From: Tahibacter amnicola
GTDB taxonomy: Bacteria; Pseudomonadota; Gammaproteobacteria; Xanthomonadales; Rhodanobacteraceae
Direction of reading: 5' to 3'
Length of the DNA stretch: 64,000 bases
Assembly: GCF_025398735.1 (NCBI RefSeq)
Contig: NZ_CP104694.1
Location: 3,993,001 to 4,057,000, forward strand
The position numbers and the translations under genes were made by a program. The notes beneath the pieces were generated by a model. It was not told the origin of the DNA. It saw only the letters and a list, made by a program, of their open reading frames with translations, and did no database searches. This document shows, piece by piece, positions 1 through 64,000 of the stretch (within the stretch, counting starts at the first letter, position 1; every line of letters begins with the position of its first letter).

Positions 1-1273
1 GCATGACCTGGAACAGCGGACTGTGCGCCGTGCTGCGCGGCACGTTCAATCTGTCGATCAGCATCTCGAACGGCACGTCCTGGTGCGTCTGCGCGCCCAG
101 GTTCACCTCGCGTACCTGACGGTAGAAGTCGCGCACCGTCTGCGTCTCGTCACAGGAGACGCGCAGCACCAAGGTGTTGATGAAGAAGCCGATGAGTTCG
201 TCGAGCTGGCTGTTGTGACGATTCGCCACCGGTGTCCCGACGATCACATCCGAATCCGCGCCATAGCGCGCGAGGACCACCGAAAGCGCGCCGTGCAGCA
301 CCATGAACAAGGTGACATCCAGCGCCTGCGCCAGCGTCTGCAGACGCGCAAGGTGCGCGGGCGCCACCACCCCCTGCACGACATCGCCCGCGTGGCGTTT
401 GACCTTGGGCCGCTCAAAGTCCAGCGGCAACGGGTGTACCGCCGGCGCCCCCTGCAGCACACGCGTCCAGTAGCCGACCTGCTCACCCAGCCGCTCGGCG
501 TTCAGTCGCTCGCGCTGCCACACGGCGTAGTCGGCGTATTGAATCGACAGGGGCATTGCCGCATCAGAATGCATGCGGGCCGGTGCCGTGTAGAAGGCGA
601 CGAATTCGCGCAGCAGGATGTCGACCGACCATCCGTCGAAGACGATATGGTGCAGGTTGAAATACAGCACGCCTTCGTCGGGCGACAGGGCCATCCATGC
701 GGCGCGGATCAGCGGCGGCCGCGCCAGATCGAACGGCACGGCGGCGTCCTCGGCGATGAAGCGTTGCACGGCGGCGTCCTGATCCGCGTGCGCCACATCG
801 TGCAGATCGCGGCGGATGATCGGCACCCGGACCTGTGAATGGCCGCGCTGGTAGATCCCCTCGTCATCCCGGTGGAAACTGGTGCGAAGCACTTCATGGC
901 GGGCGACGACATTGTCGATCGCCGACTGCGCCCGCTCCAGCGAGAATCCGCCGCGAATACGGAACGCGAACGGCATGTTGTAGTCGGTGCTGCCCGGCTG
1001 CAGCTCGCTCAGCACCCACAGCCGCTGTTGCTGGAACGAGAGCGGAAGCCGTTCCCCCCGGCGCAACGCCGGCTTGATCGACTCGCTGCCGTCCTCGGCG
1101 CGAATACCGCCCACTGTTTCGAGCAGCGCCGTGATCTCTGCCTTGGCATCCAGAATCCGGCGCCGCAGATCGTCCGTCAGCGCCCCCTGGTTTGCCCGTA
1201 CTTTCAACTTGCCGTTACTGAGGAAGAGACTGACCCCCAACGAACTGGCTTCCTTCAACAGTTCGATGGACAT
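1..1273 (-). CDS. Nonribosomal peptide synthetase, 5' part (docking + condensation domain), cut by window edge
   Basis: This is the last visible gene of the NRPS operon and runs off the left edge. It starts at ATG 1273, one base after the TGA of the gene before it, with an AGGAGG ribosome binding site lying inside the last codons of that gene, so translation is coupled. Residues 1-55 form a TubC-type N-terminal docking domain (motif SLFLSNGKLKV). From about residue 75 a condensation domain follows: LSFQQQRLWVLSEL, the RHEVLRT motif, the active-site motif HHIVFDG, then FFINTLVLR and the HQDVPFE/HSPLFQVM motifs near the edge. It would condense the chain from the Ala-type module of the upstream protein with the next residue. 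Adenylation, carrier and any termination domains are outside the window. The family call is certain; the substrate cannot be known. Confidence 0.95.
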   Translation of the reverse strand, partial: MSIELLKEASSLGVSLFLSNGKLKVRANQGALTDDLRRRILDAKAEITALLETVGGIRAEDGSESIKPALRRGERLPLSFQQQRLWVLSELQPGSTDYNMPFAFRIRGGFSLERAQSAIDNVVARHEVLRTSFHRDDEGIYQRGHSQVRVPIIRRDLHDVAHADQDAAVQRFIAEDAAVPFDLARPPLIRAAWMALSPDEGVLYFNLHHIVFDGWSVDILLREFVAFYTAPARMHSDAAMPLSIQYADYAVWQRERLNAERLGEQVGYWTRVLQGAPAVHPLPLDFERPKVKRHAGDVVQGVVAPAHLARLQTLAQALDVTLFMVLHGALSVVLARYGADSDVIVGTPVANRHNSQLDELIGFFINTLVLRVSCDETQTVRDFYRQVREVNLGAQTHQDVPFEMLIDRLNVPRSTAHSPLFQVM

Positions 1274-1274
1274 C

Positions 1275-4200
1275 TCAGATTTCCTCCTCGACAACGTCCG
1301 CCGCCAAGGCGTCCGGAGCACGGCTGACGGCCAGGAAGCCCTCGATGATGAAGGCCTGCGCCGCAATGCTGCGGTGAGCGAAGAGGGTCTTGACCGGCAC
1401 GTTGACACCGCAGCTGCTCTTGATCCGGCTATGCAGGCGCGTCAGCAGGAGCGAGTTGCCGCCGAGGGCGAAGAAGTCCGCATCAACGCTGATTCGCTCA
1501 CGCGCCAGCAACTGCTGCCAGATGTCCTGCAACTGACGCTCCAGCTCGCTGGACGGCGCCAGGTACGTCTTGGCGATCGTGGCGCTTTCGGGCGCCGGCA
1601 AAGCGGCGCGATCGATCTTGCCGTTGGGCGTCAGCGGCCATTCGCCCATGAGCACGATGGCGCCGGGAACCATGTACGCCGGCAACGCATGGGCCAGCGA
1701 TTCGCGCAACGCCGTGACGAAGGCCTGTTCCACGCCCGCCGGCGGCATGTGCGCCGGTTTGACATACGCCACCAACTGCCGGGCCTCGTCCGAGCCACGC
1801 AGGACGACGATCGCGGCATCCACGCCAGTCTGGCGACCCAGTTGCAGTTCAATCTCGGCCAGTTCAATGCGGAAGCCATGGAGCTTCACCTGCGAATCGA
1901 CGCGACCGATGAAGTACAGCAAGCCGTTCTCGTCAAGGCGAACCAGGTCGCCGGTGCGATAGAGCACCGGCCCCGAGTCCGGATTGGCCGCGTCGTAGTA
2001 CGGATTGGCGATGAAGCGTTCTGCGGTGAGCGCCGGATTGTTGTAGTACCCCTTGGCCACGCCGGCACCGCACAGGTAGAGCTCGCCGACAACGCCCGGC
2101 GGCAGCAGGGCCAGCCCGGGCGACAGCACCAGCGCCTGGCTGTTGGGCAGTGCCCGGCCAATCGGCACGGAACCGTCTACCGGGGCTTCAAAGCGCATCC
2201 AGGTCGAATACGTCGTGTCTTCGGACGGTCCGTACAGGTTGTACACACTGCGGCAGGCGCGCCTGGCCAGCAGGTCATTGATGGTCTGCTTTGGCAGCGG
2301 CTCGCCCGCCAGGTTCACGACCTGCGTGCCGGCCGGAATCGCGTCGCTGTCGAGCAAGACCTTTATCGCCGAGGGGACCGTATTGATCAGCGTCACTGCG
2401 ACGGGTTGCTCGATCAGTGCCAGCGCATCGCGCACCAGCACGCAGCAGTGGCCGAAGCACAGCGGCACAAACAGCTCAAACACCGACAGATCGAAATTCA
2501 GCGAGGTCGACGCCAGCACACGCGCCAGCTCCGCATCGCTATAGGTATTCCTGGCCCAGTACAGCATCGTGACCGTGTTGGCATGACGGATCGCAACCCC
2601 CTTGGGCTTGCCGGTCGAACCGGAGGTGTAGATCACGTAGGCCAGGTCCGATGGCGCGACGACCGGCAAGGCACTGTCGTCGTCCGTACCTGCCGCCGCG
2701 GCCACCACATCTCCATCGACCACGACCAGCTCGCAGCGCTGCCCTTCGAACTGGCCGCGCAGCGACTCCTGGGTCAACACCAGATCGATAGCCGCATCTT
2801 CCAGAATGTGACCCGTACGCGCCTTCGGATAGCTCGGATCAAGCGGCACATAGGCGCCACCGGCCTTCAGGATTCCCAGCACCGCCGCTACCAGATGGAC
2901 CGAGCGCTCCAGACATACGCCAACCAGGCGACCCGGGCCCACCGCTTGGACGCTGCGCAGGTGTCGCGCGATCGCACTGGCCTGTTCGTGCAGTTCCCGG
3001 TACGTCAGACGCACACCGTCGCTTTCCAGCGCGATCGCGTCGGGTGTCTTTTCCGCCTGTGCATCGAACAGCTGATGGATGCAGCGGTCCTGTGGATACG
3101 TCACCGGCCGCCCATCGTGTCGATCGAGCAGGAAACGGATCTCGCGCTCGGCCAACATCGGCAACGGTGCGAGCGGCGTTTCGGGCGCGCGCCCGAGATC
3201 GGCCGCCAATGCTGCGAGCGACGCCATCACCCGTTCGAGGTGTGCGTTCAGGCGTTCCACGCTGCTGCGGTCGAAAATGGCGCTGTCGTAGGTCCAGCGG
3301 AGCGCCGTGGTTTCGAAGGTCTGGCTGATGTTGACTTCCAGGTCGAACTTCGCCGCGAACCCTTCGAACGGGTAGGTCCGGATGCGGGCGCCGGGCAGCA
3401 TGAGCAGTGCGCGCTCCTCGCCGCGCTTGAGCCCGTAGTCGGCGTCGGACGTGAGCATGATCTGGAACAGCGGCGTGTGCTGCGTCGTACGCGGCACGTT
3501 CAGGCGATCAACGAGCAGTTCGAAGGGAACGTCCTGGTTCGACTGCGCGTCGAGGTGAACCTGCCGGACTTCGCGCAGGAAGTCGCCGAGCGTGCCGTGG
3601 CCGGTATTCAGGCGCAGCACCAGCGTATTGATGAAGAAGCCAATCAGATGCTCAGTCTGTGCCTGGTGCCGGTTGGCCACCGGCGTGCCGACCACCACAT
3701 CGTCGCTGTTGCCGTTACGCGCCAGGACCAGCGCCAGTGCCGCGTGCATCAGCATGAAGGGGGTCAGCTGGAAGCGCTTGGCGAGCGTGTCGAGCGCTGC
3801 AGTCGTCGCTGCATCAACGCCACCAGCCACGCTGTCACCCACATACGCCTTGATCTCGGGACGCGGCCGGTCGAGTCGCAATGCGTGAACGGCTGGCACG
3901 TCCTCCAGCTGCTTCAGCCAGTAACCCAGCTGCTGATCGAAGGAACCGCTTCCCAGCCACTGGCGCTGCCAATAGGCGTAGTCGCCATACTGGATCGGCA
4001 GCTCCGGCAAGGCGGCGCTGTCGCCCGTGTCCAGCTGCCGGTACACGCTGACGAATTCATTCACCAGCAGGTCGAGCGACCAGCCATCGCATGCGATGTG
4101 ATGGATATTGAACAGCAGGATGCCGCGTTGACCGCCGTCCTCGGTGTGGCCCAGCAAAAAGTACCCGGCACGCACCATCAGGTCTTTCGCCAGGTCGAAC

Positions 4201-6650
4201 GGACGGACGACTTCCGCACGAATCAGACGCTCCAGTTCCTGCTGCGCGGCAGCTTCGGACAGCGTGCTCAGGTCGGCATAAGCAACACGGAAATCGGCGC
4301 CATCGATCACCCGCTGCACGGCGCCCGCATCGTCACTTTCATAGACCGTGCGCAGCACTTCGTGGCGCTGCACGATCGTCCGCATAGCCTCTTCGGCGCG
4401 AAGGTGATCGAACCGCCCTTCCAGCTGGAACAGCGCCGGCATGTTGTACTCCGGGCTGCCACCATTGAGCTGGTCGAGGAACCACAGGCGTTCCTGCGAG
4501 AACGACAAGGCCATGCGCTCGCCGTCCGGGCGCTTGCCGATACCCGGCTGGCGAACCAGCGAACGCGCCTCTACCTGGGCGGCATAGTCTGCCAGCACGG
4601 TGTACTCGAAGATGTCGCGGATCTGCATGTCCACCGAACACACTTCCGACACCTTGGAAGTGACGCGCATCGCCTTGATGGAATTGCCGCCCAGGTCGAA
4701 GAAGTCATCCGTAAGGCCGATCGCCTGGCATTCCAGGATTTCCTGCCACACCGCTGCGACCTGCCGTTGCACATCCGTTTCCAGCGCGAAGGCGACGGTC
4801 GGCAGCTTCTTCTTGTCCAGATGCCCTGCGGCCGCCAGGCATTCGCGGCCGACCAGGGACCATGCGTCAGGCTGCCAGTGGGCTCCGAGCTCCGATTGCA
4901 GTTGCGCCTGAGCGTCACGCTGGCGCTGCGCCAGCACCTCAGCGGCCAACGGGTCAGGCAGCAGCACATGCACCACGTGCCGCCCCGTCGCCGCACTGCC
5001 CTGGCGCACCCACGCCACGGGACTGCCGGGAAAATGCGCCTGGACAATCGCGCTGGCACGCGCGTTGTCATCGGCCAACACGTCTTCGCTGCCACGGCTG
5101 GCGATCGCGCTCAATCCGGAGAACACCAGGTCGGCGATATCGAGGGCATCGCCGGAACCGATCTGCCGGAGCAGCGCGCGATAGGCTTCCGCCAGCGTTT
5201 CAATGGTGTTCGCCGCGAACAGACGGTCGGCATATTTCCAGCTCAGTGTCAGCCCGTCCGTTCCCTGCAGCGCGACGACCTCCAGGTCGTACTTGATCAA
5301 CGGCGCCTGCGGCAGCGGCGCCAGTTCGATGTCGCCCAGGGCGAGACTTTCCGCCGCAACGGTCTGCAGGTTGAACACGGCCTGGAACAACGGCGTATGG
5401 CTCAAGGCCTGTTCGACACCGAGCGCTTCCATGGCAATGCCCAGGGGAAGCGACTGCATCGCGAAGGCTTCGAGCAGGCGGGACTTGCTGTCGCGCAGAT
5501 ACTGCTCCAGCGGACCCTGCACAGGGCACCGCGTCCGCAACGGCAGCACGTTGACGAACAATCCGACGAGACCGTGCGTGGCCTCCAGGTCACGGCCGGC
5601 GATGGGCGAGCCGATGACCACGTCTTCCCTGCCGGTCCAGCGCCCGAGGAGCAGCGCCAGCGCCGATTCCAGGAGCATGAACAAGGTCATGTTGTGGCGC
5701 TTGGCCAGCGCACCGAGGCGACCGCTCTCCTCCGCATCCAGCCGGCATTCGACGGAGGCGCCGGACGACACAAACACCTTCGGGCGCGCGAAATCGGTCG
5801 GCAGCACGGGATCGGTCGCAGCGCCTGCCAGCTCGCGCAACCAATAGGCTTTCTCCCGTTCGAATCGTCCCTCCGACAGCGCCTTCTGCTGGCTGTAGGC
5901 GTAGTCGCCATACTGGAATGCAAGAGGTGCCAGCGCCGGCGCGCGGCCTTCGCTGAGGGCCCGGTACACCGCGGCGATCTCGCCCACCAGCAGTTCCTGC
6001 GACCAGCCGTCGGAGGCGATGTGGTGGATCGTGATCGACAGGACGCTACGCGATGGGGAGCAGCTGTAACACACCGCCCGAATCGGGAAATCCCTGCTCA
6101 GGTCAAAGGGTCTGGCCTGCTCGGCCGCGACCAGCGCGGCGACTTCGTTGCGCTGCTGCGCCTCGTCGATGGCAGACAGGTCGGTGAAGGTCACCGCGAA
6201 CGCGGCGCTGCCCAACACACGCTGCCTCACCTCGCCGGCCGCGTCCGCCACGTAGACTGTACGCAGGATTTCATGGCGCTCCAGCACGTGCTGCAGCGTG
6301 CTGCTCAGCCGGGCCGGGTCCAGGTGCGCGCGAAACTCGAATGCATTGGCGATGTTGTACTGGCCCTGCTCGTTGATCTTCTGCGCCAGCCAGACCTGGT
6401 GCTGTTGCGACGACAACGGACGGTCGACCCCATCGGGGGCACGTTCGAGTCGAAAACCGCCGGTGTCGTCGGCGTCGCCGGACAACGCCTGCAGGTACGC
6501 AATGATTTCCGTCTTGTGCGCGGCGATCTCCGCGCGCAGTTCGTCTGACAAGCCACCGCCGGCAGCCGTGTAGGCCAGCTTTCCGTCCTTGAGGTACAGC
6601 GCGACCTGTGACTGCAGCGCGCGCTCGATGATGCGTTCCACCACTTTCAT
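1275..6650 (-). CDS. NRPS, docking-C-(adenylation remnant)-T-C-A-T, 1791 aa
   Basis: Residues 1-50 are a TubC-type docking domain. A condensation domain (about 62-495, HHIASDG) is followed by only about 140 residues instead of the usual ~500, and then a carrier domain with the phosphopantetheine motif LGGNS (Ser657). The short piece looks like the C-terminal subdomain of an A domain, ending in LDKKKLP where NGKIDRxALP is expected. The ATP-binding core (YTSGSTG and all substrate-pocket motifs) is absent. The second module is complete: C (about 735-1165, HHIACDG), A (about 1180-1690, YTSGSTGKPKG, YRTGDL, NGKIDR) and T (LGGNS). Its pocket residues read by eye give DLFNNALTY plus the usual Lys, which resembles alanine codes. 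The start at ATG 6650 lies 113 bases after the previous gene. The C-terminus is acidic (EEEI), like a docking peptide. Confidence 0.96.
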   Translation of the reverse strand: MKVVERIIERALQSQVALYLKDGKLAYTAAGGGLSDELRAEIAAHKTEIIAYLQALSGDADDTGGFRLERAPDGVDRPLSSQQHQVWLAQKINEQGQYNIANAFEFRAHLDPARLSSTLQHVLERHEILRTVYVADAAGEVRQRVLGSAAFAVTFTDLSAIDEAQQRNEVAALVAAEQARPFDLSRDFPIRAVCYSCSPSRSVLSITIHHIASDGWSQELLVGEIAAVYRALSEGRAPALAPLAFQYGDYAYSQQKALSEGRFEREKAYWLRELAGAATDPVLPTDFARPKVFVSSGASVECRLDAEESGRLGALAKRHNMTLFMLLESALALLLGRWTGREDVVIGSPIAGRDLEATHGLVGLFVNVLPLRTRCPVQGPLEQYLRDSKSRLLEAFAMQSLPLGIAMEALGVEQALSHTPLFQAVFNLQTVAAESLALGDIELAPLPQAPLIKYDLEVVALQGTDGLTLSWKYADRLFAANTIETLAEAYRALLRQIGSGDALDIADLVFSGLSAIASRGSEDVLADDNARASAIVQAHFPGSPVAWVRQGSAATGRHVVHVLLPDPLAAEVLAQRQRDAQAQLQSELGAHWQPDAWSLVGRECLAAAGHLDKKKLPTVAFALETDVQRQVAAVWQEILECQAIGLTDDFFDLGGNSIKAMRVTSKVSEVCSVDMQIRDIFEYTVLADYAAQVEARSLVRQPGIGKRPDGERMALSFSQERLWFLDQLNGGSPEYNMPALFQLEGRFDHLRAEEAMRTIVQRHEVLRTVYESDDAGAVQRVIDGADFRVAYADLSTLSEAAAQQELERLIRAEVVRPFDLAKDLMVRAGYFLLGHTEDGGQRGILLFNIHHIACDGWSLDLLVNEFVSVYRQLDTGDSAALPELPIQYGDYAYWQRQWLGSGSFDQQLGYWLKQLEDVPAVHALRLDRPRPEIKAYVGDSVAGGVDAATTAALDTLAKRFQLTPFMLMHAALALVLARNGNSDDVVVGTPVANRHQAQTEHLIGFFINTLVLRLNTGHGTLGDFLREVRQVHLDAQSNQDVPFELLVDRLNVPRTTQHTPLFQIMLTSDADYGLKRGEERALLMLPGARIRTYPFEGFAAKFDLEVNISQTFETTALRWTYDSAIFDRSSVERLNAHLERVMASLAALAADLGRAPETPLAPLPMLAEREIRFLLDRHDGRPVTYPQDRCIHQLFDAQAEKTPDAIALESDGVRLTYRELHEQASAIARHLRSVQAVGPGRLVGVCLERSVHLVAAVLGILKAGGAYVPLDPSYPKARTGHILEDAAIDLVLTQESLRGQFEGQRCELVVVDGDVVAAAAGTDDDSALPVVAPSDLAYVIYTSGSTGKPKGVAIRHANTVTMLYWARNTYSDAELARVLASTSLNFDLSVFELFVPLCFGHCCVLVRDALALIEQPVAVTLINTVPSAIKVLLDSDAIPAGTQVVNLAGEPLPKQTINDLLARRACRSVYNLYGPSEDTTYSTWMRFEAPVDGSVPIGRALPNSQALVLSPGLALLPPGVVGELYLCGAGVAKGYYNNPALTAERFIANPYYDAANPDSGPVLYRTGDLVRLDENGLLYFIGRVDSQVKLHGFRIELAEIELQLGRQTGVDAAIVVLRGSDEARQLVAYVKPAHMPPAGVEQAFVTALRESLAHALPAYMVPGAIVLMGEWPLTPNGKIDRAALPAPESATIAKTYLAPSSELERQLQDIWQQLLARERISVDADFFALGGNSLLLTRLHSRIKSSCGVNVPVKTLFAHRSIAAQAFIIEGFLAVSRAPDALAADVVEEEI

Positions 6651-6763
6651 GCTTGCCCCCGCGATATGACGCGAAAAGAAAACCCAATAGCCCTATGTGC
6701 CGCACGGCCGCGCCACGTCGGCGCCGACCACGTCGGACGGTCTTACGTCACCGGTTTTCCGGT

Positions 6764-9700
6764 CTAGAACTCCCCTTCCTCGACAATCGCCTCGGCACTC
6801 AGCTCCTGGCGCTTCGACGCCAGTTTCTCGACCACGGAGTGGCCGTCCAGCCGCGCGGCGATATGCGAGATGGTCGGATTGGCGAAGAAGTCCGAGAGCG
6901 AAAACACCCGCTCCGCGACGTTGAAATGCGTACGCACCTTGGCGACCAGGCGCGTGGCGATCAGCGAATCGCCACCCAGCTCGAAGAAGCTGTCATTGAC
7001 GCCAATCCGTTCGATACCCAGCACGTCTTGCCACATCCGTGCGACGACCTCTTCGGTCTTCGTGCCCGGCGCTGCGTACGGCTGGGCGATATCCGGCCGT
7101 TCGTGGACCTGTATCGCGCCCTCCCCGCTCTCGGCCAGACCGCCGACCCAGCGGGCGTAACGCGCATCCATGTCCGTCGTCGAATTGATCAGGCAAGGCT
7201 GGTCGCAGTGCTGCATGGCAACGGCGAAAGCGCGCATGCCGTCCGCCGGGCGCATGGCGTGCTCCATGCCGTGCGCGACCGCGCCATCGCCGGAAAAATT
7301 CCAGCCGTCCCAGTCGATGGCGCACCAGTGATGATGTCCTTCGTTGCGAAGGTGCTGGACGAAGGCGTCGGCATAGGCACTGGCGGCCGCATAGGCGGTG
7401 AATCCCAGCCCCCCCAGCTCGGCTGCCAGCGAAGACATCACCAGGCAGAAATCCACACGCCGGCCACGCAGCACGCGCTCGAGGTGGATCAGGCCTGCCA
7501 CCTTGGGCGCGAACTGCCGTTCGCAGGCAGCTTCGTCGGTGGATGACAACGGCAGTACCGAATCCTCGACGTTGCCCGCCGCATGGAACACGCCGGCGAT
7601 CGCGCCGCAGGCCCGTTCGGCGTCGGTCACGGCAACCTCCAGCGCAGCGTAGTCGGCCACGTCGGCGCGCAGCACGTGGACATCCGCGCCTGCTTCGCAC
7701 AAAGCATTCAACCACCGCACTTGCTCGGCGACGGCTGCGGTGAAGAGGCCTTCGTCAACGCGTGCCCAATCCTGTCTTGCCGGGAATTCACGGCGGCTCA
7801 CCAGGGTGATCCGGGCGTGGTAATCCTCCGCCAGCCACTTCGCCAACTGCAGGCCGATGCGGCCGAGCCCACCGGTGATCAGGTAGTGGCCGCGGTGGCG
7901 CAGAACCGGGCGTGGCGTAGCGAGGCGGCTGTCGGCCAGGGGCAGGAAGTGCTTCAGCCAGCGCCCGTTGCCGCGCAGCGCGACCTCGGGAGCGTCCTGC
8001 GCCGCGTTGAATTCGCGCCACAACTGCTCGGCAATCCGCCCGCGCTGAACGACGTTGCCGGCCTGCGTGGCATCGATGTCGATCAGGCGGCAGACGACCT
8101 GTGGATTCTCCTGCGCCGCTACCTTGCACAGACCTCGCAGCGTCGCCAGCCCCGCCTGGATCGTCTCGGTGCCGGTCACACGCAGCGCCCGGTCGGTAAC
8201 AACATGCAGCCGCACTTCCAGACGGGGGCATTGCGCAAAAATGGCCTTCAGCAGCGCAAGCAACGGATAGAAACTGCGTCGCTGGAGACGTTCGAACTCC
8301 GCGTAGTCCGGCGACTCCACCGTCGTCGCCACCAGGGGCCACAGGCAGGCGATGGAAACCGACGTGCTGTCGGCAAGGCCCGCTACCAGTCGCTCAAGCT
8401 GTGCCGCATCATCCATCAGCGACGGCGCCAAAGCGCTGGGCGGAATGACCCGTGGTTCACCATGCGGACGAATACGCTCGGCCAGGGCCTCGGCAATGCC
8501 CAGCTCATCGGAAAGCACCAGCCAGGTTGAGGCAACGACGCTTTCACCGGTCGCGTCGACCGGCTGTGTGATCGCCGGCGCGAGCTGCCAGTTCGGGAGG
8601 TAGAACCACGCTTCCGGGTTTGTCGACGGGGCCGCATGTACCGGGGGAAGCGGCCGTTCTCCGGCTTTGGGCCGGTCGATCCAGAACCGCTTGCGATCGA
8701 AGGCATAGGTCGGCAACGCGACGCGACGGCGCGCGCCAACCCCATGGAGTTGGCGCCAGTCAAGCCCGACGCCCAGCGTCCAGAGCTTGCCGAGCGCATT
8801 GAGCCAGTAGACGACGTCGTCGCCTGACTCCTGCGGATGACGCAACGTCGGAGTCGCCAGCGACGGGGCGGCGCAGGGGTTGCGGCGGACCAGGTTCGAA
8901 AGCCCCTGCCCCGGCCCCACCTCGACGAACGCCAGATCCGCGCCGGTTGCGCCCAACACACGGCACAGCGTTTCCAGGCCCTGGGCGAATTGCACCGGGG
9001 CCAACAGGTGGCTCGCCCAGTAGTCCGGATCGCAGGCCTGCTCCGGCGTCATGAACGCGCCGGTGACGTTGGACAGCAGGCGCATCGTCGGTGGGTTCAG
9101 CGCGACACCCGCCAGGACTGTGCGCAACCCGTCCGCGGCCGCCGTCATCATCGGTGAATGGAAAGCGTGCGAGGTCTGCAAGGTGCGGCACTGGATACCC
9201 GCCTGGTTGAGCTGTGCCTCGACCTGGGCGATCACGGCCGTCGCGCCGGAAACCACGTAGTTCTCCGGACCGTTTATCGCCGCGAGTGCCACGCTACTCA
9301 CGTCGTAGCAGGGTTCGGCTGCGCTGCGCGCTGCGCTGATGGCCAGCATCGCGCCCGGCTCGCCCGCCTGCATCAACCGGGCTCGCGCGCACACCACCCT
9401 GATGGCGTCCTCCAGCGTGAACACGCCCGCCAGGCAGGCAGCAACGAACTCGCCAAGACTATGTCCGATCATCGCGGCAGGTTCGACGCCCAGCCCCGTC
9501 AGCTCGGTGGCAAGGCTGTATTCCAGGGCGAACAGCGCCGGCTGGGCGACATCCGTCGGCAACAGCGCCGCATTGCCTTCGGCGAGTTTGTCGCGCAGAT
9601 CAAAACCGCCGTGGCGGGCGATCAGCGCCCGGCACTGCTCAAACGCTTCCGTGTAGCGCAGCGCCACGCCGAGCAGCCCCTGTCCCATGGTGGCGTACTG

Positions 9701-12700
9701 CGCCCCTTGCCCCGGGAACAGGAACACCGTTGCCAGGCGTTTGCGGCCATCGTCGTGGTGCCGGGCCTTGCGTGAGCCCGCTTCCGCCAGCGCGGCAACC
9801 AGGGAATCGCGATCCCTGGCGACAACATGACGACGCCAGGGATGAGCCTCACGTCCCACCTGCAGCGTGTAGGCGATGTCCGACAGCCGCTGGCCGGGCG
9901 TGCTGGCCAGGTGTTCGCGCAGCGCGTCTGCCGCAGCCACCAGCGACGCTTCGGACCGGGCAGACAGTGGAAACAGCTGGTAGCCGTCATCTTCACTGTT
10001 GCTCTCTCCGCCGGCCACAGCCGGTGCCTGCTCGATGATTACATGGACATTGGTTCCGCCGATTCCGAACGCACTGACGCCGGCGCGGCGAGGTTCGCCT
10101 TCGGCGCAGGTCCAGGGCAGGGCCTGGCGTGGGAAATAGAACGGGCTGCCCGCCGTATCGATCAGCTCGTTCGGGCGATCCAGGTGCAGACACGATGGTA
10201 TGACGCCGTGCCGAACAGCCTGCACGGCCTTGATCAGTCCGGCGACGCCCGCAGCCGCATCCAGGTGACCAATGTTGGGCTTGAGCGTGCCCAGCGCGCA
10301 GCGGGCTTCGCCGGCCGCGTGGAACACCTTGCGCAAGGCGCGGTACTCGATCGGATCGCCCAGCGGCGTGCCCGTGCCGTGCGTCTCGACGTACTGGATC
10401 TGCTGAGCGTCGAGCTGCGCGTCACGCAGCGCCTCCTCGATCACGCTGGTCTGTCCTACCACACTGGGCGCGGTATACCCGGCCTTTTGTGACCCATCGT
10501 TATTGAGCGCCGTGCCCCGGATCACGGCCAGCACGTTGTCACCGTCGCGCAGCGCATCGTCCAGGCGCTTGAGCACCACGATGCCGGCGCCGTTGCCACC
10601 GCGGGTACCGCGCGCATCCGCGTCGAAGGCGCGGCACCGCCCGTCCGGCGACTCGATGCCGCCTTCCCGGTACAGGTAGCCGCTCGGGCCGAATTCCGAC
10701 ACGCCCGCACCACCGGCCAGTGCCATGTCACATTCACCGTGCCGCAGGCTGTTGACCGCCTGGTGCACCGCGACGAGCGAGGTCGAGCAGGCCGTTGCGA
10801 TGGTGATCGCAGGGCCAGTGAGATCCAGCTTGTAGGCGATGCGGGTAGCGAGGTAATGATTGCTGTTGGCGTGCAGGACGTTGAGCCCGAGGTCGCGCAT
10901 CAGCGTCATCTGCGGCAGCAGGTGATGGGCCAGATAGGTGCTTTCGCCACACCCTAGGAACACCCCGCAGTGCCGCGGCTGCGCGCCATCGCCGTAGCCG
11001 GCGCTTTCCAGCGCGTGCACCGAGCATTCCAGCAGGAGTCGTTGCTGCGGGTCGAGGATCTCCGCTTCGCGCGGCGTCATGCGGAAATAGTCCGCGTCAA
11101 AGGACGCCACGTCCCGCAGCAAGGCGGCCGAACGCACGAACGCCGGATCAGCGACTACGGCAGGGCTGAATCCCCCGGCAATGAGTTCGGCGTCGGAGAA
11201 TGTCTGCAGCGATTCCCGGCCTTCACGCAGGTTCTCCCACAGCGCATCCGGGCTATCCGCATCGGGGAAACGACCGGCCATCGCGATAATGGCGATCGGT
11301 GCCTGCGCCTGTGCGGCAGTCCGCGGCGCCAGGTCGCGGCCATCAACGATCGCCTCGGCAATCGACTGCCCCGTGTCGCGGATCGACTGCAGATGCCGGG
11401 CCAGCTCCGCGATCGTCGGAAATTCGAAAAATGCGGTGATGTCGAGCTTGCAGCCGAACTGGTTCTCGATGTCGGCCCTCAGCCGCACAAACATGAGCGA
11501 GTTGCCGCCGATATCGAGGAAATTGTCGTGGATGCCGACGCGGTCCAGGCCAATGGCTTCCTGCCAGAGCGTGCACAAGGCCCCTTCCAGGTCTGACTGG
11601 GGAGCGACATAGTTCAGGCCCAGTGAGGCGGCGACGTCGATGCGGGGCAACGCGCTCTTGTCGACCTTGCCGTTGACCGTCAACGGCAAGGCGGCGATCA
11701 ACTCGAACGCAGCCGGTACCATGTACTCGGGCAGGGACCGCGCCAGCTCCTGGCGGACCCGTTGCTGGAACACTTTTGCGTCGGCAACGTCATCCGCCGG
11801 TTGCAGGAACGCCACCAGCAGGCGTTGCGACGGCTCGTCCTGGACCAGCACCGCCGCTTCCCGAACCCCGGTTACACCGCGCAATGCCGACTCGATTTCG
11901 CCGGTCTCGATGCGGTAGCCGCGGATCTTGACCTGGTCGTCGCAGCGCTTGATGAACTCGAAGTGCCCGTCGCTGCGCAAACGCACCAGGTCGCCGGTGC
12001 GGTAAAAGCGTTGCTGCGGGTCGACGTTCGGCAGCGTCACGAAACGCTGCGCGCTCACTTCGGGGAGATTCAGGTAACCCTCCGCCAATCCCGCGCCGGC
12101 GATATGCAGTTCGCCAACCGCGCCCAACGGCACGAGCTGACCGCCATTCACCGCGTACAGTCCAGTGTTGGCGATCGGTTTTCCGATCGGCACAGCACCG
12201 CTTACCGGAACGTTGACGGACTGCCCGTCGATGACGTAAACGGAACAGCCGACCACCGTTTCAGTGGGGCCGTATTCATTCACATACGTCGCCTCGGGCA
12301 GCCAGTGCGAACGCCACTGGTCAACGACGGCATGATCCAGCTGCTCGCCACCGATGATCAGCACGTGACGCGCCGGGGACCGGCCAAGACGGCCGCAGGC
12401 ATGCCCCAACGCCGACAGATGCGCGGGCGTGATCTTGAACAGCCAGGTGTGCGGGTCTTCCAGCAGGTAGTGCTTCAGTCCGCCGAAAACAGCGTCCAGC
12501 GCGCTTCCGAGCAGAACAACCCGCTTTCCGATGAGTAGCGGCGTCAGCAGAGAGGTGATCGTCGCGTCGAAGCCGATCGAGGAGCTGACAATGGCGCCAC
12601 GCAGGTCGTCGCGGAAATACGTCGCCGCGAAGTCGAGGTAGTTGCCCAGCGCGCTGTGAGGGATGATTGCACCCTTGGGCTTGCCGGTGGAACCGGAGGT

Positions 12701-14737
12701 GTACAGCACATAGGCGATCTGTGGTTCCTCACCCGACGGCCAGACGGGGGCTTCGTCGGGCTGGCTGGCAAACAGGGCGTCCTGGATCTCCAGGTCAACC
12801 GGAACTACTTTCTGGTCGCCGGGCAATCCCTCGTTCATGGCCTCGCGGCTGCACAGCACGATGCTGATTTGAGCATCGTCGAGGATGTATTCCACGCGAT
12901 CTTCCGGATAGGCCGGGTCGATCGGCACATAGGCGCCACCGGCCTTGAGGACTGCCAGGATGGCAATCACCAGCTCCGGGCCGGGCTCAAGATACACAGC
13001 GGCACGCAGGCCGGCGCGCAGTCCCAGCTTGCGCAGGAAATGGGCGAGCTTGTTCGCGCGCGAATCGATCTCGGCGTAGCTGTAGGTTTGTCCGTCGAAC
13101 TCCACCGCCACGGAGTCTGGCAACTCGCGTGCCACCGCAGCGACGCGTTCGGGAAATGTCAACGACGAAACCGGCACGCGGGGACCGAGTCCGGCCTGCG
13201 CGATGAATGCCGCTTCTTCTGCGGGCAGGAACGGCAAGGCCGCAATGCGCTCGTCGGGCGAGGCAACAAAGGCCGCCAGCAGGGCTTCGAAGGACTGCTG
13301 CAGGCGCCGGACCGTGGCCTCCCCGAACAGCTTCGCCGCATACACCCAGCGCAGGTGCGTGCGCGACGACAGTTCCGTGGCGGTGATCTCGATGTCGTAC
13401 TTCGCGCCGGTGCTGCCGATCGGCAGCAGTTGGCAATCCAGGCCGTTCAGCGCCACCTGCCCGGTGCCATTGCTGGCACCCTGGTAGTCGAACATGAACT
13501 GGAAGAGCGGCGCATGGCTGGCCGAGCGCGTCGGCAATACCTCGTCAACGACGCGCTCAAACGCAACTTGCTGGTGCTCGAAGGCCTCCACCAGCAGACG
13601 ACGCGCACTCGCCAGATACTCGGTCACCGTCGCCGTATCGGAAATCCGGTTGCGCAGAATCAGCGGATTGACGAAGAAGCCCACCAGGTTCTCAAGCTCG
13701 GGATAATTTCGGCCAGCCGTGGAAGTGCCGATCAGGATGTCCTTCTCGTTGCTCCAGCGCCCAAGCACCAGCGCGAGCACCGCCTGCAGCAGGCAGTACA
13801 CTGTCACCCCCTGCCTGGCAGCGAAGGCGCGAACTGAAGCCGTCAGTTGCTCGGACAGCAGGTGCTCGCGTTCCGCGCCTTCATAGGACTGCACACGTGG
13901 ACGTGGATGATCCAGCGCCAGGGCATGTACCGCCGGCACGTCGCGCAATTGTTCACGCCAGTAAGCCAGGTGGGCCTCTTCGGCGCGCTGCTGTTCCGGC
14001 GCCGCCAGCCACTGCGCATAGTCGGCGAACTGCACGGTCAGCGCGGGAAGTGACGCATCGCTGCCACCGGCGTTGTAGAGCGCTTCCAGTTCCTTGACCA
14101 GGACGGCGCACGACCACCCGTCAGCGACGATGTGGTGCATGCACAGGACCAGGATGTGTTCCTCCGGGCCTGCGCTGATCAGGTCAGCGCGAAACAGCAG
14201 GTCTTCCGAGAGGTCGAACGGCCGCGCGACGAGCTCCGCAACCAGGCGACGTGCCGGCGCAGGATCGCCGGCCTGCGCATCCACGCGATGCCGGCCTACC
14301 ACCAGATCCGCGCCGCGGACACGCGCGACGACGTCGCCGCCCTGCTCCACGAATTGCGTCCGTAGGGCCTGATGGCGTTCCACCACCTTGTGCAGGGCCA
14401 GGTCGAGCGAGGCTTCGTCGAGCACGCCGGTCAGCTTGACCGCCAGCGGCACGTTGTAGATGGCCTTGGCATCGGACAGCTTCTGGCTCAGCCATAACCG
14501 GCGCTGGCTCGACGTGACGGCCGAGCCGGCATCGGCGTTGCCTTTGGGAATACCGGAAATGGCCACATTACCCGCTGCGAGCAGGGCGATGAGATCATCG
14601 CGACCAGCCTTGATCAGCGCGGCGACCTCGTCAGTGATGGCGCCCGGCGCCGCCCTGGTCTTGAGCTTGCCGCCGTCGAGGTAGACCTCGATGTGCCTGG
14701 AGCCCAGTAATGCCAGCAGTTTCTTCGCGGTTTCCAT
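6764..14737 (-). CDS. Hybrid NRPS-PKS, docking-C-A-T-KS-AT-KR-ACP, 2657 aa
   Basis: Order seen: docking domain (1-55), C (about 62-490, HHIVADG), A (about 505-1010, YTSGSTGKPKG, NGKVDK), T (IGGNS), ketosynthase (about 1110-1540, TACSTS with Cys1317, HGTGT, NIGH), acyltransferase (about 1640-1940, GHSLGE with Ser1760 and HAFH, the malonyl-type motif), ketoreductase with its structural half (about 1990-2440, GGLGRIG, Ser and Tyr of the SDR triad in MSS and AYAAASAYAD) and an ACP (LGGDS). There is no dehydratase or enoylreductase. The A pocket reads DATKIGEVG(K), an asparagine-type code. The module should therefore add Asn and extend it with malonate to a beta-hydroxy-gamma-amino acid unit. ATG 14737 is preferred over the in-frame GTG at 14746: it sits two bases after the upstream TAG and fits the length of sister docking domains. 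The C-terminus ends in EEGEF. Confidence 0.97.
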   Translation of the reverse strand: METAKKLLALLGSRHIEVYLDGGKLKTRAAPGAITDEVAALIKAGRDDLIALLAAGNVAISGIPKGNADAGSAVTSSQRRLWLSQKLSDAKAIYNVPLAVKLTGVLDEASLDLALHKVVERHQALRTQFVEQGGDVVARVRGADLVVGRHRVDAQAGDPAPARRLVAELVARPFDLSEDLLFRADLISAGPEEHILVLCMHHIVADGWSCAVLVKELEALYNAGGSDASLPALTVQFADYAQWLAAPEQQRAEEAHLAYWREQLRDVPAVHALALDHPRPRVQSYEGAEREHLLSEQLTASVRAFAARQGVTVYCLLQAVLALVLGRWSNEKDILIGTSTAGRNYPELENLVGFFVNPLILRNRISDTATVTEYLASARRLLVEAFEHQQVAFERVVDEVLPTRSASHAPLFQFMFDYQGASNGTGQVALNGLDCQLLPIGSTGAKYDIEITATELSSRTHLRWVYAAKLFGEATVRRLQQSFEALLAAFVASPDERIAALPFLPAEEAAFIAQAGLGPRVPVSSLTFPERVAAVARELPDSVAVEFDGQTYSYAEIDSRANKLAHFLRKLGLRAGLRAAVYLEPGPELVIAILAVLKAGGAYVPIDPAYPEDRVEYILDDAQISIVLCSREAMNEGLPGDQKVVPVDLEIQDALFASQPDEAPVWPSGEEPQIAYVLYTSGSTGKPKGAIIPHSALGNYLDFAATYFRDDLRGAIVSSSIGFDATITSLLTPLLIGKRVVLLGSALDAVFGGLKHYLLEDPHTWLFKITPAHLSALGHACGRLGRSPARHVLIIGGEQLDHAVVDQWRSHWLPEATYVNEYGPTETVVGCSVYVIDGQSVNVPVSGAVPIGKPIANTGLYAVNGGQLVPLGAVGELHIAGAGLAEGYLNLPEVSAQRFVTLPNVDPQQRFYRTGDLVRLRSDGHFEFIKRCDDQVKIRGYRIETGEIESALRGVTGVREAAVLVQDEPSQRLLVAFLQPADDVADAKVFQQRVRQELARSLPEYMVPAAFELIAALPLTVNGKVDKSALPRIDVAASLGLNYVAPQSDLEGALCTLWQEAIGLDRVGIHDNFLDIGGNSLMFVRLRADIENQFGCKLDITAFFEFPTIAELARHLQSIRDTGQSIAEAIVDGRDLAPRTAAQAQAPIAIIAMAGRFPDADSPDALWENLREGRESLQTFSDAELIAGGFSPAVVADPAFVRSAALLRDVASFDADYFRMTPREAEILDPQQRLLLECSVHALESAGYGDGAQPRHCGVFLGCGESTYLAHHLLPQMTLMRDLGLNVLHANSNHYLATRIAYKLDLTGPAITIATACSTSLVAVHQAVNSLRHGECDMALAGGAGVSEFGPSGYLYREGGIESPDGRCRAFDADARGTRGGNGAGIVVLKRLDDALRDGDNVLAVIRGTALNNDGSQKAGYTAPSVVGQTSVIEEALRDAQLDAQQIQYVETHGTGTPLGDPIEYRALRKVFHAAGEARCALGTLKPNIGHLDAAAGVAGLIKAVQAVRHGVIPSCLHLDRPNELIDTAGSPFYFPRQALPWTCAEGEPRRAGVSAFGIGGTNVHVIIEQAPAVAGGESNSEDDGYQLFPLSARSEASLVAAADALREHLASTPGQRLSDIAYTLQVGREAHPWRRHVVARDRDSLVAALAEAGSRKARHHDDGRKRLATVFLFPGQGAQYATMGQGLLGVALRYTEAFEQCRALIARHGGFDLRDKLAEGNAALLPTDVAQPALFALEYSLATELTGLGVEPAAMIGHSLGEFVAACLAGVFTLEDAIRVVCARARLMQAGEPGAMLAISAARSAAEPCYDVSSVALAAINGPENYVVSGATAVIAQVEAQLNQAGIQCRTLQTSHAFHSPMMTAAADGLRTVLAGVALNPPTMRLLSNVTGAFMTPEQACDPDYWASHLLAPVQFAQGLETLCRVLGATGADLAFVEVGPGQGLSNLVRRNPCAAPSLATPTLRHPQESGDDVVYWLNALGKLWTLGVGLDWRQLHGVGARRRVALPTYAFDRKRFWIDRPKAGERPLPPVHAAPSTNPEAWFYLPNWQLAPAITQPVDATGESVVASTWLVLSDELGIAEALAERIRPHGEPRVIPPSALAPSLMDDAAQLERLVAGLADSTSVSIACLWPLVATTVESPDYAEFERLQRRSFYPLLALLKAIFAQCPRLEVRLHVVTDRALRVTGTETIQAGLATLRGLCKVAAQENPQVVCRLIDIDATQAGNVVQRGRIAEQLWREFNAAQDAPEVALRGNGRWLKHFLPLADSRLATPRPVLRHRGHYLITGGLGRIGLQLAKWLAEDYHARITLVSRREFPARQDWARVDEGLFTAAVAEQVRWLNALCEAGADVHVLRADVADYAALEVAVTDAERACGAIAGVFHAAGNVEDSVLPLSSTDEAACERQFAPKVAGLIHLERVLRGRRVDFCLVMSSLAAELGGLGFTAYAAASAYADAFVQHLRNEGHHHWCAIDWDGWNFSGDGAVAHGMEHAMRPADGMRAFAVAMQHCDQPCLINSTTDMDARYARWVGGLAESGEGAIQVHERPDIAQPYAAPGTKTEEVVARMWQDVLGIERIGVNDSFFELGGDSLIATRLVAKVRTHFNVAERVFSLSDFFANPTISHIAARLDGHSVVEKLASKRQELSAEAIVEEGEF

Positions 14738-14739
14738 GA

Positions 14740-17700
14740 CTACCACTCCAATTCTTCGTAAACGGCATTGCCGTTGGTGCCGTCAGATGCCGTTGCGGAG
14801 GTCGACATGCGCTTGACGTCGATATGCAGGGCCAGCTCGGCCAGGGTCTGAAGCTCGAAGATGTCCTTGAGCTGCACCGCGCCCGCGCAGCGTTGGTTGA
14901 TCGCAAGAACCATGCGCGTAGCCAGCAGCGAGTGCCCGCCGAGCCGGAAGAAGTTGTCTTCCGCGCCGACCGGTTCGGAGCGTTCCAGCAGCTCCTGCCA
15001 CAGCACCGCCAGCGTGCGTTCGGTTTCGGTCTCCGGCGCGCGGTACTGCGCGGCCGTCGCCGCCGACAGGTGCGGCAGCGCTGAGCGGTCGACCTTTCCG
15101 TTGGCCGTCAGCGGCAGGCTCGCCAGCACCTCGATCACCGTCGGGCGCATGTACTCGGCCAGGGTCTGGCGCAGCGCCTGTTGCAGCGACTCCACCAGGG
15201 CACCGCGCTCGGCGTCGGACACATTGCTCGCCACGAACGCCACGAGACGGCGATCACTGCCCACGCCCTGCACCACCGCCGCCGCATCGCTCACGCGTGC
15301 ATCGTGCTTGAGCTGCGCCTCGATCTCGCCCAGCTCGATCCGGTAGCCGCGCAGCTTGACCTGCTCGTCGCGCCGGCCCAGGTATTCCAGTTCACCGTCC
15401 TGCGCCCAGCGCACGATGTCGCCGCTGTGATACAGCCGCGTCACCGTGCCATCGGCAAGACGGTGTTCGCGGAACCGGCTCGCCGTCAGCGAGTCGCGAT
15501 TCTGGTAGCCCCGCGTCACGCCGTCGCCACCGATGCACAGCTCGCCCACCGCACCCGGCGGTACCCCTTCGTCCAGTTCGTTGAGCACGTACAACTGCGT
15601 GTTCTGGATCGGCCGGCCGATCGCCACGGCGTGACCGCAGCGCTGCAGATCTTCCGGACGACGCACCGTGTACACCGAACACCCCACCACCGTTTCGGTC
15701 GGGCCGTATTCGTTGACGTATTCCGCCTGCGGCAGACGATCGCGCTGCCACTTCACCACCGTCGCCGTCGACAGCTGCTCACCGCCGATCACCAGGCAAT
15801 GTCGCAGAGCGATTGGTCCGGCCTGCGCCGCATCACTGGCATACAGGCCGTCCAGGTGCGCCGGCGTCAGCTTGAACAGCCATTCCTGCCCGTCCTCGAA
15901 CAGGTAGCGGCCCAGGCCCGCAAACAGCGCGCCCGTCTCCGACGGCAGCACCACCAGGCACTTGCCCATCAGGAGCGGCGTGAACAGCGTCGTCACCGTC
16001 GCATCGAAGCTCAGCGGCGTGCCCATCACCGCGCCGCGGTGATACGGCTGCAGGTAACCCTGCGCGTGATCCAGGTAGTTCACCACGCCCTGGTGCGGTA
16101 CCAGCACGCCCTTGGGCTGGCCGGTCGATCCCGAGGTGTAGATCACATACGCCAGTTGCTGCGGATCCAGCCCGTCCACCACCGGCGCCTGCACCGGGTA
16201 TGCCGCCAGGGCCGCGGCATCGTCCAGGCACAGCGTCGACTCGCTCCAGCTCGCGCAGCGGCTGGCCAGTGCATGCACGCTCACGATGCAGCGCACGCGG
16301 CTGTCTTGGCACATGTACGACAGGCGCGCGTCCGGGTGTTCCGGTTCCAGCGGCAGGTAGGCACCACCGGCCTTCAGGATCGCCAGCACGCCGACCACCT
16401 GCTCCAGCGAGCGGCCCACGTGCAGGCCGACCACACTGCCCGGGCCCACGCCCTGGGCGCGCAGTGCCTGTGCCGCCCGGCTCGCCCAGGCGTCCAGGTC
16501 CGCGTAGCAGAGATTCCGCTCGCCGTCGGTCACCGCCAATGCCTGCGGCGTGCGCTGCACCTGCGCGTCGAACAGCTCGTGCACGCAGCGATCGCGCGGG
16601 TAATCCTTGGACGTCTGGTTCCAGGCCTGCCAGCGCGACTGGTCCTGCGCTGTCTGCATCGGCAGCTGGTAGACCGGCGATGCCGGCGCCGACAGCGCCG
16701 CACTCAGCAACGTCGCGTAGTGGGCCGACAGCTGCTCGATCGTCGCCGCATCGAACAGCGCCGTCGCGTACTGCCAGCTCAGCCGCAGCGCGCCCTCGTG
16801 TTCCCACGCCGTCAGCTCCAGGTCGTACTTGGTCGTCTGCGCCGCGTACGGCAGCGCGGTCACCGTCAGTTCCGGCAGCGCCAGGCGGCGCTGCGCCGTG
16901 TTCTGCAGGGTGAACAGAATCTGGAACAGCGGGCTGTGGCTCAGGCTGCGTTCCACCTGCAACCGTTCCACCACCTTGTCGAACGGTACGCCCTGATGAC
17001 CGTAGGCATCCACCACGGTCGAACGCGTCGTCGCCAGCAGTTCGTCAAACCGCATCGACGGTGTCAGTTGCGTGCGCAGCGCCAGGTTGTTCACAAAGCA
17101 ACCCACCAGCGGTTCCACCTCGCGCTGCAACCGTCCCGCCACCGGCGTGCCGATCACCACGTCGCGCTGGTCGCTGTAGCGGCTCACCAGCAAGGCCAGC
17201 ACCGCCTCGAGCAGCATGAACGGCGTCACGTCGCGGGCCTGGCAGAACACACGGATGCGCTCCACCAGCGCGGCCGGCAACTCGCTGCGGTAATTGGCAC
17301 CCGCTGGCACCATCTGCGCCGGACGCGGCCGGTCGCCCGGCAGCGTCGTCAGCTCCGGCGCTGCCGCCAGTTGCTGCGACCAGTAATCCAGCCCTTCGGC
17401 CAGCGTCTGCACCTGGGCCTGCTGCCACAGCGCGTAATCCGCATACTGCACCGGCAAGGCCGGCAGCGACGCCGGCTGGCCCTGGCTGTACGCCGCATAC
17501 AATGCACCGAACTCCTCCACCAGCACGTCCATCGACCAGCCGTCCGAGGCGATGTGGTGCATCACCAGTATCAGCGCGTGCTCCTCGTCCGATAGCGCGA
17601 CCAGCGTCGCACGCAGCATGCGGTCAAGACTCAGGTCAAAACCGGTATCGGCTGCCGCACGCACTTGCTCGGCGAGCAGAACCTGTCGCCCGGCGGGATC

Positions 17701-20700
17701 GTGTTCGCGCAAGTCCAGGTAGCCGCTCAGTGCCAGCTCATCCAGTGCCTGCACATGCTGCTGGACTGATCCGGTTTCGTCCTCGCGATACACCGTGCGA
17801 AGCACCTCATGGCGTTCCACGATGGTTTTCAGCGCCTCGGTGAGGGCATGCACATCCAGGCGGCCATGGATCGCGATCGGCAGTGCGATGTTGTACTGGC
17901 GACTGCCACCCGACAGCCGATCGATGAACCACAGCCGTTGCTGGGCAAAGGACAAGGGCGCCGGCGTCAGGCCGGCGCGCGCGCGAATGGCGCTGATCGA
18001 CGGCGGCGCGCTGGCGCGCCGGATATCGACCAGTTCTGCCAATGCGGCGAGATCCTGCCGTTCGAACGCGTCCTTGACGCTCAGGTCGACGGCGAACCGG
18101 CTGTTGATCTGCACCACCATGCGCGTAGCCAGCAGCGAGTGCCCGCCGAGCCGGAAGAAGTTGTCTTCCGCGCCGACCGGTTCGGAGCGTTCCAGCAGCT
18201 CCTGCCACAGCACCGCCAGCGTGCGTTCGGTTTCGGTCTCCGGCGCGCGGTACTGCGCGGCCGTCGCCGCCGACAGGTGCGGCAGCGCTGAGCGGTCGAC
18301 CTTTCCGTTGGCCGTCAGCGGCAGGCTCGCCAGCACCTCGATCACCGTCGGGCGCATGTACTCGGCCAGGGTCTGGCGCAGCGCCTGTTGCAGCGACTCC
18401 ACCAGGGCACCGCGCTCGGCGTCGGACACATTGCTCGCCACGAACGCCACGAGACGGCGATCACTGCCCACGCCCTGCACCACCGCCGCCGCATCGCTCA
18501 CGCGTGCATCGTGCTTGAGCTGCGCCTCGATCTCGCCCAGCTCGATCCGGTAGCCGCGCAGCTTGACCTGCTCGTCGCGCCGGCCCAGGTATTCCAGTTC
18601 ACCGTCCTGCGCCCAGCGCACGATGTCGCCGCTGTGATACAGCCGCGTCACCGTGCCATCGGCAAGACGGTGTTCGCGGAACCGGCTCGCCGTCAGCGAG
18701 TCGCGATTCTGGTAGCCCCGCGTCACGCCGTCGCCACCGATGCACAGCTCGCCCACCGCACCCGGCGGTACCCCTTCGTCCAGTTCGTTGAGCACGTACA
18801 ACTGCGTGTTCTGGATCGGCCGGCCGATCGCCACGGCGTGACCGCAGCGCTGCAGATCTTCCGGACGACGCACCGTGTACACCGAACACCCCACCACCGT
18901 TTCGGTCGGGCCGTATTCGTTGACGTATTCCGCCTGCGGCAGACGATCGCGCTGCCACTTCACCACCGTCGCCGTCGACAGCTGCTCACCGCCGATCACC
19001 AGGCAATGTCGCAGAGCGATTGGTCCGGCCTGCGCCGCATCACTGGCATACAGGCCGTCCAGGTGCGCCGGCGTCAGCTTGAACAGCCATTCCTGCCCGT
19101 CCTCGAACAGGTAGCGGCCCAGGCCCGCAAACAGCGCGCCCGTCTCCGACGGCAGCACCACCAGGCACTTGCCCATCAGGAGCGGCGTGAACAGCGTCGT
19201 CACCGTCGCATCGAAGCTCAGCGGCGTGCCCATCACCGCGCCGCGGTGATACGGCTGCAGGTAACCCTGCGCGTGATCCAGGTAGTTCACCACGCCCTGG
19301 TGCGGTACCAGCACGCCCTTGGGCTGGCCGGTCGATCCCGAGGTGTAGATCACATACGCCAGTTGCTGCGGATCCAGCCCGTCCACCACCGGCGCCTGCA
19401 CCGGGTATGCCGCCAGGGCCGCGGCATCGTCCAGGCACAGCGTCGACTCGCTCCAGCTCGCGCAGCGGCTGGCCAGTGCATGCACGCTCACGATGCAGCG
19501 CACGCGGCTGTCTTGGCACATGTACGACAGGCGCGCGTCCGGGTGTTCCGGTTCCAGCGGCAGGTAGGCACCACCGGCCTTCAGGATCGCCAGCACGCCG
19601 ACCACCTGCTCCAGCGAGCGGCCCACGTGCAGGCCGACCACACTGCCCGGGCCCACGCCCTGGGCGCGCAGTGCCTGTGCCGCCCGGCTCGCCCAGGCGT
19701 CCAGGTCCGCGTAGCAGAGATTCCGCTCGCCGTCGGTCACCGCCAATGCCTGCGGCGTGCGCTGCACCTGCGCGTCGAACAGCTCGTGCACGCAGCGATC
19801 GCGCGGGTAATCCTTGGACGTCTGGTTCCAGGCCTGCCAGCGCGACTGGTCCTGCGCTGTCTGCATCGGCAGCTGGTAGACCGGCGATGCCGGCGCCGAC
19901 AGCGCCGCACTCAGCAACGTCGCGTAGTGGGCCGACAGCTGCTCGATCGTCGCCGCATCGAACAGCGCCGTCGCGTACTGCCAGCTCAGCCGCAGCGCGC
20001 CCTCGTGTTCCCACGCCGTCAGCTCCAGGTCGTACTTGGTCGTCTGCGCCGCGTACGGCAGCGCGGTCACCGTCAGTTCCGGCAGCGCCAGGCGGCGCTG
20101 CGCCGTGTTCTGCAGGGTGAACAGAATCTGGAACAGCGGGCTGTGGCTCAGGCTGCGTTCCACCTGCAACCGCTCCACCACCTTGTCGAACGGTACGCCC
20201 TGATGACCGTAGGCATCCACCACGGTCGAACGCGTCGTCGCCAGCAGTTCGTCAAACCGCATCGACGGTGTCAGTTGCGTGCGCAGCGCCAGGTTGTTCA
20301 CAAAGCAACCCACCAGCGGTTCCACCTCGCGCTGCAACCGTCCCGCCACCGGCGTGCCGATCACCACGTCGCGCTGGTCGCTGTAGCGGCTCACCAGCAA
20401 GGCCAGCACCGCCTCGAGCAGCATGAACGGCGTCACGTCGCGGGCCTGGCAGAACACACGGATGCGCTCCACCAGCGCGGCCGGCAACTCGCTGCGGTAA
20501 TTGGCACCCGCTGGCACCATCTGCGCCGGACGCGGCCGGTCGCCCGGCAGCGTCGTCAGCTCCGGCGCTGCCGCCAGTTGCTGCGACCAGTAATCCAGCC
20601 CTTCGGCCAGCGTCTGCACCTGGGCCTGCTGCCACAGCGCGTAATCCGCATACTGCACCGGCAAGGCCGGCAGCGACGCCGGCTGGCCCTGGCTGTACGC

Positions 20701-23700
20701 CGCATACAATGCACCGAACTCCTCCACCAGCACGTCCATCGACCAGCCGTCCGAGGCGATGTGGTGCATCACCAGTATCAGCGCGTGCTCCTCGTCCGAT
20801 AGCGCGACCAGCGTCGCACGCAGCATGCGGTCAAGGCTCAGGTCAAACGCCCTGGCGCCTTCACTCGCCATCAGGCGTTCAAGGGCTGCACGTTGCTGCG
20901 CTACATCCTGTGACGACCAGTCCATTTCCGGAAGCGCGACGGCAGCGTCGGGATGGATCCGTTGCCACAGGCCATCCGCGTCCGCGTGATAGGTGGTGCG
21001 GAGTACCTCGTGACGCGCGAAAAGATCACGGACCGCGTGAAGCAGTGCCGCACGGTCCAGCCGGCCCGCCAGCGAAAGGCCAGTCACGATGTTGTAGCCC
21101 GCGTCGGACCGGCCATCGCCCGTCACGAACCAGATGCGCTGTTGCGCAAACGACAACGGCAGCTTTTCCGGGCGCCCGGTCGCACGAATACGCGGCGCGG
21201 CCGACATCGGCTTCGCCCCGATCAGCGCAGCCTGTTCCCGGATGGTGCGATGTTCAAAGATCTCGCGCAGCGACAGTTCGACCTCGAATTCGGCGCGAAT
21301 ACCCGAGACCAGGCGCGTGGCGAGGAGCGAATGCCCGCCCGCCTCGAAGAAGCCAACGGTCGCGCTGACCTGTTCGCGCCCGAGCAGGGAACGCCACAGC
21401 GCTTCCAGGCGGACTTCCAGCGGGGTTTCCGGCGCAACATGGGTCTGCCGGTAGAAATGCTGCGATTCGGGCGCCGGCAAGGCATTGCGATCGATCTTGC
21501 CATTGGGCGTCATCGGCAGGCGGTCGAGCACCAGGAACGCCGACGGCATCATGAAGCCGGTCAGCTCGCGTGCCAGCTGGCGCTTGCATTCGTGCAGCCA
21601 TTCCGCCTCGTCAGCGGGTTCGGTGTCGGCCACCAGGTACGCTGCCAGGAAGGCTTCGCCACTCGCCGGCTCGTGCAGCGTCACCGCCGCCTCGCGCACA
21701 CCGGCCAGCGTACACAGCTGCGCTTCGATCTCGCCCAGCTCCACGCGGTGACCGCGGATCTTCACCTGCGCGTCGCAACGGCCCACGTACAGCAGCTCGC
21801 CACTGCCCAGCCAGCGCACCAGGTCGCCGGTCCGGTACACGCGCTCACCGGAGGCCAGATAAACGAAGCGTTCCGCCGTCAGCGCATCGCGCCCCAGATA
21901 CCCGCGGCTCACGCCGGCACCGCCGATCAGCAATTCGCCCTGCACGCCCACCGGCACCGGCTGCAGCGCTTCATCGACAACGTAGAACTGCGTGTTCGCA
22001 ATCGGACGTCCGATCGTGACCGCCCGGCCACCGCCCAGCTGCGCACACGACGACCAGATCGCCGTTTCCGTCGGACCGTACAGATTGATCAACCGCGCCC
22101 GCGTGTGCCGCTCCAGCCGTTCCACCAGCGGCGCCGGACACGCCTCGCCGCCGACCATCAGCATGTCCAGCCCGGCCAGCGCTTCGCAGAAGGCCGGCAG
22201 TTCCATGTACATGCGCAGCAGCGATGGCGTGCACTGCAGATGCGTCACCGCATACCGCGTCATCAGCGCCGCGAACGAATGACCCGGCTCGGCATGACGC
22301 TGGTGGTCACCAATCACCACCGTGAAGCCCTGCGCCAACGGACACAGCAGTTCCAGGATCGAGATATCGAACGAATAGGCCGTCACCGCCAGCCATACGC
22401 CGCGCTCCAGGCCCAGGCACTCCTGCATCGCCGCACGGAAGTTGCCCAGCTGGCGGTGTTCCACCATCACGCCCTTCGGACGCCCGGTCGAGCCGGAGGT
22501 GTAGATCACATAGGCCAGGTCCGCGTCGTCGATGGCAAGATCCGGCGCATCCGGCACTTCGGCCACCGTCTCCAGCAGCACCGCTTCCACCGTCGCCGAC
22601 AGCGCCGACAGGCCCGCCCGCAACTGACCGTCAGTCACGACCCACTGCAGCGCGCTGTCCTCGACGATGTAGGCCAGGCGCGCCGCCGGATAACCCGGAT
22701 CCAGCGGCACATAGGCCGCACCGGCGCGGTGGATGCCCAGCAGGCCCACCACCATGTCCACGGTCCGCGGCAGGTACACGCCGACCAGGCTGCCCGGGCC
22801 CACGCCCCTGGCACGCAGCACCTGGGCCACGCCATCGGCGCGCGCCAGCAGGGTGCGGTAATCCAGGCGACGCTCACCGTCATCCAGCGCGATCGCAGCC
22901 GGCGTGCGCCGCGCCTGCGCGGCAATCTGCGCCGGCAGCGGCAGGTCGTCGTAGTGCCGCCCGGTCGCGTTCCACGCCGCCAATTGCCGGCGATCAACCT
23001 CCGGCAGCACATCCAGCGCCGACAGCGGGCGACGACTGTCGGCGATCACCGCCTGCGCCAACGCCAGGAAACTGCTCGCCAGCCGCTCGATCGTCGCGCG
23101 TTCGAACAGCGCCGTCGCATAACCCCACTGCAGTTCCAGGGCATCGCCCCGCGTCTGCACCGTCAGCTCCAGGTCGAAGCGGATGTTGTGCGTGCGCGAC
23201 GACAGCGGCTCCACCCGCAGGCCATCCAGCACCAGGCTTTCCTGCTCGTAGTTCTGGAATGCCAGGAACACCTGGATCAGCGGGTGATGGCTCAGGTGAC
23301 GTTCCACCTGCAACGTTTCCACCAGCAACTCGAACGGCACGTCCTGGTGGCGGAACACCGCCGCCGCCTGCGCCTTGTGCGCTTCCAGCAGCGTCGCGAA
23401 ATCGGTCTCTCCCGCCAGCACGTGGCGGAACACCAGTGTGTTGGCGAAGAAGCCCACCAGCGACGCGGTACCCGGCTGGTTGCGTCCGGCAGCCGGCACA
23501 CCGATCACCACGTCGTGACTGCCTGCGTACTTGCCCAGCAGCACCGCAAACAGCGCCTTGACCACCAGGAACAGCGTGCAACCGTGACGCTGCGCCAAGG
23601 CATTCAGGCCAGCCAGCAGCTCCCCCTCCAGGCGTTGCCGGTGCACGTGTCCCACATAGTCCGGCTGCGCCGGACGCGGCTTGTCCAGCGGCAGCCGATG

Positions 23701-26700
23701 CACCACCGGCACCCCGGCCAGTGCCTCACGCCAGTAACCCAGCTGTTCGGCCAGCACCGCTTCGCCCAGCGCACCCTGCTGCCAGGCGGCAAAGTCACCG
23801 TACTGGAACGGCAGCGCCGGCAGTGGATCCGGACGCCCCTGGCGCAGCGCGTCGTACAGCGCCATGAATTCCCGCGTCAGGATCGTCATCGACGTCCCGT
23901 CCGTGGCCAGGTGATGGATTGTCAGCAGCACGGCGTGGCGGTTCGCACCGAGCAGCGCCAACCGCGCCGCCACCACGCCCTCGGATGCCAGGTCGAAGTG
24001 CCGGCGCGCTTCCTGCGCCATCAATGCCTGCAACGCGGCTTCCTGTGGCGATGCCGCCAGGAAACTCAGATCGACGACGCCCAGCGTCAACGGCCGTGGC
24101 GGATTGACGCGCTGCTCCACGCCTTCGCCTTCGGCCACGTAGGTGGTGCGCAGAATCGCGTGCCGTTCCACCAGGGCGTTGAGCGCTGCCAGCAGCGCGT
24201 GCTGGTCGAGCGCGCCGTCCAGCTTGAGGGCCACGCGCAGGTTGTAGTGCGCGCTGCCCTCCTCCAGCTGCGTCAGGAAGTGCAAACGGCGCTGCGTATG
24301 CGATAGCGGGTAGCGATCGCGATTGAGCGGAACGATCGCGTCGGAGGGCGAACCGGCGGCACCGGACGCAGCGTCATCCAGCAGGCTCGCCTGTTCGGCA
24401 ATCGTCTGGTGCAGGAAGATGTCGGCAAGACGCAGTTGGCAGCCGAACGCCGCGTTGATCGCCAGGACCAGACGCGTCGCTATCAGGGAATGGCCGCCCA
24501 CGGCGAAGAAGTTCTGCCGCACGCTGATCTCGGTACGATCGAGCACCTGCTGCCAGATCGGCAGCAGCGCCGCTTCGGTCGGCGTACGTGGCGCGACGAA
24601 GGCTTCCGCGGCCGTGACTTCCGGCGCCGGCAAGGCATTGCGATCGATCTTGCCATTGGGCGTCATCGGCAGGCGGTCGAGCACCAGGAACGCCGACGGC
24701 ATCATGAAGCCGGTCAGCTCGCGTGCCAGCTGGCGCTTGCATTCGTGCAGCCATTCCGCCTCGTCAGCGGGTTCGGTGTCGGCCACCAGGTACGCTGCCA
24801 GGAAGGCTTCGCCACTCGCCGGCTCGTGCAGCGTCACCGCCGCCTCGCGCACACCGGCCAGCGTACACAGCTGCGCTTCGATCTCGCCCAGCTCCACGCG
24901 GTGACCGCGGATCTTCACCTGCGCGTCGCAACGGCCCACGTACAGCAGCTCGCCACTGCCCAGCCAGCGCACCAGGTCGCCGGTCCGGTACACGCGCTCA
25001 CCGGAGGCCAGATAAACGAAGCGTTCCGCCGTCAGCGCATCGCGCCCCAGATACCCGCGGCTCACGCCGGCACCGCCGATCAGCAATTCGCCCTGCACGC
25101 CCACCGGCACCGGCTGCAGCGCTTCATCGACAACGTAGAACTGCGTGTTCGCAATCGGACGTCCGATCGTGACCGCCCGGCCACCGCCCAGCTGCGCACA
25201 CGACGACCAGATCGCCGTTTCCGTCGGACCGTACAGATTGATCAACCGCGCCCGCGTGTGCCGCTCCAGCCGTTCCACCAGCGGCGCCGGACACGCCTCG
25301 CCGCCGACCATCAGCATGTCCAGCCCGGCCAGCGCTTCGCAGAAGGCCGGCAGTTCCATGTACATGCGCAGCAGCGATGGCGTGCACTGCAGATGCGTCA
25401 CCGCATACCGCGTCATCAGCGCCGCGAACGAATGACCCGGCTCGGCATGACGCTGGTGGTCACCAATCACCACCGTGAAGCCCTGCGCCAACGGACACAG
25501 CAGTTCCAGGATCGAGATATCGAACGAATAGGCCGTCACCGCCAGCCATACGCCGCGCTCCAGGCCCAGGCACTCCTGCATCGCCGCACGGAAGTTGCCC
25601 AGCTGGCGGTGTTCCACCATCACGCCCTTCGGACGCCCGGTCGAGCCGGAGGTGTAGATCACATAGGCCAGGTCCGCGTCGTCGATGGCAAGATCCGGCG
25701 CATCCGGCACTTCGGCCACCGTCTCCAGCAGCACCGCTTCCACCGTCGCCGACAGCGCCGACAGGCCCGCCCGCAACTGACCGTCAGTCACCACCCACTG
25801 CAGCGCGCTGTCCTCGACGATGTAGGCCAGGCGCGCCGCCGGATAACCCGGATCCAGCGGCACATAGGCCGCACCGGCGCGGTGGATGCCCAACAGGCCC
25901 ACCACCATGTCCACGGTCCGCGGCAGGTACACGCCGACCAGGCTGCCCGGGCCCACGCCCCTGGCACGCAGCACCTGGGCCACGCCATCGGCGCGCGCCA
26001 GCAGGGTGCGGTAATCCAGGCGACGCTCACCGTCATCCAGCGCGATCGCAGCCGGCGTGCGCCGCGCCTGCGCGGCAATCTGCGCCGGCAGCGGCAGGTC
26101 GTCGTAGTGCCGCCCGGTCGCGTTCCACGCCGCCAATTGCCGGCGATCAACCTCCGGCAGCACATCCAGCGCCGACAGCGGGCGACGACTGTCGGCGATC
26201 ACCGCCTGCGCCAACGCCAGGAAACTGCTCGCCAGCCGCTCGATCGTCGCGCGTTCGAACAGCGCCGTCGCATAACCCCACTGCAGTTCCAGGGCATCGC
26301 CCCGCGTCTGCACCGTCAGCTCCAGGTCGAAGCGGATGTTGTGCGTGCGCGACGACAGCGGCTCCACCCGCAGGCCATCCAGCACCAGGCTTTCCTGCTC
26401 GTAGTTCTGGAATGCCAGGAACACCTGGATCAGCGGGTGATGGCTCAGGTGACGTTCCACCTGCAACGTTTCCACCAGCAACTCGAACGGCACGTCCTGG
26501 TGGCGGAACACCGCCGCCGCCTGCGCCTTGTGCGCTTCCAGCAGCGTCGCGAAATCGGTCTCTCCCGCCAGCACGTGGCGGAACACCAGTGTGTTGGCGA
26601 AGAAGCCCACCAGCGACGCGGTACCCGGCTGGTTGCGTCCGGCAGCCGGCACACCGATCACCACGTCGTGGCTGCCTGCGTACTTGCCCAGCAGCACCGC

Positions 26701-27669
26701 AAACAGCGCCTTGACCACCAGGAACAGCGTGCAACCGTGACGCTGCGCCAAGGCATTCAGGCCAGCCAGCAGCTCCCCCTCCAGGCGTTGCCGGTGCACG
26801 TGTCCCACATAGTCCGGCTGCGCCGGACGCGGCTTGTCCAGCGGCAGCCGATGCACCACCGGCACCCCGGCCAGTGCCTCACGCCAGTAACCCAGCTGCT
26901 CGGCCAGCACCGCTTCGCCCAGCGCGCCCTGCTGCCAGGCGGCAAAGTCACCGTACTGGAACGGCAGCGCCGGCAGTGGATCCGGACGCCCCTGGCGCAG
27001 CGCGTCGTACAGCGCCATGAACTCCCGCGTCAGGATCGTCATCGACGTCCCGTCCGTGGCCAGGTGATGGATTGTCAGCAGCACGGCGTGGCGGTTCGCA
27101 CCGAGCTTTACCAGGCGCACCGCCATCACACCGTCGGACGTCAGGTCGAAGTGCCGCCGCGCCTCCTGCGCCATCAGCGCCTGCAAGGCCTCGTCCTGCG
27201 CGTCACCGACCAGTCCGGTCAGGTCCACGTGCTCCAGCGCCAACGGCGTCGCCGGATTCACGCGCTGCTCGGCGCTGCCGTCTTCCACGCCGTAGGTCGT
27301 GCGCAGGATCGCATGCCGTTCTACCAGGGCATTGAGTGCGGCCAGCAGGGCCTTTTCATCGAGCGCGCCATCCAGCGTCAGCCCGACGCGCAGGTTGTAG
27401 TGCGCGCTGCCCTCCTCCAGCTGCGTCAGGAAGTGCAGGCGACGCTGCGTATGCGATAGCGGGTAGCGATCGCGATGCAAAGCTTCGATGACACCCGGCC
27501 GCGACCGGGCGGCCAGGTAGGTGACGATCGACTCCCGATTGTCGCGAACCAGTTCGCGCAGGGCCGCGGAAAACTGGCCCGGCTTGGCCTTGAACGCGAG
27601 CTGGCCTTTGTCGAGATAGAGGTGAACACCCGCTTCGAAGGCGGATCTGACGATCTGGGCGGCATCCAT
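14740..27669 (-). CDS. NRPS with four C-A-T modules, 4309 aa (predicted Gly-Gly-Asn-Asn)
   Basis: A TubC-type docking domain (1-60) is followed by four complete C-A-T modules, with HHxxxDG motifs near residues 200, 1250, 2303 and 3373 and carrier LGGHS/VGGHS motifs near 1057, 2113, 3173 and 4243. The first two A domains share the pocket code DILQMGLIW(K), a glycine-type code. The last two share DATKVGEVG(K), an asparagine-type code. All codes were read by eye from the A4-A5 region, with Lys517 assumed. No epimerization or methyltransferase domain is inserted. Large parts of modules 1/2 and of modules 3/4 are nearly identical at DNA level (see repeats). Start ATG 27669 overlaps the TGA of the upstream gene by one base (TGATG); an in-frame GTG lies one codon earlier. 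The C-terminus ends in YEELEW, another acidic tail. Confidence 0.97.
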   Translation of the reverse strand: MDAAQIVRSAFEAGVHLYLDKGQLAFKAKPGQFSAALRELVRDNRESIVTYLAARSRPGVIEALHRDRYPLSHTQRRLHFLTQLEEGSAHYNLRVGLTLDGALDEKALLAALNALVERHAILRTTYGVEDGSAEQRVNPATPLALEHVDLTGLVGDAQDEALQALMAQEARRHFDLTSDGVMAVRLVKLGANRHAVLLTIHHLATDGTSMTILTREFMALYDALRQGRPDPLPALPFQYGDFAAWQQGALGEAVLAEQLGYWREALAGVPVVHRLPLDKPRPAQPDYVGHVHRQRLEGELLAGLNALAQRHGCTLFLVVKALFAVLLGKYAGSHDVVIGVPAAGRNQPGTASLVGFFANTLVFRHVLAGETDFATLLEAHKAQAAAVFRHQDVPFELLVETLQVERHLSHHPLIQVFLAFQNYEQESLVLDGLRVEPLSSRTHNIRFDLELTVQTRGDALELQWGYATALFERATIERLASSFLALAQAVIADSRRPLSALDVLPEVDRRQLAAWNATGRHYDDLPLPAQIAAQARRTPAAIALDDGERRLDYRTLLARADGVAQVLRARGVGPGSLVGVYLPRTVDMVVGLLGIHRAGAAYVPLDPGYPAARLAYIVEDSALQWVVTDGQLRAGLSALSATVEAVLLETVAEVPDAPDLAIDDADLAYVIYTSGSTGRPKGVMVEHRQLGNFRAAMQECLGLERGVWLAVTAYSFDISILELLCPLAQGFTVVIGDHQRHAEPGHSFAALMTRYAVTHLQCTPSLLRMYMELPAFCEALAGLDMLMVGGEACPAPLVERLERHTRARLINLYGPTETAIWSSCAQLGGGRAVTIGRPIANTQFYVVDEALQPVPVGVQGELLIGGAGVSRGYLGRDALTAERFVYLASGERVYRTGDLVRWLGSGELLYVGRCDAQVKIRGHRVELGEIEAQLCTLAGVREAAVTLHEPASGEAFLAAYLVADTEPADEAEWLHECKRQLARELTGFMMPSAFLVLDRLPMTPNGKIDRNALPAPEVTAAEAFVAPRTPTEAALLPIWQQVLDRTEISVRQNFFAVGGHSLIATRLVLAINAAFGCQLRLADIFLHQTIAEQASLLDDAASGAAGSPSDAIVPLNRDRYPLSHTQRRLHFLTQLEEGSAHYNLRVALKLDGALDQHALLAALNALVERHAILRTTYVAEGEGVEQRVNPPRPLTLGVVDLSFLAASPQEAALQALMAQEARRHFDLASEGVVAARLALLGANRHAVLLTIHHLATDGTSMTILTREFMALYDALRQGRPDPLPALPFQYGDFAAWQQGALGEAVLAEQLGYWREALAGVPVVHRLPLDKPRPAQPDYVGHVHRQRLEGELLAGLNALAQRHGCTLFLVVKALFAVLLGKYAGSHDVVIGVPAAGRNQPGTASLVGFFANTLVFRHVLAGETDFATLLEAHKAQAAAVFRHQDVPFELLVETLQVERHLSHHPLIQVFLAFQNYEQESLVLDGLRVEPLSSRTHNIRFDLELTVQTRGDALELQWGYATALFERATIERLASSFLALAQAVIADSRRPLSALDVLPEVDRRQLAAWNATGRHYDDLPLPAQIAAQARRTPAAIALDDGERRLDYRTLLARADGVAQVLRARGVGPGSLVGVYLPRTVDMVVGLLGIHRAGAAYVPLDPGYPAARLAYIVEDSALQWVVTDGQLRAGLSALSATVEAVLLETVAEVPDAPDLAIDDADLAYVIYTSGSTGRPKGVMVEHRQLGNFRAAMQECLGLERGVWLAVTAYSFDISILELLCPLAQGFTVVIGDHQRHAEPGHSFAALMTRYAVTHLQCTPSLLRMYMELPAFCEALAGLDMLMVGGEACPAPLVERLERHTRARLINLYGPTETAIWSSCAQLGGGRAVTIGRPIANTQFYVVDEALQPVPVGVQGELLIGGAGVSRGYLGRDALTAERFVYLASGERVYRTGDLVRWLGSGELLYVGRCDAQVKIRGHRVELGEIEAQLCTLAGVREAAVTLHEPASGEAFLAAYLVADTEPADEAEWLHECKRQLARELTGFMMPSAFLVLDRLPMTPNGKIDRNALPAPESQHFYRQTHVAPETPLEVRLEALWRSLLGREQVSATVGFFEAGGHSLLATRLVSGIRAEFEVELSLREIFEHRTIREQAALIGAKPMSAAPRIRATGRPEKLPLSFAQQRIWFVTGDGRSDAGYNIVTGLSLAGRLDRAALLHAVRDLFARHEVLRTTYHADADGLWQRIHPDAAVALPEMDWSSQDVAQQRAALERLMASEGARAFDLSLDRMLRATLVALSDEEHALILVMHHIASDGWSMDVLVEEFGALYAAYSQGQPASLPALPVQYADYALWQQAQVQTLAEGLDYWSQQLAAAPELTTLPGDRPRPAQMVPAGANYRSELPAALVERIRVFCQARDVTPFMLLEAVLALLVSRYSDQRDVVIGTPVAGRLQREVEPLVGCFVNNLALRTQLTPSMRFDELLATTRSTVVDAYGHQGVPFDKVVERLQVERSLSHSPLFQILFTLQNTAQRRLALPELTVTALPYAAQTTKYDLELTAWEHEGALRLSWQYATALFDAATIEQLSAHYATLLSAALSAPASPVYQLPMQTAQDQSRWQAWNQTSKDYPRDRCVHELFDAQVQRTPQALAVTDGERNLCYADLDAWASRAAQALRAQGVGPGSVVGLHVGRSLEQVVGVLAILKAGGAYLPLEPEHPDARLSYMCQDSRVRCIVSVHALASRCASWSESTLCLDDAAALAAYPVQAPVVDGLDPQQLAYVIYTSGSTGQPKGVLVPHQGVVNYLDHAQGYLQPYHRGAVMGTPLSFDATVTTLFTPLLMGKCLVVLPSETGALFAGLGRYLFEDGQEWLFKLTPAHLDGLYASDAAQAGPIALRHCLVIGGEQLSTATVVKWQRDRLPQAEYVNEYGPTETVVGCSVYTVRRPEDLQRCGHAVAIGRPIQNTQLYVLNELDEGVPPGAVGELCIGGDGVTRGYQNRDSLTASRFREHRLADGTVTRLYHSGDIVRWAQDGELEYLGRRDEQVKLRGYRIELGEIEAQLKHDARVSDAAAVVQGVGSDRRLVAFVASNVSDAERGALVESLQQALRQTLAEYMRPTVIEVLASLPLTANGKVDRSALPHLSAATAAQYRAPETETERTLAVLWQELLERSEPVGAEDNFFRLGGHSLLATRMVVQINSRFAVDLSVKDAFERQDLAALAELVDIRRASAPPSISAIRARAGLTPAPLSFAQQRLWFIDRLSGGSRQYNIALPIAIHGRLDVHALTEALKTIVERHEVLRTVYREDETGSVQQHVQALDELALSGYLDLREHDPAGRQVLLAEQVRAAADTGFDLSLDRMLRATLVALSDEEHALILVMHHIASDGWSMDVLVEEFGALYAAYSQGQPASLPALPVQYADYALWQQAQVQTLAEGLDYWSQQLAAAPELTTLPGDRPRPAQMVPAGANYRSELPAALVERIRVFCQARDVTPFMLLEAVLALLVSRYSDQRDVVIGTPVAGRLQREVEPLVGCFVNNLALRTQLTPSMRFDELLATTRSTVVDAYGHQGVPFDKVVERLQVERSLSHSPLFQILFTLQNTAQRRLALPELTVTALPYAAQTTKYDLELTAWEHEGALRLSWQYATALFDAATIEQLSAHYATLLSAALSAPASPVYQLPMQTAQDQSRWQAWNQTSKDYPRDRCVHELFDAQVQRTPQALAVTDGERNLCYADLDAWASRAAQALRAQGVGPGSVVGLHVGRSLEQVVGVLAILKAGGAYLPLEPEHPDARLSYMCQDSRVRCIVSVHALASRCASWSESTLCLDDAAALAAYPVQAPVVDGLDPQQLAYVIYTSGSTGQPKGVLVPHQGVVNYLDHAQGYLQPYHRGAVMGTPLSFDATVTTLFTPLLMGKCLVVLPSETGALFAGLGRYLFEDGQEWLFKLTPAHLDGLYASDAAQAGPIALRHCLVIGGEQLSTATVVKWQRDRLPQAEYVNEYGPTETVVGCSVYTVRRPEDLQRCGHAVAIGRPIQNTQLYVLNELDEGVPPGAVGELCIGGDGVTRGYQNRDSLTASRFREHRLADGTVTRLYHSGDIVRWAQDGELEYLGRRDEQVKLRGYRIELGEIEAQLKHDARVSDAAAVVQGVGSDRRLVAFVASNVSDAERGALVESLQQALRQTLAEYMRPTVIEVLASLPLTANGKVDRSALPHLSAATAAQYRAPETETERTLAVLWQELLERSEPVGAEDNFFRLGGHSLLATRMVLAINQRCAGAVQLKDIFELQTLAELALHIDVKRMSTSATASDGTNGNAVYEELEW
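14909..17640. repeat. Long direct repeat A, copy 1 (2732 bp)
   Basis: Nearly identical to 18116-20847 at a constant offset of 3207 bases; I noticed only isolated substitutions (for example near 16970 and at 17629). It covers the fourth module of the 4309-residue NRPS from just before HHIASDG to just after the carrier LGGHSLLATRMV motif, so a whole C(part)-A-T unit was copied. Sequence outside these ends diverges at once, including the N-terminal lobe of the C domain. Confidence 0.95.
18116..20847. repeat. Long direct repeat A, copy 2 (2732 bp)
   Basis: Second copy of repeat A, covering the third module (Asn-type) of the 4309-residue NRPS. The two copies encode essentially the same protein segment, so both A domains must have the same specificity. 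Confidence 0.95.
21470..23953. repeat. Long direct repeat B, copy 1 (2484 bp)
   Basis: Nearly identical to 24623-27106 at an offset of 3153 bases. It runs from just before HHLATDG in the C domain to the A10 motif NGKIDRNALPAPE of the second module (Gly-type). Unlike repeat A, it stops before the carrier domain; the two carrier domains differ clearly. Confidence 0.95.
24623..27106. repeat. Long direct repeat B, copy 2 (2484 bp)
   Basis: Second copy of repeat B in the first module (Gly-type) of the 4309-residue NRPS. A few substitutions against copy 1 are visible, for example GAC versus CAC near 22638/25791 and a change near 23518/26671. Confidence 0.95.
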
Positions 27670-30600
27670 CACACCAACCCCGATTCGGCGTACTCGTCGC
27701 TGTCGACCAACTCTGCCGGCACGCGGCTTCCGGCGTCGGCGACCAGTCGTTCCACGATCGCAGCCACGCCTCTCACCGTCGCCGCCGAGAAGAAGTCGTT
27801 GAACTGGAAGTTCTCGCCACTGAGCTGGTACTTCTCGCGCAGCGCCGTGATGACGCGCACCGCGAGAATCGAGTTTCCGCCCAGTGCAAAGAAGTTGTCC
27901 GTGACGCCGATGGCTTCCTTCTGCAGCAACTGCTGCCAGACGGCAACGATCTCCTCTTCGAACGGCGTCTCCGGCGCGACGTAGGCAGCCCGCGCGGACG
28001 CGGCGAAATCGCGCGTCGGCAGGTTGCGGCGATCGACCTTGCCGTTGGCGGTAAGCGGAATATCCGAAAGCGCAATATAGATGTCCGGCACCATGTAGGC
28101 GGGCAGCGACTGGCGAAGCCCTGCGCCGAGCCGTTCGGCCAGCGGCGCATCCTGCCAGTCGGCGGCCGCGGCCATGCCCGGTGCATCGGGTACCACATAG
28201 GCGACCAGGCGCCGCTCGTTCTTCTCGCCCACGGTCACGACGACCGATTCCTTCACACCGTCGAGCTTGACCAGCTGGCTCTCGATTTCGCCCAGCTCGA
28301 TGCGATAGCCGTTGATCTTGACCTGGCTGTCCTCGCGGCCGAGAAACTCGATATTGCCGTCGGCCATCCAGCGCGACAGGTCGCCGGTGCGATAGAGCCG
28401 TCCACCTGCTTCCTCATCGACAATGAAACTGGCTTCGGTCTTGCGCGCATCACCGTAGTAGCCGAGGGCGACACCGATACCGCCGATGTACAGGTCACCT
28501 CGGACCCAGACCGGACACGGCTGCCGCTCGGCGTTGAGAATCTTCATGCACTGGTTATCCAGCGGCTTGCCATAGGGCACGCTGCGCCATTCGGGGTCGA
28601 TGGCCTCGACGTGGTAACCCACCGACCAGATGGACGCTTCGGTCGCGCCGCCAAGGCTGTAGATCGTGCCCTGTGGGAGGGCCGCGCGGATCTGACCCGG
28701 CAGCTCCAGCGGAATCCAGTCACCGCTCATCATCACCACGCGCAGCGGCAGCGTCGTGGTGTTCGACGCCATGTCGTCAAACAGCAGCTTTGCCAGTGCA
28801 GGAACGCTGTTCCAGATCGTCACCGAGTGCCTCTGGCACAGTTCGCGCCACACCTGCGGATCCCGCGTCTGGTTCGCGCCGGGAATTACCAGCGCAGCGC
28901 CGGCGGCCAGCGCACCGAAGATGTCATACACGGAAAGATCAAAGTTCAACTCGGAGATCGCAAAGATGCGGTCAGCAGGACCAACGGCGAATCGCCGGTT
29001 GATGTCCACGATGGTATTGACCGCGCCGGTGTGATCGATCATCACGCCCTTGGGCACACCGGTCGATCCGGAGGTGAAGATCGTGTAGGCGAGGTCAGAT
29101 GCCTTTTGCACCACGGCACCCTTTGCCGCATCGCCGGCCAGCGCTTCTTCCGGATGCAGTACGACAGGCTCGACGAGCAATGCGGCATCCAGCCCGCTGA
29201 CGTCCATGCCCTCCTGCACCAGCACCACGCGCGTCTGGGTCTGCTCCAGCAGGACATCGATGCGCTGCTGCGGCAGGCTGGCGTCAATCGGCAGGTACGC
29301 CCCACCCGCCTTGAGGATCGCGATCACTGCCACGACCTGCTGCCAGCCCTTGCGCATCAGCACGGCAACATGCTGGTTTGCACTGACCCCATGGGCCGAA
29401 AGGCGCGCAGCAAGTCGTGTGCTCTCGCGATCAAGCTGGCGGTAGGTCAGCGTGACGTCCGGCGAGATGACCGCCGGCGAGTCGCCAAATGCCGGCACGT
29501 TGTCGACAAACAATTCGTGCAGCAGTCGGGATTCGCGCGGTGCGTCCGTGGCATTGCTCGCATCGATCAGTGCCCGTTGCCAGGCCGGCAGCAACGAAAT
29601 CACGCGCTGGTGGCGCGCCTGTGCATCGTCGGCCAGACGCTCCAGCCAGCCGACGTAGGCGGCGAACATGTCGTCGAGCACGCCGGGGAAAAACAGCGCG
29701 TCGACGCAGTTCCAGGTGATCGCCACGCTGTCGCCGTCGTCATAGACCTGGCAGTCCAGGTAGACCTGTGAAGTCTGCGTGGCACCGATCGCCGTGGTGC
29801 CGTTGTTCATCAGCTGCTGTGCGCGGCTCTCGCGCTCTTCGGCTTGACGGAAGCCGACCAGACCGGTGAACACCACCGGCATGAGCGCCGCACCGGCGGA
29901 CTTGCCCCGTCCCATCAACTGGCGCAGCACGTCCACGCCGCTGAACAGGCGATGGTCGATGTCATTGAGCAGCTGGCGCTGCGTCTGCACGGCGCGCTCG
30001 ACGAAACTCGAATGCGGCGTCACGTGGACTTCCAGCAAACTGGAAGACGTGAAGTCGCCGATGAGGCGTTCCACGTCCTGGTGCAGCGGCAGGCGGTTGA
30101 ACAGGGTGAGATTGAGGGTGAAGTCGCGGCGTGCGCCCCAGTAGGCAAGCACATCGGCGAACGCGGTGACCAGCAGGTTGATTGGCGTCACCTGCAATTG
30201 GCTGGCACAGGCGCTGAGCTTTTCCCAGGTCTCACGCGCCAGCCGGTGATTGCGACGCACGAATTCGGGCTTGTCCAGCTGCGAGGGATCCAGCGCCAGC
30301 GGAAGCTCCGGCGCTTCCGGCAGTGTGTCGATGCGACTGAGCCAGTACTGGCTGGCCTCGCGCCAGGCCGCAGTCTGCTTGAGCCGCGACTCCGCCATCA
30401 CGTAGTCGCGGAAAGAGATCTCCAGCGTCGGCAACGCCGTTTCCGGATCCAGGTACAGCTCCAGCAATTCGCGCACGAGAATGGCGCGGCTGCGGGCGTC
30501 CATGATGATGGCATCGGTACACACGTGCAGTCGCCCGACGCCACCGGGCAGCAAGGTCACCCGGAAATCGAAAATCGGCCAGCGATGCACGGAACGCACC

Positions 30601-33600
30601 TGGCTGCGCATTTCTTCGCGCAGTTCGTCCAGATGCCGGGCGAGCGCTTCCCCGGACTCCCGCGAGAAGTCAAAGGTCGCTATCGCGTAGTCCGGCACCT
30701 GTTCGAGGATGCGCTGGTCACCGGAGTCGCCGATCACCGCCCGCAACATGTCGTGGCGCGCGATGATCCGGCGCAAGGCGCCCACCATGCGCGAATGGTC
30801 GTAGTCGCCGATGTCGTGTTCGACATAGCCCTGGGTCGCCACATTGCCCAGATCGAAGGCGCTGTTGCGCCCCAGCCAATAGGCTTGCTGGATGCCCGTC
30901 AGCGGGAACGGTTCGTGCCGCTGCGTCGGATCGGCTTCGATCACAGCGACTTCGCGCCGGCCCGCGTCGGTCCCGCGCTTGGTCTGGATCAACTGTGCGC
31001 AGCCGGCGATGGTCGGCGCGTCAAAGAATTCGCGCAGCGACAACTCCGCATCGAACCGGCGCGCAACCGCGGTGATGATCTGCAGTGACTTGAAGGAATT
31101 GCCGCCCAGCGCGAAGAAGTTGTCCTCGACGCCGATGTCCGCCGCGCCGAGTACCTGGGTCCAGATCGCGGACAACTCCCGCTCCAGCTGCGAACGCGGT
31201 AGCACTGTGGCCGCCTTTTCCGAGCGGCTGGCTTCCCACTGGCGCATCCGGTTGCGGTCGATCTTTCCGCTTGCGGTGTAGAGCAACGCCTCCACCGGCG
31301 CGATGACGGCGGGCACCATGTACGGCGGCAGCACGGATGCCAGTCGCTGGCGGATCGCCTCTGCCAGAACCGTCCACGTCGGGGCGTTATCGTCCGTGGT
31401 CACGAACGCGGCGATGAAGGCATCGCCAGTGCTTTCGTCGACCTTCGGCACGACCACGCAGGAACGGACATGTGGGCAATTGACCAGTACCGCTTCGACT
31501 TCTTCCGGTTCAATGCGCTGGCCATTGAGCTTGAACTGGTTGTCACGACGGCCAAGAAAACGAATCGATCCGTCGGGCAACAGATAGCCCAGGTCGCCGG
31601 TGCGGTAGGCGCGGCGGCCATCCCCGGCCGCGCTGAAGCGTTCATCGGTCAGTGCCGGCAAGTTGATGTAACCCTCGGCCAGCGCCGCGCTTTCCACCAC
31701 CAGTTCGCCCGGCTGGTAGACGGACGCCGCGCTACCGGATGCATCCACGATGCGCAGGCGCGAACCGGGCATCACGCCCGCGAGGTAGCGGCAGGCGTCA
31801 AGACCTTCATCCACGCGACGTGTCTGCATCGATACGAGCGTGGCTTCACTGCTGCCGTACAGGTTGATGACGGCGCAATGGCCCGGCAGCGACACCTCCG
31901 CCAGACGCAGGGTTGCCGCATCCGGTGCCTCGCCGCCGAACACGGCTGCCCGGAGCGCAGCGAACGCCCTCCCCTTGGCCTCCGCGAACAGATATTTGAA
32001 GACGCTGGCAGAGGAGTGGTAGACCGTGACGCCCTCGTCGATGGCCAAGAGCACCTCTTGCGGTGAACGCCTTTTCAGGTCCATCAGCTGCAGGCAGGCG
32101 CCGGTCGTCAGCGCGGCAAACATGTCGAGCACCGCAGCGTCGTGACTGAAGGAAGCCACCTGCAGCAGGCGATCGTCGGGCCCGATGTTCAGCGCGGAGG
32201 CGTAGCAGTCAACGTAGTAGGCCACGTGCCTATGGCGCTGCATCACGCCCTTGGGTTTTCCGGTGGAACCGGAGGTATAGAGAACGTACGCCAGCTCCGA
32301 TGGCGCGGCTGGCACCGGCGCCAGGGCTTCGACACCTGCGGCGCCGATGTCGATGAGCGTGGCAGCCTGCAGATCAGCCACGACAGCGTCCGTACGGCTG
32401 TTCTTGACGATCCAGCCGATCGCCGCGTCTTCGACGATGTAGCGCAGCCGCTCCAGCGGGTATTCCGGATTGAGCGGCACATACACCTTGCCGGCCTTGA
32501 TGCAGGCCCAGATCGCCACGACCACGTCGACGCCGTGATTGAGGCACAGGCCGATTCGCGACTGATCGCTGCCGGCCAGCACCGCGGCAAAACGGTCGCT
32601 CAGGGCATCCAGCTCGCGGTACGAAACCTCACGCCCTTCCGCGCGGATCGCCACGGCCCCCGGCCGCGTTGCGACCTGCTGCCTGAAGCGGGTCAGCACC
32701 GGTGTGGTATCCACGACCGATGTGGCGCGGTCCAGCACCGCGGCAGGCACCGCACTCTCGAACAGCGGGTACTCCCCAATCTTCCGGTCCGGATCCTCCA
32801 CGATCGCGCCGAGCAAGCGTTCAAACTGCTGCGTCAGATAGGTGATGGTTTCCGGCTTGAAGAGCGCCTTGCGCGCGACCCAGGCGATGGAGAGCCCGTC
32901 GTCTGCTTCACTCGCGTACACATTCAGTTCGTACTTCGCGGTATCGACCTGTGCACTGTCATCCGGGCGGATCACGCAGCCCGGCAATTCCACCGTCACC
33001 TGTTCGTTGTTCTGAAGCACGAACCAGATCTGGAACAGGGGGTTGTAGGCGCTGCTGCGCGGCGGATTGAGCGCCTCCACGAGTTGCTCAAAAGGCAGGT
33101 ACTGGTATTCGTGTACCGAGAGGTTGTTGTCCCGGTTGGTCTGCAGGTGTTCGGCAAAGGTGCGCCCGGCGTCGAACCGGTTCCGCAGTACGACCGTGTT
33201 GATGAACAGGCCGACCAGCGGCTCGAGCGCCGCATCGATACGGCCCGACATCGGCGTTCCGACCACAATGTCCTGCTCGTGGCTGAAACGGTGCAGGAGC
33301 AGCGAAAACGCGGTTTGCAACAGCATGAACAGCGTCGCGCCGCGCGCGCTGCAGGTGCTCTTGATGCGCGTCAACAATGCACGATCAATGCGTTGCTCGA
33401 TGCGCACCGCAGCGACATCCGGCTCCGCCTGCCGCGCATGATCCAAGGGCAAGGCGTGGATCTCGGGAATGTCTTTCAGGTAGTTCGTCCAGAACGCGAG
33501 CGCGCTGGCCTTGAACGGCCCCTCCAGCAGTTCCCGCTGCCAGCCGGCGTAGTCCGCATACTGGATGGAAAGTTCCTGCGCCGGAATCTCTTCGCCGGCC

Positions 33601-34301
33601 ACCGCCTCGGCGTAGAAGCGCTTGAGTTCCTTGACGAATACGCCGAGCGACCACCCGTCGGAGGCGATGTGGTGCATGCAAAATGTGATCGCGTGTTCGC
33701 GCTCGGACAGCCGCACGACCTGCATGCGCAGCATCAGGTCCTGCTCAAGATCGAAGGGGGCTTCGGCATCCTCGCGGATCAATGCGGCCAGCGCCTGCGC
33801 CTGTTCTCCGGCGGGCAGTGCGGAAAGGTCCGCGTGGCGGCAAGGCACTTCGAACTCGGCATTGGCGAACTGGAAGAACGCGCCGCCCAGCTCGACGATA
33901 TTCGTGCGCAGAACCTCATGTCGCTGCGCAATACGGTGGACGGCGCGGCGCAGCGCAGCCAGGTCGAGCACGCCCTCTGCACGGAACACGCCCTGGATAT
34001 TGAACTGCCGGCTGCCACCGCCGAGGCGATCGACGAGCATCAGCTGCTGCTGGCCGTAGGAAAGCGGCGTATCGCTTTCGCGTTCGCGACGCACGATCGA
34101 CGGTAAGGTCTGCGTGGCGCGCCCCTGGATCTCCAGGTAGCGCAAGTACTCGACGATGGCCGCCTTGTTGGCGACGATCGCCTCACGCAGTTCCGCGGGA
34201 ATGCCCGTGCCGGTCGGTGCCCGATACGACAATCCGCCGTCCTTCAGGAAAAGGACGACTTCCATGCCGAGCGCTTTCTCGATGATTGCTTCCGGTGACA
34301 T
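27669..34301 (-). CDS. NRPS, docking-C-A-T-Cy-A-T with heterocyclization domain, 2210 aa (Cys/thiazoline module)
   Basis: After a docking domain (1-55) comes C (about 72-505, HHIASDG), then an unusual A domain. Its A4 motif reads SHDAAVLDMF, A5 reads LYGSSEAT instead of YGPTE, and the TPS/VPS proline is missing. The pocket read is DALHVGLLV(K), which I cannot assign. After T (LGGNS), residues about 1125-1560 form a heterocyclization (Cy) domain: PLTGIQQAYWLGR, then DAIIMD at 1263-1268, the DxxxxD motif that replaces HHxxxDG, plus GDFTSSSLLEV and TSQVYLDCQ. The following A domain (FTSGSTGVPKG, NGKVDR) reads DLYNMSLIW(K), a cysteine-type code, so this module should form a thiazoline. No oxidase domain is inserted, so the ring would stay unoxidised unless a separate enzyme acts. 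Start ATG 34301 overlaps the upstream TAA (TAATG). Confidence 0.97.
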   Translation of the reverse strand: MSPEAIIEKALGMEVVLFLKDGGLSYRAPTGTGIPAELREAIVANKAAIVEYLRYLEIQGRATQTLPSIVRRERESDTPLSYGQQQLMLVDRLGGGSRQFNIQGVFRAEGVLDLAALRRAVHRIAQRHEVLRTNIVELGGAFFQFANAEFEVPCRHADLSALPAGEQAQALAALIREDAEAPFDLEQDLMLRMQVVRLSEREHAITFCMHHIASDGWSLGVFVKELKRFYAEAVAGEEIPAQELSIQYADYAGWQRELLEGPFKASALAFWTNYLKDIPEIHALPLDHARQAEPDVAAVRIEQRIDRALLTRIKSTCSARGATLFMLLQTAFSLLLHRFSHEQDIVVGTPMSGRIDAALEPLVGLFINTVVLRNRFDAGRTFAEHLQTNRDNNLSVHEYQYLPFEQLVEALNPPRSSAYNPLFQIWFVLQNNEQVTVELPGCVIRPDDSAQVDTAKYELNVYASEADDGLSIAWVARKALFKPETITYLTQQFERLLGAIVEDPDRKIGEYPLFESAVPAAVLDRATSVVDTTPVLTRFRQQVATRPGAVAIRAEGREVSYRELDALSDRFAAVLAGSDQSRIGLCLNHGVDVVVAIWACIKAGKVYVPLNPEYPLERLRYIVEDAAIGWIVKNSRTDAVVADLQAATLIDIGAAGVEALAPVPAAPSELAYVLYTSGSTGKPKGVMQRHRHVAYYVDCYASALNIGPDDRLLQVASFSHDAAVLDMFAALTTGACLQLMDLKRRSPQEVLLAIDEGVTVYHSSASVFKYLFAEAKGRAFAALRAAVFGGEAPDAATLRLAEVSLPGHCAVINLYGSSEATLVSMQTRRVDEGLDACRYLAGVMPGSRLRIVDASGSAASVYQPGELVVESAALAEGYINLPALTDERFSAAGDGRRAYRTGDLGYLLPDGSIRFLGRRDNQFKLNGQRIEPEEVEAVLVNCPHVRSCVVVPKVDESTGDAFIAAFVTTDDNAPTWTVLAEAIRQRLASVLPPYMVPAVIAPVEALLYTASGKIDRNRMRQWEASRSEKAATVLPRSQLERELSAIWTQVLGAADIGVEDNFFALGGNSFKSLQIITAVARRFDAELSLREFFDAPTIAGCAQLIQTKRGTDAGRREVAVIEADPTQRHEPFPLTGIQQAYWLGRNSAFDLGNVATQGYVEHDIGDYDHSRMVGALRRIIARHDMLRAVIGDSGDQRILEQVPDYAIATFDFSRESGEALARHLDELREEMRSQVRSVHRWPIFDFRVTLLPGGVGRLHVCTDAIIMDARSRAILVRELLELYLDPETALPTLEISFRDYVMAESRLKQTAAWREASQYWLSRIDTLPEAPELPLALDPSQLDKPEFVRRNHRLARETWEKLSACASQLQVTPINLLVTAFADVLAYWGARRDFTLNLTLFNRLPLHQDVERLIGDFTSSSLLEVHVTPHSSFVERAVQTQRQLLNDIDHRLFSGVDVLRQLMGRGKSAGAALMPVVFTGLVGFRQAEERESRAQQLMNNGTTAIGATQTSQVYLDCQVYDDGDSVAITWNCVDALFFPGVLDDMFAAYVGWLERLADDAQARHQRVISLLPAWQRALIDASNATDAPRESRLLHELFVDNVPAFGDSPAVISPDVTLTYRQLDRESTRLAARLSAHGVSANQHVAVLMRKGWQQVVAVIAILKAGGAYLPIDASLPQQRIDVLLEQTQTRVVLVQEGMDVSGLDAALLVEPVVLHPEEALAGDAAKGAVVQKASDLAYTIFTSGSTGVPKGVMIDHTGAVNTIVDINRRFAVGPADRIFAISELNFDLSVYDIFGALAAGAALVIPGANQTRDPQVWRELCQRHSVTIWNSVPALAKLLFDDMASNTTTLPLRVVMMSGDWIPLELPGQIRAALPQGTIYSLGGATEASIWSVGYHVEAIDPEWRSVPYGKPLDNQCMKILNAERQPCPVWVRGDLYIGGIGVALGYYGDARKTEASFIVDEEAGGRLYRTGDLSRWMADGNIEFLGREDSQVKINGYRIELGEIESQLVKLDGVKESVVVTVGEKNERRLVAYVVPDAPGMAAAADWQDAPLAERLGAGLRQSLPAYMVPDIYIALSDIPLTANGKVDRRNLPTRDFAASARAAYVAPETPFEEEIVAVWQQLLQKEAIGVTDNFFALGGNSILAVRVITALREKYQLSGENFQFNDFFSAATVRGVAAIVERLVADAGSRVPAELVDSDEYAESGLV

Positions 34302-37300
34302 TAAAAGCTTCCCTCTTCGATGCCGGCGCCCGATTCGAGCAGTAGTTTTTCCTTGGCCAGCAGCCGGCTGTAGCGCGACTTGGCGTCGATCAGTCGCGCC
34401 GTCGCTTCAATCGTCGGATGCTGGAAGAACTCTTTGACGCTCAGCGATGCCGCGTCGAGTGCGAATGTCTTGACGACCTTGCTGGTCAGCCGTGTCACCA
34501 GCAGCGAGTGGCCACCCAGCTCGAAGAAGTCGTCGTCGATACCGATGTCGTCGTGGCCGAGGAGCTCGCGCCAGATGCCAAGCAGCTGTGACTCGGTGTC
34601 GGTGTTGGGCGCGCGCATCTGGCGCGCGAAGCGCCACCCTGCATGACTGGCTGCCGCGTCCTGGAGTGCGCGCTTGTCGATTTTTCCGTTCGGAGTGAGC
34701 GGCATTGCGTCGAGCAGCACGAACTTTGCCGGAATCATGAATCCCGGGAGTCTGCCGAGCAGGGTTTGCCGCAGCTGCAGGAAAACCGCGTCGTTGGCGG
34801 CCGCTGCCTCGCCGGCCTTCAATACGATGAAAGCCACCAGCGACTTCTCGCCGTTCGCGTCTTCGCGCACGACGGTCACCGCCTGCTGGACACAGGCGTT
34901 TTCGGCGATGATTGCGTCGATTTCCGCTGTCTCTACACGGTAGCCGCGGATCTTCACCTGGTGGTCTGCCCGCGCGATGTAGTGGAAGATTCCATTCGCG
35001 TCGATCTTCACCAGATCGCCGGTCCGATAGAGACGCCCGGCGCCTTCCAGCACACCGTCGAGGAAACTCCTCGCATTCAGGTCGTCGAGGTTGATGTAGC
35101 CGTTGCTGACGCCCACGCCACCGATGTACAGCTCGCCCACCACGCCGCGCGGCTGCAGCTTCATCTGTTCGTTGAGTACGTATGCCGAACAGTTGTAGAT
35201 GGGACGGCCGATCGGCACCGTGACTGCGTGGCTGGCCGCTTCTGTCTTGTCATAGTCGGCGGCGAGCGCAATGTCGGTGCACTCGCTCGGACCGTACATG
35301 TTCAACAGGCGCGCACGGCAAGCCGGACTCCCGAGCCAGGCACGAAGCTGGTTCAGGCGGATGGCCTCGCCCCCCAGGGCGAGAAGACGCAGCGACGACA
35401 GCGCCGGCCACCGCTCGGGCGACTCCACCAGTTGATAGGCCGCGCTCGGTGCGCAATTCACGACCGTGACCTGCTGTTCGGCAATCAAGGCTGAAATGGC
35501 TACCGGATCGAAGTACTCATCGGGAATCACCAGCGTTCCGCCCGCCAGCAGCGGCGCAAAGAGATTCTTCTGCGTCATGTCAAAGCCGATCGAACCGATG
35601 AGCAGACAGCGGTCTTCGGACGCGAACCCGTAGTCGTGCTGGTACCACAGCACCAGGTTCAGGAAGCTCTCCTGGCGCACGACGACGCCCTTGGGCTGGC
35701 CTGTCGAACCCGACGTATAGACGACGTAGGCGAGCCCCTTCCCGTTCAGCCGCCGGATCCCGTGCAACACCGCCGGATCGTCGGAACAGCACTGGAACTC
35801 ACGGGCAAATCCATCGTCGTCCATGCAGCAGATGGCCAGCTGCCCGGGGCCACCATCGAGCTGGGCGACCGACTCACGGTCGCCCAGCAGCAGCGCGGCA
35901 CGCGAATCCTGGAGGATGTAGCCCACCCGTTGCGCCGGGTACCCCAGGTCGATGGGCAGGTACGGGGAGCCGGACTTCATCACTGCCATGATCGCAACGA
36001 CGAGGTCGATACCCCGTTTCATGTAGATCGCCACCGGCCGGTCGCCCGCATAGCCGCTGGTGATCAACCAGTTGGCCAGGCGGTTGGAACGCGACTCCAG
36101 CTGGGCATAGCTCAGTTGCTGCGCGCCGTGGACCACCGCCAGCGTATCGCCGCGTTGCTGTGCCACCCGTTCGAAGCGCTCGCCGACAAGGCCGCCGGCA
36201 GTCACAGCCGCCGGCAAGCGACGAGGGGGCGCCAGCAATTCCGCGCGTTCCGCGTTGCCGACAATGTCGATTTCCAGGATGCGGACATCGACGTCCTCGA
36301 CGACCGCCTCCAGCAGGCAAACGAAGGAATCGAACAGCCGGCGAATCGTGCCGGCTGTGAACAGCGCCGTATCGAACTGCCACTGGCAGACCAATCCGTC
36401 GTCGCTCTCCGACACCATCAGTTCCAGGTCGAACTTGACCGGCCTTTCGCCGTCTTCGTCCAGCACGCGGAACGCCAGCGCCGGCAGATTGAGCCGACTG
36501 AGTTTGCGCGCCGGATCGTCCTGCAACGAGAACAGAATCTGGACCAATGGCGCATGGGCCGGATTGCGCGCCTGCGTGAGCGCATCGACGAGCACATCAA
36601 AGGGAACGTGCTGATGTTCGAAGGCACCAAGGAACGCATTACGCCCGCGCCGCAGCAGGTCGCCGAAGCGCAGGTTGTCCCGGCAATCCGTGCGCAATAC
36701 CAGCGTGTTGACGAAGAAGCCGATCAGCGGTGCCGTGTCAGCCCGGTGACGATTGGCGACGGGCGTACCTACCAGCACGTCGCGATTTTCGCTCCAGCGC
36801 GCGATCAGCAGCGCAAACGCCGTCTGCAACGTGACGAACAGAGTCGTATCGTGTGTTCGACTCAACGCCTTGAGCCGTCCGGCCAGATCGCCGGAGAGGC
36901 GCGTCGTCCAGCTGGCGCCACGCAACGAGGGGACATCGCCGCGGGGATAGTCCAGCGGCAGCGAGTGGCACTGTGGCGCACCGTCCAGGTACTGCCGCCA
37001 GTATGTGATGCCTTCCGCGAGGGCACCCGCCTCGGCCATGCGCCGCTGCTGCGCCGCGTAGTCCTTGTACTGCAACGGTAGCGGTGGCAGCAGGCGTTCC
37101 TGGCCTTCGAGCAGCCCGGCGTAAAGCTCGCCGAATTCCGCGATGAGACGGTCCACCGACCAGCCGTCGGCAGCGATGTGATGCACGGTGAGGAAAAGTA
37201 CGGCTTCATCCGGCGACACCCGCAGCAGGCTGGCGCGCAGCAGCAGATCGCGACGGAGGTCGAACACGGTGTTCTGCTCCAGCCGTCTCAGACGCTGCAC

Positions 37301-40300
37301 CGCAGCGTCACGGTTTTCGTCGCCCAGCGGAAGCACTGAAAGCGTCAGCTGGCCATCCGCGTTGACGATTTGAACGGGATGATCGGCCGCATCGACGGCA
37401 AAGACGGTGCGCAGGCTTTCGTGGCGCGCCACGATGCGACGCAATGCCGTCTCGATGAGATGCGGAGCGATGGCACCTTTCAGTTCCAGCGCCACCGGCA
37501 TGTTGTAGTGGCTGCTGCCCTGCTCCATCTGGTCGATAAACCAGATCCGCTGCTGTTCGAACGACAGCACCCCCGTCTGGCCCGTCCAGCGCGGATGCGC
37601 CTCAGCCGGCGCCGAGGGCATCTGCCGCTTCGCATCGATGAATGCCGCCAGTCCGGCGACGGTGGCGTGGTCAAAGAATTCCCGATAGGTCGGACGGACG
37701 CCAAATTGCGCTTCGACCGCACCAAGCACATCGGAAATCAGCAGTGAATAGCCGCCAGATTCGAAGAATCCCAGATCGGGATCGTCCACGCCGGCGCCGA
37801 GAAATGAGGTCCAGATATCGCGAACCGCCGCCTCGGTTTCCGTCAACGACCGGCGCACCGTGCGGGACGTCGGTCCCACCTCAAGGGACGCGAGCTGCTT
37901 CTTGTCGATCTTGCCGTTGCGATTCAGCGGCAAAGACTCCAGGGCGACAATCACCGTCGGGACCATGTAGGACGGCAACTGTGCATCCAGCTGGCGGCGC
38001 AGGTCTTCCACCAATGTCGCGTTGGCGCCGGTCGCATGCGGAGCGATGTAGGCGGCCAGGACGGCATCGTCGGCAGCCATTTTCCGCACGAAGACCGAGA
38101 CTTCCTTGATCGCCGGATGCGCCGCAATGCATTTTTCCACCTCTGCGCATTCCACCCGGTGGCCGCGGATCTTCACTTGTTCGTCGATCCGGCCTTCGAA
38201 GATCAGGTCGCCATCGGCAAGCAGTCTTACCCGGTCGCCCGTCCGGTAGATCGGCAGCACAGCACCATTGTCCAGCGGCAGGTCGACAAAGGCGGCGCGG
38301 GTCTGGTCCGGTTTGTTCAGATAGCCCTTGGCGAGCGCAATGCCCGAAATGCACAGTTCGCCGACGGCACCGTGCGGCACGGGCCGCAGCCCCTTGTCGA
38401 CGACGTGCACGACCAGCCCTTCCATGGCCTGGCCTATCGTCAGTTTTCCGTACGTTTCGTTGATCCCACCGATGGTCGCGCAGACTGTCGACTCGCTGGG
38501 CCCGTAGGCGTTGATAAAGCGGCAGTGCGCCGACCAGCGCCGCGCTTCTTCCAGCGAAACCGCCTCGCCGGCAGAAATAACGTGGGTCAATGTCGGCCAG
38601 GCGGCCGGTTGCAGACGCTTGAGCACGACCGGCGGCAGCGTCGCATGGGTGACGCGGTGCGCGGACGCCCATCGGGTCAAAGCCGCGGCGTCAGGGACGA
38701 CGTCTTCCGGCACCAGGATCAGCTCGGCACCGGTGGCCAGTGCGGTGCTCCACTCGGACGTGGCCGCGTCAAAACTGAAGGACGCGAATTGCAGCACGCG
38801 GGAGCTGTCGTCGATACCGAATGCGCGTGCCTGCACGACCGCAAGGTTGATCAATCCACGATGCGCGATCAGAACGCCCTTGGGCTGTCCGGTGGAACCG
38901 GAGGTGTAGATGACGTAGGCGTCGCTGTCCGGCGACACGCCGACCTGCGCGGGCGCGATGTCATCGGGCGCCAGCCCGGCGAGCGTGACGTCCAGGGCTG
39001 GATCATCCAGCACGAGCTGCGCGCGCCCCGCAAAAACCGGCGCGCACTCACTGGCAAGCCGGACGGTGCTCAACACACAGACAGGATCGGCGTCGCTGAG
39101 AATGTAGGACTGGCGCGCAGCCGGATAGCCCGGATCGACAGGCACGTAGGCGCAGCCCGCCTTCAGCACGGCAATCGTCGCGACGATCAGGTCGATGCTG
39201 CGCGGCAAGCACAGCGCCACGCGCGAACCCGGTGCCACGTTGCGGGCCAGGAGCAACCGCGCGAGCCGGTTTGCCCGCTGGTTGAGCTGGCCATACGTCA
39301 TCATCTGGTCGCCATGGCGAACAGCGACAGCATCGGCACACAAGGCCGTCCTGCGCTCCACCAGTTGATGCACGCCGGCGACGTCGGACACAGGCGCCCA
39401 TTCTCCAGCCGGAGCCAGTGCCGGCCGCAGACCGATCTCACCGACGTGTTTCCCGGGCGCGTCCGCGACGCGCTCCAGCAGGTCCACGTAGGCCGAAGCC
39501 AGCGCCGCTACCGATTCGCGCTGAAACAGCCCGGGCGCAGAAATCCAGCGGCACAGCCAGCGGTCGTCCGAACGACAGACCAGCAGCTCCAGGTCGAACT
39601 TCGTGGCCACCGCCGGTTCCGGCAGGCGCTCGAACCGCAGTCCTCCCGCCGTCATGCGTTCCGGCAGGTCGTCCTGGAAGGCGAACAGGAGCTGGAAGAC
39701 CGGATGCACGCCCGGATCCCGTTGCGGCCGAATGGCTTCGACGACCCGTTCAAACGGAATGTCCTGGTTCTCCAGGGCCTGGGCGGCGGTCCGCTGGAAA
39801 TGCGTGAGGTAGTCCGCGAAGCGCTGGTCGGAGCGGAAGCGATGCACGTAGGCCAGCACATTGACGAACATGCCGACGGTCGACTCCAGTTCCGTCGACC
39901 CGCGTCCCAGCACCGGACTGCCGATCACGACCTCGTCGCTGTAACTCCATTTGCAAGCCAGCAGGGCGAAAACGCTCTGCAGCAGGCTGAACTCGGTAAC
40001 AGCCAATCGCTGGGCAAGGTTTCGCAGCCTGGTCACCAGTGCCGGGCCGATCGCCAGCTCCACCGGTTGCGCGGCATGGTCGGAGGGCGCCGATCTCGGG
40101 CCGTCCAGCGGCAGCGCATGCTGCGGCGGTGCATCGCTCAATACACCTTCCCAGTACGTCAACTGGCCATCCCACGCGCCCTGCGCCAGCGCAGCGTGCT
40201 GCCATGCCGCAAAATCCACATATTGCCGGTGCGGCGCCGCCAGCGTCACGGACTGCCCGCTGGCCATCGCGGTATAGATGTCCAGGAACTGATCGACCAG

Positions 40301-43300
40301 CACACGGATCGACCAGCCGTCCACGGCGATATGGTGCAGGTTCAGAAGCAGCACGGACTCGGTGTCCGACAGCACGATCACCTGGGCGCGGAATGGCACG
40401 TCCACCGCCAGGTCGAACGGCGCCTGCGCGTGCCGCAACGAGGCTGCTTCGACGTTCCCGGCGCGTTCCCGCGGCGTCCACACGGTGCCGTCTATCGTTT
40501 CGAGCCGCCATGCGGGCGCGGCCAGCACGACCTGACGCAACCCGGCGTCCGTTTGCCGATAAACAGTGCGCAGTGATTCGTGGCGTTCCAGCAGTGCCGC
40601 CAAGGCCTGCTCAATCCGTGCGGGCACCATCGGCCCGTCAACGCGGTAGGCAACCGCCATGTTGTAACGGCTGGATGCGGGCTCCTGCGACTGCAGATGC
40701 CACAGCTGGCGCTGTACCACCGAAACGGGATAGTCCGGGGCGTCGCGCACGACACTGGGGATCTGCCCCGGCGCGTGCCACGGCGGCAGCGCGTCCAGGC
40801 GTGCGGCCAGCGCGGAAAGACGCGAGTGGCGAAACAGGTCGCCGACCTCGACCTTGCGCATCGTTGTGTTGCGCAGGCGGGCCACCATCCGGACCGCCAG
40901 CACGGAGTCGCCACCCAGGACAAAGAAGTCGCTATGCCCGCCCAGCCCGGCGAACGGTACGCCCAGCATCTCGGACCACACGCTGGCAACACGGTGTTCC
41001 TGCGGGGTTTGGAGCGGCGTCGGCGCGTCGGCATCGCTGTCGTCCACCTGTGGAAGACGCGACTTGTCGAGCTTTCCGTTGGTACTGACGGGCAAGGCGT
41101 CGATGGCAACAAACGCCGTCGGCACCATGTAGCCCGGCAAGGCTTCCGAAAGCGACCGCCGAACCCAGGCCAGCGCGTGCTCGCCGGCCGGCGCAGCGGA
41201 GCTGCCCGCATCGGCGCAAACGTAGGCGATCAACTGGGCCGGGCGGTCACCGTCCGCCTTGCGATATACAACGGCGGCATCGCGCACACCGGGTAGTTGC
41301 CGGATCGCCGCCTGGATTTCGCCCAGCTCGATCCGATAGCCGCGAAGCTTGATCTGGTCGTCATTGCGTCCCAGGTACTGGAAACACCCACCGCCCAGGT
41401 GCCGCACGACATCGCCGGTGCGGTAGAGCCGCGTTTCGGGCACCGCGCCGCTGGTGACGAACTGGCGTTCGGTCAGGTCATCCCGGTTTACATAGCCAAC
41501 CGCGAGTCCGGCGCCGGCAATGACCAACTCCCCGGGCAAGCCCGGCGGCACAAGCCGCTGGTGCGTATTGAGCACATAGTGACGATAGCCGGGCAGCTGG
41601 GCCCCAATCGCGGTGCGGACCTGCGCGGGTTCATCGCTGCGAACCTGCTTGACCAGGGAATAGACCGTCGCCTCCGTCGGGCCGTAGCCGTTCCACAGCA
41701 CGACGCCACACGCCAGCAGATTCTCGGCCAGTTCGGTGGGCAGCGGCTCGCCCGCGCTGACAACGCATTGGCCGGCGCGGGGCTTCCAGCCGGCGTTGTA
41801 GAGCTGCTTCAGGCGCGACGGCGTGGTCTGCACGAACGAGGCGTCCGCCGCATTCGTCATTACGGCGAGGTCGAAGGGATCGGCCAGTTGCGCCGCGGAC
41901 GGAAGGACACAGGTATTGCCGAGCGCCAGGCAGCCGAGCCACTCCACGACAGAAATATCGAAGGCGACGCTCGACAGGAACAGCCAGCGGCCGCCGTCGC
42001 CGAGCTTCAACTGTCGCGCAAATCCGCCGAGCAGGTTCTCGGCTGCGCCACGATTGATCAATACGCCCTTGGGGACGCCGGTCGAGCCGGAGGTGTAGAG
42101 AATGTAGAACGGATCGTCTGGCTGCACGCGTGCGGATGGCAGCGGCAGCTCCCCGGTCGCTGCGGACGCGAGATGCCCGACGTCGACCCAGGAAAGGTCT
42201 GTTGCGCAATCTTCCGGTTCGCGCGCGAATTCGGCATGGGTGACGACCAGTCGCACCTGGCTGTCGGCCAGGATATGACGCGTACGAAGGGCTGGACTTT
42301 GCGGATCGATAGGAACGTACACCGCGCCCAGGCGGACCAAGGCCAGCAGCGCGACCACCAGTTCCGGCGAATGCGGCAGGAGCACCGCCACGCGATCGCC
42401 CTTGGTGATCGCATACTGATGATGGAGCGCGCCGGCAACCGCTGCAACGCGTCGATCGAGCGCTGCGTAGCTGACGCGACCGAACGCACCTTCCAGCGCC
42501 ACGTGCTGCGGTCGTTCGGCGAACTGGCGGGCGAGTCGATCGGCAACGTCGAATTCAATGCTGTCGATGCCATCGCCGAGGGCCACGGCCAGCAGGTGCC
42601 GGCGTTCCTCCGCGGTGACGCAATCCAGTTCTGCCACCGGGCAATCGGCTTGTGCGACCAGTTGGTCGAGCAGGTGCACGAAGCGGCGCAGTACGGCGCC
42701 GATTTCCGCAGCCGGGAAATGTCCCAGGTTGTAGTCGAAGAACAAGGCACTGCCGGCGGCATCCTGCGCGTCCCAGTAGGTCACCAGCAAGGGCATCTGC
42801 TCGTGATGATGCGAGCAATAAACGAGCTGGCCCGGCTTGCCGTCGAACAACGGATCGTCACCGACGGGCAGATAGCTAAACGCAAAATCGAACGGCTGGT
42901 CCTTGGGCCTGGGATTGCCGGGGTCGTTGGCCACTTCCATGATGGGAAAGTTGCGGTGCCGCAGCAGTTCCCGTTGTCCGCGCCGGATCGCGCCGACCAC
43001 GCCGGCCACGGAAGCCGTGGGATCCACCTCGACCAGCATCGGCAGCATCTGGGTCAGCAACCCGATCTTGGCCCGCTCCCCCTCGTCGTGCCGTCCGTGC
43101 AACGGGATTCCGATCACCACGGAATCGGAGCAATAGCTCTGGCTGAAATAGACAGCGAGCACCGCGAGCACCAGTTGGTGCCGCTCGACCTGCAACTTCG
43201 CGCCCAGTGTCGACAGCGTCGCCTGCAACGCCGGCGATATCGGCAGCACTTCACGGGCACTGCGCCGGCGCGTTTGCGCAGGGACGTCGCCTTGCAGCGC

Positions 43301-43918
43301 GGGAAACAGGCTGTCATTGAAGCCGCGGGTCTTCTGTGTCCAGAAGCGCCGATCCTTTACGTAGCGGTCGCTGCTCCGGTAGGCCTGGTCGCGTTCGACC
43401 AATGCCGCATTCGGTACCTCCAGGGGCAGATCCAGTGAACCTTCGGAGGGTGCGCCGTAGAAGCGCGCCAGTGCAGCGCCCCAGTTCACGAAGCCGATGC
43501 CGTCCAGGGCGATGTGATGCCCCATGCCGACGTAGAAATAGAGATGCTCCGTCAGCTTGAGCAGCGCCGCACGGTACAGCGGCGCGTCCTCAAGGGGTAT
43601 ACATGTCGTGAATAGCTCTTCCAGCCAGTCCGCGGCGGCACCCTGGGGATCGTCCTGCGCCGAGAGGTCGACCAGCGGAAGTTCCACAGTGCATGAAGCG
43701 GCATGCGTCTGGTGAACACCCGCCTCACCCACGACGATCCTGAGCCGGAATGCTTCGAAGGAGCCGACCAGGCGCGCGTGCGCGCGCGTAAGCCGATCGA
43801 CGTCCGGATTTTCCAGGCGGATGTAGCCACCGACGTTGTAGAACGGGTTGCCTTCGTTGTGGCACTGGTGGTGGAAAATGCTCGATTGCGCCGATGTCAG
43901 TGGTAACAACGTCTGCAC
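34301..43918 (-). CDS. NRPS with starter condensation domain and three modules (C-A-T)x3, 3205 aa; first gene of operon
   Basis: This protein has no docking domain and opens directly with a condensation domain (residues 5-430; LPLTSAQSSIFHH, HHIALDG at 134-140). That domain resembles the EntF-type N-terminal C domains that accept an acyl or aryl starter. Three C-A-T modules follow, with carrier motifs LGGDS, SGGYS and LGGHS. Pocket codes read by eye: module 1 DIVQVAGVY(K), unassigned; module 2 DASTIAAVC(K), aromatic, Tyr or Phe type; module 3 DMKNAGMDI(K), unassigned. The C-terminus ends in EEGSF, matching the docking domain of the next protein. I chose GTG 43918 because GGGAG lies 7 bases upstream. 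An in-frame GTG at 43954 would add 12 residues that do not belong to the C-domain fold. Confidence 0.95.
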   Translation of the reverse strand: MQTLLPLTSAQSSIFHHQCHNEGNPFYNVGGYIRLENPDVDRLTRAHARLVGSFEAFRLRIVVGEAGVHQTHAASCTVELPLVDLSAQDDPQGAAADWLEELFTTCIPLEDAPLYRAALLKLTEHLYFYVGMGHHIALDGIGFVNWGAALARFYGAPSEGSLDLPLEVPNAALVERDQAYRSSDRYVKDRRFWTQKTRGFNDSLFPALQGDVPAQTRRRSAREVLPISPALQATLSTLGAKLQVERHQLVLAVLAVYFSQSYCSDSVVIGIPLHGRHDEGERAKIGLLTQMLPMLVEVDPTASVAGVVGAIRRGQRELLRHRNFPIMEVANDPGNPRPKDQPFDFAFSYLPVGDDPLFDGKPGQLVYCSHHHEQMPLLVTYWDAQDAAGSALFFDYNLGHFPAAEIGAVLRRFVHLLDQLVAQADCPVAELDCVTAEERRHLLAVALGDGIDSIEFDVADRLARQFAERPQHVALEGAFGRVSYAALDRRVAAVAGALHHQYAITKGDRVAVLLPHSPELVVALLALVRLGAVYVPIDPQSPALRTRHILADSQVRLVVTHAEFAREPEDCATDLSWVDVGHLASAATGELPLPSARVQPDDPFYILYTSGSTGVPKGVLINRGAAENLLGGFARQLKLGDGGRWLFLSSVAFDISVVEWLGCLALGNTCVLPSAAQLADPFDLAVMTNAADASFVQTTPSRLKQLYNAGWKPRAGQCVVSAGEPLPTELAENLLACGVVLWNGYGPTEATVYSLVKQVRSDEPAQVRTAIGAQLPGYRHYVLNTHQRLVPPGLPGELVIAGAGLAVGYVNRDDLTERQFVTSGAVPETRLYRTGDVVRHLGGGCFQYLGRNDDQIKLRGYRIELGEIQAAIRQLPGVRDAAVVYRKADGDRPAQLIAYVCADAGSSAAPAGEHALAWVRRSLSEALPGYMVPTAFVAIDALPVSTNGKLDKSRLPQVDDSDADAPTPLQTPQEHRVASVWSEMLGVPFAGLGGHSDFFVLGGDSVLAVRMVARLRNTTMRKVEVGDLFRHSRLSALAARLDALPPWHAPGQIPSVVRDAPDYPVSVVQRQLWHLQSQEPASSRYNMAVAYRVDGPMVPARIEQALAALLERHESLRTVYRQTDAGLRQVVLAAPAWRLETIDGTVWTPRERAGNVEAASLRHAQAPFDLAVDVPFRAQVIVLSDTESVLLLNLHHIAVDGWSIRVLVDQFLDIYTAMASGQSVTLAAPHRQYVDFAAWQHAALAQGAWDGQLTYWEGVLSDAPPQHALPLDGPRSAPSDHAAQPVELAIGPALVTRLRNLAQRLAVTEFSLLQSVFALLACKWSYSDEVVIGSPVLGRGSTELESTVGMFVNVLAYVHRFRSDQRFADYLTHFQRTAAQALENQDIPFERVVEAIRPQRDPGVHPVFQLLFAFQDDLPERMTAGGLRFERLPEPAVATKFDLELLVCRSDDRWLCRWISAPGLFQRESVAALASAYVDLLERVADAPGKHVGEIGLRPALAPAGEWAPVSDVAGVHQLVERRTALCADAVAVRHGDQMMTYGQLNQRANRLARLLLARNVAPGSRVALCLPRSIDLIVATIAVLKAGCAYVPVDPGYPAARQSYILSDADPVCVLSTVRLASECAPVFAGRAQLVLDDPALDVTLAGLAPDDIAPAQVGVSPDSDAYVIYTSGSTGQPKGVLIAHRGLINLAVVQARAFGIDDSSRVLQFASFSFDAATSEWSTALATGAELILVPEDVVPDAAALTRWASAHRVTHATLPPVVLKRLQPAAWPTLTHVISAGEAVSLEEARRWSAHCRFINAYGPSESTVCATIGGINETYGKLTIGQAMEGLVVHVVDKGLRPVPHGAVGELCISGIALAKGYLNKPDQTRAAFVDLPLDNGAVLPIYRTGDRVRLLADGDLIFEGRIDEQVKIRGHRVECAEVEKCIAAHPAIKEVSVFVRKMAADDAVLAAYIAPHATGANATLVEDLRRQLDAQLPSYMVPTVIVALESLPLNRNGKIDKKQLASLEVGPTSRTVRRSLTETEAAVRDIWTSFLGAGVDDPDLGFFESGGYSLLISDVLGAVEAQFGVRPTYREFFDHATVAGLAAFIDAKRQMPSAPAEAHPRWTGQTGVLSFEQQRIWFIDQMEQGSSHYNMPVALELKGAIAPHLIETALRRIVARHESLRTVFAVDAADHPVQIVNADGQLTLSVLPLGDENRDAAVQRLRRLEQNTVFDLRRDLLLRASLLRVSPDEAVLFLTVHHIAADGWSVDRLIAEFGELYAGLLEGQERLLPPLPLQYKDYAAQQRRMAEAGALAEGITYWRQYLDGAPQCHSLPLDYPRGDVPSLRGASWTTRLSGDLAGRLKALSRTHDTTLFVTLQTAFALLIARWSENRDVLVGTPVANRHRADTAPLIGFFVNTLVLRTDCRDNLRFGDLLRRGRNAFLGAFEHQHVPFDVLVDALTQARNPAHAPLVQILFSLQDDPARKLSRLNLPALAFRVLDEDGERPVKFDLELMVSESDDGLVCQWQFDTALFTAGTIRRLFDSFVCLLEAVVEDVDVRILEIDIVGNAERAELLAPPRRLPAAVTAGGLVGERFERVAQQRGDTLAVVHGAQQLSYAQLESRSNRLANWLITSGYAGDRPVAIYMKRGIDLVVAIMAVMKSGSPYLPIDLGYPAQRVGYILQDSRAALLLGDRESVAQLDGGPGQLAICCMDDDGFAREFQCCSDDPAVLHGIRRLNGKGLAYVVYTSGSTGQPKGVVVRQESFLNLVLWYQHDYGFASEDRCLLIGSIGFDMTQKNLFAPLLAGGTLVIPDEYFDPVAISALIAEQQVTVVNCAPSAAYQLVESPERWPALSSLRLLALGGEAIRLNQLRAWLGSPACRARLLNMYGPSECTDIALAADYDKTEAASHAVTVPIGRPIYNCSAYVLNEQMKLQPRGVVGELYIGGVGVSNGYINLDDLNARSFLDGVLEGAGRLYRTGDLVKIDANGIFHYIARADHQVKIRGYRVETAEIDAIIAENACVQQAVTVVREDANGEKSLVAFIVLKAGEAAAANDAVFLQLRQTLLGRLPGFMIPAKFVLLDAMPLTPNGKIDKRALQDAAASHAGWRFARQMRAPNTDTESQLLGIWRELLGHDDIGIDDDFFELGGHSLLVTRLTSKVVKTFALDAASLSVKEFFQHPTIEATARLIDAKSRYSRLLAKEKLLLESGAGIEEGSF

Positions 43919-45745
43919 TGAAAAGCTCCCTGCTCTGTAGTCGTGGCGCCGCACCCTCAGCGGCGCCAGGGTTGATCGAGTTCACGAAACGGGACTACGT
44001 GATCAACCAGCGGGGCGGCGACCCGGGTGACTCATCTGGCCAACGCTCCCGGCCCTGTTGTCGCGAGGCAACGCCAGCGAATCGGTGATGCCCTGCGGCG
44101 TGATCAGAACAGTCGGGGTCGGCGCCGCTTCTGCGAACCAACCCGACACAGGAATCCACCACGCGGACGGCATTTTTAGCAGCACGCCCGCCGCTCAAGT
44201 ACACAACATGACAAAAGCGCGAAATCACCGTAACGAGGGCGACCAACGGTAGGAATCGGATGATGAGGGGGTAATATCGAAGCACTCGCAATCCTTTGAC
44301 ATCGAAAAACCACGACGCTGTTTCGATTTGCGAACTACAGCCCATCACCCGGCTCTGCCTTTCGGCAGCCGGAGGATAGGTGGTGGGATTCGGTACCGAC
44401 TGGGAGGCGACGTACCGCGCAGGGCGGCGTCAAGTCGTTGATACGACGGGACACATCTGCGGGCACACCTTCGCAGGCCACGCCGTCGCCCGGCGGGCCA
44501 TTCCCTACTTCCGCGGACGAAGGTGTGCCGTCATTGCGTCGCCAGCCTCGCGGCGATACGGCATTCCCGCTCGAACGCCGCACAACGCTGGCTGCATGCA
44601 GTGATCACGGCGCCCTCTATCGGTATCGCAGCAGTTGCCCCCCGGGCCTGCGTGCCGAAACGCGGCATTACCGGCATACGTCCAACCTTCCTGCTACTTG
44701 CCGTCGCCTCTGGCGCTGGCTGCACACCTTTCGTCGTACAACCACACATTAGCAACGGGGCGGCAGATTATCCGACCTCCACTTGACCGTCAACGCCACT
44801 ATTTAATTCCTATACGTTTACTGAGGCAGAAACGTGACCAGCGCGACATAGGGATTAGAAAACGTTTCCGCGAGATGGATTTGCGCATTTATTTAACAAC
44901 CGCCGCGCAGCTTTGGTTAATTTTTAGACAACCCCACTGCGGTCCTGGGGTTTTGTCCATTCTGAAACTCCGGCGGAAATGCAGCGCTCCGGATGCAGCC
45001 AGTCCTGATAGTCATGTAACGGCAGCCACAAGGCCGGCCTATGACAACTGTGCTGGAATCGTGTTTCCGCACGCGCACCGGGCAGGCTGCCGCCCCACCG
45101 TGCGCGGCCGCGCGCCCCGTCCCCCTGCCCAATGGCGCCGACCGGACGCTGCAGAAGACCCGGAATCGGGCGGATCCATTGGCAAAAAGGGCAATATGGG
45201 AATCGGCTGGTCCGATTCCCGGGACTAGGAACGTCGTACTTTGCTATCTCCATTCGTCGCATGATCGGCGCCCGGGCCGTTATCAACAGGAAGCACGGAA
45301 TTCCGGTCAGCGCCTATTGACGGATGAGGAGCTGCATCACCGACACGGACCGTTTTCGTACTTGGCGCCAAATGGTGGCACTTATACTGGTCGTGGATGG
45401 TGGTATAGGATGGACGACTGCCCCGGCCGCCGTTTCACTAGGGAATGTCTAAACAAAGAACAGAGTGAAGTTTTTGTCAACGCCGTCACTGCTCTCACCG
45501 ACGCCGGCGATCCAGGCTGGGGGCATGACCCGGTGACGAAAGACCACGACAGCGCGCGGACCACCGCCACCGAACGCGTCACGGTGTTCCGATTGTCCTA
45601 GTGCAGCGCAGCGGAAAAAGGCGACGGATTGGCGCTGCGGCCGCGATCCTCCCGTACCAATGGCCGCCCAGGGAATGTAGCGGCGCAACAGCAGGGCCGC
45701 GAATGACTGCTCGGCATTGCGCTGCGGATCATGCAGCCGCCTCTG
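43919..45745. other. Long intergenic region without convincing gene; presumed NRPS operon promoter region
   Basis: About 1.8 kb lies between the first NRPS gene and the GNAT gene. Short open frames exist on both strands (44-45.6 kb), but none has a good ribosome binding site, a recognisable domain or the codon pattern of the neighbours. Base composition is visibly more AT-rich at 44170-44340 and 44780-44960. A 7-bp stem (AACCCCA/TGGGGTT, 44930-44952) followed by TT on the plus strand and a bulged hairpin near 44349-44373 are visible. I could not pick a convincing -35/-10 pair for the NRPS operon. Confidence 0.6.
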
Positions 45746-46471
45746 CTACACCGGCGAGTCCGGAGAAATCACGTCCCAGCTGCCGAAACGCGACAGTCCG
45801 GCGGACTTGGCCAGCGCGACCGACGGAAGGTTGTCCAACTGGCAGCGATACTGGGGTTCATAGCCTTGTTCCAGTGCGGCACCGCTGATGGCGCGCACGA
45901 CTCTGCGGGCATGGCCGAGTCCGCGGAATTCGGCGAGTGTCAGCACGCCCATGTCCCCCATGGGGGCGTCGCCCCATGGATACAGGCTGGCGACACAGAC
46001 AAGGTGGTCGTTCACAAACGCGCCACAGGCGATCCAGTGCTCAAGCGCTACGGAAGCGTCGTCCCTGTCCTGCTCTGACGCCCTGCCCTCAAACGCCCGG
46101 AAGGCGGGTTCGTCGGCGCCGCTCAGACGGCGCACTGCGTCGGCGGGATTGGCCGTGAGCTCCGCTTGAGCGGCCCTGTCGTAGTAGAACAGGTGGTCAG
46201 CGCCGTGCAACGCGCCGCCGACCGCCTCCAGTCGTTCGCGCAGGCCCGCCATCGACGTGGGCCGCCGCCGGGCCAGATGGAGCACCTCGGCCATTGCCGG
46301 CGTCGTCGTCGCCAGAACGCGACCGTCCGCCAGCGTCAGGACCATCAGCCGGCGTTCTTCCCTCAGCGCGGGATTCACGGACAGCAGGAAGTGCTCGTCC
46401 TGGAACAGCGTCTCGCCGGCGCAGAAGAGTTGCTGCCAGTACTGCTTGACGGGTTCTGGAAATTGCAGCAT
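45746..46471 (-). CDS. GNAT-family acetyltransferase, 241 aa
   Basis: The C-terminal half carries the acetyl-CoA binding signature of GNAT enzymes: the beta strand MGDMGVLTLAEF followed by RGLGHARRVV (motif A, R/Q-x-x-G-x-G/A), and later LDNLPSVALAKSAGLSRFG (motif B, where the N and the AxxxGF-like loop sit). The N-terminal half (MLQFPEPVKQYWQQLF) has no clear family. I chose ATG 46471, which begins that conserved-looking segment; an in-frame ATG at 46630 would add 53 residues of low-complexity, non-protein-like sequence. The substrate is unknown. The gene is divergent from the small secreted protein gene at 46912. It could act on an amine of the nearby NRPS product, but nothing in the sequence shows this. 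Confidence 0.8.
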   Translation of the reverse strand: MLQFPEPVKQYWQQLFCAGETLFQDEHFLLSVNPALREERRLMVLTLADGRVLATTTPAMAEVLHLARRRPTSMAGLRERLEAVGGALHGADHLFYYDRAAQAELTANPADAVRRLSGADEPAFRAFEGRASEQDRDDASVALEHWIACGAFVNDHLVCVASLYPWGDAPMGDMGVLTLAEFRGLGHARRVVRAISGAALEQGYEPQYRCQLDNLPSVALAKSAGLSRFGSWDVISPDSPV

Positions 46472-46911
46472 GGAGATCGGTCCATCCGTTGGTCGTCGTG
46501 CGTGCGTCCTGGCCACGCTCCGGTGGCACTGGGCCCCGGCAACGCCTGGAGCGGACAGCGCGATAGAATAGCAAGTCTCAACGCCGTTGCCCGCCACATT
46601 TCCTGTGCCGCCGTCACACGCGTGCGTCATTGCCGACGAACGGTCGTCGCACGTCGTTCCTGTCTCCCGACATCCGACGATGGATCGGATGCCAGACTAG
46701 CTCCCTCCCTGTGACGCCCCCGGTGTCAATCCCCGCCTGGGGCACTTTCGACCACGGCGTCTGCGAATGCGTCGACGACCGGACTTTTGTGAACGGGTTC
46801 TCCCTTGAATAGTTCACGACTCGCAGGGCATGCCCGGTGCGGCCAATCTGTCGCCGTTTTGCGTACGCGATAGCATGGGTGACCGGCGTCGGCCGGAATC
46901 GGAGAGGTGGA
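46472..46911. other. Divergent intergenic region (440 bp)
   Basis: The region separates the start codons of the GNAT gene (minus) and the small secreted protein gene (plus). I see no gene in it and no clear promoter pair on either strand. Open frames crossing it are shadows of the flanking genes. Confidence 0.5.
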
Positions 46912-47394
46912 ATGAAAGCTTGGCTTGTGACCGTCGTAGCGGGACTGGGCACCGCCGCGACACTGTCGGCGACCGCCGCGGACTTGCGCTGCGATCTGCT
47001 CATCGATCGCTCCGGCAAGGCCTGCAGCACGTTCATGTGCAACCCGGACGGTACGCGTCCCGAGAGCGTCGGCGCCAATGCCGACGGGTCCAAACCGGAT
47101 TTCCGGTCGCGCGCCGATCTGGTTGCCGCGGTGAACGAGGAAATACGCCAACGCGTCAAGCGCGACGACTACCCCGAGGCACGCCTGGCCGAACGCCTGC
47201 CGGCGTGGCTGAAATCGAACGGCGGCGTTCCCGTTGGCCTGTGCTGGAACGGCGGCCTGGCGGTGACCTACGGCGATTACCGTACCGCCGAGCGCCGCCT
47301 GGACGAATGGCAGAATGACCCCGGGAGCGCCAGGCGGCCAGCGCCTGCCGCCGATGCGCTCAATCCCATGCACAGTCTGGGCAGCAGCCGGTAA
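46912..47394 (+). CDS. Small secreted protein of unknown function, 160 aa
   Basis: Start ATG 46912 is preceded by a good GGAGAGGTGG ribosome binding site. An earlier in-frame ATG at 46837 would add 25 residues ahead of the signal peptide and is unlikely. Residues 1-23 are a Sec-type signal peptide (MKAWLVTVVAGLGTAATLSA, cleavage after ...TAA). The mature part has four cysteines, including C-x-x-x-x-C in CSTFMC, and ends in a polar Arg/Ala/Pro-rich tail. This would be a periplasmic or extracellular protein. I recognise no family; two GG-W/NGG segments (LKSNGGVP, CWNGG) are the only notable sequence. The gene stands alone and a perfect 10-bp hairpin follows 38 bases later. Confidence 0.75.
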   Translation: MKAWLVTVVAGLGTAATLSATAADLRCDLLIDRSGKACSTFMCNPDGTRPESVGANADGSKPDFRSRADLVAAVNEEIRQRVKRDDYPEARLAERLPAWLKSNGGVPVGLCWNGGLAVTYGDYRTAERRLDEWQNDPGSARRPAPAADALNPMHSLGSSR

Positions 47395-47432
47395 GTCGTA
47401 GGGTCCGCCCCGGTTGCTACTGTTTTGCGACA

Positions 47433-47464
47433 CGGATCGCCGACCGCACCGGTACGGCGATCCG
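47433..47464 (+). terminator. Stem-loop 3' of small secreted protein gene
   Basis: Perfect 10-bp inverted repeat CGGATCGCCG / CGGCGATCCG with a 12-base loop, 38 bases after the stop codon at 47394. No T-run follows on either strand, so it may be an mRNA-stabilising hairpin or a weak terminator rather than a classic intrinsic one. The rest of 47395-47747 shows nothing coding. Confidence 0.45.
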
Positions 47465-47747
47465 CGTGCGCACAATCGGACCATGCCGAACCCTGTCGCC
47501 CCGAAACCTTCTCGTGCACGACCGCCCCTGCTCGCAACCGATCCGCAGCCATTCCAGAACCTGCCGATCCCGTTCAGTACGTATTGGCAAGGCATGGCCG
47601 CTACAGTTCAAGCACTCGCACGTGGCGGGCCGGTAGTACCCTCGCCAGGCAGCTGTTGCACCGGACGCCCACTCGCAAGGTCTGAGCGACGCACGCGTCA
47701 GCACTGTGTCAGGATCGATTCATCTCCTCACTCGTACCTGGTATTGC

Positions 47748-48359
47748 ATGGCCACTGCCAATTCCGGTTCGCCCCGGCATTTCCGGCCGGGCTGGTTCGC
47801 CTGGTCCGCTTCCGCGTTGTGGCTGCTCTTTTGCGGGCTGCTTCTCAGCGATGCGCACGTTGGATTCGAGGCGTTTCTCGGCGCGTTAGTGTTCGGCCTG
47901 GTCTGGATCATCACCTGGCTGGCCCGCCTGGGATGGTCCGTCTACGCGCGTTGGAAAGGCATACACGGGGTCCGTCGCCCGATGCCAGGTGTCGCGAACT
48001 GGCTGCTTGAGCCACTGGTTGCCGGCATCGGGCTGCTGCTAGTGCACACCGACACGCTGGCCCTGGCGCGCTTTGGGCTCAGCGAGCCGGCGCTTTCGGC
48101 GTACGTCCGCGACGTCCGCCAGGGAACCATCCCCTTTGACCCGGATCGCGACCATCCCCCACGCTGGGTTGGCCTCTACCGCGTCTACCACACGGATCAC
48201 CTGCCGGACAGCACGGTGCGGATCCTGACCTCCGGTGCGAATCTGCTGGACAACGGTGGATTGGCCTGCGCAAAGGCCGGAGAGCCCGGGGGTACCGGCG
48301 AAGATTTCTACGCCAAGCGCTTTCCAGGATGCTGGTACGGGTACGTGCAGAGCTGGTGA
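47748..48359 (+). CDS. Hypothetical membrane protein, 203 aa
   Basis: Two hydrophobic segments close together near the N-terminus (about residues 18-35, WSASALWLLFCGLLL, and 43-58, FLGALVFGLVWIITWLA) and a weaker one at about 88-105 suggest a small inner-membrane protein. A C-terminal soluble part (about 115-203) contains three cysteines. I recognise no family. ATG 47748 is chosen; a GTG at 47706 in the same frame is possible because neither start has a strong ribosome binding site. The gene converges on soxR, with 35 bases between the two stops. Confidence 0.65.
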   Translation: MATANSGSPRHFRPGWFAWSASALWLLFCGLLLSDAHVGFEAFLGALVFGLVWIITWLARLGWSVYARWKGIHGVRRPMPGVANWLLEPLVAGIGLLLVHTDTLALARFGLSEPALSAYVRDVRQGTIPFDPDRDHPPRWVGLYRVYHTDHLPDSTVRILTSGANLLDNGGLACAKAGEPGGTGEDFYAKRFPGCWYGYVQSW

Positions 48360-48394
48360 ACGCCCCTGCCGCGCACGCCGGGCGCTATCGCCGC

Positions 48395-48838
48395 CTATTC
48401 CAGTGGATTTCCCATCAATCGCCGCGGACCGGGGCCGATCTTCCCCAGGGTGTCGGCCGGATTGCTCAACCGGCATCGCTTGAGCGAAAGACAGCCGCAG
48501 CCGATGCACCCGGTCAACTCGTCGCGCAGGCGGGTCAACTCGGTGATGCGCGCATCGAGCGCCTGGTGCCATACGGCAGAAAGTCGCGCCCAGTCGGCGC
48601 GGGTCGGCGTCCGTGACTGGGGCAGGCGCGACAGAGCCTCCCCGATGGCCTCCAGGGAGATTCCTACACGTTGTGCAACACGAATTACCGCAATCCGGCG
48701 CAGGACGTCGCGCGAATAGCGTCGCTGATTGCCCGCACTGCGCGCGCTTCTGATCAGGCCCTTGCTTTCATAGAAGTGCAGGGCCGACACCGATACCCCG
48801 CTGCGGCGTGCGACCTCGCCTACACCCAGGTCCGTCAT
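48395..48838 (-). CDS. soxR: Redox-sensing MerR-family regulator SoxR, 147 aa
   Basis: MerR-type winged helix at the N-terminus ([19 protein letters not shown], then [17 protein letters not shown]), a dimerisation helix, and the SoxR iron-sulfur cluster motif [12 protein letters not shown] with Cys111, Cys114, Cys116 and Cys122 (C-x2-C-x-C-x5-C). Known SoxR proteins bind a [2Fe-2S] cluster and switch on target promoters when redox-cycling compounds such as phenazines or quinones oxidise it. In non-enteric bacteria the targets are often efflux pumps and monooxygenases. Here the gene is divergent from an MFS efflux gene with a SoxR box between them, so that pump is the likely target. Length and motifs are those of the family. 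Confidence 0.95.
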
Positions 48839-48841
48839 TGG

Positions 48842-48873
48842 CTTGACCTCAAGTTAAGTTGAGATTCTATGCT
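48842..48873 (+). promoter_or_regulatory. SoxR box with overlapping MFS promoter
   Basis: CTTGACCTCAAGTTAAGTTG at 48842-48861 continues into GAG and matches the known SoxR-box pattern (TTGACCTCAACTTAACTTGAG type). It contains the near-palindrome CTCAAGTTAAGTTGAG. A -35 TTGACC (48843-48848) and a -10-like TATGCT (48868-48873) are 19 bp apart, the long spacer typical of MerR-family-activated promoters. It faces the MFS gene and lies five bases from the soxR start codon, so it can also autoregulate soxR. Confidence 0.85.
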
Positions 48874-48973
48874 CGGCCGCCTCGTACTGGAGGTCAAGCA
48901 TGTCACCCGACACCCCACGCATCCGCCTCGCATTCCCCCGCTTCCCCGATGCGCATGCCACGGAGGCCTGCCG

Positions 48974-50344
48974 ATGAGCGCGGTGATCACGCTGAAGGCA
49001 CCGGGCCTGTTCAGCCCCGAGTACCGCGCGATCACCACGGGCATGGTGACGCTGGTATCCCTTATTGCCTTCGAATCGCTGGCTGTCGCCACGATCATGC
49101 CGGAGCTGGCCCGTGCGCTGGACGGCATGCGCTACTACGCGCTCGGGTTCAGCAGCGTGTTCGCCGCCAGCGTGATCGGCATGATTCTGGCCGGCCAATG
49201 GAGCGACCGGCGCGGTGCGGCTCTCCCGCTGGCCACCGGGATTGCCGCGTTCGCTGCAGGCCTTCTCATCGCCGGCCTCGCTGCCGGGATGGGAATGTTC
49301 CTGCTCGGCCGCGCGGTCCAGGGGCTGGGCTCCGGACTCGTCTCCGTCGCGCTGTACGTCGTGATCGGACAGATCTACCCGCTGCCGCTGCGTCCCCGCG
49401 TCTTCGCGGCACTGTCTGCCGCGTGGGTAATTCCCTCGCTCGTTGGTCCCGGCATCAGCGCGCTGGTGCTGCACTACGCCGGATGGCGCTGGGTGTTTCT
49501 CGGCGTGGCGCTGCTGGCGTTGCCCGCGAGCGGGTTGCTGCGTCCGGCCTTGGCCATCGCCCCGGATCCGGCCCGGCGGCCGCCGGCCAAGTGCGGCACC
49601 CGACCGCTCGTCCGGGCAGTCGGCGCCGCGCTCTGCATTGCTCTACTGCCCTATGCGAGCCAGCAGGCGGTCGCGCTCGCGCCGCTTGCCGTGGCCGCGG
49701 TCCTGATTGGCATCGGCACTTTCGCCCACCAGCTCCTGCCCGCTGGCACCTTTAGCGTGCAAGCGGGCGTGCCGGCAGTGATCGCGCTGCGCGCCATGGC
49801 CGCGGGCGCCTACTTCGGCACCGAGGTTTTCGTTCCCTTGCTACTGAGTCAGCAGCGTGGGCTGCAACCCCTGTGGGTCGGCATCGCCGTGACGGTCGGT
49901 GCGGTCAGCTATTCCGCCGGATCCTGGTTCCAGGGCGTAGTCGCCAGCGGTGCCGGCGACCGCACAGTCCGACTGCGCGTCGGCATGGGGCTGATCGCAG
50001 GCGGTATCGGACTGGTGGCCACAGCGGTGTCGCCCGATGTTCCGCTCGGCATCGGCATTGCCGGCTGGTCCGCGGCGGGATTCGGCATGGGCATGGTCTA
50101 CCCCATCCTGGCGAGCGCCATCCTGGAACTGTCGCCCGAGAACGAACGCGGCACGAACAGTTCCGGTCTGCAGCTCGCCAATGCCCTGGCCATTGCCGGC
50201 ATGATTGCCATTGGCGGCGTGCTTTACACGGCCGTCGTTGCACACTCGGCGCGCCTCGCGTTCATGTCCGTGTTCGCTGTGTGCGCCATGTTGCCGGTCT
50301 TCGGTGCCGCACTGGCACATCGAAGCGCGATCCGCCGGAACTGA
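48974..50344 (+). CDS. MFS efflux transporter, 456 aa, SoxR-controlled
   Basis: Polytopic membrane protein with about 12-14 hydrophobic segments. The MFS motif A loop reads GMILAGQWSDRRG between segments 2 and 3, and the motif C-like segment GWRWVFLGVALLALP follows VGPGISALVLHYA, as in drug:H+ antiporters (DHA families). The start ATG 48974 has GGAGG 8 bases upstream; an in-frame start near 48869 overlaps the promoter and is rejected. It should export small toxic or redox-active compounds across the inner membrane. The SoxR box upstream suggests induction by redox-active drugs, which could include a self-made compound. The substrate is unknown. It converges on the thioredoxin-like gene with only 29 bases between stops. 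Confidence 0.92.
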   Translation: MSAVITLKAPGLFSPEYRAITTGMVTLVSLIAFESLAVATIMPELARALDGMRYYALGFSSVFAASVIGMILAGQWSDRRGAALPLATGIAAFAAGLLIAGLAAGMGMFLLGRAVQGLGSGLVSVALYVVIGQIYPLPLRPRVFAALSAAWVIPSLVGPGISALVLHYAGWRWVFLGVALLALPASGLLRPALAIAPDPARRPPAKCGTRPLVRAVGAALCIALLPYASQQAVALAPLAVAAVLIGIGTFAHQLLPAGTFSVQAGVPAVIALRAMAAGAYFGTEVFVPLLLSQQRGLQPLWVGIAVTVGAVSYSAGSWFQGVVASGAGDRTVRLRVGMGLIAGGIGLVATAVSPDVPLGIGIAGWSAAGFGMGMVYPILASAILELSPENERGTNSSGLQLANALAIAGMIAIGGVLYTAVVAHSARLAFMSVFAVCAMLPVFGAALAHRSAIRRN

Positions 50345-50373
50345 CGCGACCGCGCCGTCAACGCCGATGCCAC

Positions 50374-50940
50374 TTAACCGGCCATGGCCACCGGGGCGGT
50401 TTCGACGTCCTCCTGCTGAACCTGCCCGACAAAGGAAAGCCAGTTCTCATCGCCGATAAAGTCGCTGGCAAGCACGGTCTGGCGGTGATCGGCAAAGAGA
50501 TAGAACGGCGCGGCATTGCGTGGATTCAGCGCGCGGCGCGCTGAGGCACTGACCAGCACGACGTGATCCAGCAGCGGCGTTCCGTGGAGAAACGCCGTCA
50601 TCCGCTTGCGCGAATTTGCGCTCACGATCCACAGCGCCACGCCAGCGTTCCGGATGGCCGGATACAGTTGCGTCAGCTGCCGCACCCGCATGCGGCAGTC
50701 ATCGCACTCGGGCGACAGGAACAGCAGCACGGCGGACTGGCCCGCCAGCGCCGAGGAACTGACCGCACGCCCATTCGACAACCATCGGCCTGAGAACGAT
50801 GGCAGCGATGTGCCTTCAGGCAACCGGGTAGGTGAACGCAGGTACTCCTGCGCTGCTATCACCGCGGCGAGGCGCAGTACCAGGAACACCAGGAACGCGA
50901 CGACAACGGTCAGGATGGCAACGACGAATTCGATGACCAA
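50374..50940 (-). CDS. Membrane-anchored thioredoxin-fold protein (TlpA/MauD-like), 188 aa
   Basis: One N-terminal membrane anchor (about residues 3-29, FVVAILTVVVAFLVFLVLRL) puts the rest in the periplasm. A thioredoxin-like domain follows with FSGRWLSNG, VLLFLSPECDDC and the redox pair Cys79-x-x-Cys82, then a strand LWIVSAN. This layout matches TlpA/ResA/MauD proteins that reduce or form disulfides in exported proteins. It is the last gene of the ATP-grasp operon, 72 bases after the MauE-like gene. MauE and MauD work together in methylamine dehydrogenase maturation; here no mau structural genes exist, so the pair more likely handles the two cysteines of the 61-residue peptide encoded first in the operon. 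That link is inference. Confidence 0.85.
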   Translation of the reverse strand: MVIEFVVAILTVVVAFLVFLVLRLAAVIAAQEYLRSPTRLPEGTSLPSFSGRWLSNGRAVSSSALAGQSAVLLFLSPECDDCRMRVRQLTQLYPAIRNAGVALWIVSANSRKRMTAFLHGTPLLDHVVLVSASARRALNPRNAAPFYLFADHRQTVLASDFIGDENWLSFVGQVQQEDVETAPVAMAG

Positions 50941-51012
50941 GGCTCACTCCCCGGGAAGACGACCACCACGCACGCACGCGAGGTTCCAGGACGCATAACG
51001 CATGCCCCTGCC

Positions 51013-51537
51013 CTACACCTTGATCCGCAGCACCGCCACGATGTCCTGCAGCGCGGTGGAAATCAGAAAGAAGATGACAGCGACGCCGGCCAGCATCACG
51101 CGCAGGAACACATCGTCTGCAGGAAGGGACGGCGTTCCGAGCGCAAACCCCGCTGCGCCGATGAACAGCAGGTTCCGCACCAGGTCATAGGCCGAGATTC
51201 GGTGGCTCGATCCGCCAAAGCAACTGCACAGGACCGTCCGGTCCTGTGCCAGCGACACCGCAATCACCGTGGTGAAGACAATGAACAAGGCCAGCGTGGC
51301 GATGAGGCCGTAGCGCGCGAACGGTCCCCCCAGCACCACCAGGGCGGCACTACCCCACTCGGCGACGATGATCGCGGCACCGACCGGTACGACGTACGGT
51401 CGCAACCCGGGAAACGACTTGGCCAAGTCCCGGCGGAACTGCCCGAAATGAAATGATTTCCCCCACGCAGCCACAAGCAGCGCCACGAGCAGCCAAAGGC
51501 GCGCAATCTCTGCGACAGGCCCCATCAGGTCGTTCAT
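51013..51537 (-). CDS. MauE/DoxX-like integral membrane protein, 174 aa
   Basis: Four hydrophobic segments (about residues 10-25, 48-70, 77-96 and 123-165) fit the MauE family of small four-helix membrane proteins. Early motif WGKSFHFGQFRRDL and the cysteine pair Cys104-x-Cys106 in VLCSCFGG are typical MauE landmarks and suggest a quinone- or thiol-linked redox role comparable to DsbB/VKOR proteins. The start ATG 51537 overlaps the TGA of the protease gene (ATGA), so the two are translationally coupled; a longer frame back to 51633 would run inside the protease gene and is rejected. It probably recharges the TlpA/MauD-like protein encoded next. Confidence 0.87.
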   Translation of the reverse strand: MNDLMGPVAEIARLWLLVALLVAAWGKSFHFGQFRRDLAKSFPGLRPYVVPVGAAIIVAEWGSAALVVLGGPFARYGLIATLALFIVFTTVIAVSLAQDRTVLCSCFGGSSHRISAYDLVRNLLFIGAAGFALGTPSLPADDVFLRVMLAGVAVIFFLISTALQDIVAVLRIKV

Positions 51538-52415
51538 GCAACCCCCACCGGTTCCCAGCATCCGTTCGGGCTGTCGACCGACCGACGCCGCTGCAGACCA
51601 CCGGTGCTGGTCATGAACAGTGCGTCGCACCAATCACTCTCCATCGATGTGCGAGACCCGCCGCCGACACGTGTGCGGATTTCGCACGCGATCTCCCAGG
51701 AAAGGGATTCCACATCCGCCTGTCGCGCCATCGGAAGCCCCAGGCGGGCAAGGTCATCCCCCGTCAATGCGTAGGTGTGCGAATGGAAGCCGAACAACAA
51801 GGTGTCGGTAATCGCCGAGCGCTGTTCGGGCGAGCGATCCGGAAGCGCCAACGCCAGCAGCTCGTTGCTGATGTCCTGTACCTCGCGCGTGCACCGGTAC
51901 AGTGATGTCAGCGTGGTCGGAAAGATGCTGTCGCACAGCTGGGGCAACGCGCGTTGTCGGGCATCGTGCTTTTCCATGCCGAACCAGTCGTGGCTCATCT
52001 GCCAGAACAGGCGGATGTCCTGGGAGGAGAGCGCCGAAGGACCGCTGCCGGCGTTTTCCGCGTTCAGATGCGGATCGGTCGGCGAGAACACGGCCAGTGG
52101 CCCGGCAACGATTTCGTCGGCGGACAACGCCATCACGGTTCCCGCGGATTCGCAAAAATGCGGAACCACGAACGTCACGTGAGTGGCGAATTCCCGAAAC
52201 AGCAGGGCAATGCGTCGCGCCACGTTCACGGAACCGCCACGGCAGTTCACCACGACGCAAAGGCGCTCAACCGGCCCGATGCTCCGCAACGATTCGTATG
52301 CCGCGGGCAGCAGATCGATGTCCAGGCTGGTAGCCGCCAGCACGAGCACGCGCGTCTGCACGAGCGATTCAAGGCGCGCGATCGCGGTAAAGCCCGTCTT
52401 GGTGCTAGCGTCCAT
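51534..52415 (-). CDS. SDH-type (ClpP/crotonase-fold) serine protease, 293 aa
   Basis: The sequence follows the serine-dehydrogenase-proteinase / SppA-like fold. A strand VLVLAATSLD is followed by VVVNCRGGSVNVARRIA (oxyanion-hole and helix region), then VVPHFCESAGTVMALSADEIV, where Ser90 in ESAGT is the expected nucleophile, and FSPTDPHLN, where Asp114 or its neighbours complete the usual SPxDP loop. There is no signal peptide or membrane segment, so it should act in the cytoplasm. Its gene overlaps the ATP-grasp gene by 11 bases and the MauE-like gene by 4 bases. This context suggests that it cuts the modified precursor peptide, for example leader removal. Known graspetide clusters often lack a dedicated protease of this fold, so the pairing is notable. 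Confidence 0.88.
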   Translation of the reverse strand: MDASTKTGFTAIARLESLVQTRVLVLAATSLDIDLLPAAYESLRSIGPVERLCVVVNCRGGSVNVARRIALLFREFATHVTFVVPHFCESAGTVMALSADEIVAGPLAVFSPTDPHLNAENAGSGPSALSSQDIRLFWQMSHDWFGMEKHDARQRALPQLCDSIFPTTLTSLYRCTREVQDISNELLALALPDRSPEQRSAITDTLLFGFHSHTYALTGDDLARLGLPMARQADVESLSWEIACEIRTRVGGGSRTSMESDWCDALFMTSTGGLQRRRSVDSPNGCWEPVGVA

Positions 52416-53412
52416 CCGCGGCCCCCTGGATCAGGCGCTCCGCCACCGCATCTGTGAGTTTCAGTTCCGGGACCAGCTGCTCGACAAAGAGGAATTGGCC
52501 GCCGGGATTGTTCTCCAGGAAGACATAGTCGCCCTGCGGTGTGACGATGAGGTCCAGCGCGCCGTAGGAAAGACCATAGCTGTGGACGAACGCGATGCAG
52601 CGCCGCTCCACATCCTCCGGCAGCGTGAACGCCTCGTAGGGAATGGCAACGGAGAATTCGCGAAAGTCGGTAACGGTGCGCGGGTCGCTCTGCGAGAGAA
52701 TCTTCGCGGAATAGGCCCGGTCGCCAATCACCGTCACCCGCACTTCAAACTGCTTGGGTATGTGCGTCTGGAAAAAGCACGGCACTTCGCCGATTCCATC
52801 GATCATCGCGACGTACTCGTCAGTGATCCGCGTCGTGGCAATGCCGACGGCGACGCACTCATCCGGTGAAACCTTGTCGGCGCCCAGATACGGTGAGGCC
52901 AGCGTCTTGAAGATGATGTCTCCGCCCTCGGCGTGGCGAAACTGCAAAACCGGCTCCGGTCGGTTGGCGATCAGTGATCGAGGGACCTCAAATCCCATTG
53001 CCGCGGCACGCAGCAGCTGCTCGCCCTTCCATTGCGCAGCGCGGGCGGCAATCGGATGGCTCATCCAGAAGCATGACAGGGAGTGCAGCAGACTCAATAG
53101 CACATGCTCGGTTTCTTCCGAGGCGTAGGCTTTTTCCTGCGCGCCGAGATCTTCACTGTCGAAGGCGAACTCGGCAGGTTTTCGCGTCCAGACCGCGCCA
53201 ATATCGCTCAACCACAGCGTGTCACCGGAAGGCTGGTGCAGCAGGCTGCCCGTCCAGGCGCCGTCGGCAAAGCGAAGATCCAGTGAGAACCGGGCCGGAA
53301 ATTCGTCCAGGTTCAAGCGGAACGGTCGATGCCCCTTCGCGAGAATCCGGTCGGCGACCAGATCAGCGTGCACGTCTGCGCGTTCCGTAATGATCAATAT
53401 GCGTTTTGTCAT
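52405..53412 (-). CDS. ATP-grasp RiPP maturase (MvdC/MvdD/PsnB-like), 335 aa
   Basis: Starts with the pre-ATP-grasp fold (MTKRILIITERADVHADLVA) and LWLSDIGAVWTRKP, a segment typical of peptide-modifying MvdD/PsnB ligases. The ATP-grasp part has WKGEQLLRAAAMGFEVPRSL (about 128-146) and ends with DYVFLENNPGGQFLFVEQL, where Glu300 and Asn302 are the expected Mg-ATP ligands. Such enzymes phosphorylate Asp/Glu side chains of a precursor and close them on Ser/Thr or Lys as omega-ester or omega-amide rings (graspetides). The likely substrate is the 61-residue peptide encoded 247 bases upstream. Length is normal for the family. There is no strong ribosome binding site before ATG 53412. Alternative: a different ATP-grasp peptide ligase; the RiPP context makes this less likely. 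Confidence 0.88.
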   Translation of the reverse strand: MTKRILIITERADVHADLVADRILAKGHRPFRLNLDEFPARFSLDLRFADGAWTGSLLHQPSGDTLWLSDIGAVWTRKPAEFAFDSEDLGAQEKAYASEETEHVLLSLLHSLSCFWMSHPIAARAAQWKGEQLLRAAAMGFEVPRSLIANRPEPVLQFRHAEGGDIIFKTLASPYLGADKVSPDECVAVGIATTRITDEYVAMIDGIGEVPCFFQTHIPKQFEVRVTVIGDRAYSAKILSQSDPRTVTDFREFSVAIPYEAFTLPEDVERRCIAFVHSYGLSYGALDLIVTPQGDYVFLENNPGGQFLFVEQLVPELKLTDAVAERLIQGAADGR

Positions 53413-53614
53413 TGACAGCCTTCGGTGGGCGACACAGCGAAGTGCAGACGACCTTGAAGGGCGACCTGCCCAGGATCACGGTGGTGATAAGCCGCAGACG
53501 CTGCGGTCCATTCCGGACACGCCGGGGTAGCACACGTTTCCCGGCCGGATGGAGTGCGTGCAGCAGCGACGCAGACACCGCCGCAGCCTTCTCCAACGCA
53601 GTGGCCGCACGAAT

Positions 53615-53640
53615 GCAAGAGGCCCCGAAGGACCTCTCGC
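53615..53640 (-). terminator. UUCG stem-loop between precursor and ATP-grasp genes (attenuator or mRNA stabiliser)
   Basis: On the minus strand GCGAGAGGTCC-TTCG-GGGCCTCTTGC forms an 11-bp stem (two G-U pairs) closed by a UUCG tetraloop, starting 19 bases after the precursor stop. No U-run follows. Such hairpins after a precursor gene commonly give high peptide expression and lower expression of the enzyme genes. It may stop transcription partly or protect the 3' end. Confidence 0.7.
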
Positions 53641-53659
53641 ACTCAATCACGCCGGGTGA

Positions 53660-53845
53660 TCAGCAGTAGACGCCACGGTCCTTGCCCGTCACGCCCTGAT
53701 AGCGCAAGTTGCCCTGCCAGATGTAGTCCGTGCAGCCGGCAACGGAAACGCCATCGCGGCCTTTCCACTGGGCATCGGCGGACTCTTTCTTCGCCACTTC
53801 TTTGGCAGCCAACTTGAACGCAAACAGCTTCTGCTTGGTTTCCAT
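53660..53845 (-). CDS. Putative RiPP precursor peptide, 61 aa
   Basis: First gene of the operon, with a strong AGGAGA ribosome binding site 7 bases before ATG 53845. Residues 1-21 are a charged, helix-forming leader (METKQKLFAFKLAAKEVAKK). From about residue 24 the sequence changes to a Gly-, aromatic- and Asp-rich core with Cys38 and a C-terminal Cys61. Three dipeptides (R30-D31, T39-D40, K55-D56) put possible acceptor (Thr39, Lys55) and donor (Asp31, Asp40, Asp56) residues at intervals, which suits omega-ester/amide crosslinks made by the ATP-grasp ligase. The two cysteines suit the MauE/MauD-like redox pair. The core does not match microviridin (TxKxPSD), plesiocin or thuringinin repeats that I know. 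The precursor role is inferred from size, position and neighbours. Confidence 0.72.
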   Translation of the reverse strand: METKQKLFAFKLAAKEVAKKESADAQWKGRDGVSVAGCTDYIWQGNLRYQGVTGKDRGVYC

Positions 53846-54182
53846 GTAAATCTCCTCACAATTGATGGAGTTTCATTTTTCCAGCGCACCAGGGATGCGC
53901 TGCGGTCTTACCGTCCGGAACACGAGCAGGGATGGGAGCGTGCCCGCACGATAATTTCTCCGACCGGGCTGGCCCGTTCCGGTCGATCGCAGGCCGATAT
54001 CGCCTTCCGCGCTATGCGACGGGAAGCGATCAGCCTGGGAACGGGGTAATCAACGCGGCTGCCGCCGCTGCGTTGACAGCGAAAATGACGAAAATGCGAA
54101 ATTTCCTGTGAAGCATTCTGCGTAAGCCAAATTGGCCAGACGAAGCGTCAACCATCTTGTTAACAAATGCGTTTTCCCCGCC
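53846..54182. promoter_or_regulatory. Divergent promoter region between RiPP-like operon and ABC transporter
   Basis: 337 bp between two divergent starts, so promoters for both units should be here. On the plus strand TTGACA at 54073-54078 is a perfect -35, but no good -10 follows at 16-18 bp. The stretch 54070-54180 is clearly AT-rich. On the minus strand I see only the ribosome binding site of the peptide gene and an AT-rich leader (53850-53880). No gene is visible. Confidence 0.5.
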
Positions 54183-55940
54183 ATGTCCGAATCCCAGTCA
54201 GCCGCACCCATTGGTAGTCTCCGCACACTGTGGCCGTTTCTGCGCAAGCACCCCGGCCTTCTGGCCGGCTGGCTGATCGCCCTTGCCTGCGCCAACCTGG
54301 CCACACTAGGTATGCCGGTCACGTTTCGCGTCATGATCGACCAGGGCTTCGCCCAGGGCGGCGGCGAGGCCATCAACCAGACATTCCTGATGGTCCTGGC
54401 CGTCACCGGGACGCTGGCCTTGACCAGCTCGGCGCACTACTACTTCATCTCCATGCTGGGCGAGCGTGTCGTGGCAGACCTGCGCGAACGCCTCTACGCG
54501 CACCTGATCGGAATGGACGCCGCGTTCCACGACCGCAACCGCAGCGGCGACCTGGTATCGCGACTGATTGCCGACTCCGAGCTGCTGCGTGTGGTCATCG
54601 GATTGACCATGTCCAGTGCCTTGCGCGGCTCGTTGACGGTGCTGGGAAGCTTCGTGATGCTCTTCGTGACGAGCCCGCGCCTCGCTGCCTATGCCCTGCT
54701 GGGCATCCCGCTGACGGTCATCCCCATCGTCCTGAGCGGAGAGCGACTGGCGCAGGTGTCGCGTTCCACCCAGGACCGCATCGCCGATACGAACACACTC
54801 GCGGCCGAAACCCTGGGGGCTGTGCGGACGGTCCAGGCGCATTCGCGCGAGCCGTTTGAACGTGGCCGCTTTGTCGAGGCGCTCACGACGGCCATCTTCT
54901 CGGCCCGGCATCGCATCCGTCTGCAAGCAGTCGTCATGTTCCTGGGGATCAGCCTGATCTTCAGTGCGTTCACTATCGTGCTGTGGGTGGGCGCACACGA
55001 TGTCGTGGCGGGACGCATGACCGGCGGAACGCTTGGCCAGTTCCTCTTCTACGCCGTCATCGGCGGCAGCTCTGTCGGATCGCTCGCCGAAGTCTGGAAT
55101 GAAGTGCAGCGCGCGGCCGGCGGCATGGGACGCATCAGCGAACTGCTGGCCGAATCGCCCGCCATCAGAGCGCCGGCACACCCCACGGCGCTGCCCGCCC
55201 CTGTGCGCGGCGCACTCAATTTCGACAAGGTCACCTTCCATTATCCGCAGAACCCGGAACAGGCCGCCCTGTCTGATTTCACCCTGCACGTCCGTCCCGG
55301 CGAGACGGTCGCATTGGTCGGCCCTTCTGGCGCCGGCAAGAGCACGCTGTTCTCGCTGCTGCTGCGCTTCCACGACCCGACCTGCGGCACCGTCAGCATC
55401 GACGGCGTCGACATCCGCGCGCTCGATCCCCGGGCGCTGCGCGAGGCTATCGGCCTGGTTCCGCAGCAACCGACGATCTTCGCCGCCAGTGCGAAAGTGA
55501 ACGTCCTCTACGGCCGGCTCGATGCCACCGACGCCGACGTGCACCAGGCGCTCGGTGCCGCGCACGCGGTCGAGTTTATCGACGCGTTGCCGAAGGGCCT
55601 GGATACGGAACTGGGTGAACGCGGCGCGCGACTGTCCGGCGGGCAGCAGCAGCGTATCGCGATCGCGCGCGCGTTGCTCAAGAATGCGCCCATCCTCTTG
55701 CTCGACGAAGCCACCAGCGCGCTCGATGCGCAGAGCGAACACGCCGTGCAGCAGGCGCTGGAGACGCTGATGCGCGGCCGGACGACACTGGTCATCGCTC
55801 ATCGGCTCGCCACGGTCCTGAAGGCCGACCGCATCGTCGTCATGGATCACGGGCGCATCGTAGCGGAAGGCACGCACGCGCAGCTGCTGGCCGAGGGCGG
55901 ACTCTACGCGGAACTGGCCAGACTGCAGTTCCTGGATTGA
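54183..55940 (+). CDS. Exporter-type ABC transporter, fused permease-ATPase (MsbA-like), 585 aa
   Basis: N-terminal transmembrane domain with six hydrophobic segments (about residues 20-310), then an ATPase domain: Walker A GPSGAGKST (about 380-388), signature LSGGQQQR (about 485), Walker B ILLLDEATSALD and the H-loop in VIAHRLAT. Half-transporter length, so it works as a dimer in the inner membrane. There is no C39 peptidase domain, so it would not cut leaders itself, which fits with the separate protease gene in the divergent operon. I chose ATG 54183; an in-frame TTG at 54132 is possible since neither has a good ribosome binding site. It may export the RiPP-like product; a general lipid or drug exporter role is the alternative, because similar MsbA-related proteins occur alone in many proteobacteria. 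Confidence 0.93.
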   Translation: MSESQSAAPIGSLRTLWPFLRKHPGLLAGWLIALACANLATLGMPVTFRVMIDQGFAQGGGEAINQTFLMVLAVTGTLALTSSAHYYFISMLGERVVADLRERLYAHLIGMDAAFHDRNRSGDLVSRLIADSELLRVVIGLTMSSALRGSLTVLGSFVMLFVTSPRLAAYALLGIPLTVIPIVLSGERLAQVSRSTQDRIADTNTLAAETLGAVRTVQAHSREPFERGRFVEALTTAIFSARHRIRLQAVVMFLGISLIFSAFTIVLWVGAHDVVAGRMTGGTLGQFLFYAVIGGSSVGSLAEVWNEVQRAAGGMGRISELLAESPAIRAPAHPTALPAPVRGALNFDKVTFHYPQNPEQAALSDFTLHVRPGETVALVGPSGAGKSTLFSLLLRFHDPTCGTVSIDGVDIRALDPRALREAIGLVPQQPTIFAASAKVNVLYGRLDATDADVHQALGAAHAVEFIDALPKGLDTELGERGARLSGGQQQRIAIARALLKNAPILLLDEATSALDAQSEHAVQQALETLMRGRTTLVIAHRLATVLKADRIVVMDHGRIVAEGTHAQLLAEGGLYAELARLQFLD

Positions 55941-55954
55941 TGCGGACCAGCAGC

Positions 55955-55998
55955 CGCATCGCCATCAGCAGCGGGAATCGATGGCGATGCGTTTTCTC
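55955..55998 (+). terminator. Intrinsic terminator of the ABC transporter gene
   Basis: Perfect 12-bp stem CGCATCGCCATC / GATGGCGATGCG (55955-55966 and 55980-55991) with a 13-base loop, followed by TTTTCTC. It starts 15 bases after the stop codon. Confidence 0.88.
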
Positions 55999-56004
55999 AA
56001 GCCG

Positions 56005-56034
56005 GTGCGTCGGGATCCGGTGATCCCGACGCAC
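56005..56034 (-). terminator. Stem-loop 3' of the Ig-like repeat protein gene
   Basis: Perfect 13-bp stem GTGCGTCGGGATC / GATCCCGACGCAC with a CGGT loop, 6 bases downstream of the minus-strand stop at 56041. There is no T-run on the minus strand. With the hairpin at 55955 it insulates two converging genes. Confidence 0.65.
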
Positions 56035-56040
56035 GTGCCG

Positions 56041-57132
56041 TCACTTCGCCACCGTCACCCCGATGTTCTCGGCCGAACCACCCGACGGGACGTACACGCC
56101 CTGGATCTGCGACAGATCCACCACGCCTTCGATGGTCTTGCCGATACGCGAACGACCGTCGTCGCCGCCGAGCACGACATAGGCTGTCTGGATGGCCGTA
56201 TCGACAATGAGCGCGTCGGCACGGCCGTCCTGGTTGAAATCAGCGGTGATCGACTGCGTTTCGCCCGCACCCGGTGCGAATCCGAGGTCCACCAGCGCCG
56301 GGTGTTCTGTCATCCTGGCCTTGGCACCACCCGTTAACACGGGGATGTGCAGGAAAGCCGTCGTGGTGCCACCAGCGCCCCAGCAGACAAAGACCTCGGT
56401 GGTCGTGTGATTGTATCCACGCATCCACGAACCGCTCGTCGGACCGACATTGCAGCCCGTGGCATAGGTGGACGACCAGCTAACGGTGACCACGCCAGGC
56501 GCGTGCAGGGCCGCCGGAAGTGCGGTCGCAAACACACGTGGTGCGGGCGGCGTCACTGTCAGCGTCGCGGTCTTTGAAGTCTTGTAGCTGCCGCGCACGC
56601 ACGTCACGGTCACCGTCTGGTTGCTGGTCGGCTTGGTGACGGCGCTGCCGGAGGTACCGCTGACCGCAATGCCGCCGGTCGCGGAACAGCTGGTGGCGTA
56701 TTTCGACGTCCAGGTAAAAGTCGAGGACTGGCCCAGCGTGATGCTGGCCGGCGAAAAGGCGATATTGACCACCGGCGCCGTATCCGCCGGCATCACCGTG
56801 ACAACCGGTTCGGCGACGTCATAGGCGCCACCTTCTTCGCTGCACAGCACGCGTGCGGTCGTCGTCTGCGACGGACGCACCACGATGGAGCCGGTTTCGC
56901 CGCCGAACTGCAGCCCGCCGGGCAGGCCGGTGATACGGCAGCCGGTGATATCACCGCCGCGCGCCGTCCACGACAGCGTGGTGGACTGACCGGCCGCAAT
57001 CGCACTGGGCGAGAAACGCGCCGACACGACGACGTTGACGGGGGTACCACCGCCCGACTCGGTCGCGGCCAGGGCGTGGGTCGACAGCAGCACGGCGGCT
57101 GCCAGTCCATTCATTACAACAATCGATTTCAT
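56041..57132 (-). CDS. Secreted Ig-like repeat protein, 363 aa
   Basis: A Sec-type signal peptide (MKSIVVMNGLAAAVLLSTHA, cleavage after about residue 22) is followed by three Ig-like repeats of about 80 residues. Each has a conserved Trp and a Cys pair: TTLSWTARGGDITGCRI, SSTFTWTSKYATSCSA, VTVSWSSTYATGC. The last ~65 residues contain an FG-GAP-like unit (ADFNQDGRADALIVD). Such repeats are common in surface or secreted proteins of Xanthomonadales and probably mediate binding. No enzymatic domain is present. I chose ATG 57132 because it begins the signal peptide; the open frame continues upstream to 57507 without coding character. The gene is convergent with the ABC transporter gene and divergent from the hydrolase gene at 57643. 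Confidence 0.82.
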   Translation of the reverse strand: MKSIVVMNGLAAAVLLSTHALAATESGGGTPVNVVVSARFSPSAIAAGQSTTLSWTARGGDITGCRITGLPGGLQFGGETGSIVVRPSQTTTARVLCSEEGGAYDVAEPVVTVMPADTAPVVNIAFSPASITLGQSSTFTWTSKYATSCSATGGIAVSGTSGSAVTKPTSNQTVTVTCVRGSYKTSKTATLTVTPPAPRVFATALPAALHAPGVVTVSWSSTYATGCNVGPTSGSWMRGYNHTTTEVFVCWGAGGTTTAFLHIPVLTGGAKARMTEHPALVDLGFAPGAGETQSITADFNQDGRADALIVDTAIQTAYVVLGGDDGRSRIGKTIEGVVDLSQIQGVYVPSGGSAENIGVTVAK

Positions 57133-57476
57133 AGGCTCAGGGATTCCAGATAGTGGATGACACCCGAGGCAGTCAGACACCAGGCAATACACCGCCACGC
57201 CAGCCGGGACCGGCGAGTCGGACCGCTTCGGGGTTGACACGACACGCCGCCGTGACCGGCAGCATGGATACTTCGGCAGACCTCCTTTTCCGCAGTGCGG
57301 CGATCGGATTGGCAACCCTTGCAGCTGCCTGTACTCCACGGCAGCGTTGTCCGTGTGATGCGCGGCTGCCGCTTCGGTTTGCACCTCGCGGGCCGGATTC
57401 ACGAAACGGCTCTCACAGGCAGTGCTGCCGTTGCGGCAGTGCACAAAGGGAATGCCCCGGACTGCCAGAACTGCTA

Positions 57477-57492
57477 GTCGTGCCGGCACGAC
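57477..57492. repeat. 16-bp perfect palindrome GTCGTGCCGGCACGAC
   Basis: Lies in the 510-bp divergent region 57133-57642, 22 bases upstream of the -35 of the promoter described below. It could be a regulator site. The rest of that region shows no gene. Confidence 0.5.
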
Positions 57493-57508
57493 CAGCGAAG
57501 GCCGCAAA

Positions 57509-57541
57509 GTCCATTGCTTTCACAATGGACATCTGTATAAC
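57509..57541 (+). promoter_or_regulatory. Promoter with overlapping 8-bp-arm operator for the hydrolase-like gene
   Basis: -35 TTGCTT (57514-57519) and -10 TATAAC (57536-57541) with a 16-bp spacer, about 100 bases before the start codon at 57643. An inverted repeat GTCCATTG-ctttca-CAATGGAC (57509-57530) covers the -35 and most of the spacer, a position where a repressor would block RNA polymerase. Confidence 0.6.
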
Positions 57542-57642
57542 TGGCAGTTCGGTCCCGTATTCAAGGGATCCAGACACGGGGCTGAACCGCACGAACCATT
57601 CATCACTCACTGAAAGTCCGGCCGTTCCTGGGAGGGAATGCT

Positions 57643-59562
57643 GTGAAAACCGATCGCCTGACGTCGTCCATTCTTTTCTGCCTCGCCCTTGCCGCGCCGC
57701 TGGCGCAGGCCGCACCGGTACCCAAGCAGCTCGCGGGACCGCCTTCCGATTTCTCCACGTTGCGGGCGCCTGATCCTTCGGCCTCACCGATCTTCTCCAA
57801 GAGCGCCCTGGTACCCGTCGTATTCACGCGTGGCAAACAGGGGCAGTCCACGTTCCAGGTAACGCTGCCTGCCGCCAACGGCCGGCTGCGTTTCATCGCG
57901 TTTGCAGGAAACGAGGCCTGGCGCCTGGCGTTGACATCGCCATCGGGACGACGCGCACCGCCCGCCGATTTCGCCGCGACCATTCGCGAGGCGGATTTCG
58001 GCATGGAACTGGCCACGCACCGCGGCAGCTACTACGCCTTCGAAACATCGGAGAAGGGCGACTGGACCCTGACCGTCGACGCTGACGCTGGCGCGCGTGA
58101 CGGGTACCTTCTGCTGGAAGGTGATCCATCCACTGAACTGGCCTCCTACCAGACGCACCGTCGCCAGACGGTCGGCTCGCGTATCGCAATCGTGGCGGCG
58201 CTGGCCACCGGCATGAAGCCGGTTGCAGGTCCGCTGGGCGGCCGACTGGATACCGCGCAGCTGCGCGTGACAACCCCCGCCGGTATCGTCCGGACCTACC
58301 CCATGGCAGACGATGGCGCGCACGATGACGGCGCCGCCGGGGATGGCCTGTTCGGCGCCGAGTTCCCGGCCGAGATGGCTGGTTCCTACATTGCCCAGGT
58401 GATTGGCCACGGCAAAGATGCCGGGGGCTCTTCTGTGCTACGCACCGCGGAGCACATCGTTGCAGTTGTGGAACCCAGCCTGCGCCTGGGCGACGTGCTC
58501 CAGGCGCGGGGCGAAACCAGCAAGGGCACACGGCTGGCTATCACCTTGCCGGTCGCCGCCGCACGCGCCGAACAGCACTACCGGGCTTATGCAGAAGTCT
58601 GGGGTACCGACGCACGCGGCAAACCGGTCGCGGTCGCGTGGGTCGGCGGCATGGTGACGCCAGCCAATGGCCAGCTCAGCCTGGGATTCGATACGCGTTG
58701 GATCAGCCGCTCCGGTGCCAAGGCGCCCTTTGAACTGCGTTCGCTGCGCATCGAAGATCCCGACCACTTCATCACGCTGGCAGGGGCTGCACGCGTACCG
58801 CTCACTTTGCCGACGATGCGCAACAGCGACGCGCCGGCCGGCGAGATCGATGAGCTGATGACGATGGGTCCGCGACCGGCATTGAGCGGCGATTCGCGCG
58901 GCGTCGGATCGCGTCTGCTGCTGGTCCATGGCTACTGTTCCGGTGGGGTGTGGCCGGCCTCTCACTTCACCAGCGCGTCGACTTTCCTCGACGCCAACCA
59001 GAGCCGCTCGCACGACCAGTTCGCGCGCCTGATCCAGAGTTTCGGCAGCACCTGGAACTCCTTCGGAACAGTCAACCACAGCCAGGGCGGCGCCGCGTCA
59101 CTGCATCTGTATACCTACTACTGGAGCGGCCTGGACAACGCGACCGGCAGCCGCCTGATCCAGTCTGTCGGCACCCCCTACAAGGGCACCAATATCGCCG
59201 GCATCCTGGCGACGCTGGGTTCCTGGTTCGGTGTCGGTTGCGGCTCCAACGACAATCTCACCTACAGCGGCGCCAGCGCCTGGCTGGCGGGCATCCCGAC
59301 TACCCGCCGCGCGAAAGTGAACTACTACACCACTGCCTTCCGCACCACCAACTGGTGGACGAACGACTACTGCAATGTCGCCACCGACCTCGTACTGAAT
59401 GACCCCGAGGACGGCACCACGGAGCAGACCAACGGCCAGCTCAGCGGTGCGGTCAACCGCGGACACACCACCGGCCAATGCCACACCACCGGCATGCGCG
59501 ATCCGGCGCAGTACCAGGACGCCTCCCGCAACGCAACGATGAACGCCAACGCGGCGCGTTGA
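57643..59562 (+). CDS. Secreted alpha/beta-hydrolase-like protein resembling 'conditioned medium factor', 639 aa
   Basis: Starts at GTG 57643 with GGAGGG 8 bases upstream. A signal peptide (LTSSILFCLALAAPLAQA) ends at about residue 24. Residues 25-400 look like beta-rich accessory domains with RTYPMADDGAHDDGAAGDGL-type turns. The C-terminal part has a lipase-like start LLVHGYCSGGVW (about 425) and NHSQGGAASLHL (Ser near 481), a variant GxSxG nucleophile elbow in which the first Gly is replaced (HSQGG keeps Ser and second Gly). The tail ends in Asn/Thr/His-rich sequence. Proteins of this layout are annotated as 'conditioned medium factor' or choice-of-anchor X proteins in Lysobacter/Xanthomonas-type genomes; I recall this from family knowledge and cannot confirm it here. 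Substrate unknown, probably an extracellular esterase or lipase. Confidence 0.72.
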   Translation: MKTDRLTSSILFCLALAAPLAQAAPVPKQLAGPPSDFSTLRAPDPSASPIFSKSALVPVVFTRGKQGQSTFQVTLPAANGRLRFIAFAGNEAWRLALTSPSGRRAPPADFAATIREADFGMELATHRGSYYAFETSEKGDWTLTVDADAGARDGYLLLEGDPSTELASYQTHRRQTVGSRIAIVAALATGMKPVAGPLGGRLDTAQLRVTTPAGIVRTYPMADDGAHDDGAAGDGLFGAEFPAEMAGSYIAQVIGHGKDAGGSSVLRTAEHIVAVVEPSLRLGDVLQARGETSKGTRLAITLPVAAARAEQHYRAYAEVWGTDARGKPVAVAWVGGMVTPANGQLSLGFDTRWISRSGAKAPFELRSLRIEDPDHFITLAGAARVPLTLPTMRNSDAPAGEIDELMTMGPRPALSGDSRGVGSRLLLVHGYCSGGVWPASHFTSASTFLDANQSRSHDQFARLIQSFGSTWNSFGTVNHSQGGAASLHLYTYYWSGLDNATGSRLIQSVGTPYKGTNIAGILATLGSWFGVGCGSNDNLTYSGASAWLAGIPTTRRAKVNYYTTAFRTTNWWTNDYCNVATDLVLNDPEDGTTEQTNGQLSGAVNRGHTTGQCHTTGMRDPAQYQDASRNATMNANAAR

Positions 59563-59673
59563 AGCGGCCTCCGCCGCGGCGACCTGGTCGCCGCGGCACT
59601 GCCTTCATCAAGACCCTGATACGCCGTACCATGGCGCCCTGCGCGCGCCCGGCCGAACCGGCCGCAGGGAGGC

Positions 59674-61989
59674 GTGCGCGCCACGAACCCAGCCACGCAA
59701 ACGGGGTATGTCGTGTTGCTATCGCAGTGGATCTGTCGGCTCGCCTTGCCCGTGTCCGGGATTGCCGTCCTCCTTTCATCCGGCGGCGCGCACGCCCAGG
59801 TGTCGTTGACCACAATGGGGGTGCCGTATACGCAGAGTTTCGACACCCTGCCCGCCAGCGGCTCGGCCACCTGGACGAACAACTCGACCGTCCCCGGCTG
59901 GTTTCATGCCCGGACGGGCACCGGCACCACGATCGTGGCGAACGACGGTTCCAGCAATGCCGGCAACCTCTATAGCTACGGCACTGGCACGGCCACCGAT
60001 CGCGCGCTGGGGGCACTCGGATCGGGCAACGCGGCCATCGGCAATCTGTTCTGGGGTGTGCGCCTGCAGAACAATACCGGCGCCACGATCACGGCGCTGG
60101 ACGTGTCCTTCGTCGGCGAGCAATGGCGCAACAGCGCTGCCGCCGCCCAGACTGTTGCCTTCTCCTATCTGGTCGGCAGCCCGACTGTCACCGGCAGCCT
60201 GGCCGAGTTCCAGTCCGCGGGAACGGCCGTCGCCGCGCTGGACTTCCCGTCCCCGATCACCGGCGGCGCCGCCGGTGCGCTCAACGGCAATCTCGCGGCC
60301 AACCAGGTCACCGTCACCTCGACCATTTCGGGGCTGAGCATCCCCAACGGGACCGAGGTGATGCTGCGCTGGTCGGATCCGGACCACACCGGCGCGGATC
60401 ACGGCCTGTCGATCGACAGTTTCGCGGTCACGCCGCAGGGCGTGACCCTGCCGAACCTCACGATCAACGACGTGAGCCTCAACGAAGGTAACACGGGCAC
60501 GACGTCCTTCACCTTCACCGTTTCCCTGTCGGCGCCGGCCGGTCCGGGTGGCGTCACCTTCGATATCGGAACGGCTGACGATTCGGCCGTCGCGCCGGGC
60601 GACTACGCCACCAACTCGCTGACATCCCAGACCATCCCCTCGGGCAGTTCGACCTACTCCTTCACCGTCAACGTCAATGGCGACCCGGATGTCGAGACGA
60701 ACGAAGCCTTCTTCGTCAACGTCAGCACTGTCACCGGCGCGAACGTCACCGACGGCCAGGGCGTGGGTACCGTCCAGAACGACGACGTGCCCGCGAGCGC
60801 AGATCTCGCCGTCACGGTGGTGGATTCCCCCGACCCGGTACTGGCGGGCAACAACCTGACGTACACGGTCACCGTGACCAACAATGGTCCCGACGCGGCC
60901 TCGACGGTCAGTCTCTCCGATACGTTGCCCGGCACCCTGACGTTTGTCTCGTTCACCGCACCCGGTGGCTGGTCCTGCACGACGCCGGCCGTCGGCGCCG
61001 GTGGCACCGTTTCCTGCTCGATCGCATCGCTGGGCGTCGGCAGCGCGGTGTTCACGCTGGTCGGCAATGTGCCCGCCGACACGCCGGCCGGCACCATCTT
61101 TTCGAATACGGCAACGGCCAGCTCGACGACCAGTGATCCGTCCACTGGCAATGAGAGCGGCACCGCCACGACCACTACGGCAGTCGGCGTCGATCTCGCC
61201 GTAACCGTGGCCGACGCGCCCGACCCGGTGGTCGCCGGCGCCACGGTCACCTATACGGTCACCGTCGCCAACGCAGGCCCAAGCACAGCGGCGAATGTCT
61301 CCTTGTCAGATACCTTGCCAGCCGGCACGACCTTCGTGTCACTGACAGCCCCCGGCGGCTGGTCCTGCACGACGCCGGCCGTCGGCGCCACCGGCACCAT
61401 CAGCTGCTCGATCGCGGCATTGCCGGCCGGTAGTGCACCGTTCACACTGGCGGCGAACGTCGACGCCGGCGTTGCTGCGGGCACGGTGCTTTCCAACACG
61501 GCCACGGGTATCACCTCGACGACCGATACCAACCCGGGCAACGAGTCGGGAACGGCAACGACGACCGTGACCACCTCGGCCGACCTCAGCGTCACCAACA
61601 GCCCGTCGACCAGCAACGCGATCAACGGGCAGCCGATCACCTACACCATCACGGTGACCAACGCCGGCACCAGCAATGCGGCCAATGTCACTTTGTCCAA
61701 TCCGATACCCAGCGGCACGACCTTCACCTCACTCAGTTCGCCGGGTGGCTGGAGCTGCACGACGCCGGCTGCCGGCGCCACTGGCACCGTTTCCTGCACC
61801 CTGGCATCGCTGGCGCCGGGCATGGCGGTCTTCTCGCTCACGGTCACCGTCGACAACGGCTTGCCCCCCTCGACCATCGTGGACGTCGCTACCGTGACGT
61901 CGACCACCACCGACCCGAATACCGGCAACGAGTCAGCCACCGCCATGACCAGTACGCCGGTCTCGCTACAGTCGTTTGAAGTTGACTGA
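59674..61989 (+). CDS. Secreted Calx-beta and triple DUF11 repeat protein, 771 aa
   Basis: Signal peptide (about 18-42, ending GGAHA-Q). Residues 43-260 form a beta-sandwich-like region of the kind found at the N-terminus of large secreted nucleases and adhesins (YTQSFDTLPASG, FWGVRLQNNTG). Residues about 263-370 are a Calx-beta domain (LNEGNTGTTSFTFTVSLS, DYATNS, NDD). Three DUF11 repeats of about 125-130 residues follow (ADLAVTVVDSPDPVLAGNN, then YTVTVTNNGPDAA and GGWSCTTPAVG). The protein stops directly after the third repeat without the IPTL-CTERM or LPXTG-like sorting signal that often ends such proteins. The GTG 59674 start has GGGAGG very close; a GTG at 59713 would fit equally well. 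Probably a surface-associated or extracellular protein without enzymatic function. Confidence 0.82.
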   Translation: MRATNPATQTGYVVLLSQWICRLALPVSGIAVLLSSGGAHAQVSLTTMGVPYTQSFDTLPASGSATWTNNSTVPGWFHARTGTGTTIVANDGSSNAGNLYSYGTGTATDRALGALGSGNAAIGNLFWGVRLQNNTGATITALDVSFVGEQWRNSAAAAQTVAFSYLVGSPTVTGSLAEFQSAGTAVAALDFPSPITGGAAGALNGNLAANQVTVTSTISGLSIPNGTEVMLRWSDPDHTGADHGLSIDSFAVTPQGVTLPNLTINDVSLNEGNTGTTSFTFTVSLSAPAGPGGVTFDIGTADDSAVAPGDYATNSLTSQTIPSGSSTYSFTVNVNGDPDVETNEAFFVNVSTVTGANVTDGQGVGTVQNDDVPASADLAVTVVDSPDPVLAGNNLTYTVTVTNNGPDAASTVSLSDTLPGTLTFVSFTAPGGWSCTTPAVGAGGTVSCSIASLGVGSAVFTLVGNVPADTPAGTIFSNTATASSTTSDPSTGNESGTATTTTAVGVDLAVTVADAPDPVVAGATVTYTVTVANAGPSTAANVSLSDTLPAGTTFVSLTAPGGWSCTTPAVGATGTISCSIAALPAGSAPFTLAANVDAGVAAGTVLSNTATGITSTTDTNPGNESGTATTTVTTSADLSVTNSPSTSNAINGQPITYTITVTNAGTSNAANVTLSNPIPSGTTFTSLSSPGGWSCTTPAAGATGTVSCTLASLAPGMAVFSLTVTVDNGLPPSTIVDVATVTSTTTDPNTGNESATAMTSTPVSLQSFEVD
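60796..61960 (+). repeat. Three tandem DUF11-encoding repeats (~390 bp each)
   Basis: Units begin near 60799, 61189 and 61576. They share phrases such as GGCTGGTCCTGCACGACGCC at 60966 and 61359 and a diverged form (GGCTGGAGCTGCACGACGCC) near 61746. The repetition is imperfect, so it is an old domain repeat rather than a recent duplication. Confidence 0.8.
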
Positions 61990-61997
61990 AAAACAGA

Positions 61998-62026
61998 AAG
62001 CGGGCGGGAGTGAATCCCGCCCGCTT
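61998..62026 (-). terminator. Bidirectional stem-loop, best as terminator of the zinc-protein gene
   Basis: Perfect 12-bp stem AAGCGGGCGGGA / TCCCGCCCGCTT with loop GTGAA between two converging genes. On the minus strand it is followed by TCTGTTTTTC, so it can end the transcript of the gene at 62099. On the plus strand it lies 9 bases after the DUF11-protein stop but lacks a T-run. Confidence 0.85.
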
Positions 62027-62098
62027 CCAGCGGCCCTGTTCCCCCATGGGAAGGGGTTAGCAGGCCTCGTCCGGGAACCGGCGCGTCGCCGGCGCGTA

Positions 62099-62455
62099 TC
62101 AGTCGAAATCGAAGATGTCGCCCAGCCACGACTTGCGGCGATGCTTGTCGTACCCATGCCCGTGGCGATGGTGGTCGTCATCATGGTGGCGATGGCCGCG
62201 GTGATGGTCGTCGCCATGGGAGCGGTACTGGCGCTCACGGTCATCATCACGGTGGCGGTAGTCGTCACGCCGCTCCGGCGGCGGTGGGGGCGGCGCGCTG
62301 CGCTGCGGCTCCTGCTGTGCCGCGGCGCGCTCGATAAGCCGGTCCAGTTCACCGCGATCCAGCCACACGCCGCGACATTGCGGGCAGTAGTCGATCTCGA
62401 TCCCCTGGCGCTCGGTGATGTTCAGGTTGATCTCTTTGCAGACGGGGCACTTCAT
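62099..62455 (-). CDS. TFIIB-type zinc-finger domain protein with His/Asp-rich tail, 118 aa
   Basis: Residues 1-42 match the zf-TFIIB family: CPVC at positions 3-6, then a hydrophobic segment ending in IDYCPQCRGVWLDRGEL, a four-cysteine zinc site. Start ATG 62455 has GGAG 9 bases upstream; in-frame ATGs further upstream would precede the domain with unrelated sequence. The C-terminal half is low-complexity: a Pro run, then many Arg, His and Asp residues (DDHHRGHRHHDDDHHRHG), ending in KSWLGDIFDFD. The His/Asp tail could bind metal ions. Function unknown; members of the family are small cytoplasmic proteins, sometimes linked to nucleic acid or stress functions. Confidence 0.85.
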   Translation of the reverse strand: MKCPVCKEINLNITERQGIEIDYCPQCRGVWLDRGELDRLIERAAAQQEPQRSAPPPPPPERRDDYRHRDDDRERQYRSHGDDHHRGHRHHDDDHHRHGHGYDKHRRKSWLGDIFDFD

Positions 62456-62710
62456 GGTGTCGCACTCCACACGGATGACAGGCGGGGACGTTCGAGGAGG
62501 CATCCTCTCCCCGTGCGACCTGCGTCCCACGGGGCGTCGTCAATCCGGCGCAGCCGAGCCTGCACCCACAGACTGACTGCACCGCGATCGACGACTATAC
62601 CGCAGGCCCTGGCGAAGACAGCGCGAACGCGCGACTGCTGCGCCCGCCACTGCGACACACCGCCGCACCCTGCCCTGCGTCACTGGCATTGCGCGACGCT
62701 GCGCGCGGAC

Positions 62711-63607
62711 TCACCCGTGCAGCAGCGAGCGCGTTGTCGGCACCAGGCGCAGAACTTCCAGGTCCGCCCGCAACCGGCGGCGCAGGTCGGGCAGGATTTC
62801 GCGCTGCCACCGCGCCGAGCCCTCAAGCCGTGCCAGATGCGTCTCGTAGTCCACCATGCTGTCATAGGTGGCAAACCACACGAACACCCATTCCCCCGCC
62901 CGGACCGGCAGCGCGGGAAAGGTATTTTCCGACGCCTCCGTCACCAGACGCGCCACGACACACGCCCCCTGCCGCTCCAGCTCCGGCAGTACGGATTGCG
63001 CCAACAGTGTCTTGAACGCCTCGTCGGGTGCTGCATCCAGGTAGGCGATCGTTGCTACCACCAGGCCCGGCGGCGAGGTACCGGCGTCCGGTGGCAAGCG
63101 GCTGCGACCGGACTCCTGGAAACCACTGCCGCTGTCGGCCGGCTTGAGCAACAGCACGTTGTCCGAATCGATCATCGTCGCGTTCGCCGCCGAGCGATGT
63201 GCCTTCCACGTCGGGCCGCTGTAGAAGGCGTTCAGGGCACGCGCCCGCGACGGCATGTCGGCAAATCCGCGCAGCCACACGAAGCGGTCGGGCCGGTCCA
63301 GGTCGCGGAACTGGCCGATCAGGCGCATGCCTTCGGCTTCCTGCGTTTCCACGAAATGGCGCTCGAACAGCGCGATCAACGTGTCGCGCTGGCCGGGATG
63401 CAGCGTGTACTGGCGCAGTTCGATGACGCCGCAGCAGCGTGCGGGGGCCGGCCGGTCGAGTCCCGCTACGTCGGCGGCAGCGCGGGACAGGCCCGCCGAC
63501 GCCGACACACCCGAGCCGGCCACCGCCAAGCCCATGCCGGCGAGCAGAAACTCACGTCTGTCACTGCGAAAGGAAGCCACGGGGATCTGCGGCGACGTCA
63601 CTGTCAT
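62711..63607 (-). CDS. Tat-exported NIPSNAP-family protein, 298 aa
   Basis: A twin-arginine signal (SDRREFLLAGMGLAVAGSG, Arg17-Arg18) indicates folded export to the periplasm. The rest has two ferredoxin-like NIPSNAP modules: VIELRQYTLHPGQRDTLIALF (about 61-81) with FVWLRGFADMPSRARALNAFY, and a second module starting VVATIAYLD with WVFVWFATYDSMVDYETHL. The function of bacterial NIPSNAP proteins is poorly known; some sit next to redox or aromatic-degradation genes. The start at ATG 63607 is the one that keeps the Tat motif. It is divergent from the truncated cytochrome-like gene at the right edge, which is also exported. Confidence 0.88.
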   Translation of the reverse strand: MTVTSPQIPVASFRSDRREFLLAGMGLAVAGSGVSASAGLSRAAADVAGLDRPAPARCCGVIELRQYTLHPGQRDTLIALFERHFVETQEAEGMRLIGQFRDLDRPDRFVWLRGFADMPSRARALNAFYSGPTWKAHRSAANATMIDSDNVLLLKPADSGSGFQESGRSRLPPDAGTSPPGLVVATIAYLDAAPDEAFKTLLAQSVLPELERQGACVVARLVTEASENTFPALPVRAGEWVFVWFATYDSMVDYETHLARLEGSARWQREILPDLRRRLRADLEVLRLVPTTRSLLHG

Positions 63608-63825
63608 GGGCGTTTCCTCTGGTAGGGAACCGTGTTCCCGGAAACGTGGACGCTAGCAGCCAAACAGGTCAGATTCCGCCCGCATTGATGCAAGGGTCCG
63701 CAACCTGCCGGACTGCCCTCCCCTTGCGCTGGCCGATATCTGGCGGCGCGATGCAACCGAAACCCCCTGCAAGCAGCACAAAGGGCGCCAGGCAACAATC
63801 CCCCGGCCAACCAAGGAACGCGTTC

Positions 63826-64000
63826 ATGACAAAAGGGTTCTGCACTTTCCGAACAGCCGCTGCGCTCGTGCTGAGCGTGGCTGGCGCCGTCGCCCACGCC
63901 GAGGTAACACCCTGCGTAGCGAGACGACTACAGCGCCGTACCACCGAAATACAACGTCGACTTCCCTACGGACATCCAACCGATCCTGGATGTCGCCTGC
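63826..64000 (+). pseudogene. 5' end of a secreted, probably cytochrome-c-like protein gene with an apparent frameshift, cut by window edge
   Basis: ATG 63826 has AAGGA 7 bases upstream and encodes a clear signal peptide (FRTAAALVLSVAGAVAHAE). After that the same frame becomes Arg-rich and unlike protein. The next frame (from about 63920) reads DDYSAVPPKYNVDFPTDIQP followed by ILDVAC. This is the usual N-terminal part of cytochrome-c-like domains in which DIQPIL...C precedes a CxxCH haem motif. In that second frame two stop codons (TAA near 63905 and TAG near 63917) block any start of its own. So either one base was lost/added between 63898 and 63922 (mutation or sequence error) or the gene is broken. 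The continuation is outside the window. Confidence 0.5.

Follow-up and report, generated by a model that had tools for sequence, protein, structure and literature searches.

What is made by a five-gene unit in which a 61-residue peptide stands beside an ATP-grasp ligase, a protease and a redox pair? This question is raised by the minus strand of a 64,000-nucleotide stretch of Tahibacter amnicola DNA (hereafter the window; positions are on the minus strand unless indicated). The genes encode the precursor peptide (53660..53845, with an ATG start and GAGGAG upstream), a ligase of graspetide type (335 aa, 52405..53412), an SDH-type serine protease of ClpP/SppA fold (293 aa, 51534..52415), a MauE-family membrane protein (174 aa, 51013..51537) and a membrane-anchored TlpA/MauD-like thioredoxin (50374..50940, TTG start). 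The protease and ligase genes share 11 bases, and the MauE gene lies in an ATGA overlap with the protease stop. An ABC exporter half-transporter, with membrane and ATPase parts, is encoded divergently on the plus strand (54183..55940). The five genes and the exporter were all found where the first-pass annotation had placed them, and its description of a graspetide-like ligase with its own ClpP-fold protease, a redox pair and an exporter is backed by sequence, fold and conservation.

We lean slightly towards a unit that makes, processes and exports a RiPP, namely a doubly clamped stem-loop graspetide. In the pathway that we infer, the ligase would bind the LFAFK leader and join the Thr/Ser following the first Cys to the Asp/Glu near the C-terminus by a single omega-ester, with a loss of 18 Da, and so enclose a hypervariable loop of 11-25 residues. 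The SDH protease would then remove the leader, most likely between Gly and Cys of AG/C, a role taken by C39 peptidases elsewhere, and the ABC protein would export the peptide. Finally, TlpA and MauE would set the redox state of the two Cys, most likely by linking the N-terminal and C-terminal Cys in a disulfide. On the N side this bond would lie one residue beyond the ester, giving a doubly clamped stem-loop of 19-33 residues.

Precursor, ligase, SDH, MauE and TlpA genes occur together in 33 of 33 loci (window included), corresponding to 14 ligase clusters at 70% identity. The ABC gene is present in 31 of them, and is part of the unit despite its divergent orientation. The arrangement reflects more than chance, as related loci repeat this gene order. 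In one genome (G003), precursor and ligase are on two contigs, with a ligase fragment after the precursor. The first-pass annotation had staked its reading on the peptide being kept beside this ligase family; this was found in the 33 loci and in nine later ones, where the precursor adjoins the ligase in every case. Its inclusion of the redox pair in the operon holds for all 33 loci and less generally beyond them: MauE and TlpA are absent from three of the nine later loci (two of the nine could not be judged), indicating that the pair is typical but not strict. The precursors of these three loci retain both Cys. One of them, L139 (genome G1582), is reduced to precursor, ligase and SDH, so that general Dsb enzymes may suffice there; L141 lacks SDH as well as MauE/TlpA, and the same genome carries a second, full locus (L142).

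No SDH, MauE or TlpA gene was seen beside eight outgroup ligases (seven loci, three with short flanks). The pairwise identities of ligase and SDH were correlated (r 0.98). On plasmid records, SDH relatives (n=15) showed 25.7-35.6% identity and ligase relatives (n=80) were all below 60%, with 31.0-34.5% among the 15 matches listed; a search of viral contigs found none. Judging by score, we regarded eight SDH matches from outside the T. amnicola genome (E 2e-34 to 6e-21) as ordinary homologues.

The ligase matched the MvdD pre-ATP-grasp domain (PF21068, E 5.6e-15, 55.9 bits versus 27), and fell below the NCBIfam cut-offs for MvdC (157.5 against 425), MvdD (189.4 against 475) and GRASP_SAV_5884 (TIGR04187, 227.6 against 350). 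Its best solved relative was CdnC (7mgv, E 1.9e-60), and AMdnB and further ATP-grasp ligases were also retrieved. The pre-ATP-grasp domain, the adjacent conserved precursor and the conserved core pair support the predicted assignment to the graspetide type.

The precursors of most loci were located with precursor profiles, so their fit to the pattern AG(G)-C-[S/T]-x(11-25)-[D/E]-x-G-x-x-C(A)-stop, observed in 74 of 74 with exactly two Cys each, is partly built in. In the window peptide, the leader contains LFAFKLA and the core reads A36-G37-C38-T39 ... D56-x-G58-x-x-C61-stop. LFAFK (residues 7-11, 53813..53827) is proposed as the ligase recognition motif. Its F-A-F is present in 73 of the 74 trimmed precursors; the exception, from the ten-copy locus L074, has FAFK in frame upstream, with no ATG, GTG or TTG ahead. 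The motif has no conserved Pro (P-h-FAF in 0/74), and these precursors do not carry the leader motif Phhx(1,2)h, which is described for about half of graspetide precursors (PMC8939145) and is not obligatory for graspetides.

Downstream, A36-G37-C38 (53732..53740; AG(G)C in 74/74) would hold both the cleavage site, G37/C38, and the first disulfide Cys. T39 (53729..53731), the proposed hydroxyl partner of the omega-ester, is Thr in 41 precursors and Ser in 33, and its proposed carboxylate partner D56 (53678..53680) is Asp in 73 and Glu in one. C61 (53663..53665), the C-terminal Cys of the proposed disulfide, is the last residue in 71/74 and is followed by one Ala in the other three. Of 22 later copies, 21 also carry the Ser/Thr and Asp/Glu pair, and the one that does not is decayed. 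The loops between these fixed ends are hypervariable, with 58 distinct sequences and a mean identity of 0.24, whereas the flanks reach 0.70 and 0.62. The precursor matched no Pfam or NCBIfam family above cut-off; DUF6422 (E 0.1) and other weak matches (best E 0.0045) were taken as chance.

How would the leader be removed? No C39 peptidase domain is among the 17 Pfam families listed for the window ABC protein, and the C39 domain that distinguishes PCAT/NHLM exporters was not found; the ABC proteins measure 577-608 aa in 29 of 31 reads (248 and 534 aa in the other two). With no peptidase on the exporter, the leader must be removed by some other enzyme, and the SDH protease probably cuts at AG/C. 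It matched PF01972 (SDH_protease, 51.3 bits versus 31.3), and its score of 62.7 against the NCBIfam equivalog NF047768 (cut-off 250) points to a divergent branch of SDH-type proteases. Searching by sequence with the SDH profile retrieved no solved structure (E up to 0.1). The AF2 model (pLDDT 90.6) gave SppA (4.2e-05) and ClpP (6.7e-05) as best Foldseek matches, with modest TM-scores. Ser90, the candidate nucleophile, D114 and H213 are invariant in 33/33 SDH proteins and are candidate catalytic residues.

According to Carter 2026, proteases near graspetide genes may either mature the peptide or be resistance genes (PMC13097080). We regard it as unlikely, if a serious contender, that SDH is a self-resistance protein or target homologue of a protease-inhibiting graspetide, or a quality control of unmodified precursor. 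Besides the resistance role raised by Carter, this is favored by Makarova's account that all graspetides characterised by 2022 inhibit proteases (PMC8939145), and by an Arg in each of the 74 loops, which a trypsin-like inhibitor could use. However, SDH is retained even in the reduced locus L139, and export through a transporter lacking a peptidase domain calls for a separate enzyme. Leader removal by SDH thus remains our preferred role.

Both redox proteins carry intact signatures. MauE (PF07291, 78 versus 27) has CxCFG in 33/33 loci (C104-x-C106-F-G in the window), and TlpA (PF00578, 36.6 versus 26) has CxxC (C79-x-x-C82) and a hydrophobic N-terminus, each in 33/33, together with an invariant P145. 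Sequence searches with the MauE profile retrieved no solved structure up to an E of 1, and the best match in a MauE fold search had an E of 0.21. Mean K+R counts along MauE were 0 at the N-terminus, 1.73, 0.06, 2.36 (the CxC loop) and 0.52 in successive loops, and 1.64 at the C-terminus. By the positive-inside rule, the CxC loop may face the cytoplasm, a position that suits an electron donor more than an oxidant of the periplasm. Among the solved relatives of the TlpA profile are ResA, CcmG and DsbF; ResA and CcmG are reductants. These relatives and the loop charges would suit a reductive or isomerase pair keeping the two Cys free, for a metal or another bond, with no disulfide in the product. 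We consider this rather improbable, since DsbF is a named disulfide-forming protein and MauE has been speculated to aid disulfide formation of methylamine dehydrogenase (PMC7794033). The closing of a disulfide by TlpA and MauE is the role that we hold most likely.

For the ester, the conserved Ser/Thr is the sole Ser/Thr/Lys of the core in 16 of 74 cores, and the conserved Asp is the sole Asp/Glu in one further core; Lys occurs in only 8/74 loops. A different bond is doubtful, whether between Asp31/Glu31 and T39, as a thioester with Cys38, or in more than one ring. An Asp/Glu upstream of AG, at position 31, is indeed kept in 69/74 precursors, and additional Asp/Glu in 73/74 loops and Ser/Thr/Lys in 58/74 would allow extra rings, but position 31 lies before the proposed cleavage site and lacks Asp/Glu in five precursors, position 56 in none, and the loop residues are at no fixed places. 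Finally, a reading in which there is no RiPP, and the small protein regulates a ligase with another substrate or is its chaperone subunit, is very hard to reconcile with up to 10 tandem paralogues per locus with hypervariable loops, conserved leader and terminal motifs, and an exporter.

Taken as a single omega-ester with a first-to-last Cys disulfide one residue outside, formed after SDH cleavage at AG/C, the product would define a new, mixed-clamp graspetide type. It would be a scaffold that displays loops in nature, a single ligase serving as many as ten of them per locus. We advance this fuller proposal tentatively and with some doubt. If true, it would place ester and disulfide on one scaffold, suggest a candidate for leader removal where exporters carry no peptidase of their own, and offer a compact genetic system in which the action of MauE/TlpA can be followed on a substrate with two Cys. 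Loop engineering could also draw on the conserved frame and the natural set of 58 loops.

Among the closest described products are fuscimiditide and other stem-loop graspetides, which by description share an ATP-grasp ligase, Thr first and Asp second, and nested clamps round a loop (in fuscimiditide, an inner Thr7-Asp18 bond with a 10-aa loop and an outer Thr3-Asp22 bond; PMC12291112). Unlike fuscimiditide as described there, the window unit has one conserved ester pair, a predicted outer Cys-Cys clamp, and SDH, MauE and TlpA. The microviridin and chryseoviridin ligases (MvdC, MvdD, MdnC, CdnC) are sequence relatives of the window ligase, and the leader LFAFKL recalls PFFARFL; however, the scores are far under the MvdD/MvdC cut-offs and the leader has no conserved Pro. 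As proposed here for SDH, class I microviridins have their own leader protease, NosP, but it is presented as a homologue of AplP that acts as endo- and aminopeptidase (PMC13039773), whereas the window protease is SDH-type. Stryphnines resemble the proposed product by description, being knottins with a side-chain ester between Ser and Glu, but are sponge peptides for which that report found no grasp enzyme in the sponge transcriptome (PMC13418204).

The first-pass annotation had considered the combination an undescribed class. Part of this is preceded by decRiPPter candidates from Streptomyces, in which mauE (and mauD in one family) lies beside a Cys-bearing candidate precursor; those precursors are described with at least 8 Cys, against exactly two here. 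Other decRiPPter candidates carry ATP-grasp enzymes, stated to have no direct similarity to those of microviridin and other omega-ester peptides (PMC7794033). The full combination was unmatched in the literature compared, a set to which the survey group tables and Makarova cluster 859 (Lysobacter) do not belong. Carter's group 9, of which 'over half contain a serine proteinase' (PMC13097080), may be the home of the family. In Makarova's analysis, the motif of Lee's group 9 falls into a cluster of leaders linked with an actinobacterial branch (PMC8939145); this is a weak argument against group 9, as group 8 of the same cluster includes a Legionella member (PMC9576775). Gra-8 of Lysobacter capsici was rejected as a member, being described with four conserved acceptors and up to three dehydrations (PMC9576775).

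As regards expression signals, a search for a promoter pattern found none and terminators were at chance level. A hairpin of 15-16 bp with a UUCG loop lies 3' of the peptide stop (53610..53645), and the 106-nt stretch containing it had a z of -2.60. Hairpins of at least 10 pairs within 110 nt followed 33/74 precursors versus 20/400 random stretches from the same loci, mostly coding. The hairpin is possibly an attenuator or an RNA-stabilising element.

The unit described in the first-pass annotation, five genes on the minus strand with a divergent ABC gene, was verified at the coordinates reported here. It consists of a 61-residue precursor peptide (53660-53845), an ATP-grasp ligase (52405-53412; PF21068), an SDH-type protease (51534-52415) overlapping the ligase gene by 11 bases, a MauE protein (51013-51537) whose start overlaps the protease stop in ATGA, and a TlpA/MauD-like protein (50374-50940) starting with TTG. 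The ABC half-transporter lies on the plus strand (54183-55940). Pfam supports every gene except that of the peptide, for which Pfam and NCBIfam searches gave no family match. These genes represent a genuine and conserved branch of graspetide-like gene clusters, the most distinctive features of which are the protease and the two-cysteine frame of the precursor. Adjoining the 3' end of the cluster are genes for a MerR-type regulator and an MFS transporter in divergent orientation (48395-50344).

Conservation was assayed by scanning genome contigs with the ligase. The five-gene order (precursor, ligase, SDH, MauE, TlpA) was recovered at seven of the eight loci obtained, where the ligases are 49-61% identical. 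These seven come from Lysobacter or Lysobacteraceae, Shewanella, Pseudoduganella, Kangiella and Phenylobacterium records, which we take to span gamma-, beta- and alphaproteobacteria. The eighth, L008 (ligase 32%), displayed the ABC gene, with precursor, SDH, MauE and TlpA absent. In a congener (G003), first spotted via its SDH gene, the set is divided between two contigs. A profile built on 15 precursors matched 24 of 294 genomes in the family of the P. violaceinigra genome G624 (G624 and G627 being known before), and also revealed second loci in both Lysobacteraceae MAGs. With L005 and L009 left out as duplicates of L096 and L097, the main set comprises 33 loci (1 for the window + 7 + 1 + 22 + 2). 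All 33 contain precursor, ligase, SDH, MauE and TlpA, and 31 contain the ABC gene, which at L080 is spread over two ORFs. No ABC gene was found within about 6-8 kb at L002 and L003; the second loci of both genomes have one.

The window ligase is, by sequence, a graspetide-type enzyme whose best solved relative is CdnC; its scores against the MvdD, MvdC and SAV_5884 models fall far short of their thresholds. At a 70% identity threshold the ligases of the main set gave 14 clusters; they formed a single clade (support 96/91), apart from 8 outgroup ligases on long branches. This outgroup comes from 7 loci, namely L008 and those of 6 genomes in a 398-genome phylum sample excluding the window's own genome; the six phylum-sample members are not close kin (best E 8.8e-61 against the profile). 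Beside the 8 outgroup ligases no match to SDH, MauE, TlpA or precursor was detected, within flanks that are short on one side at three loci (709 bases after the ligase at L108, 1882 before it at L111 and 2358 after it at L008). Pairwise identities of ligase and SDH were correlated at 0.98.

Precursor-profile searches of three other families led to 9 further loci in 7 genomes. The peptide again stands beside the ligase in all nine, in line with the first-pass annotation. SDH was present in eight of these loci (two, L140 and L143, running off the contig) and ABC in five. The redox pair, claimed as part of the unit, is constant in the main set; among the later loci, MauE and TlpA were found at four, were absent beside SDH or ligase at L139, L141 and L144, and could not be judged at L140 and L143. 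The pair is therefore typical, not obligatory, at the locus. A second locus is present in the genomes of both L141 and L144: in G1696 it is complete (L142), whereas in G1708 the contig end cuts it (L143). L139 is a reduced locus (7486-9808) of precursor, ligase and SDH, with no MauE, TlpA or ABC match within 16 kb. L145 and L146 closely resemble L004 and are thus not independent tests.

Seventy-four trimmed precursors were compared over the 33 loci; most were found by the precursor profile, which favours copies fitting the pattern and does not thereby favour the gene neighbourhood. Each contains exactly two cysteines. The first is followed by Thr (41) or Ser (33), the [D/E]xGxxC motif opens with Asp in 73 and Glu in 1, and the C-terminus is Cys in 71 and Cys-Ala in 3. 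In the leader, FAF occurs in 73 of 74, and D/E31, the acidic residue before the AG, is missing from 5. Between the conserved Ser/Thr and Asp lies a cysteine-free loop of 11-25 residues, with at least one Arg in every case. Loops are highly variable (58 distinct; mean pairwise identity 0.24, vs 0.70 for the preceding 14 residues and 0.62 for the last six), and diverge even within a locus (mean 0.32, 71 pairs). The conserved Ser/Thr is the sole Ser/Thr/Lys in 16 of the 74 cores, and in one other the conserved Asp is the sole Asp/Glu. The remaining cores have extra Asp/Glu, and often Ser/Thr/Lys, in the loop, so additional rings are possible. Hairpins of at least 10 pairs follow 33 of 74 precursors, vs 20 of 400 stretches drawn at random from these loci; the stem behind the window precursor measures 15-16 bp. 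Ten tandem precursor copies precede one ligase at L074 (9441-11659), differing in their loops and sharing the frame. The single precursor not counted with FAF is one of these L074 copies; it may be dead, as its FAFK is in frame with no usual start codon before it.

The later loci contributed 22 precursor copies (21 ORFs and one further copy), 20 of which displayed the core pattern. One L141 precursor has Gly replaced by Arg and retains both Cys, Thr and Asp. One copy at L138 (5797-5985) looks decayed: neither the FAF motif nor the Asp motif is present, and the Thr and the terminal Cys are missing as well. Two copies at L146 (G1840, about 7686-8094) keep the core with the leader motif out of frame, and may be dead genes or reflect sequencing error.

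The AlphaFold2 model of SDH (pLDDT 90.6) gave SppA (4.2e-05) and ClpP (6.7e-05) as best solved structure matches, with modest TM-scores. C88, S90, T93, D114 and H213 are invariant in all 33 proteins; in L139 the Glu preceding the Ser is altered and the Ser is kept. TlpA proteins all (33/33) have a CxxC, P145 and a hydrophobic N-terminus, and MauE proteins all have CxCFG (33/33). Sequence and fold searches found no solved relative of MauE. Of the 31 ABC exporters, 29 are 577-608 aa long, which leaves no room for a C39 domain. The window ABC protein has a 58% paralogue elsewhere in its own genome.

We propose that the leader-bound ligase forms one Thr/Ser-Asp ester around the loop, that SDH would cleave the leader at AG|C, and that the ABC protein might export the peptide. 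TlpA and MauE could then act on the Cys pair, probably forming an outer disulfide. A periplasmic oxidant role for MauE is disfavoured by a crude positive-inside test, in which loop charges would place the CxC in the cytoplasm (mean Lys+Arg 0 at the N-terminus, 1.73, 0.06, 2.36 and 0.52 in successive loops, the third holding the CxC, and 1.64 at the C-terminus). In fuscimiditide, two nested Thr-Asp esters are described as clamping a 10-residue loop (PMC12291112). The clamped loop would be shared, but the outer ester there would be replaced by a predicted disulfide here.

Among the matches listed, the searched parts of the graspetide, microviridin, RiPP with MauE or SDH protease, disulfide and host-genus literature (including PMC7794033, PMC13003496, PMC13418204, PMC9576775 and PMC13039773) yielded no account of this gene set. 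The available main text of Makarova (PMC8939145) does not mention SDH, ClpP, MauE, thioredoxin or disulfide, nor does the available text of a RiPP leader protease review (PMC10885120) mention SDH, ClpP or SppA. According to the accessible part of Carter 2026 (PMC13097080), more than half of graspetide group 9 has a serine proteinase, and groups 26, 30, 32 and 40 have proteases or peptidase transporters nearby. As the families are unnamed there, this cluster family may already belong to such a group. In the literature searched, the branch is not described in detail.

The distribution of the cluster is patchy. Judged by score, the window's own genome is the only one with this SDH type among 369 sampled from the class (9 pass 1e-20); in the genus it occurs in 2 of 8 genomes, own genome counted. 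The ligase was found in 2 of 233 genomes of the family, again counting the own genome, and precursor profiles, centre genome counted, matched 1/199, 7/247 and 3/146 genomes in three other families. Misses are possible, since the first look scored only some candidates in many genomes.

Elsewhere in the window, four very large minus-strand ORFs (6764-43954; 2660, 4310, 2210 and 3217 aa) constitute an NRPS/PKS cluster, separated from the RiPP unit by about 6 kb. The two that were scanned contain condensation, AMP-binding and PP-binding domains, one with PKS domains too. Pairs of ORFs that match in length and start 3207 bases apart (15181-17595 and 18388-20802; 15833-16807 and 19040-20014) suggest a repeated module within the 4310-aa ORF. 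On the plus strand, 59674-61989 encodes a protein of 771 aa that contains three DUF11 stretches.
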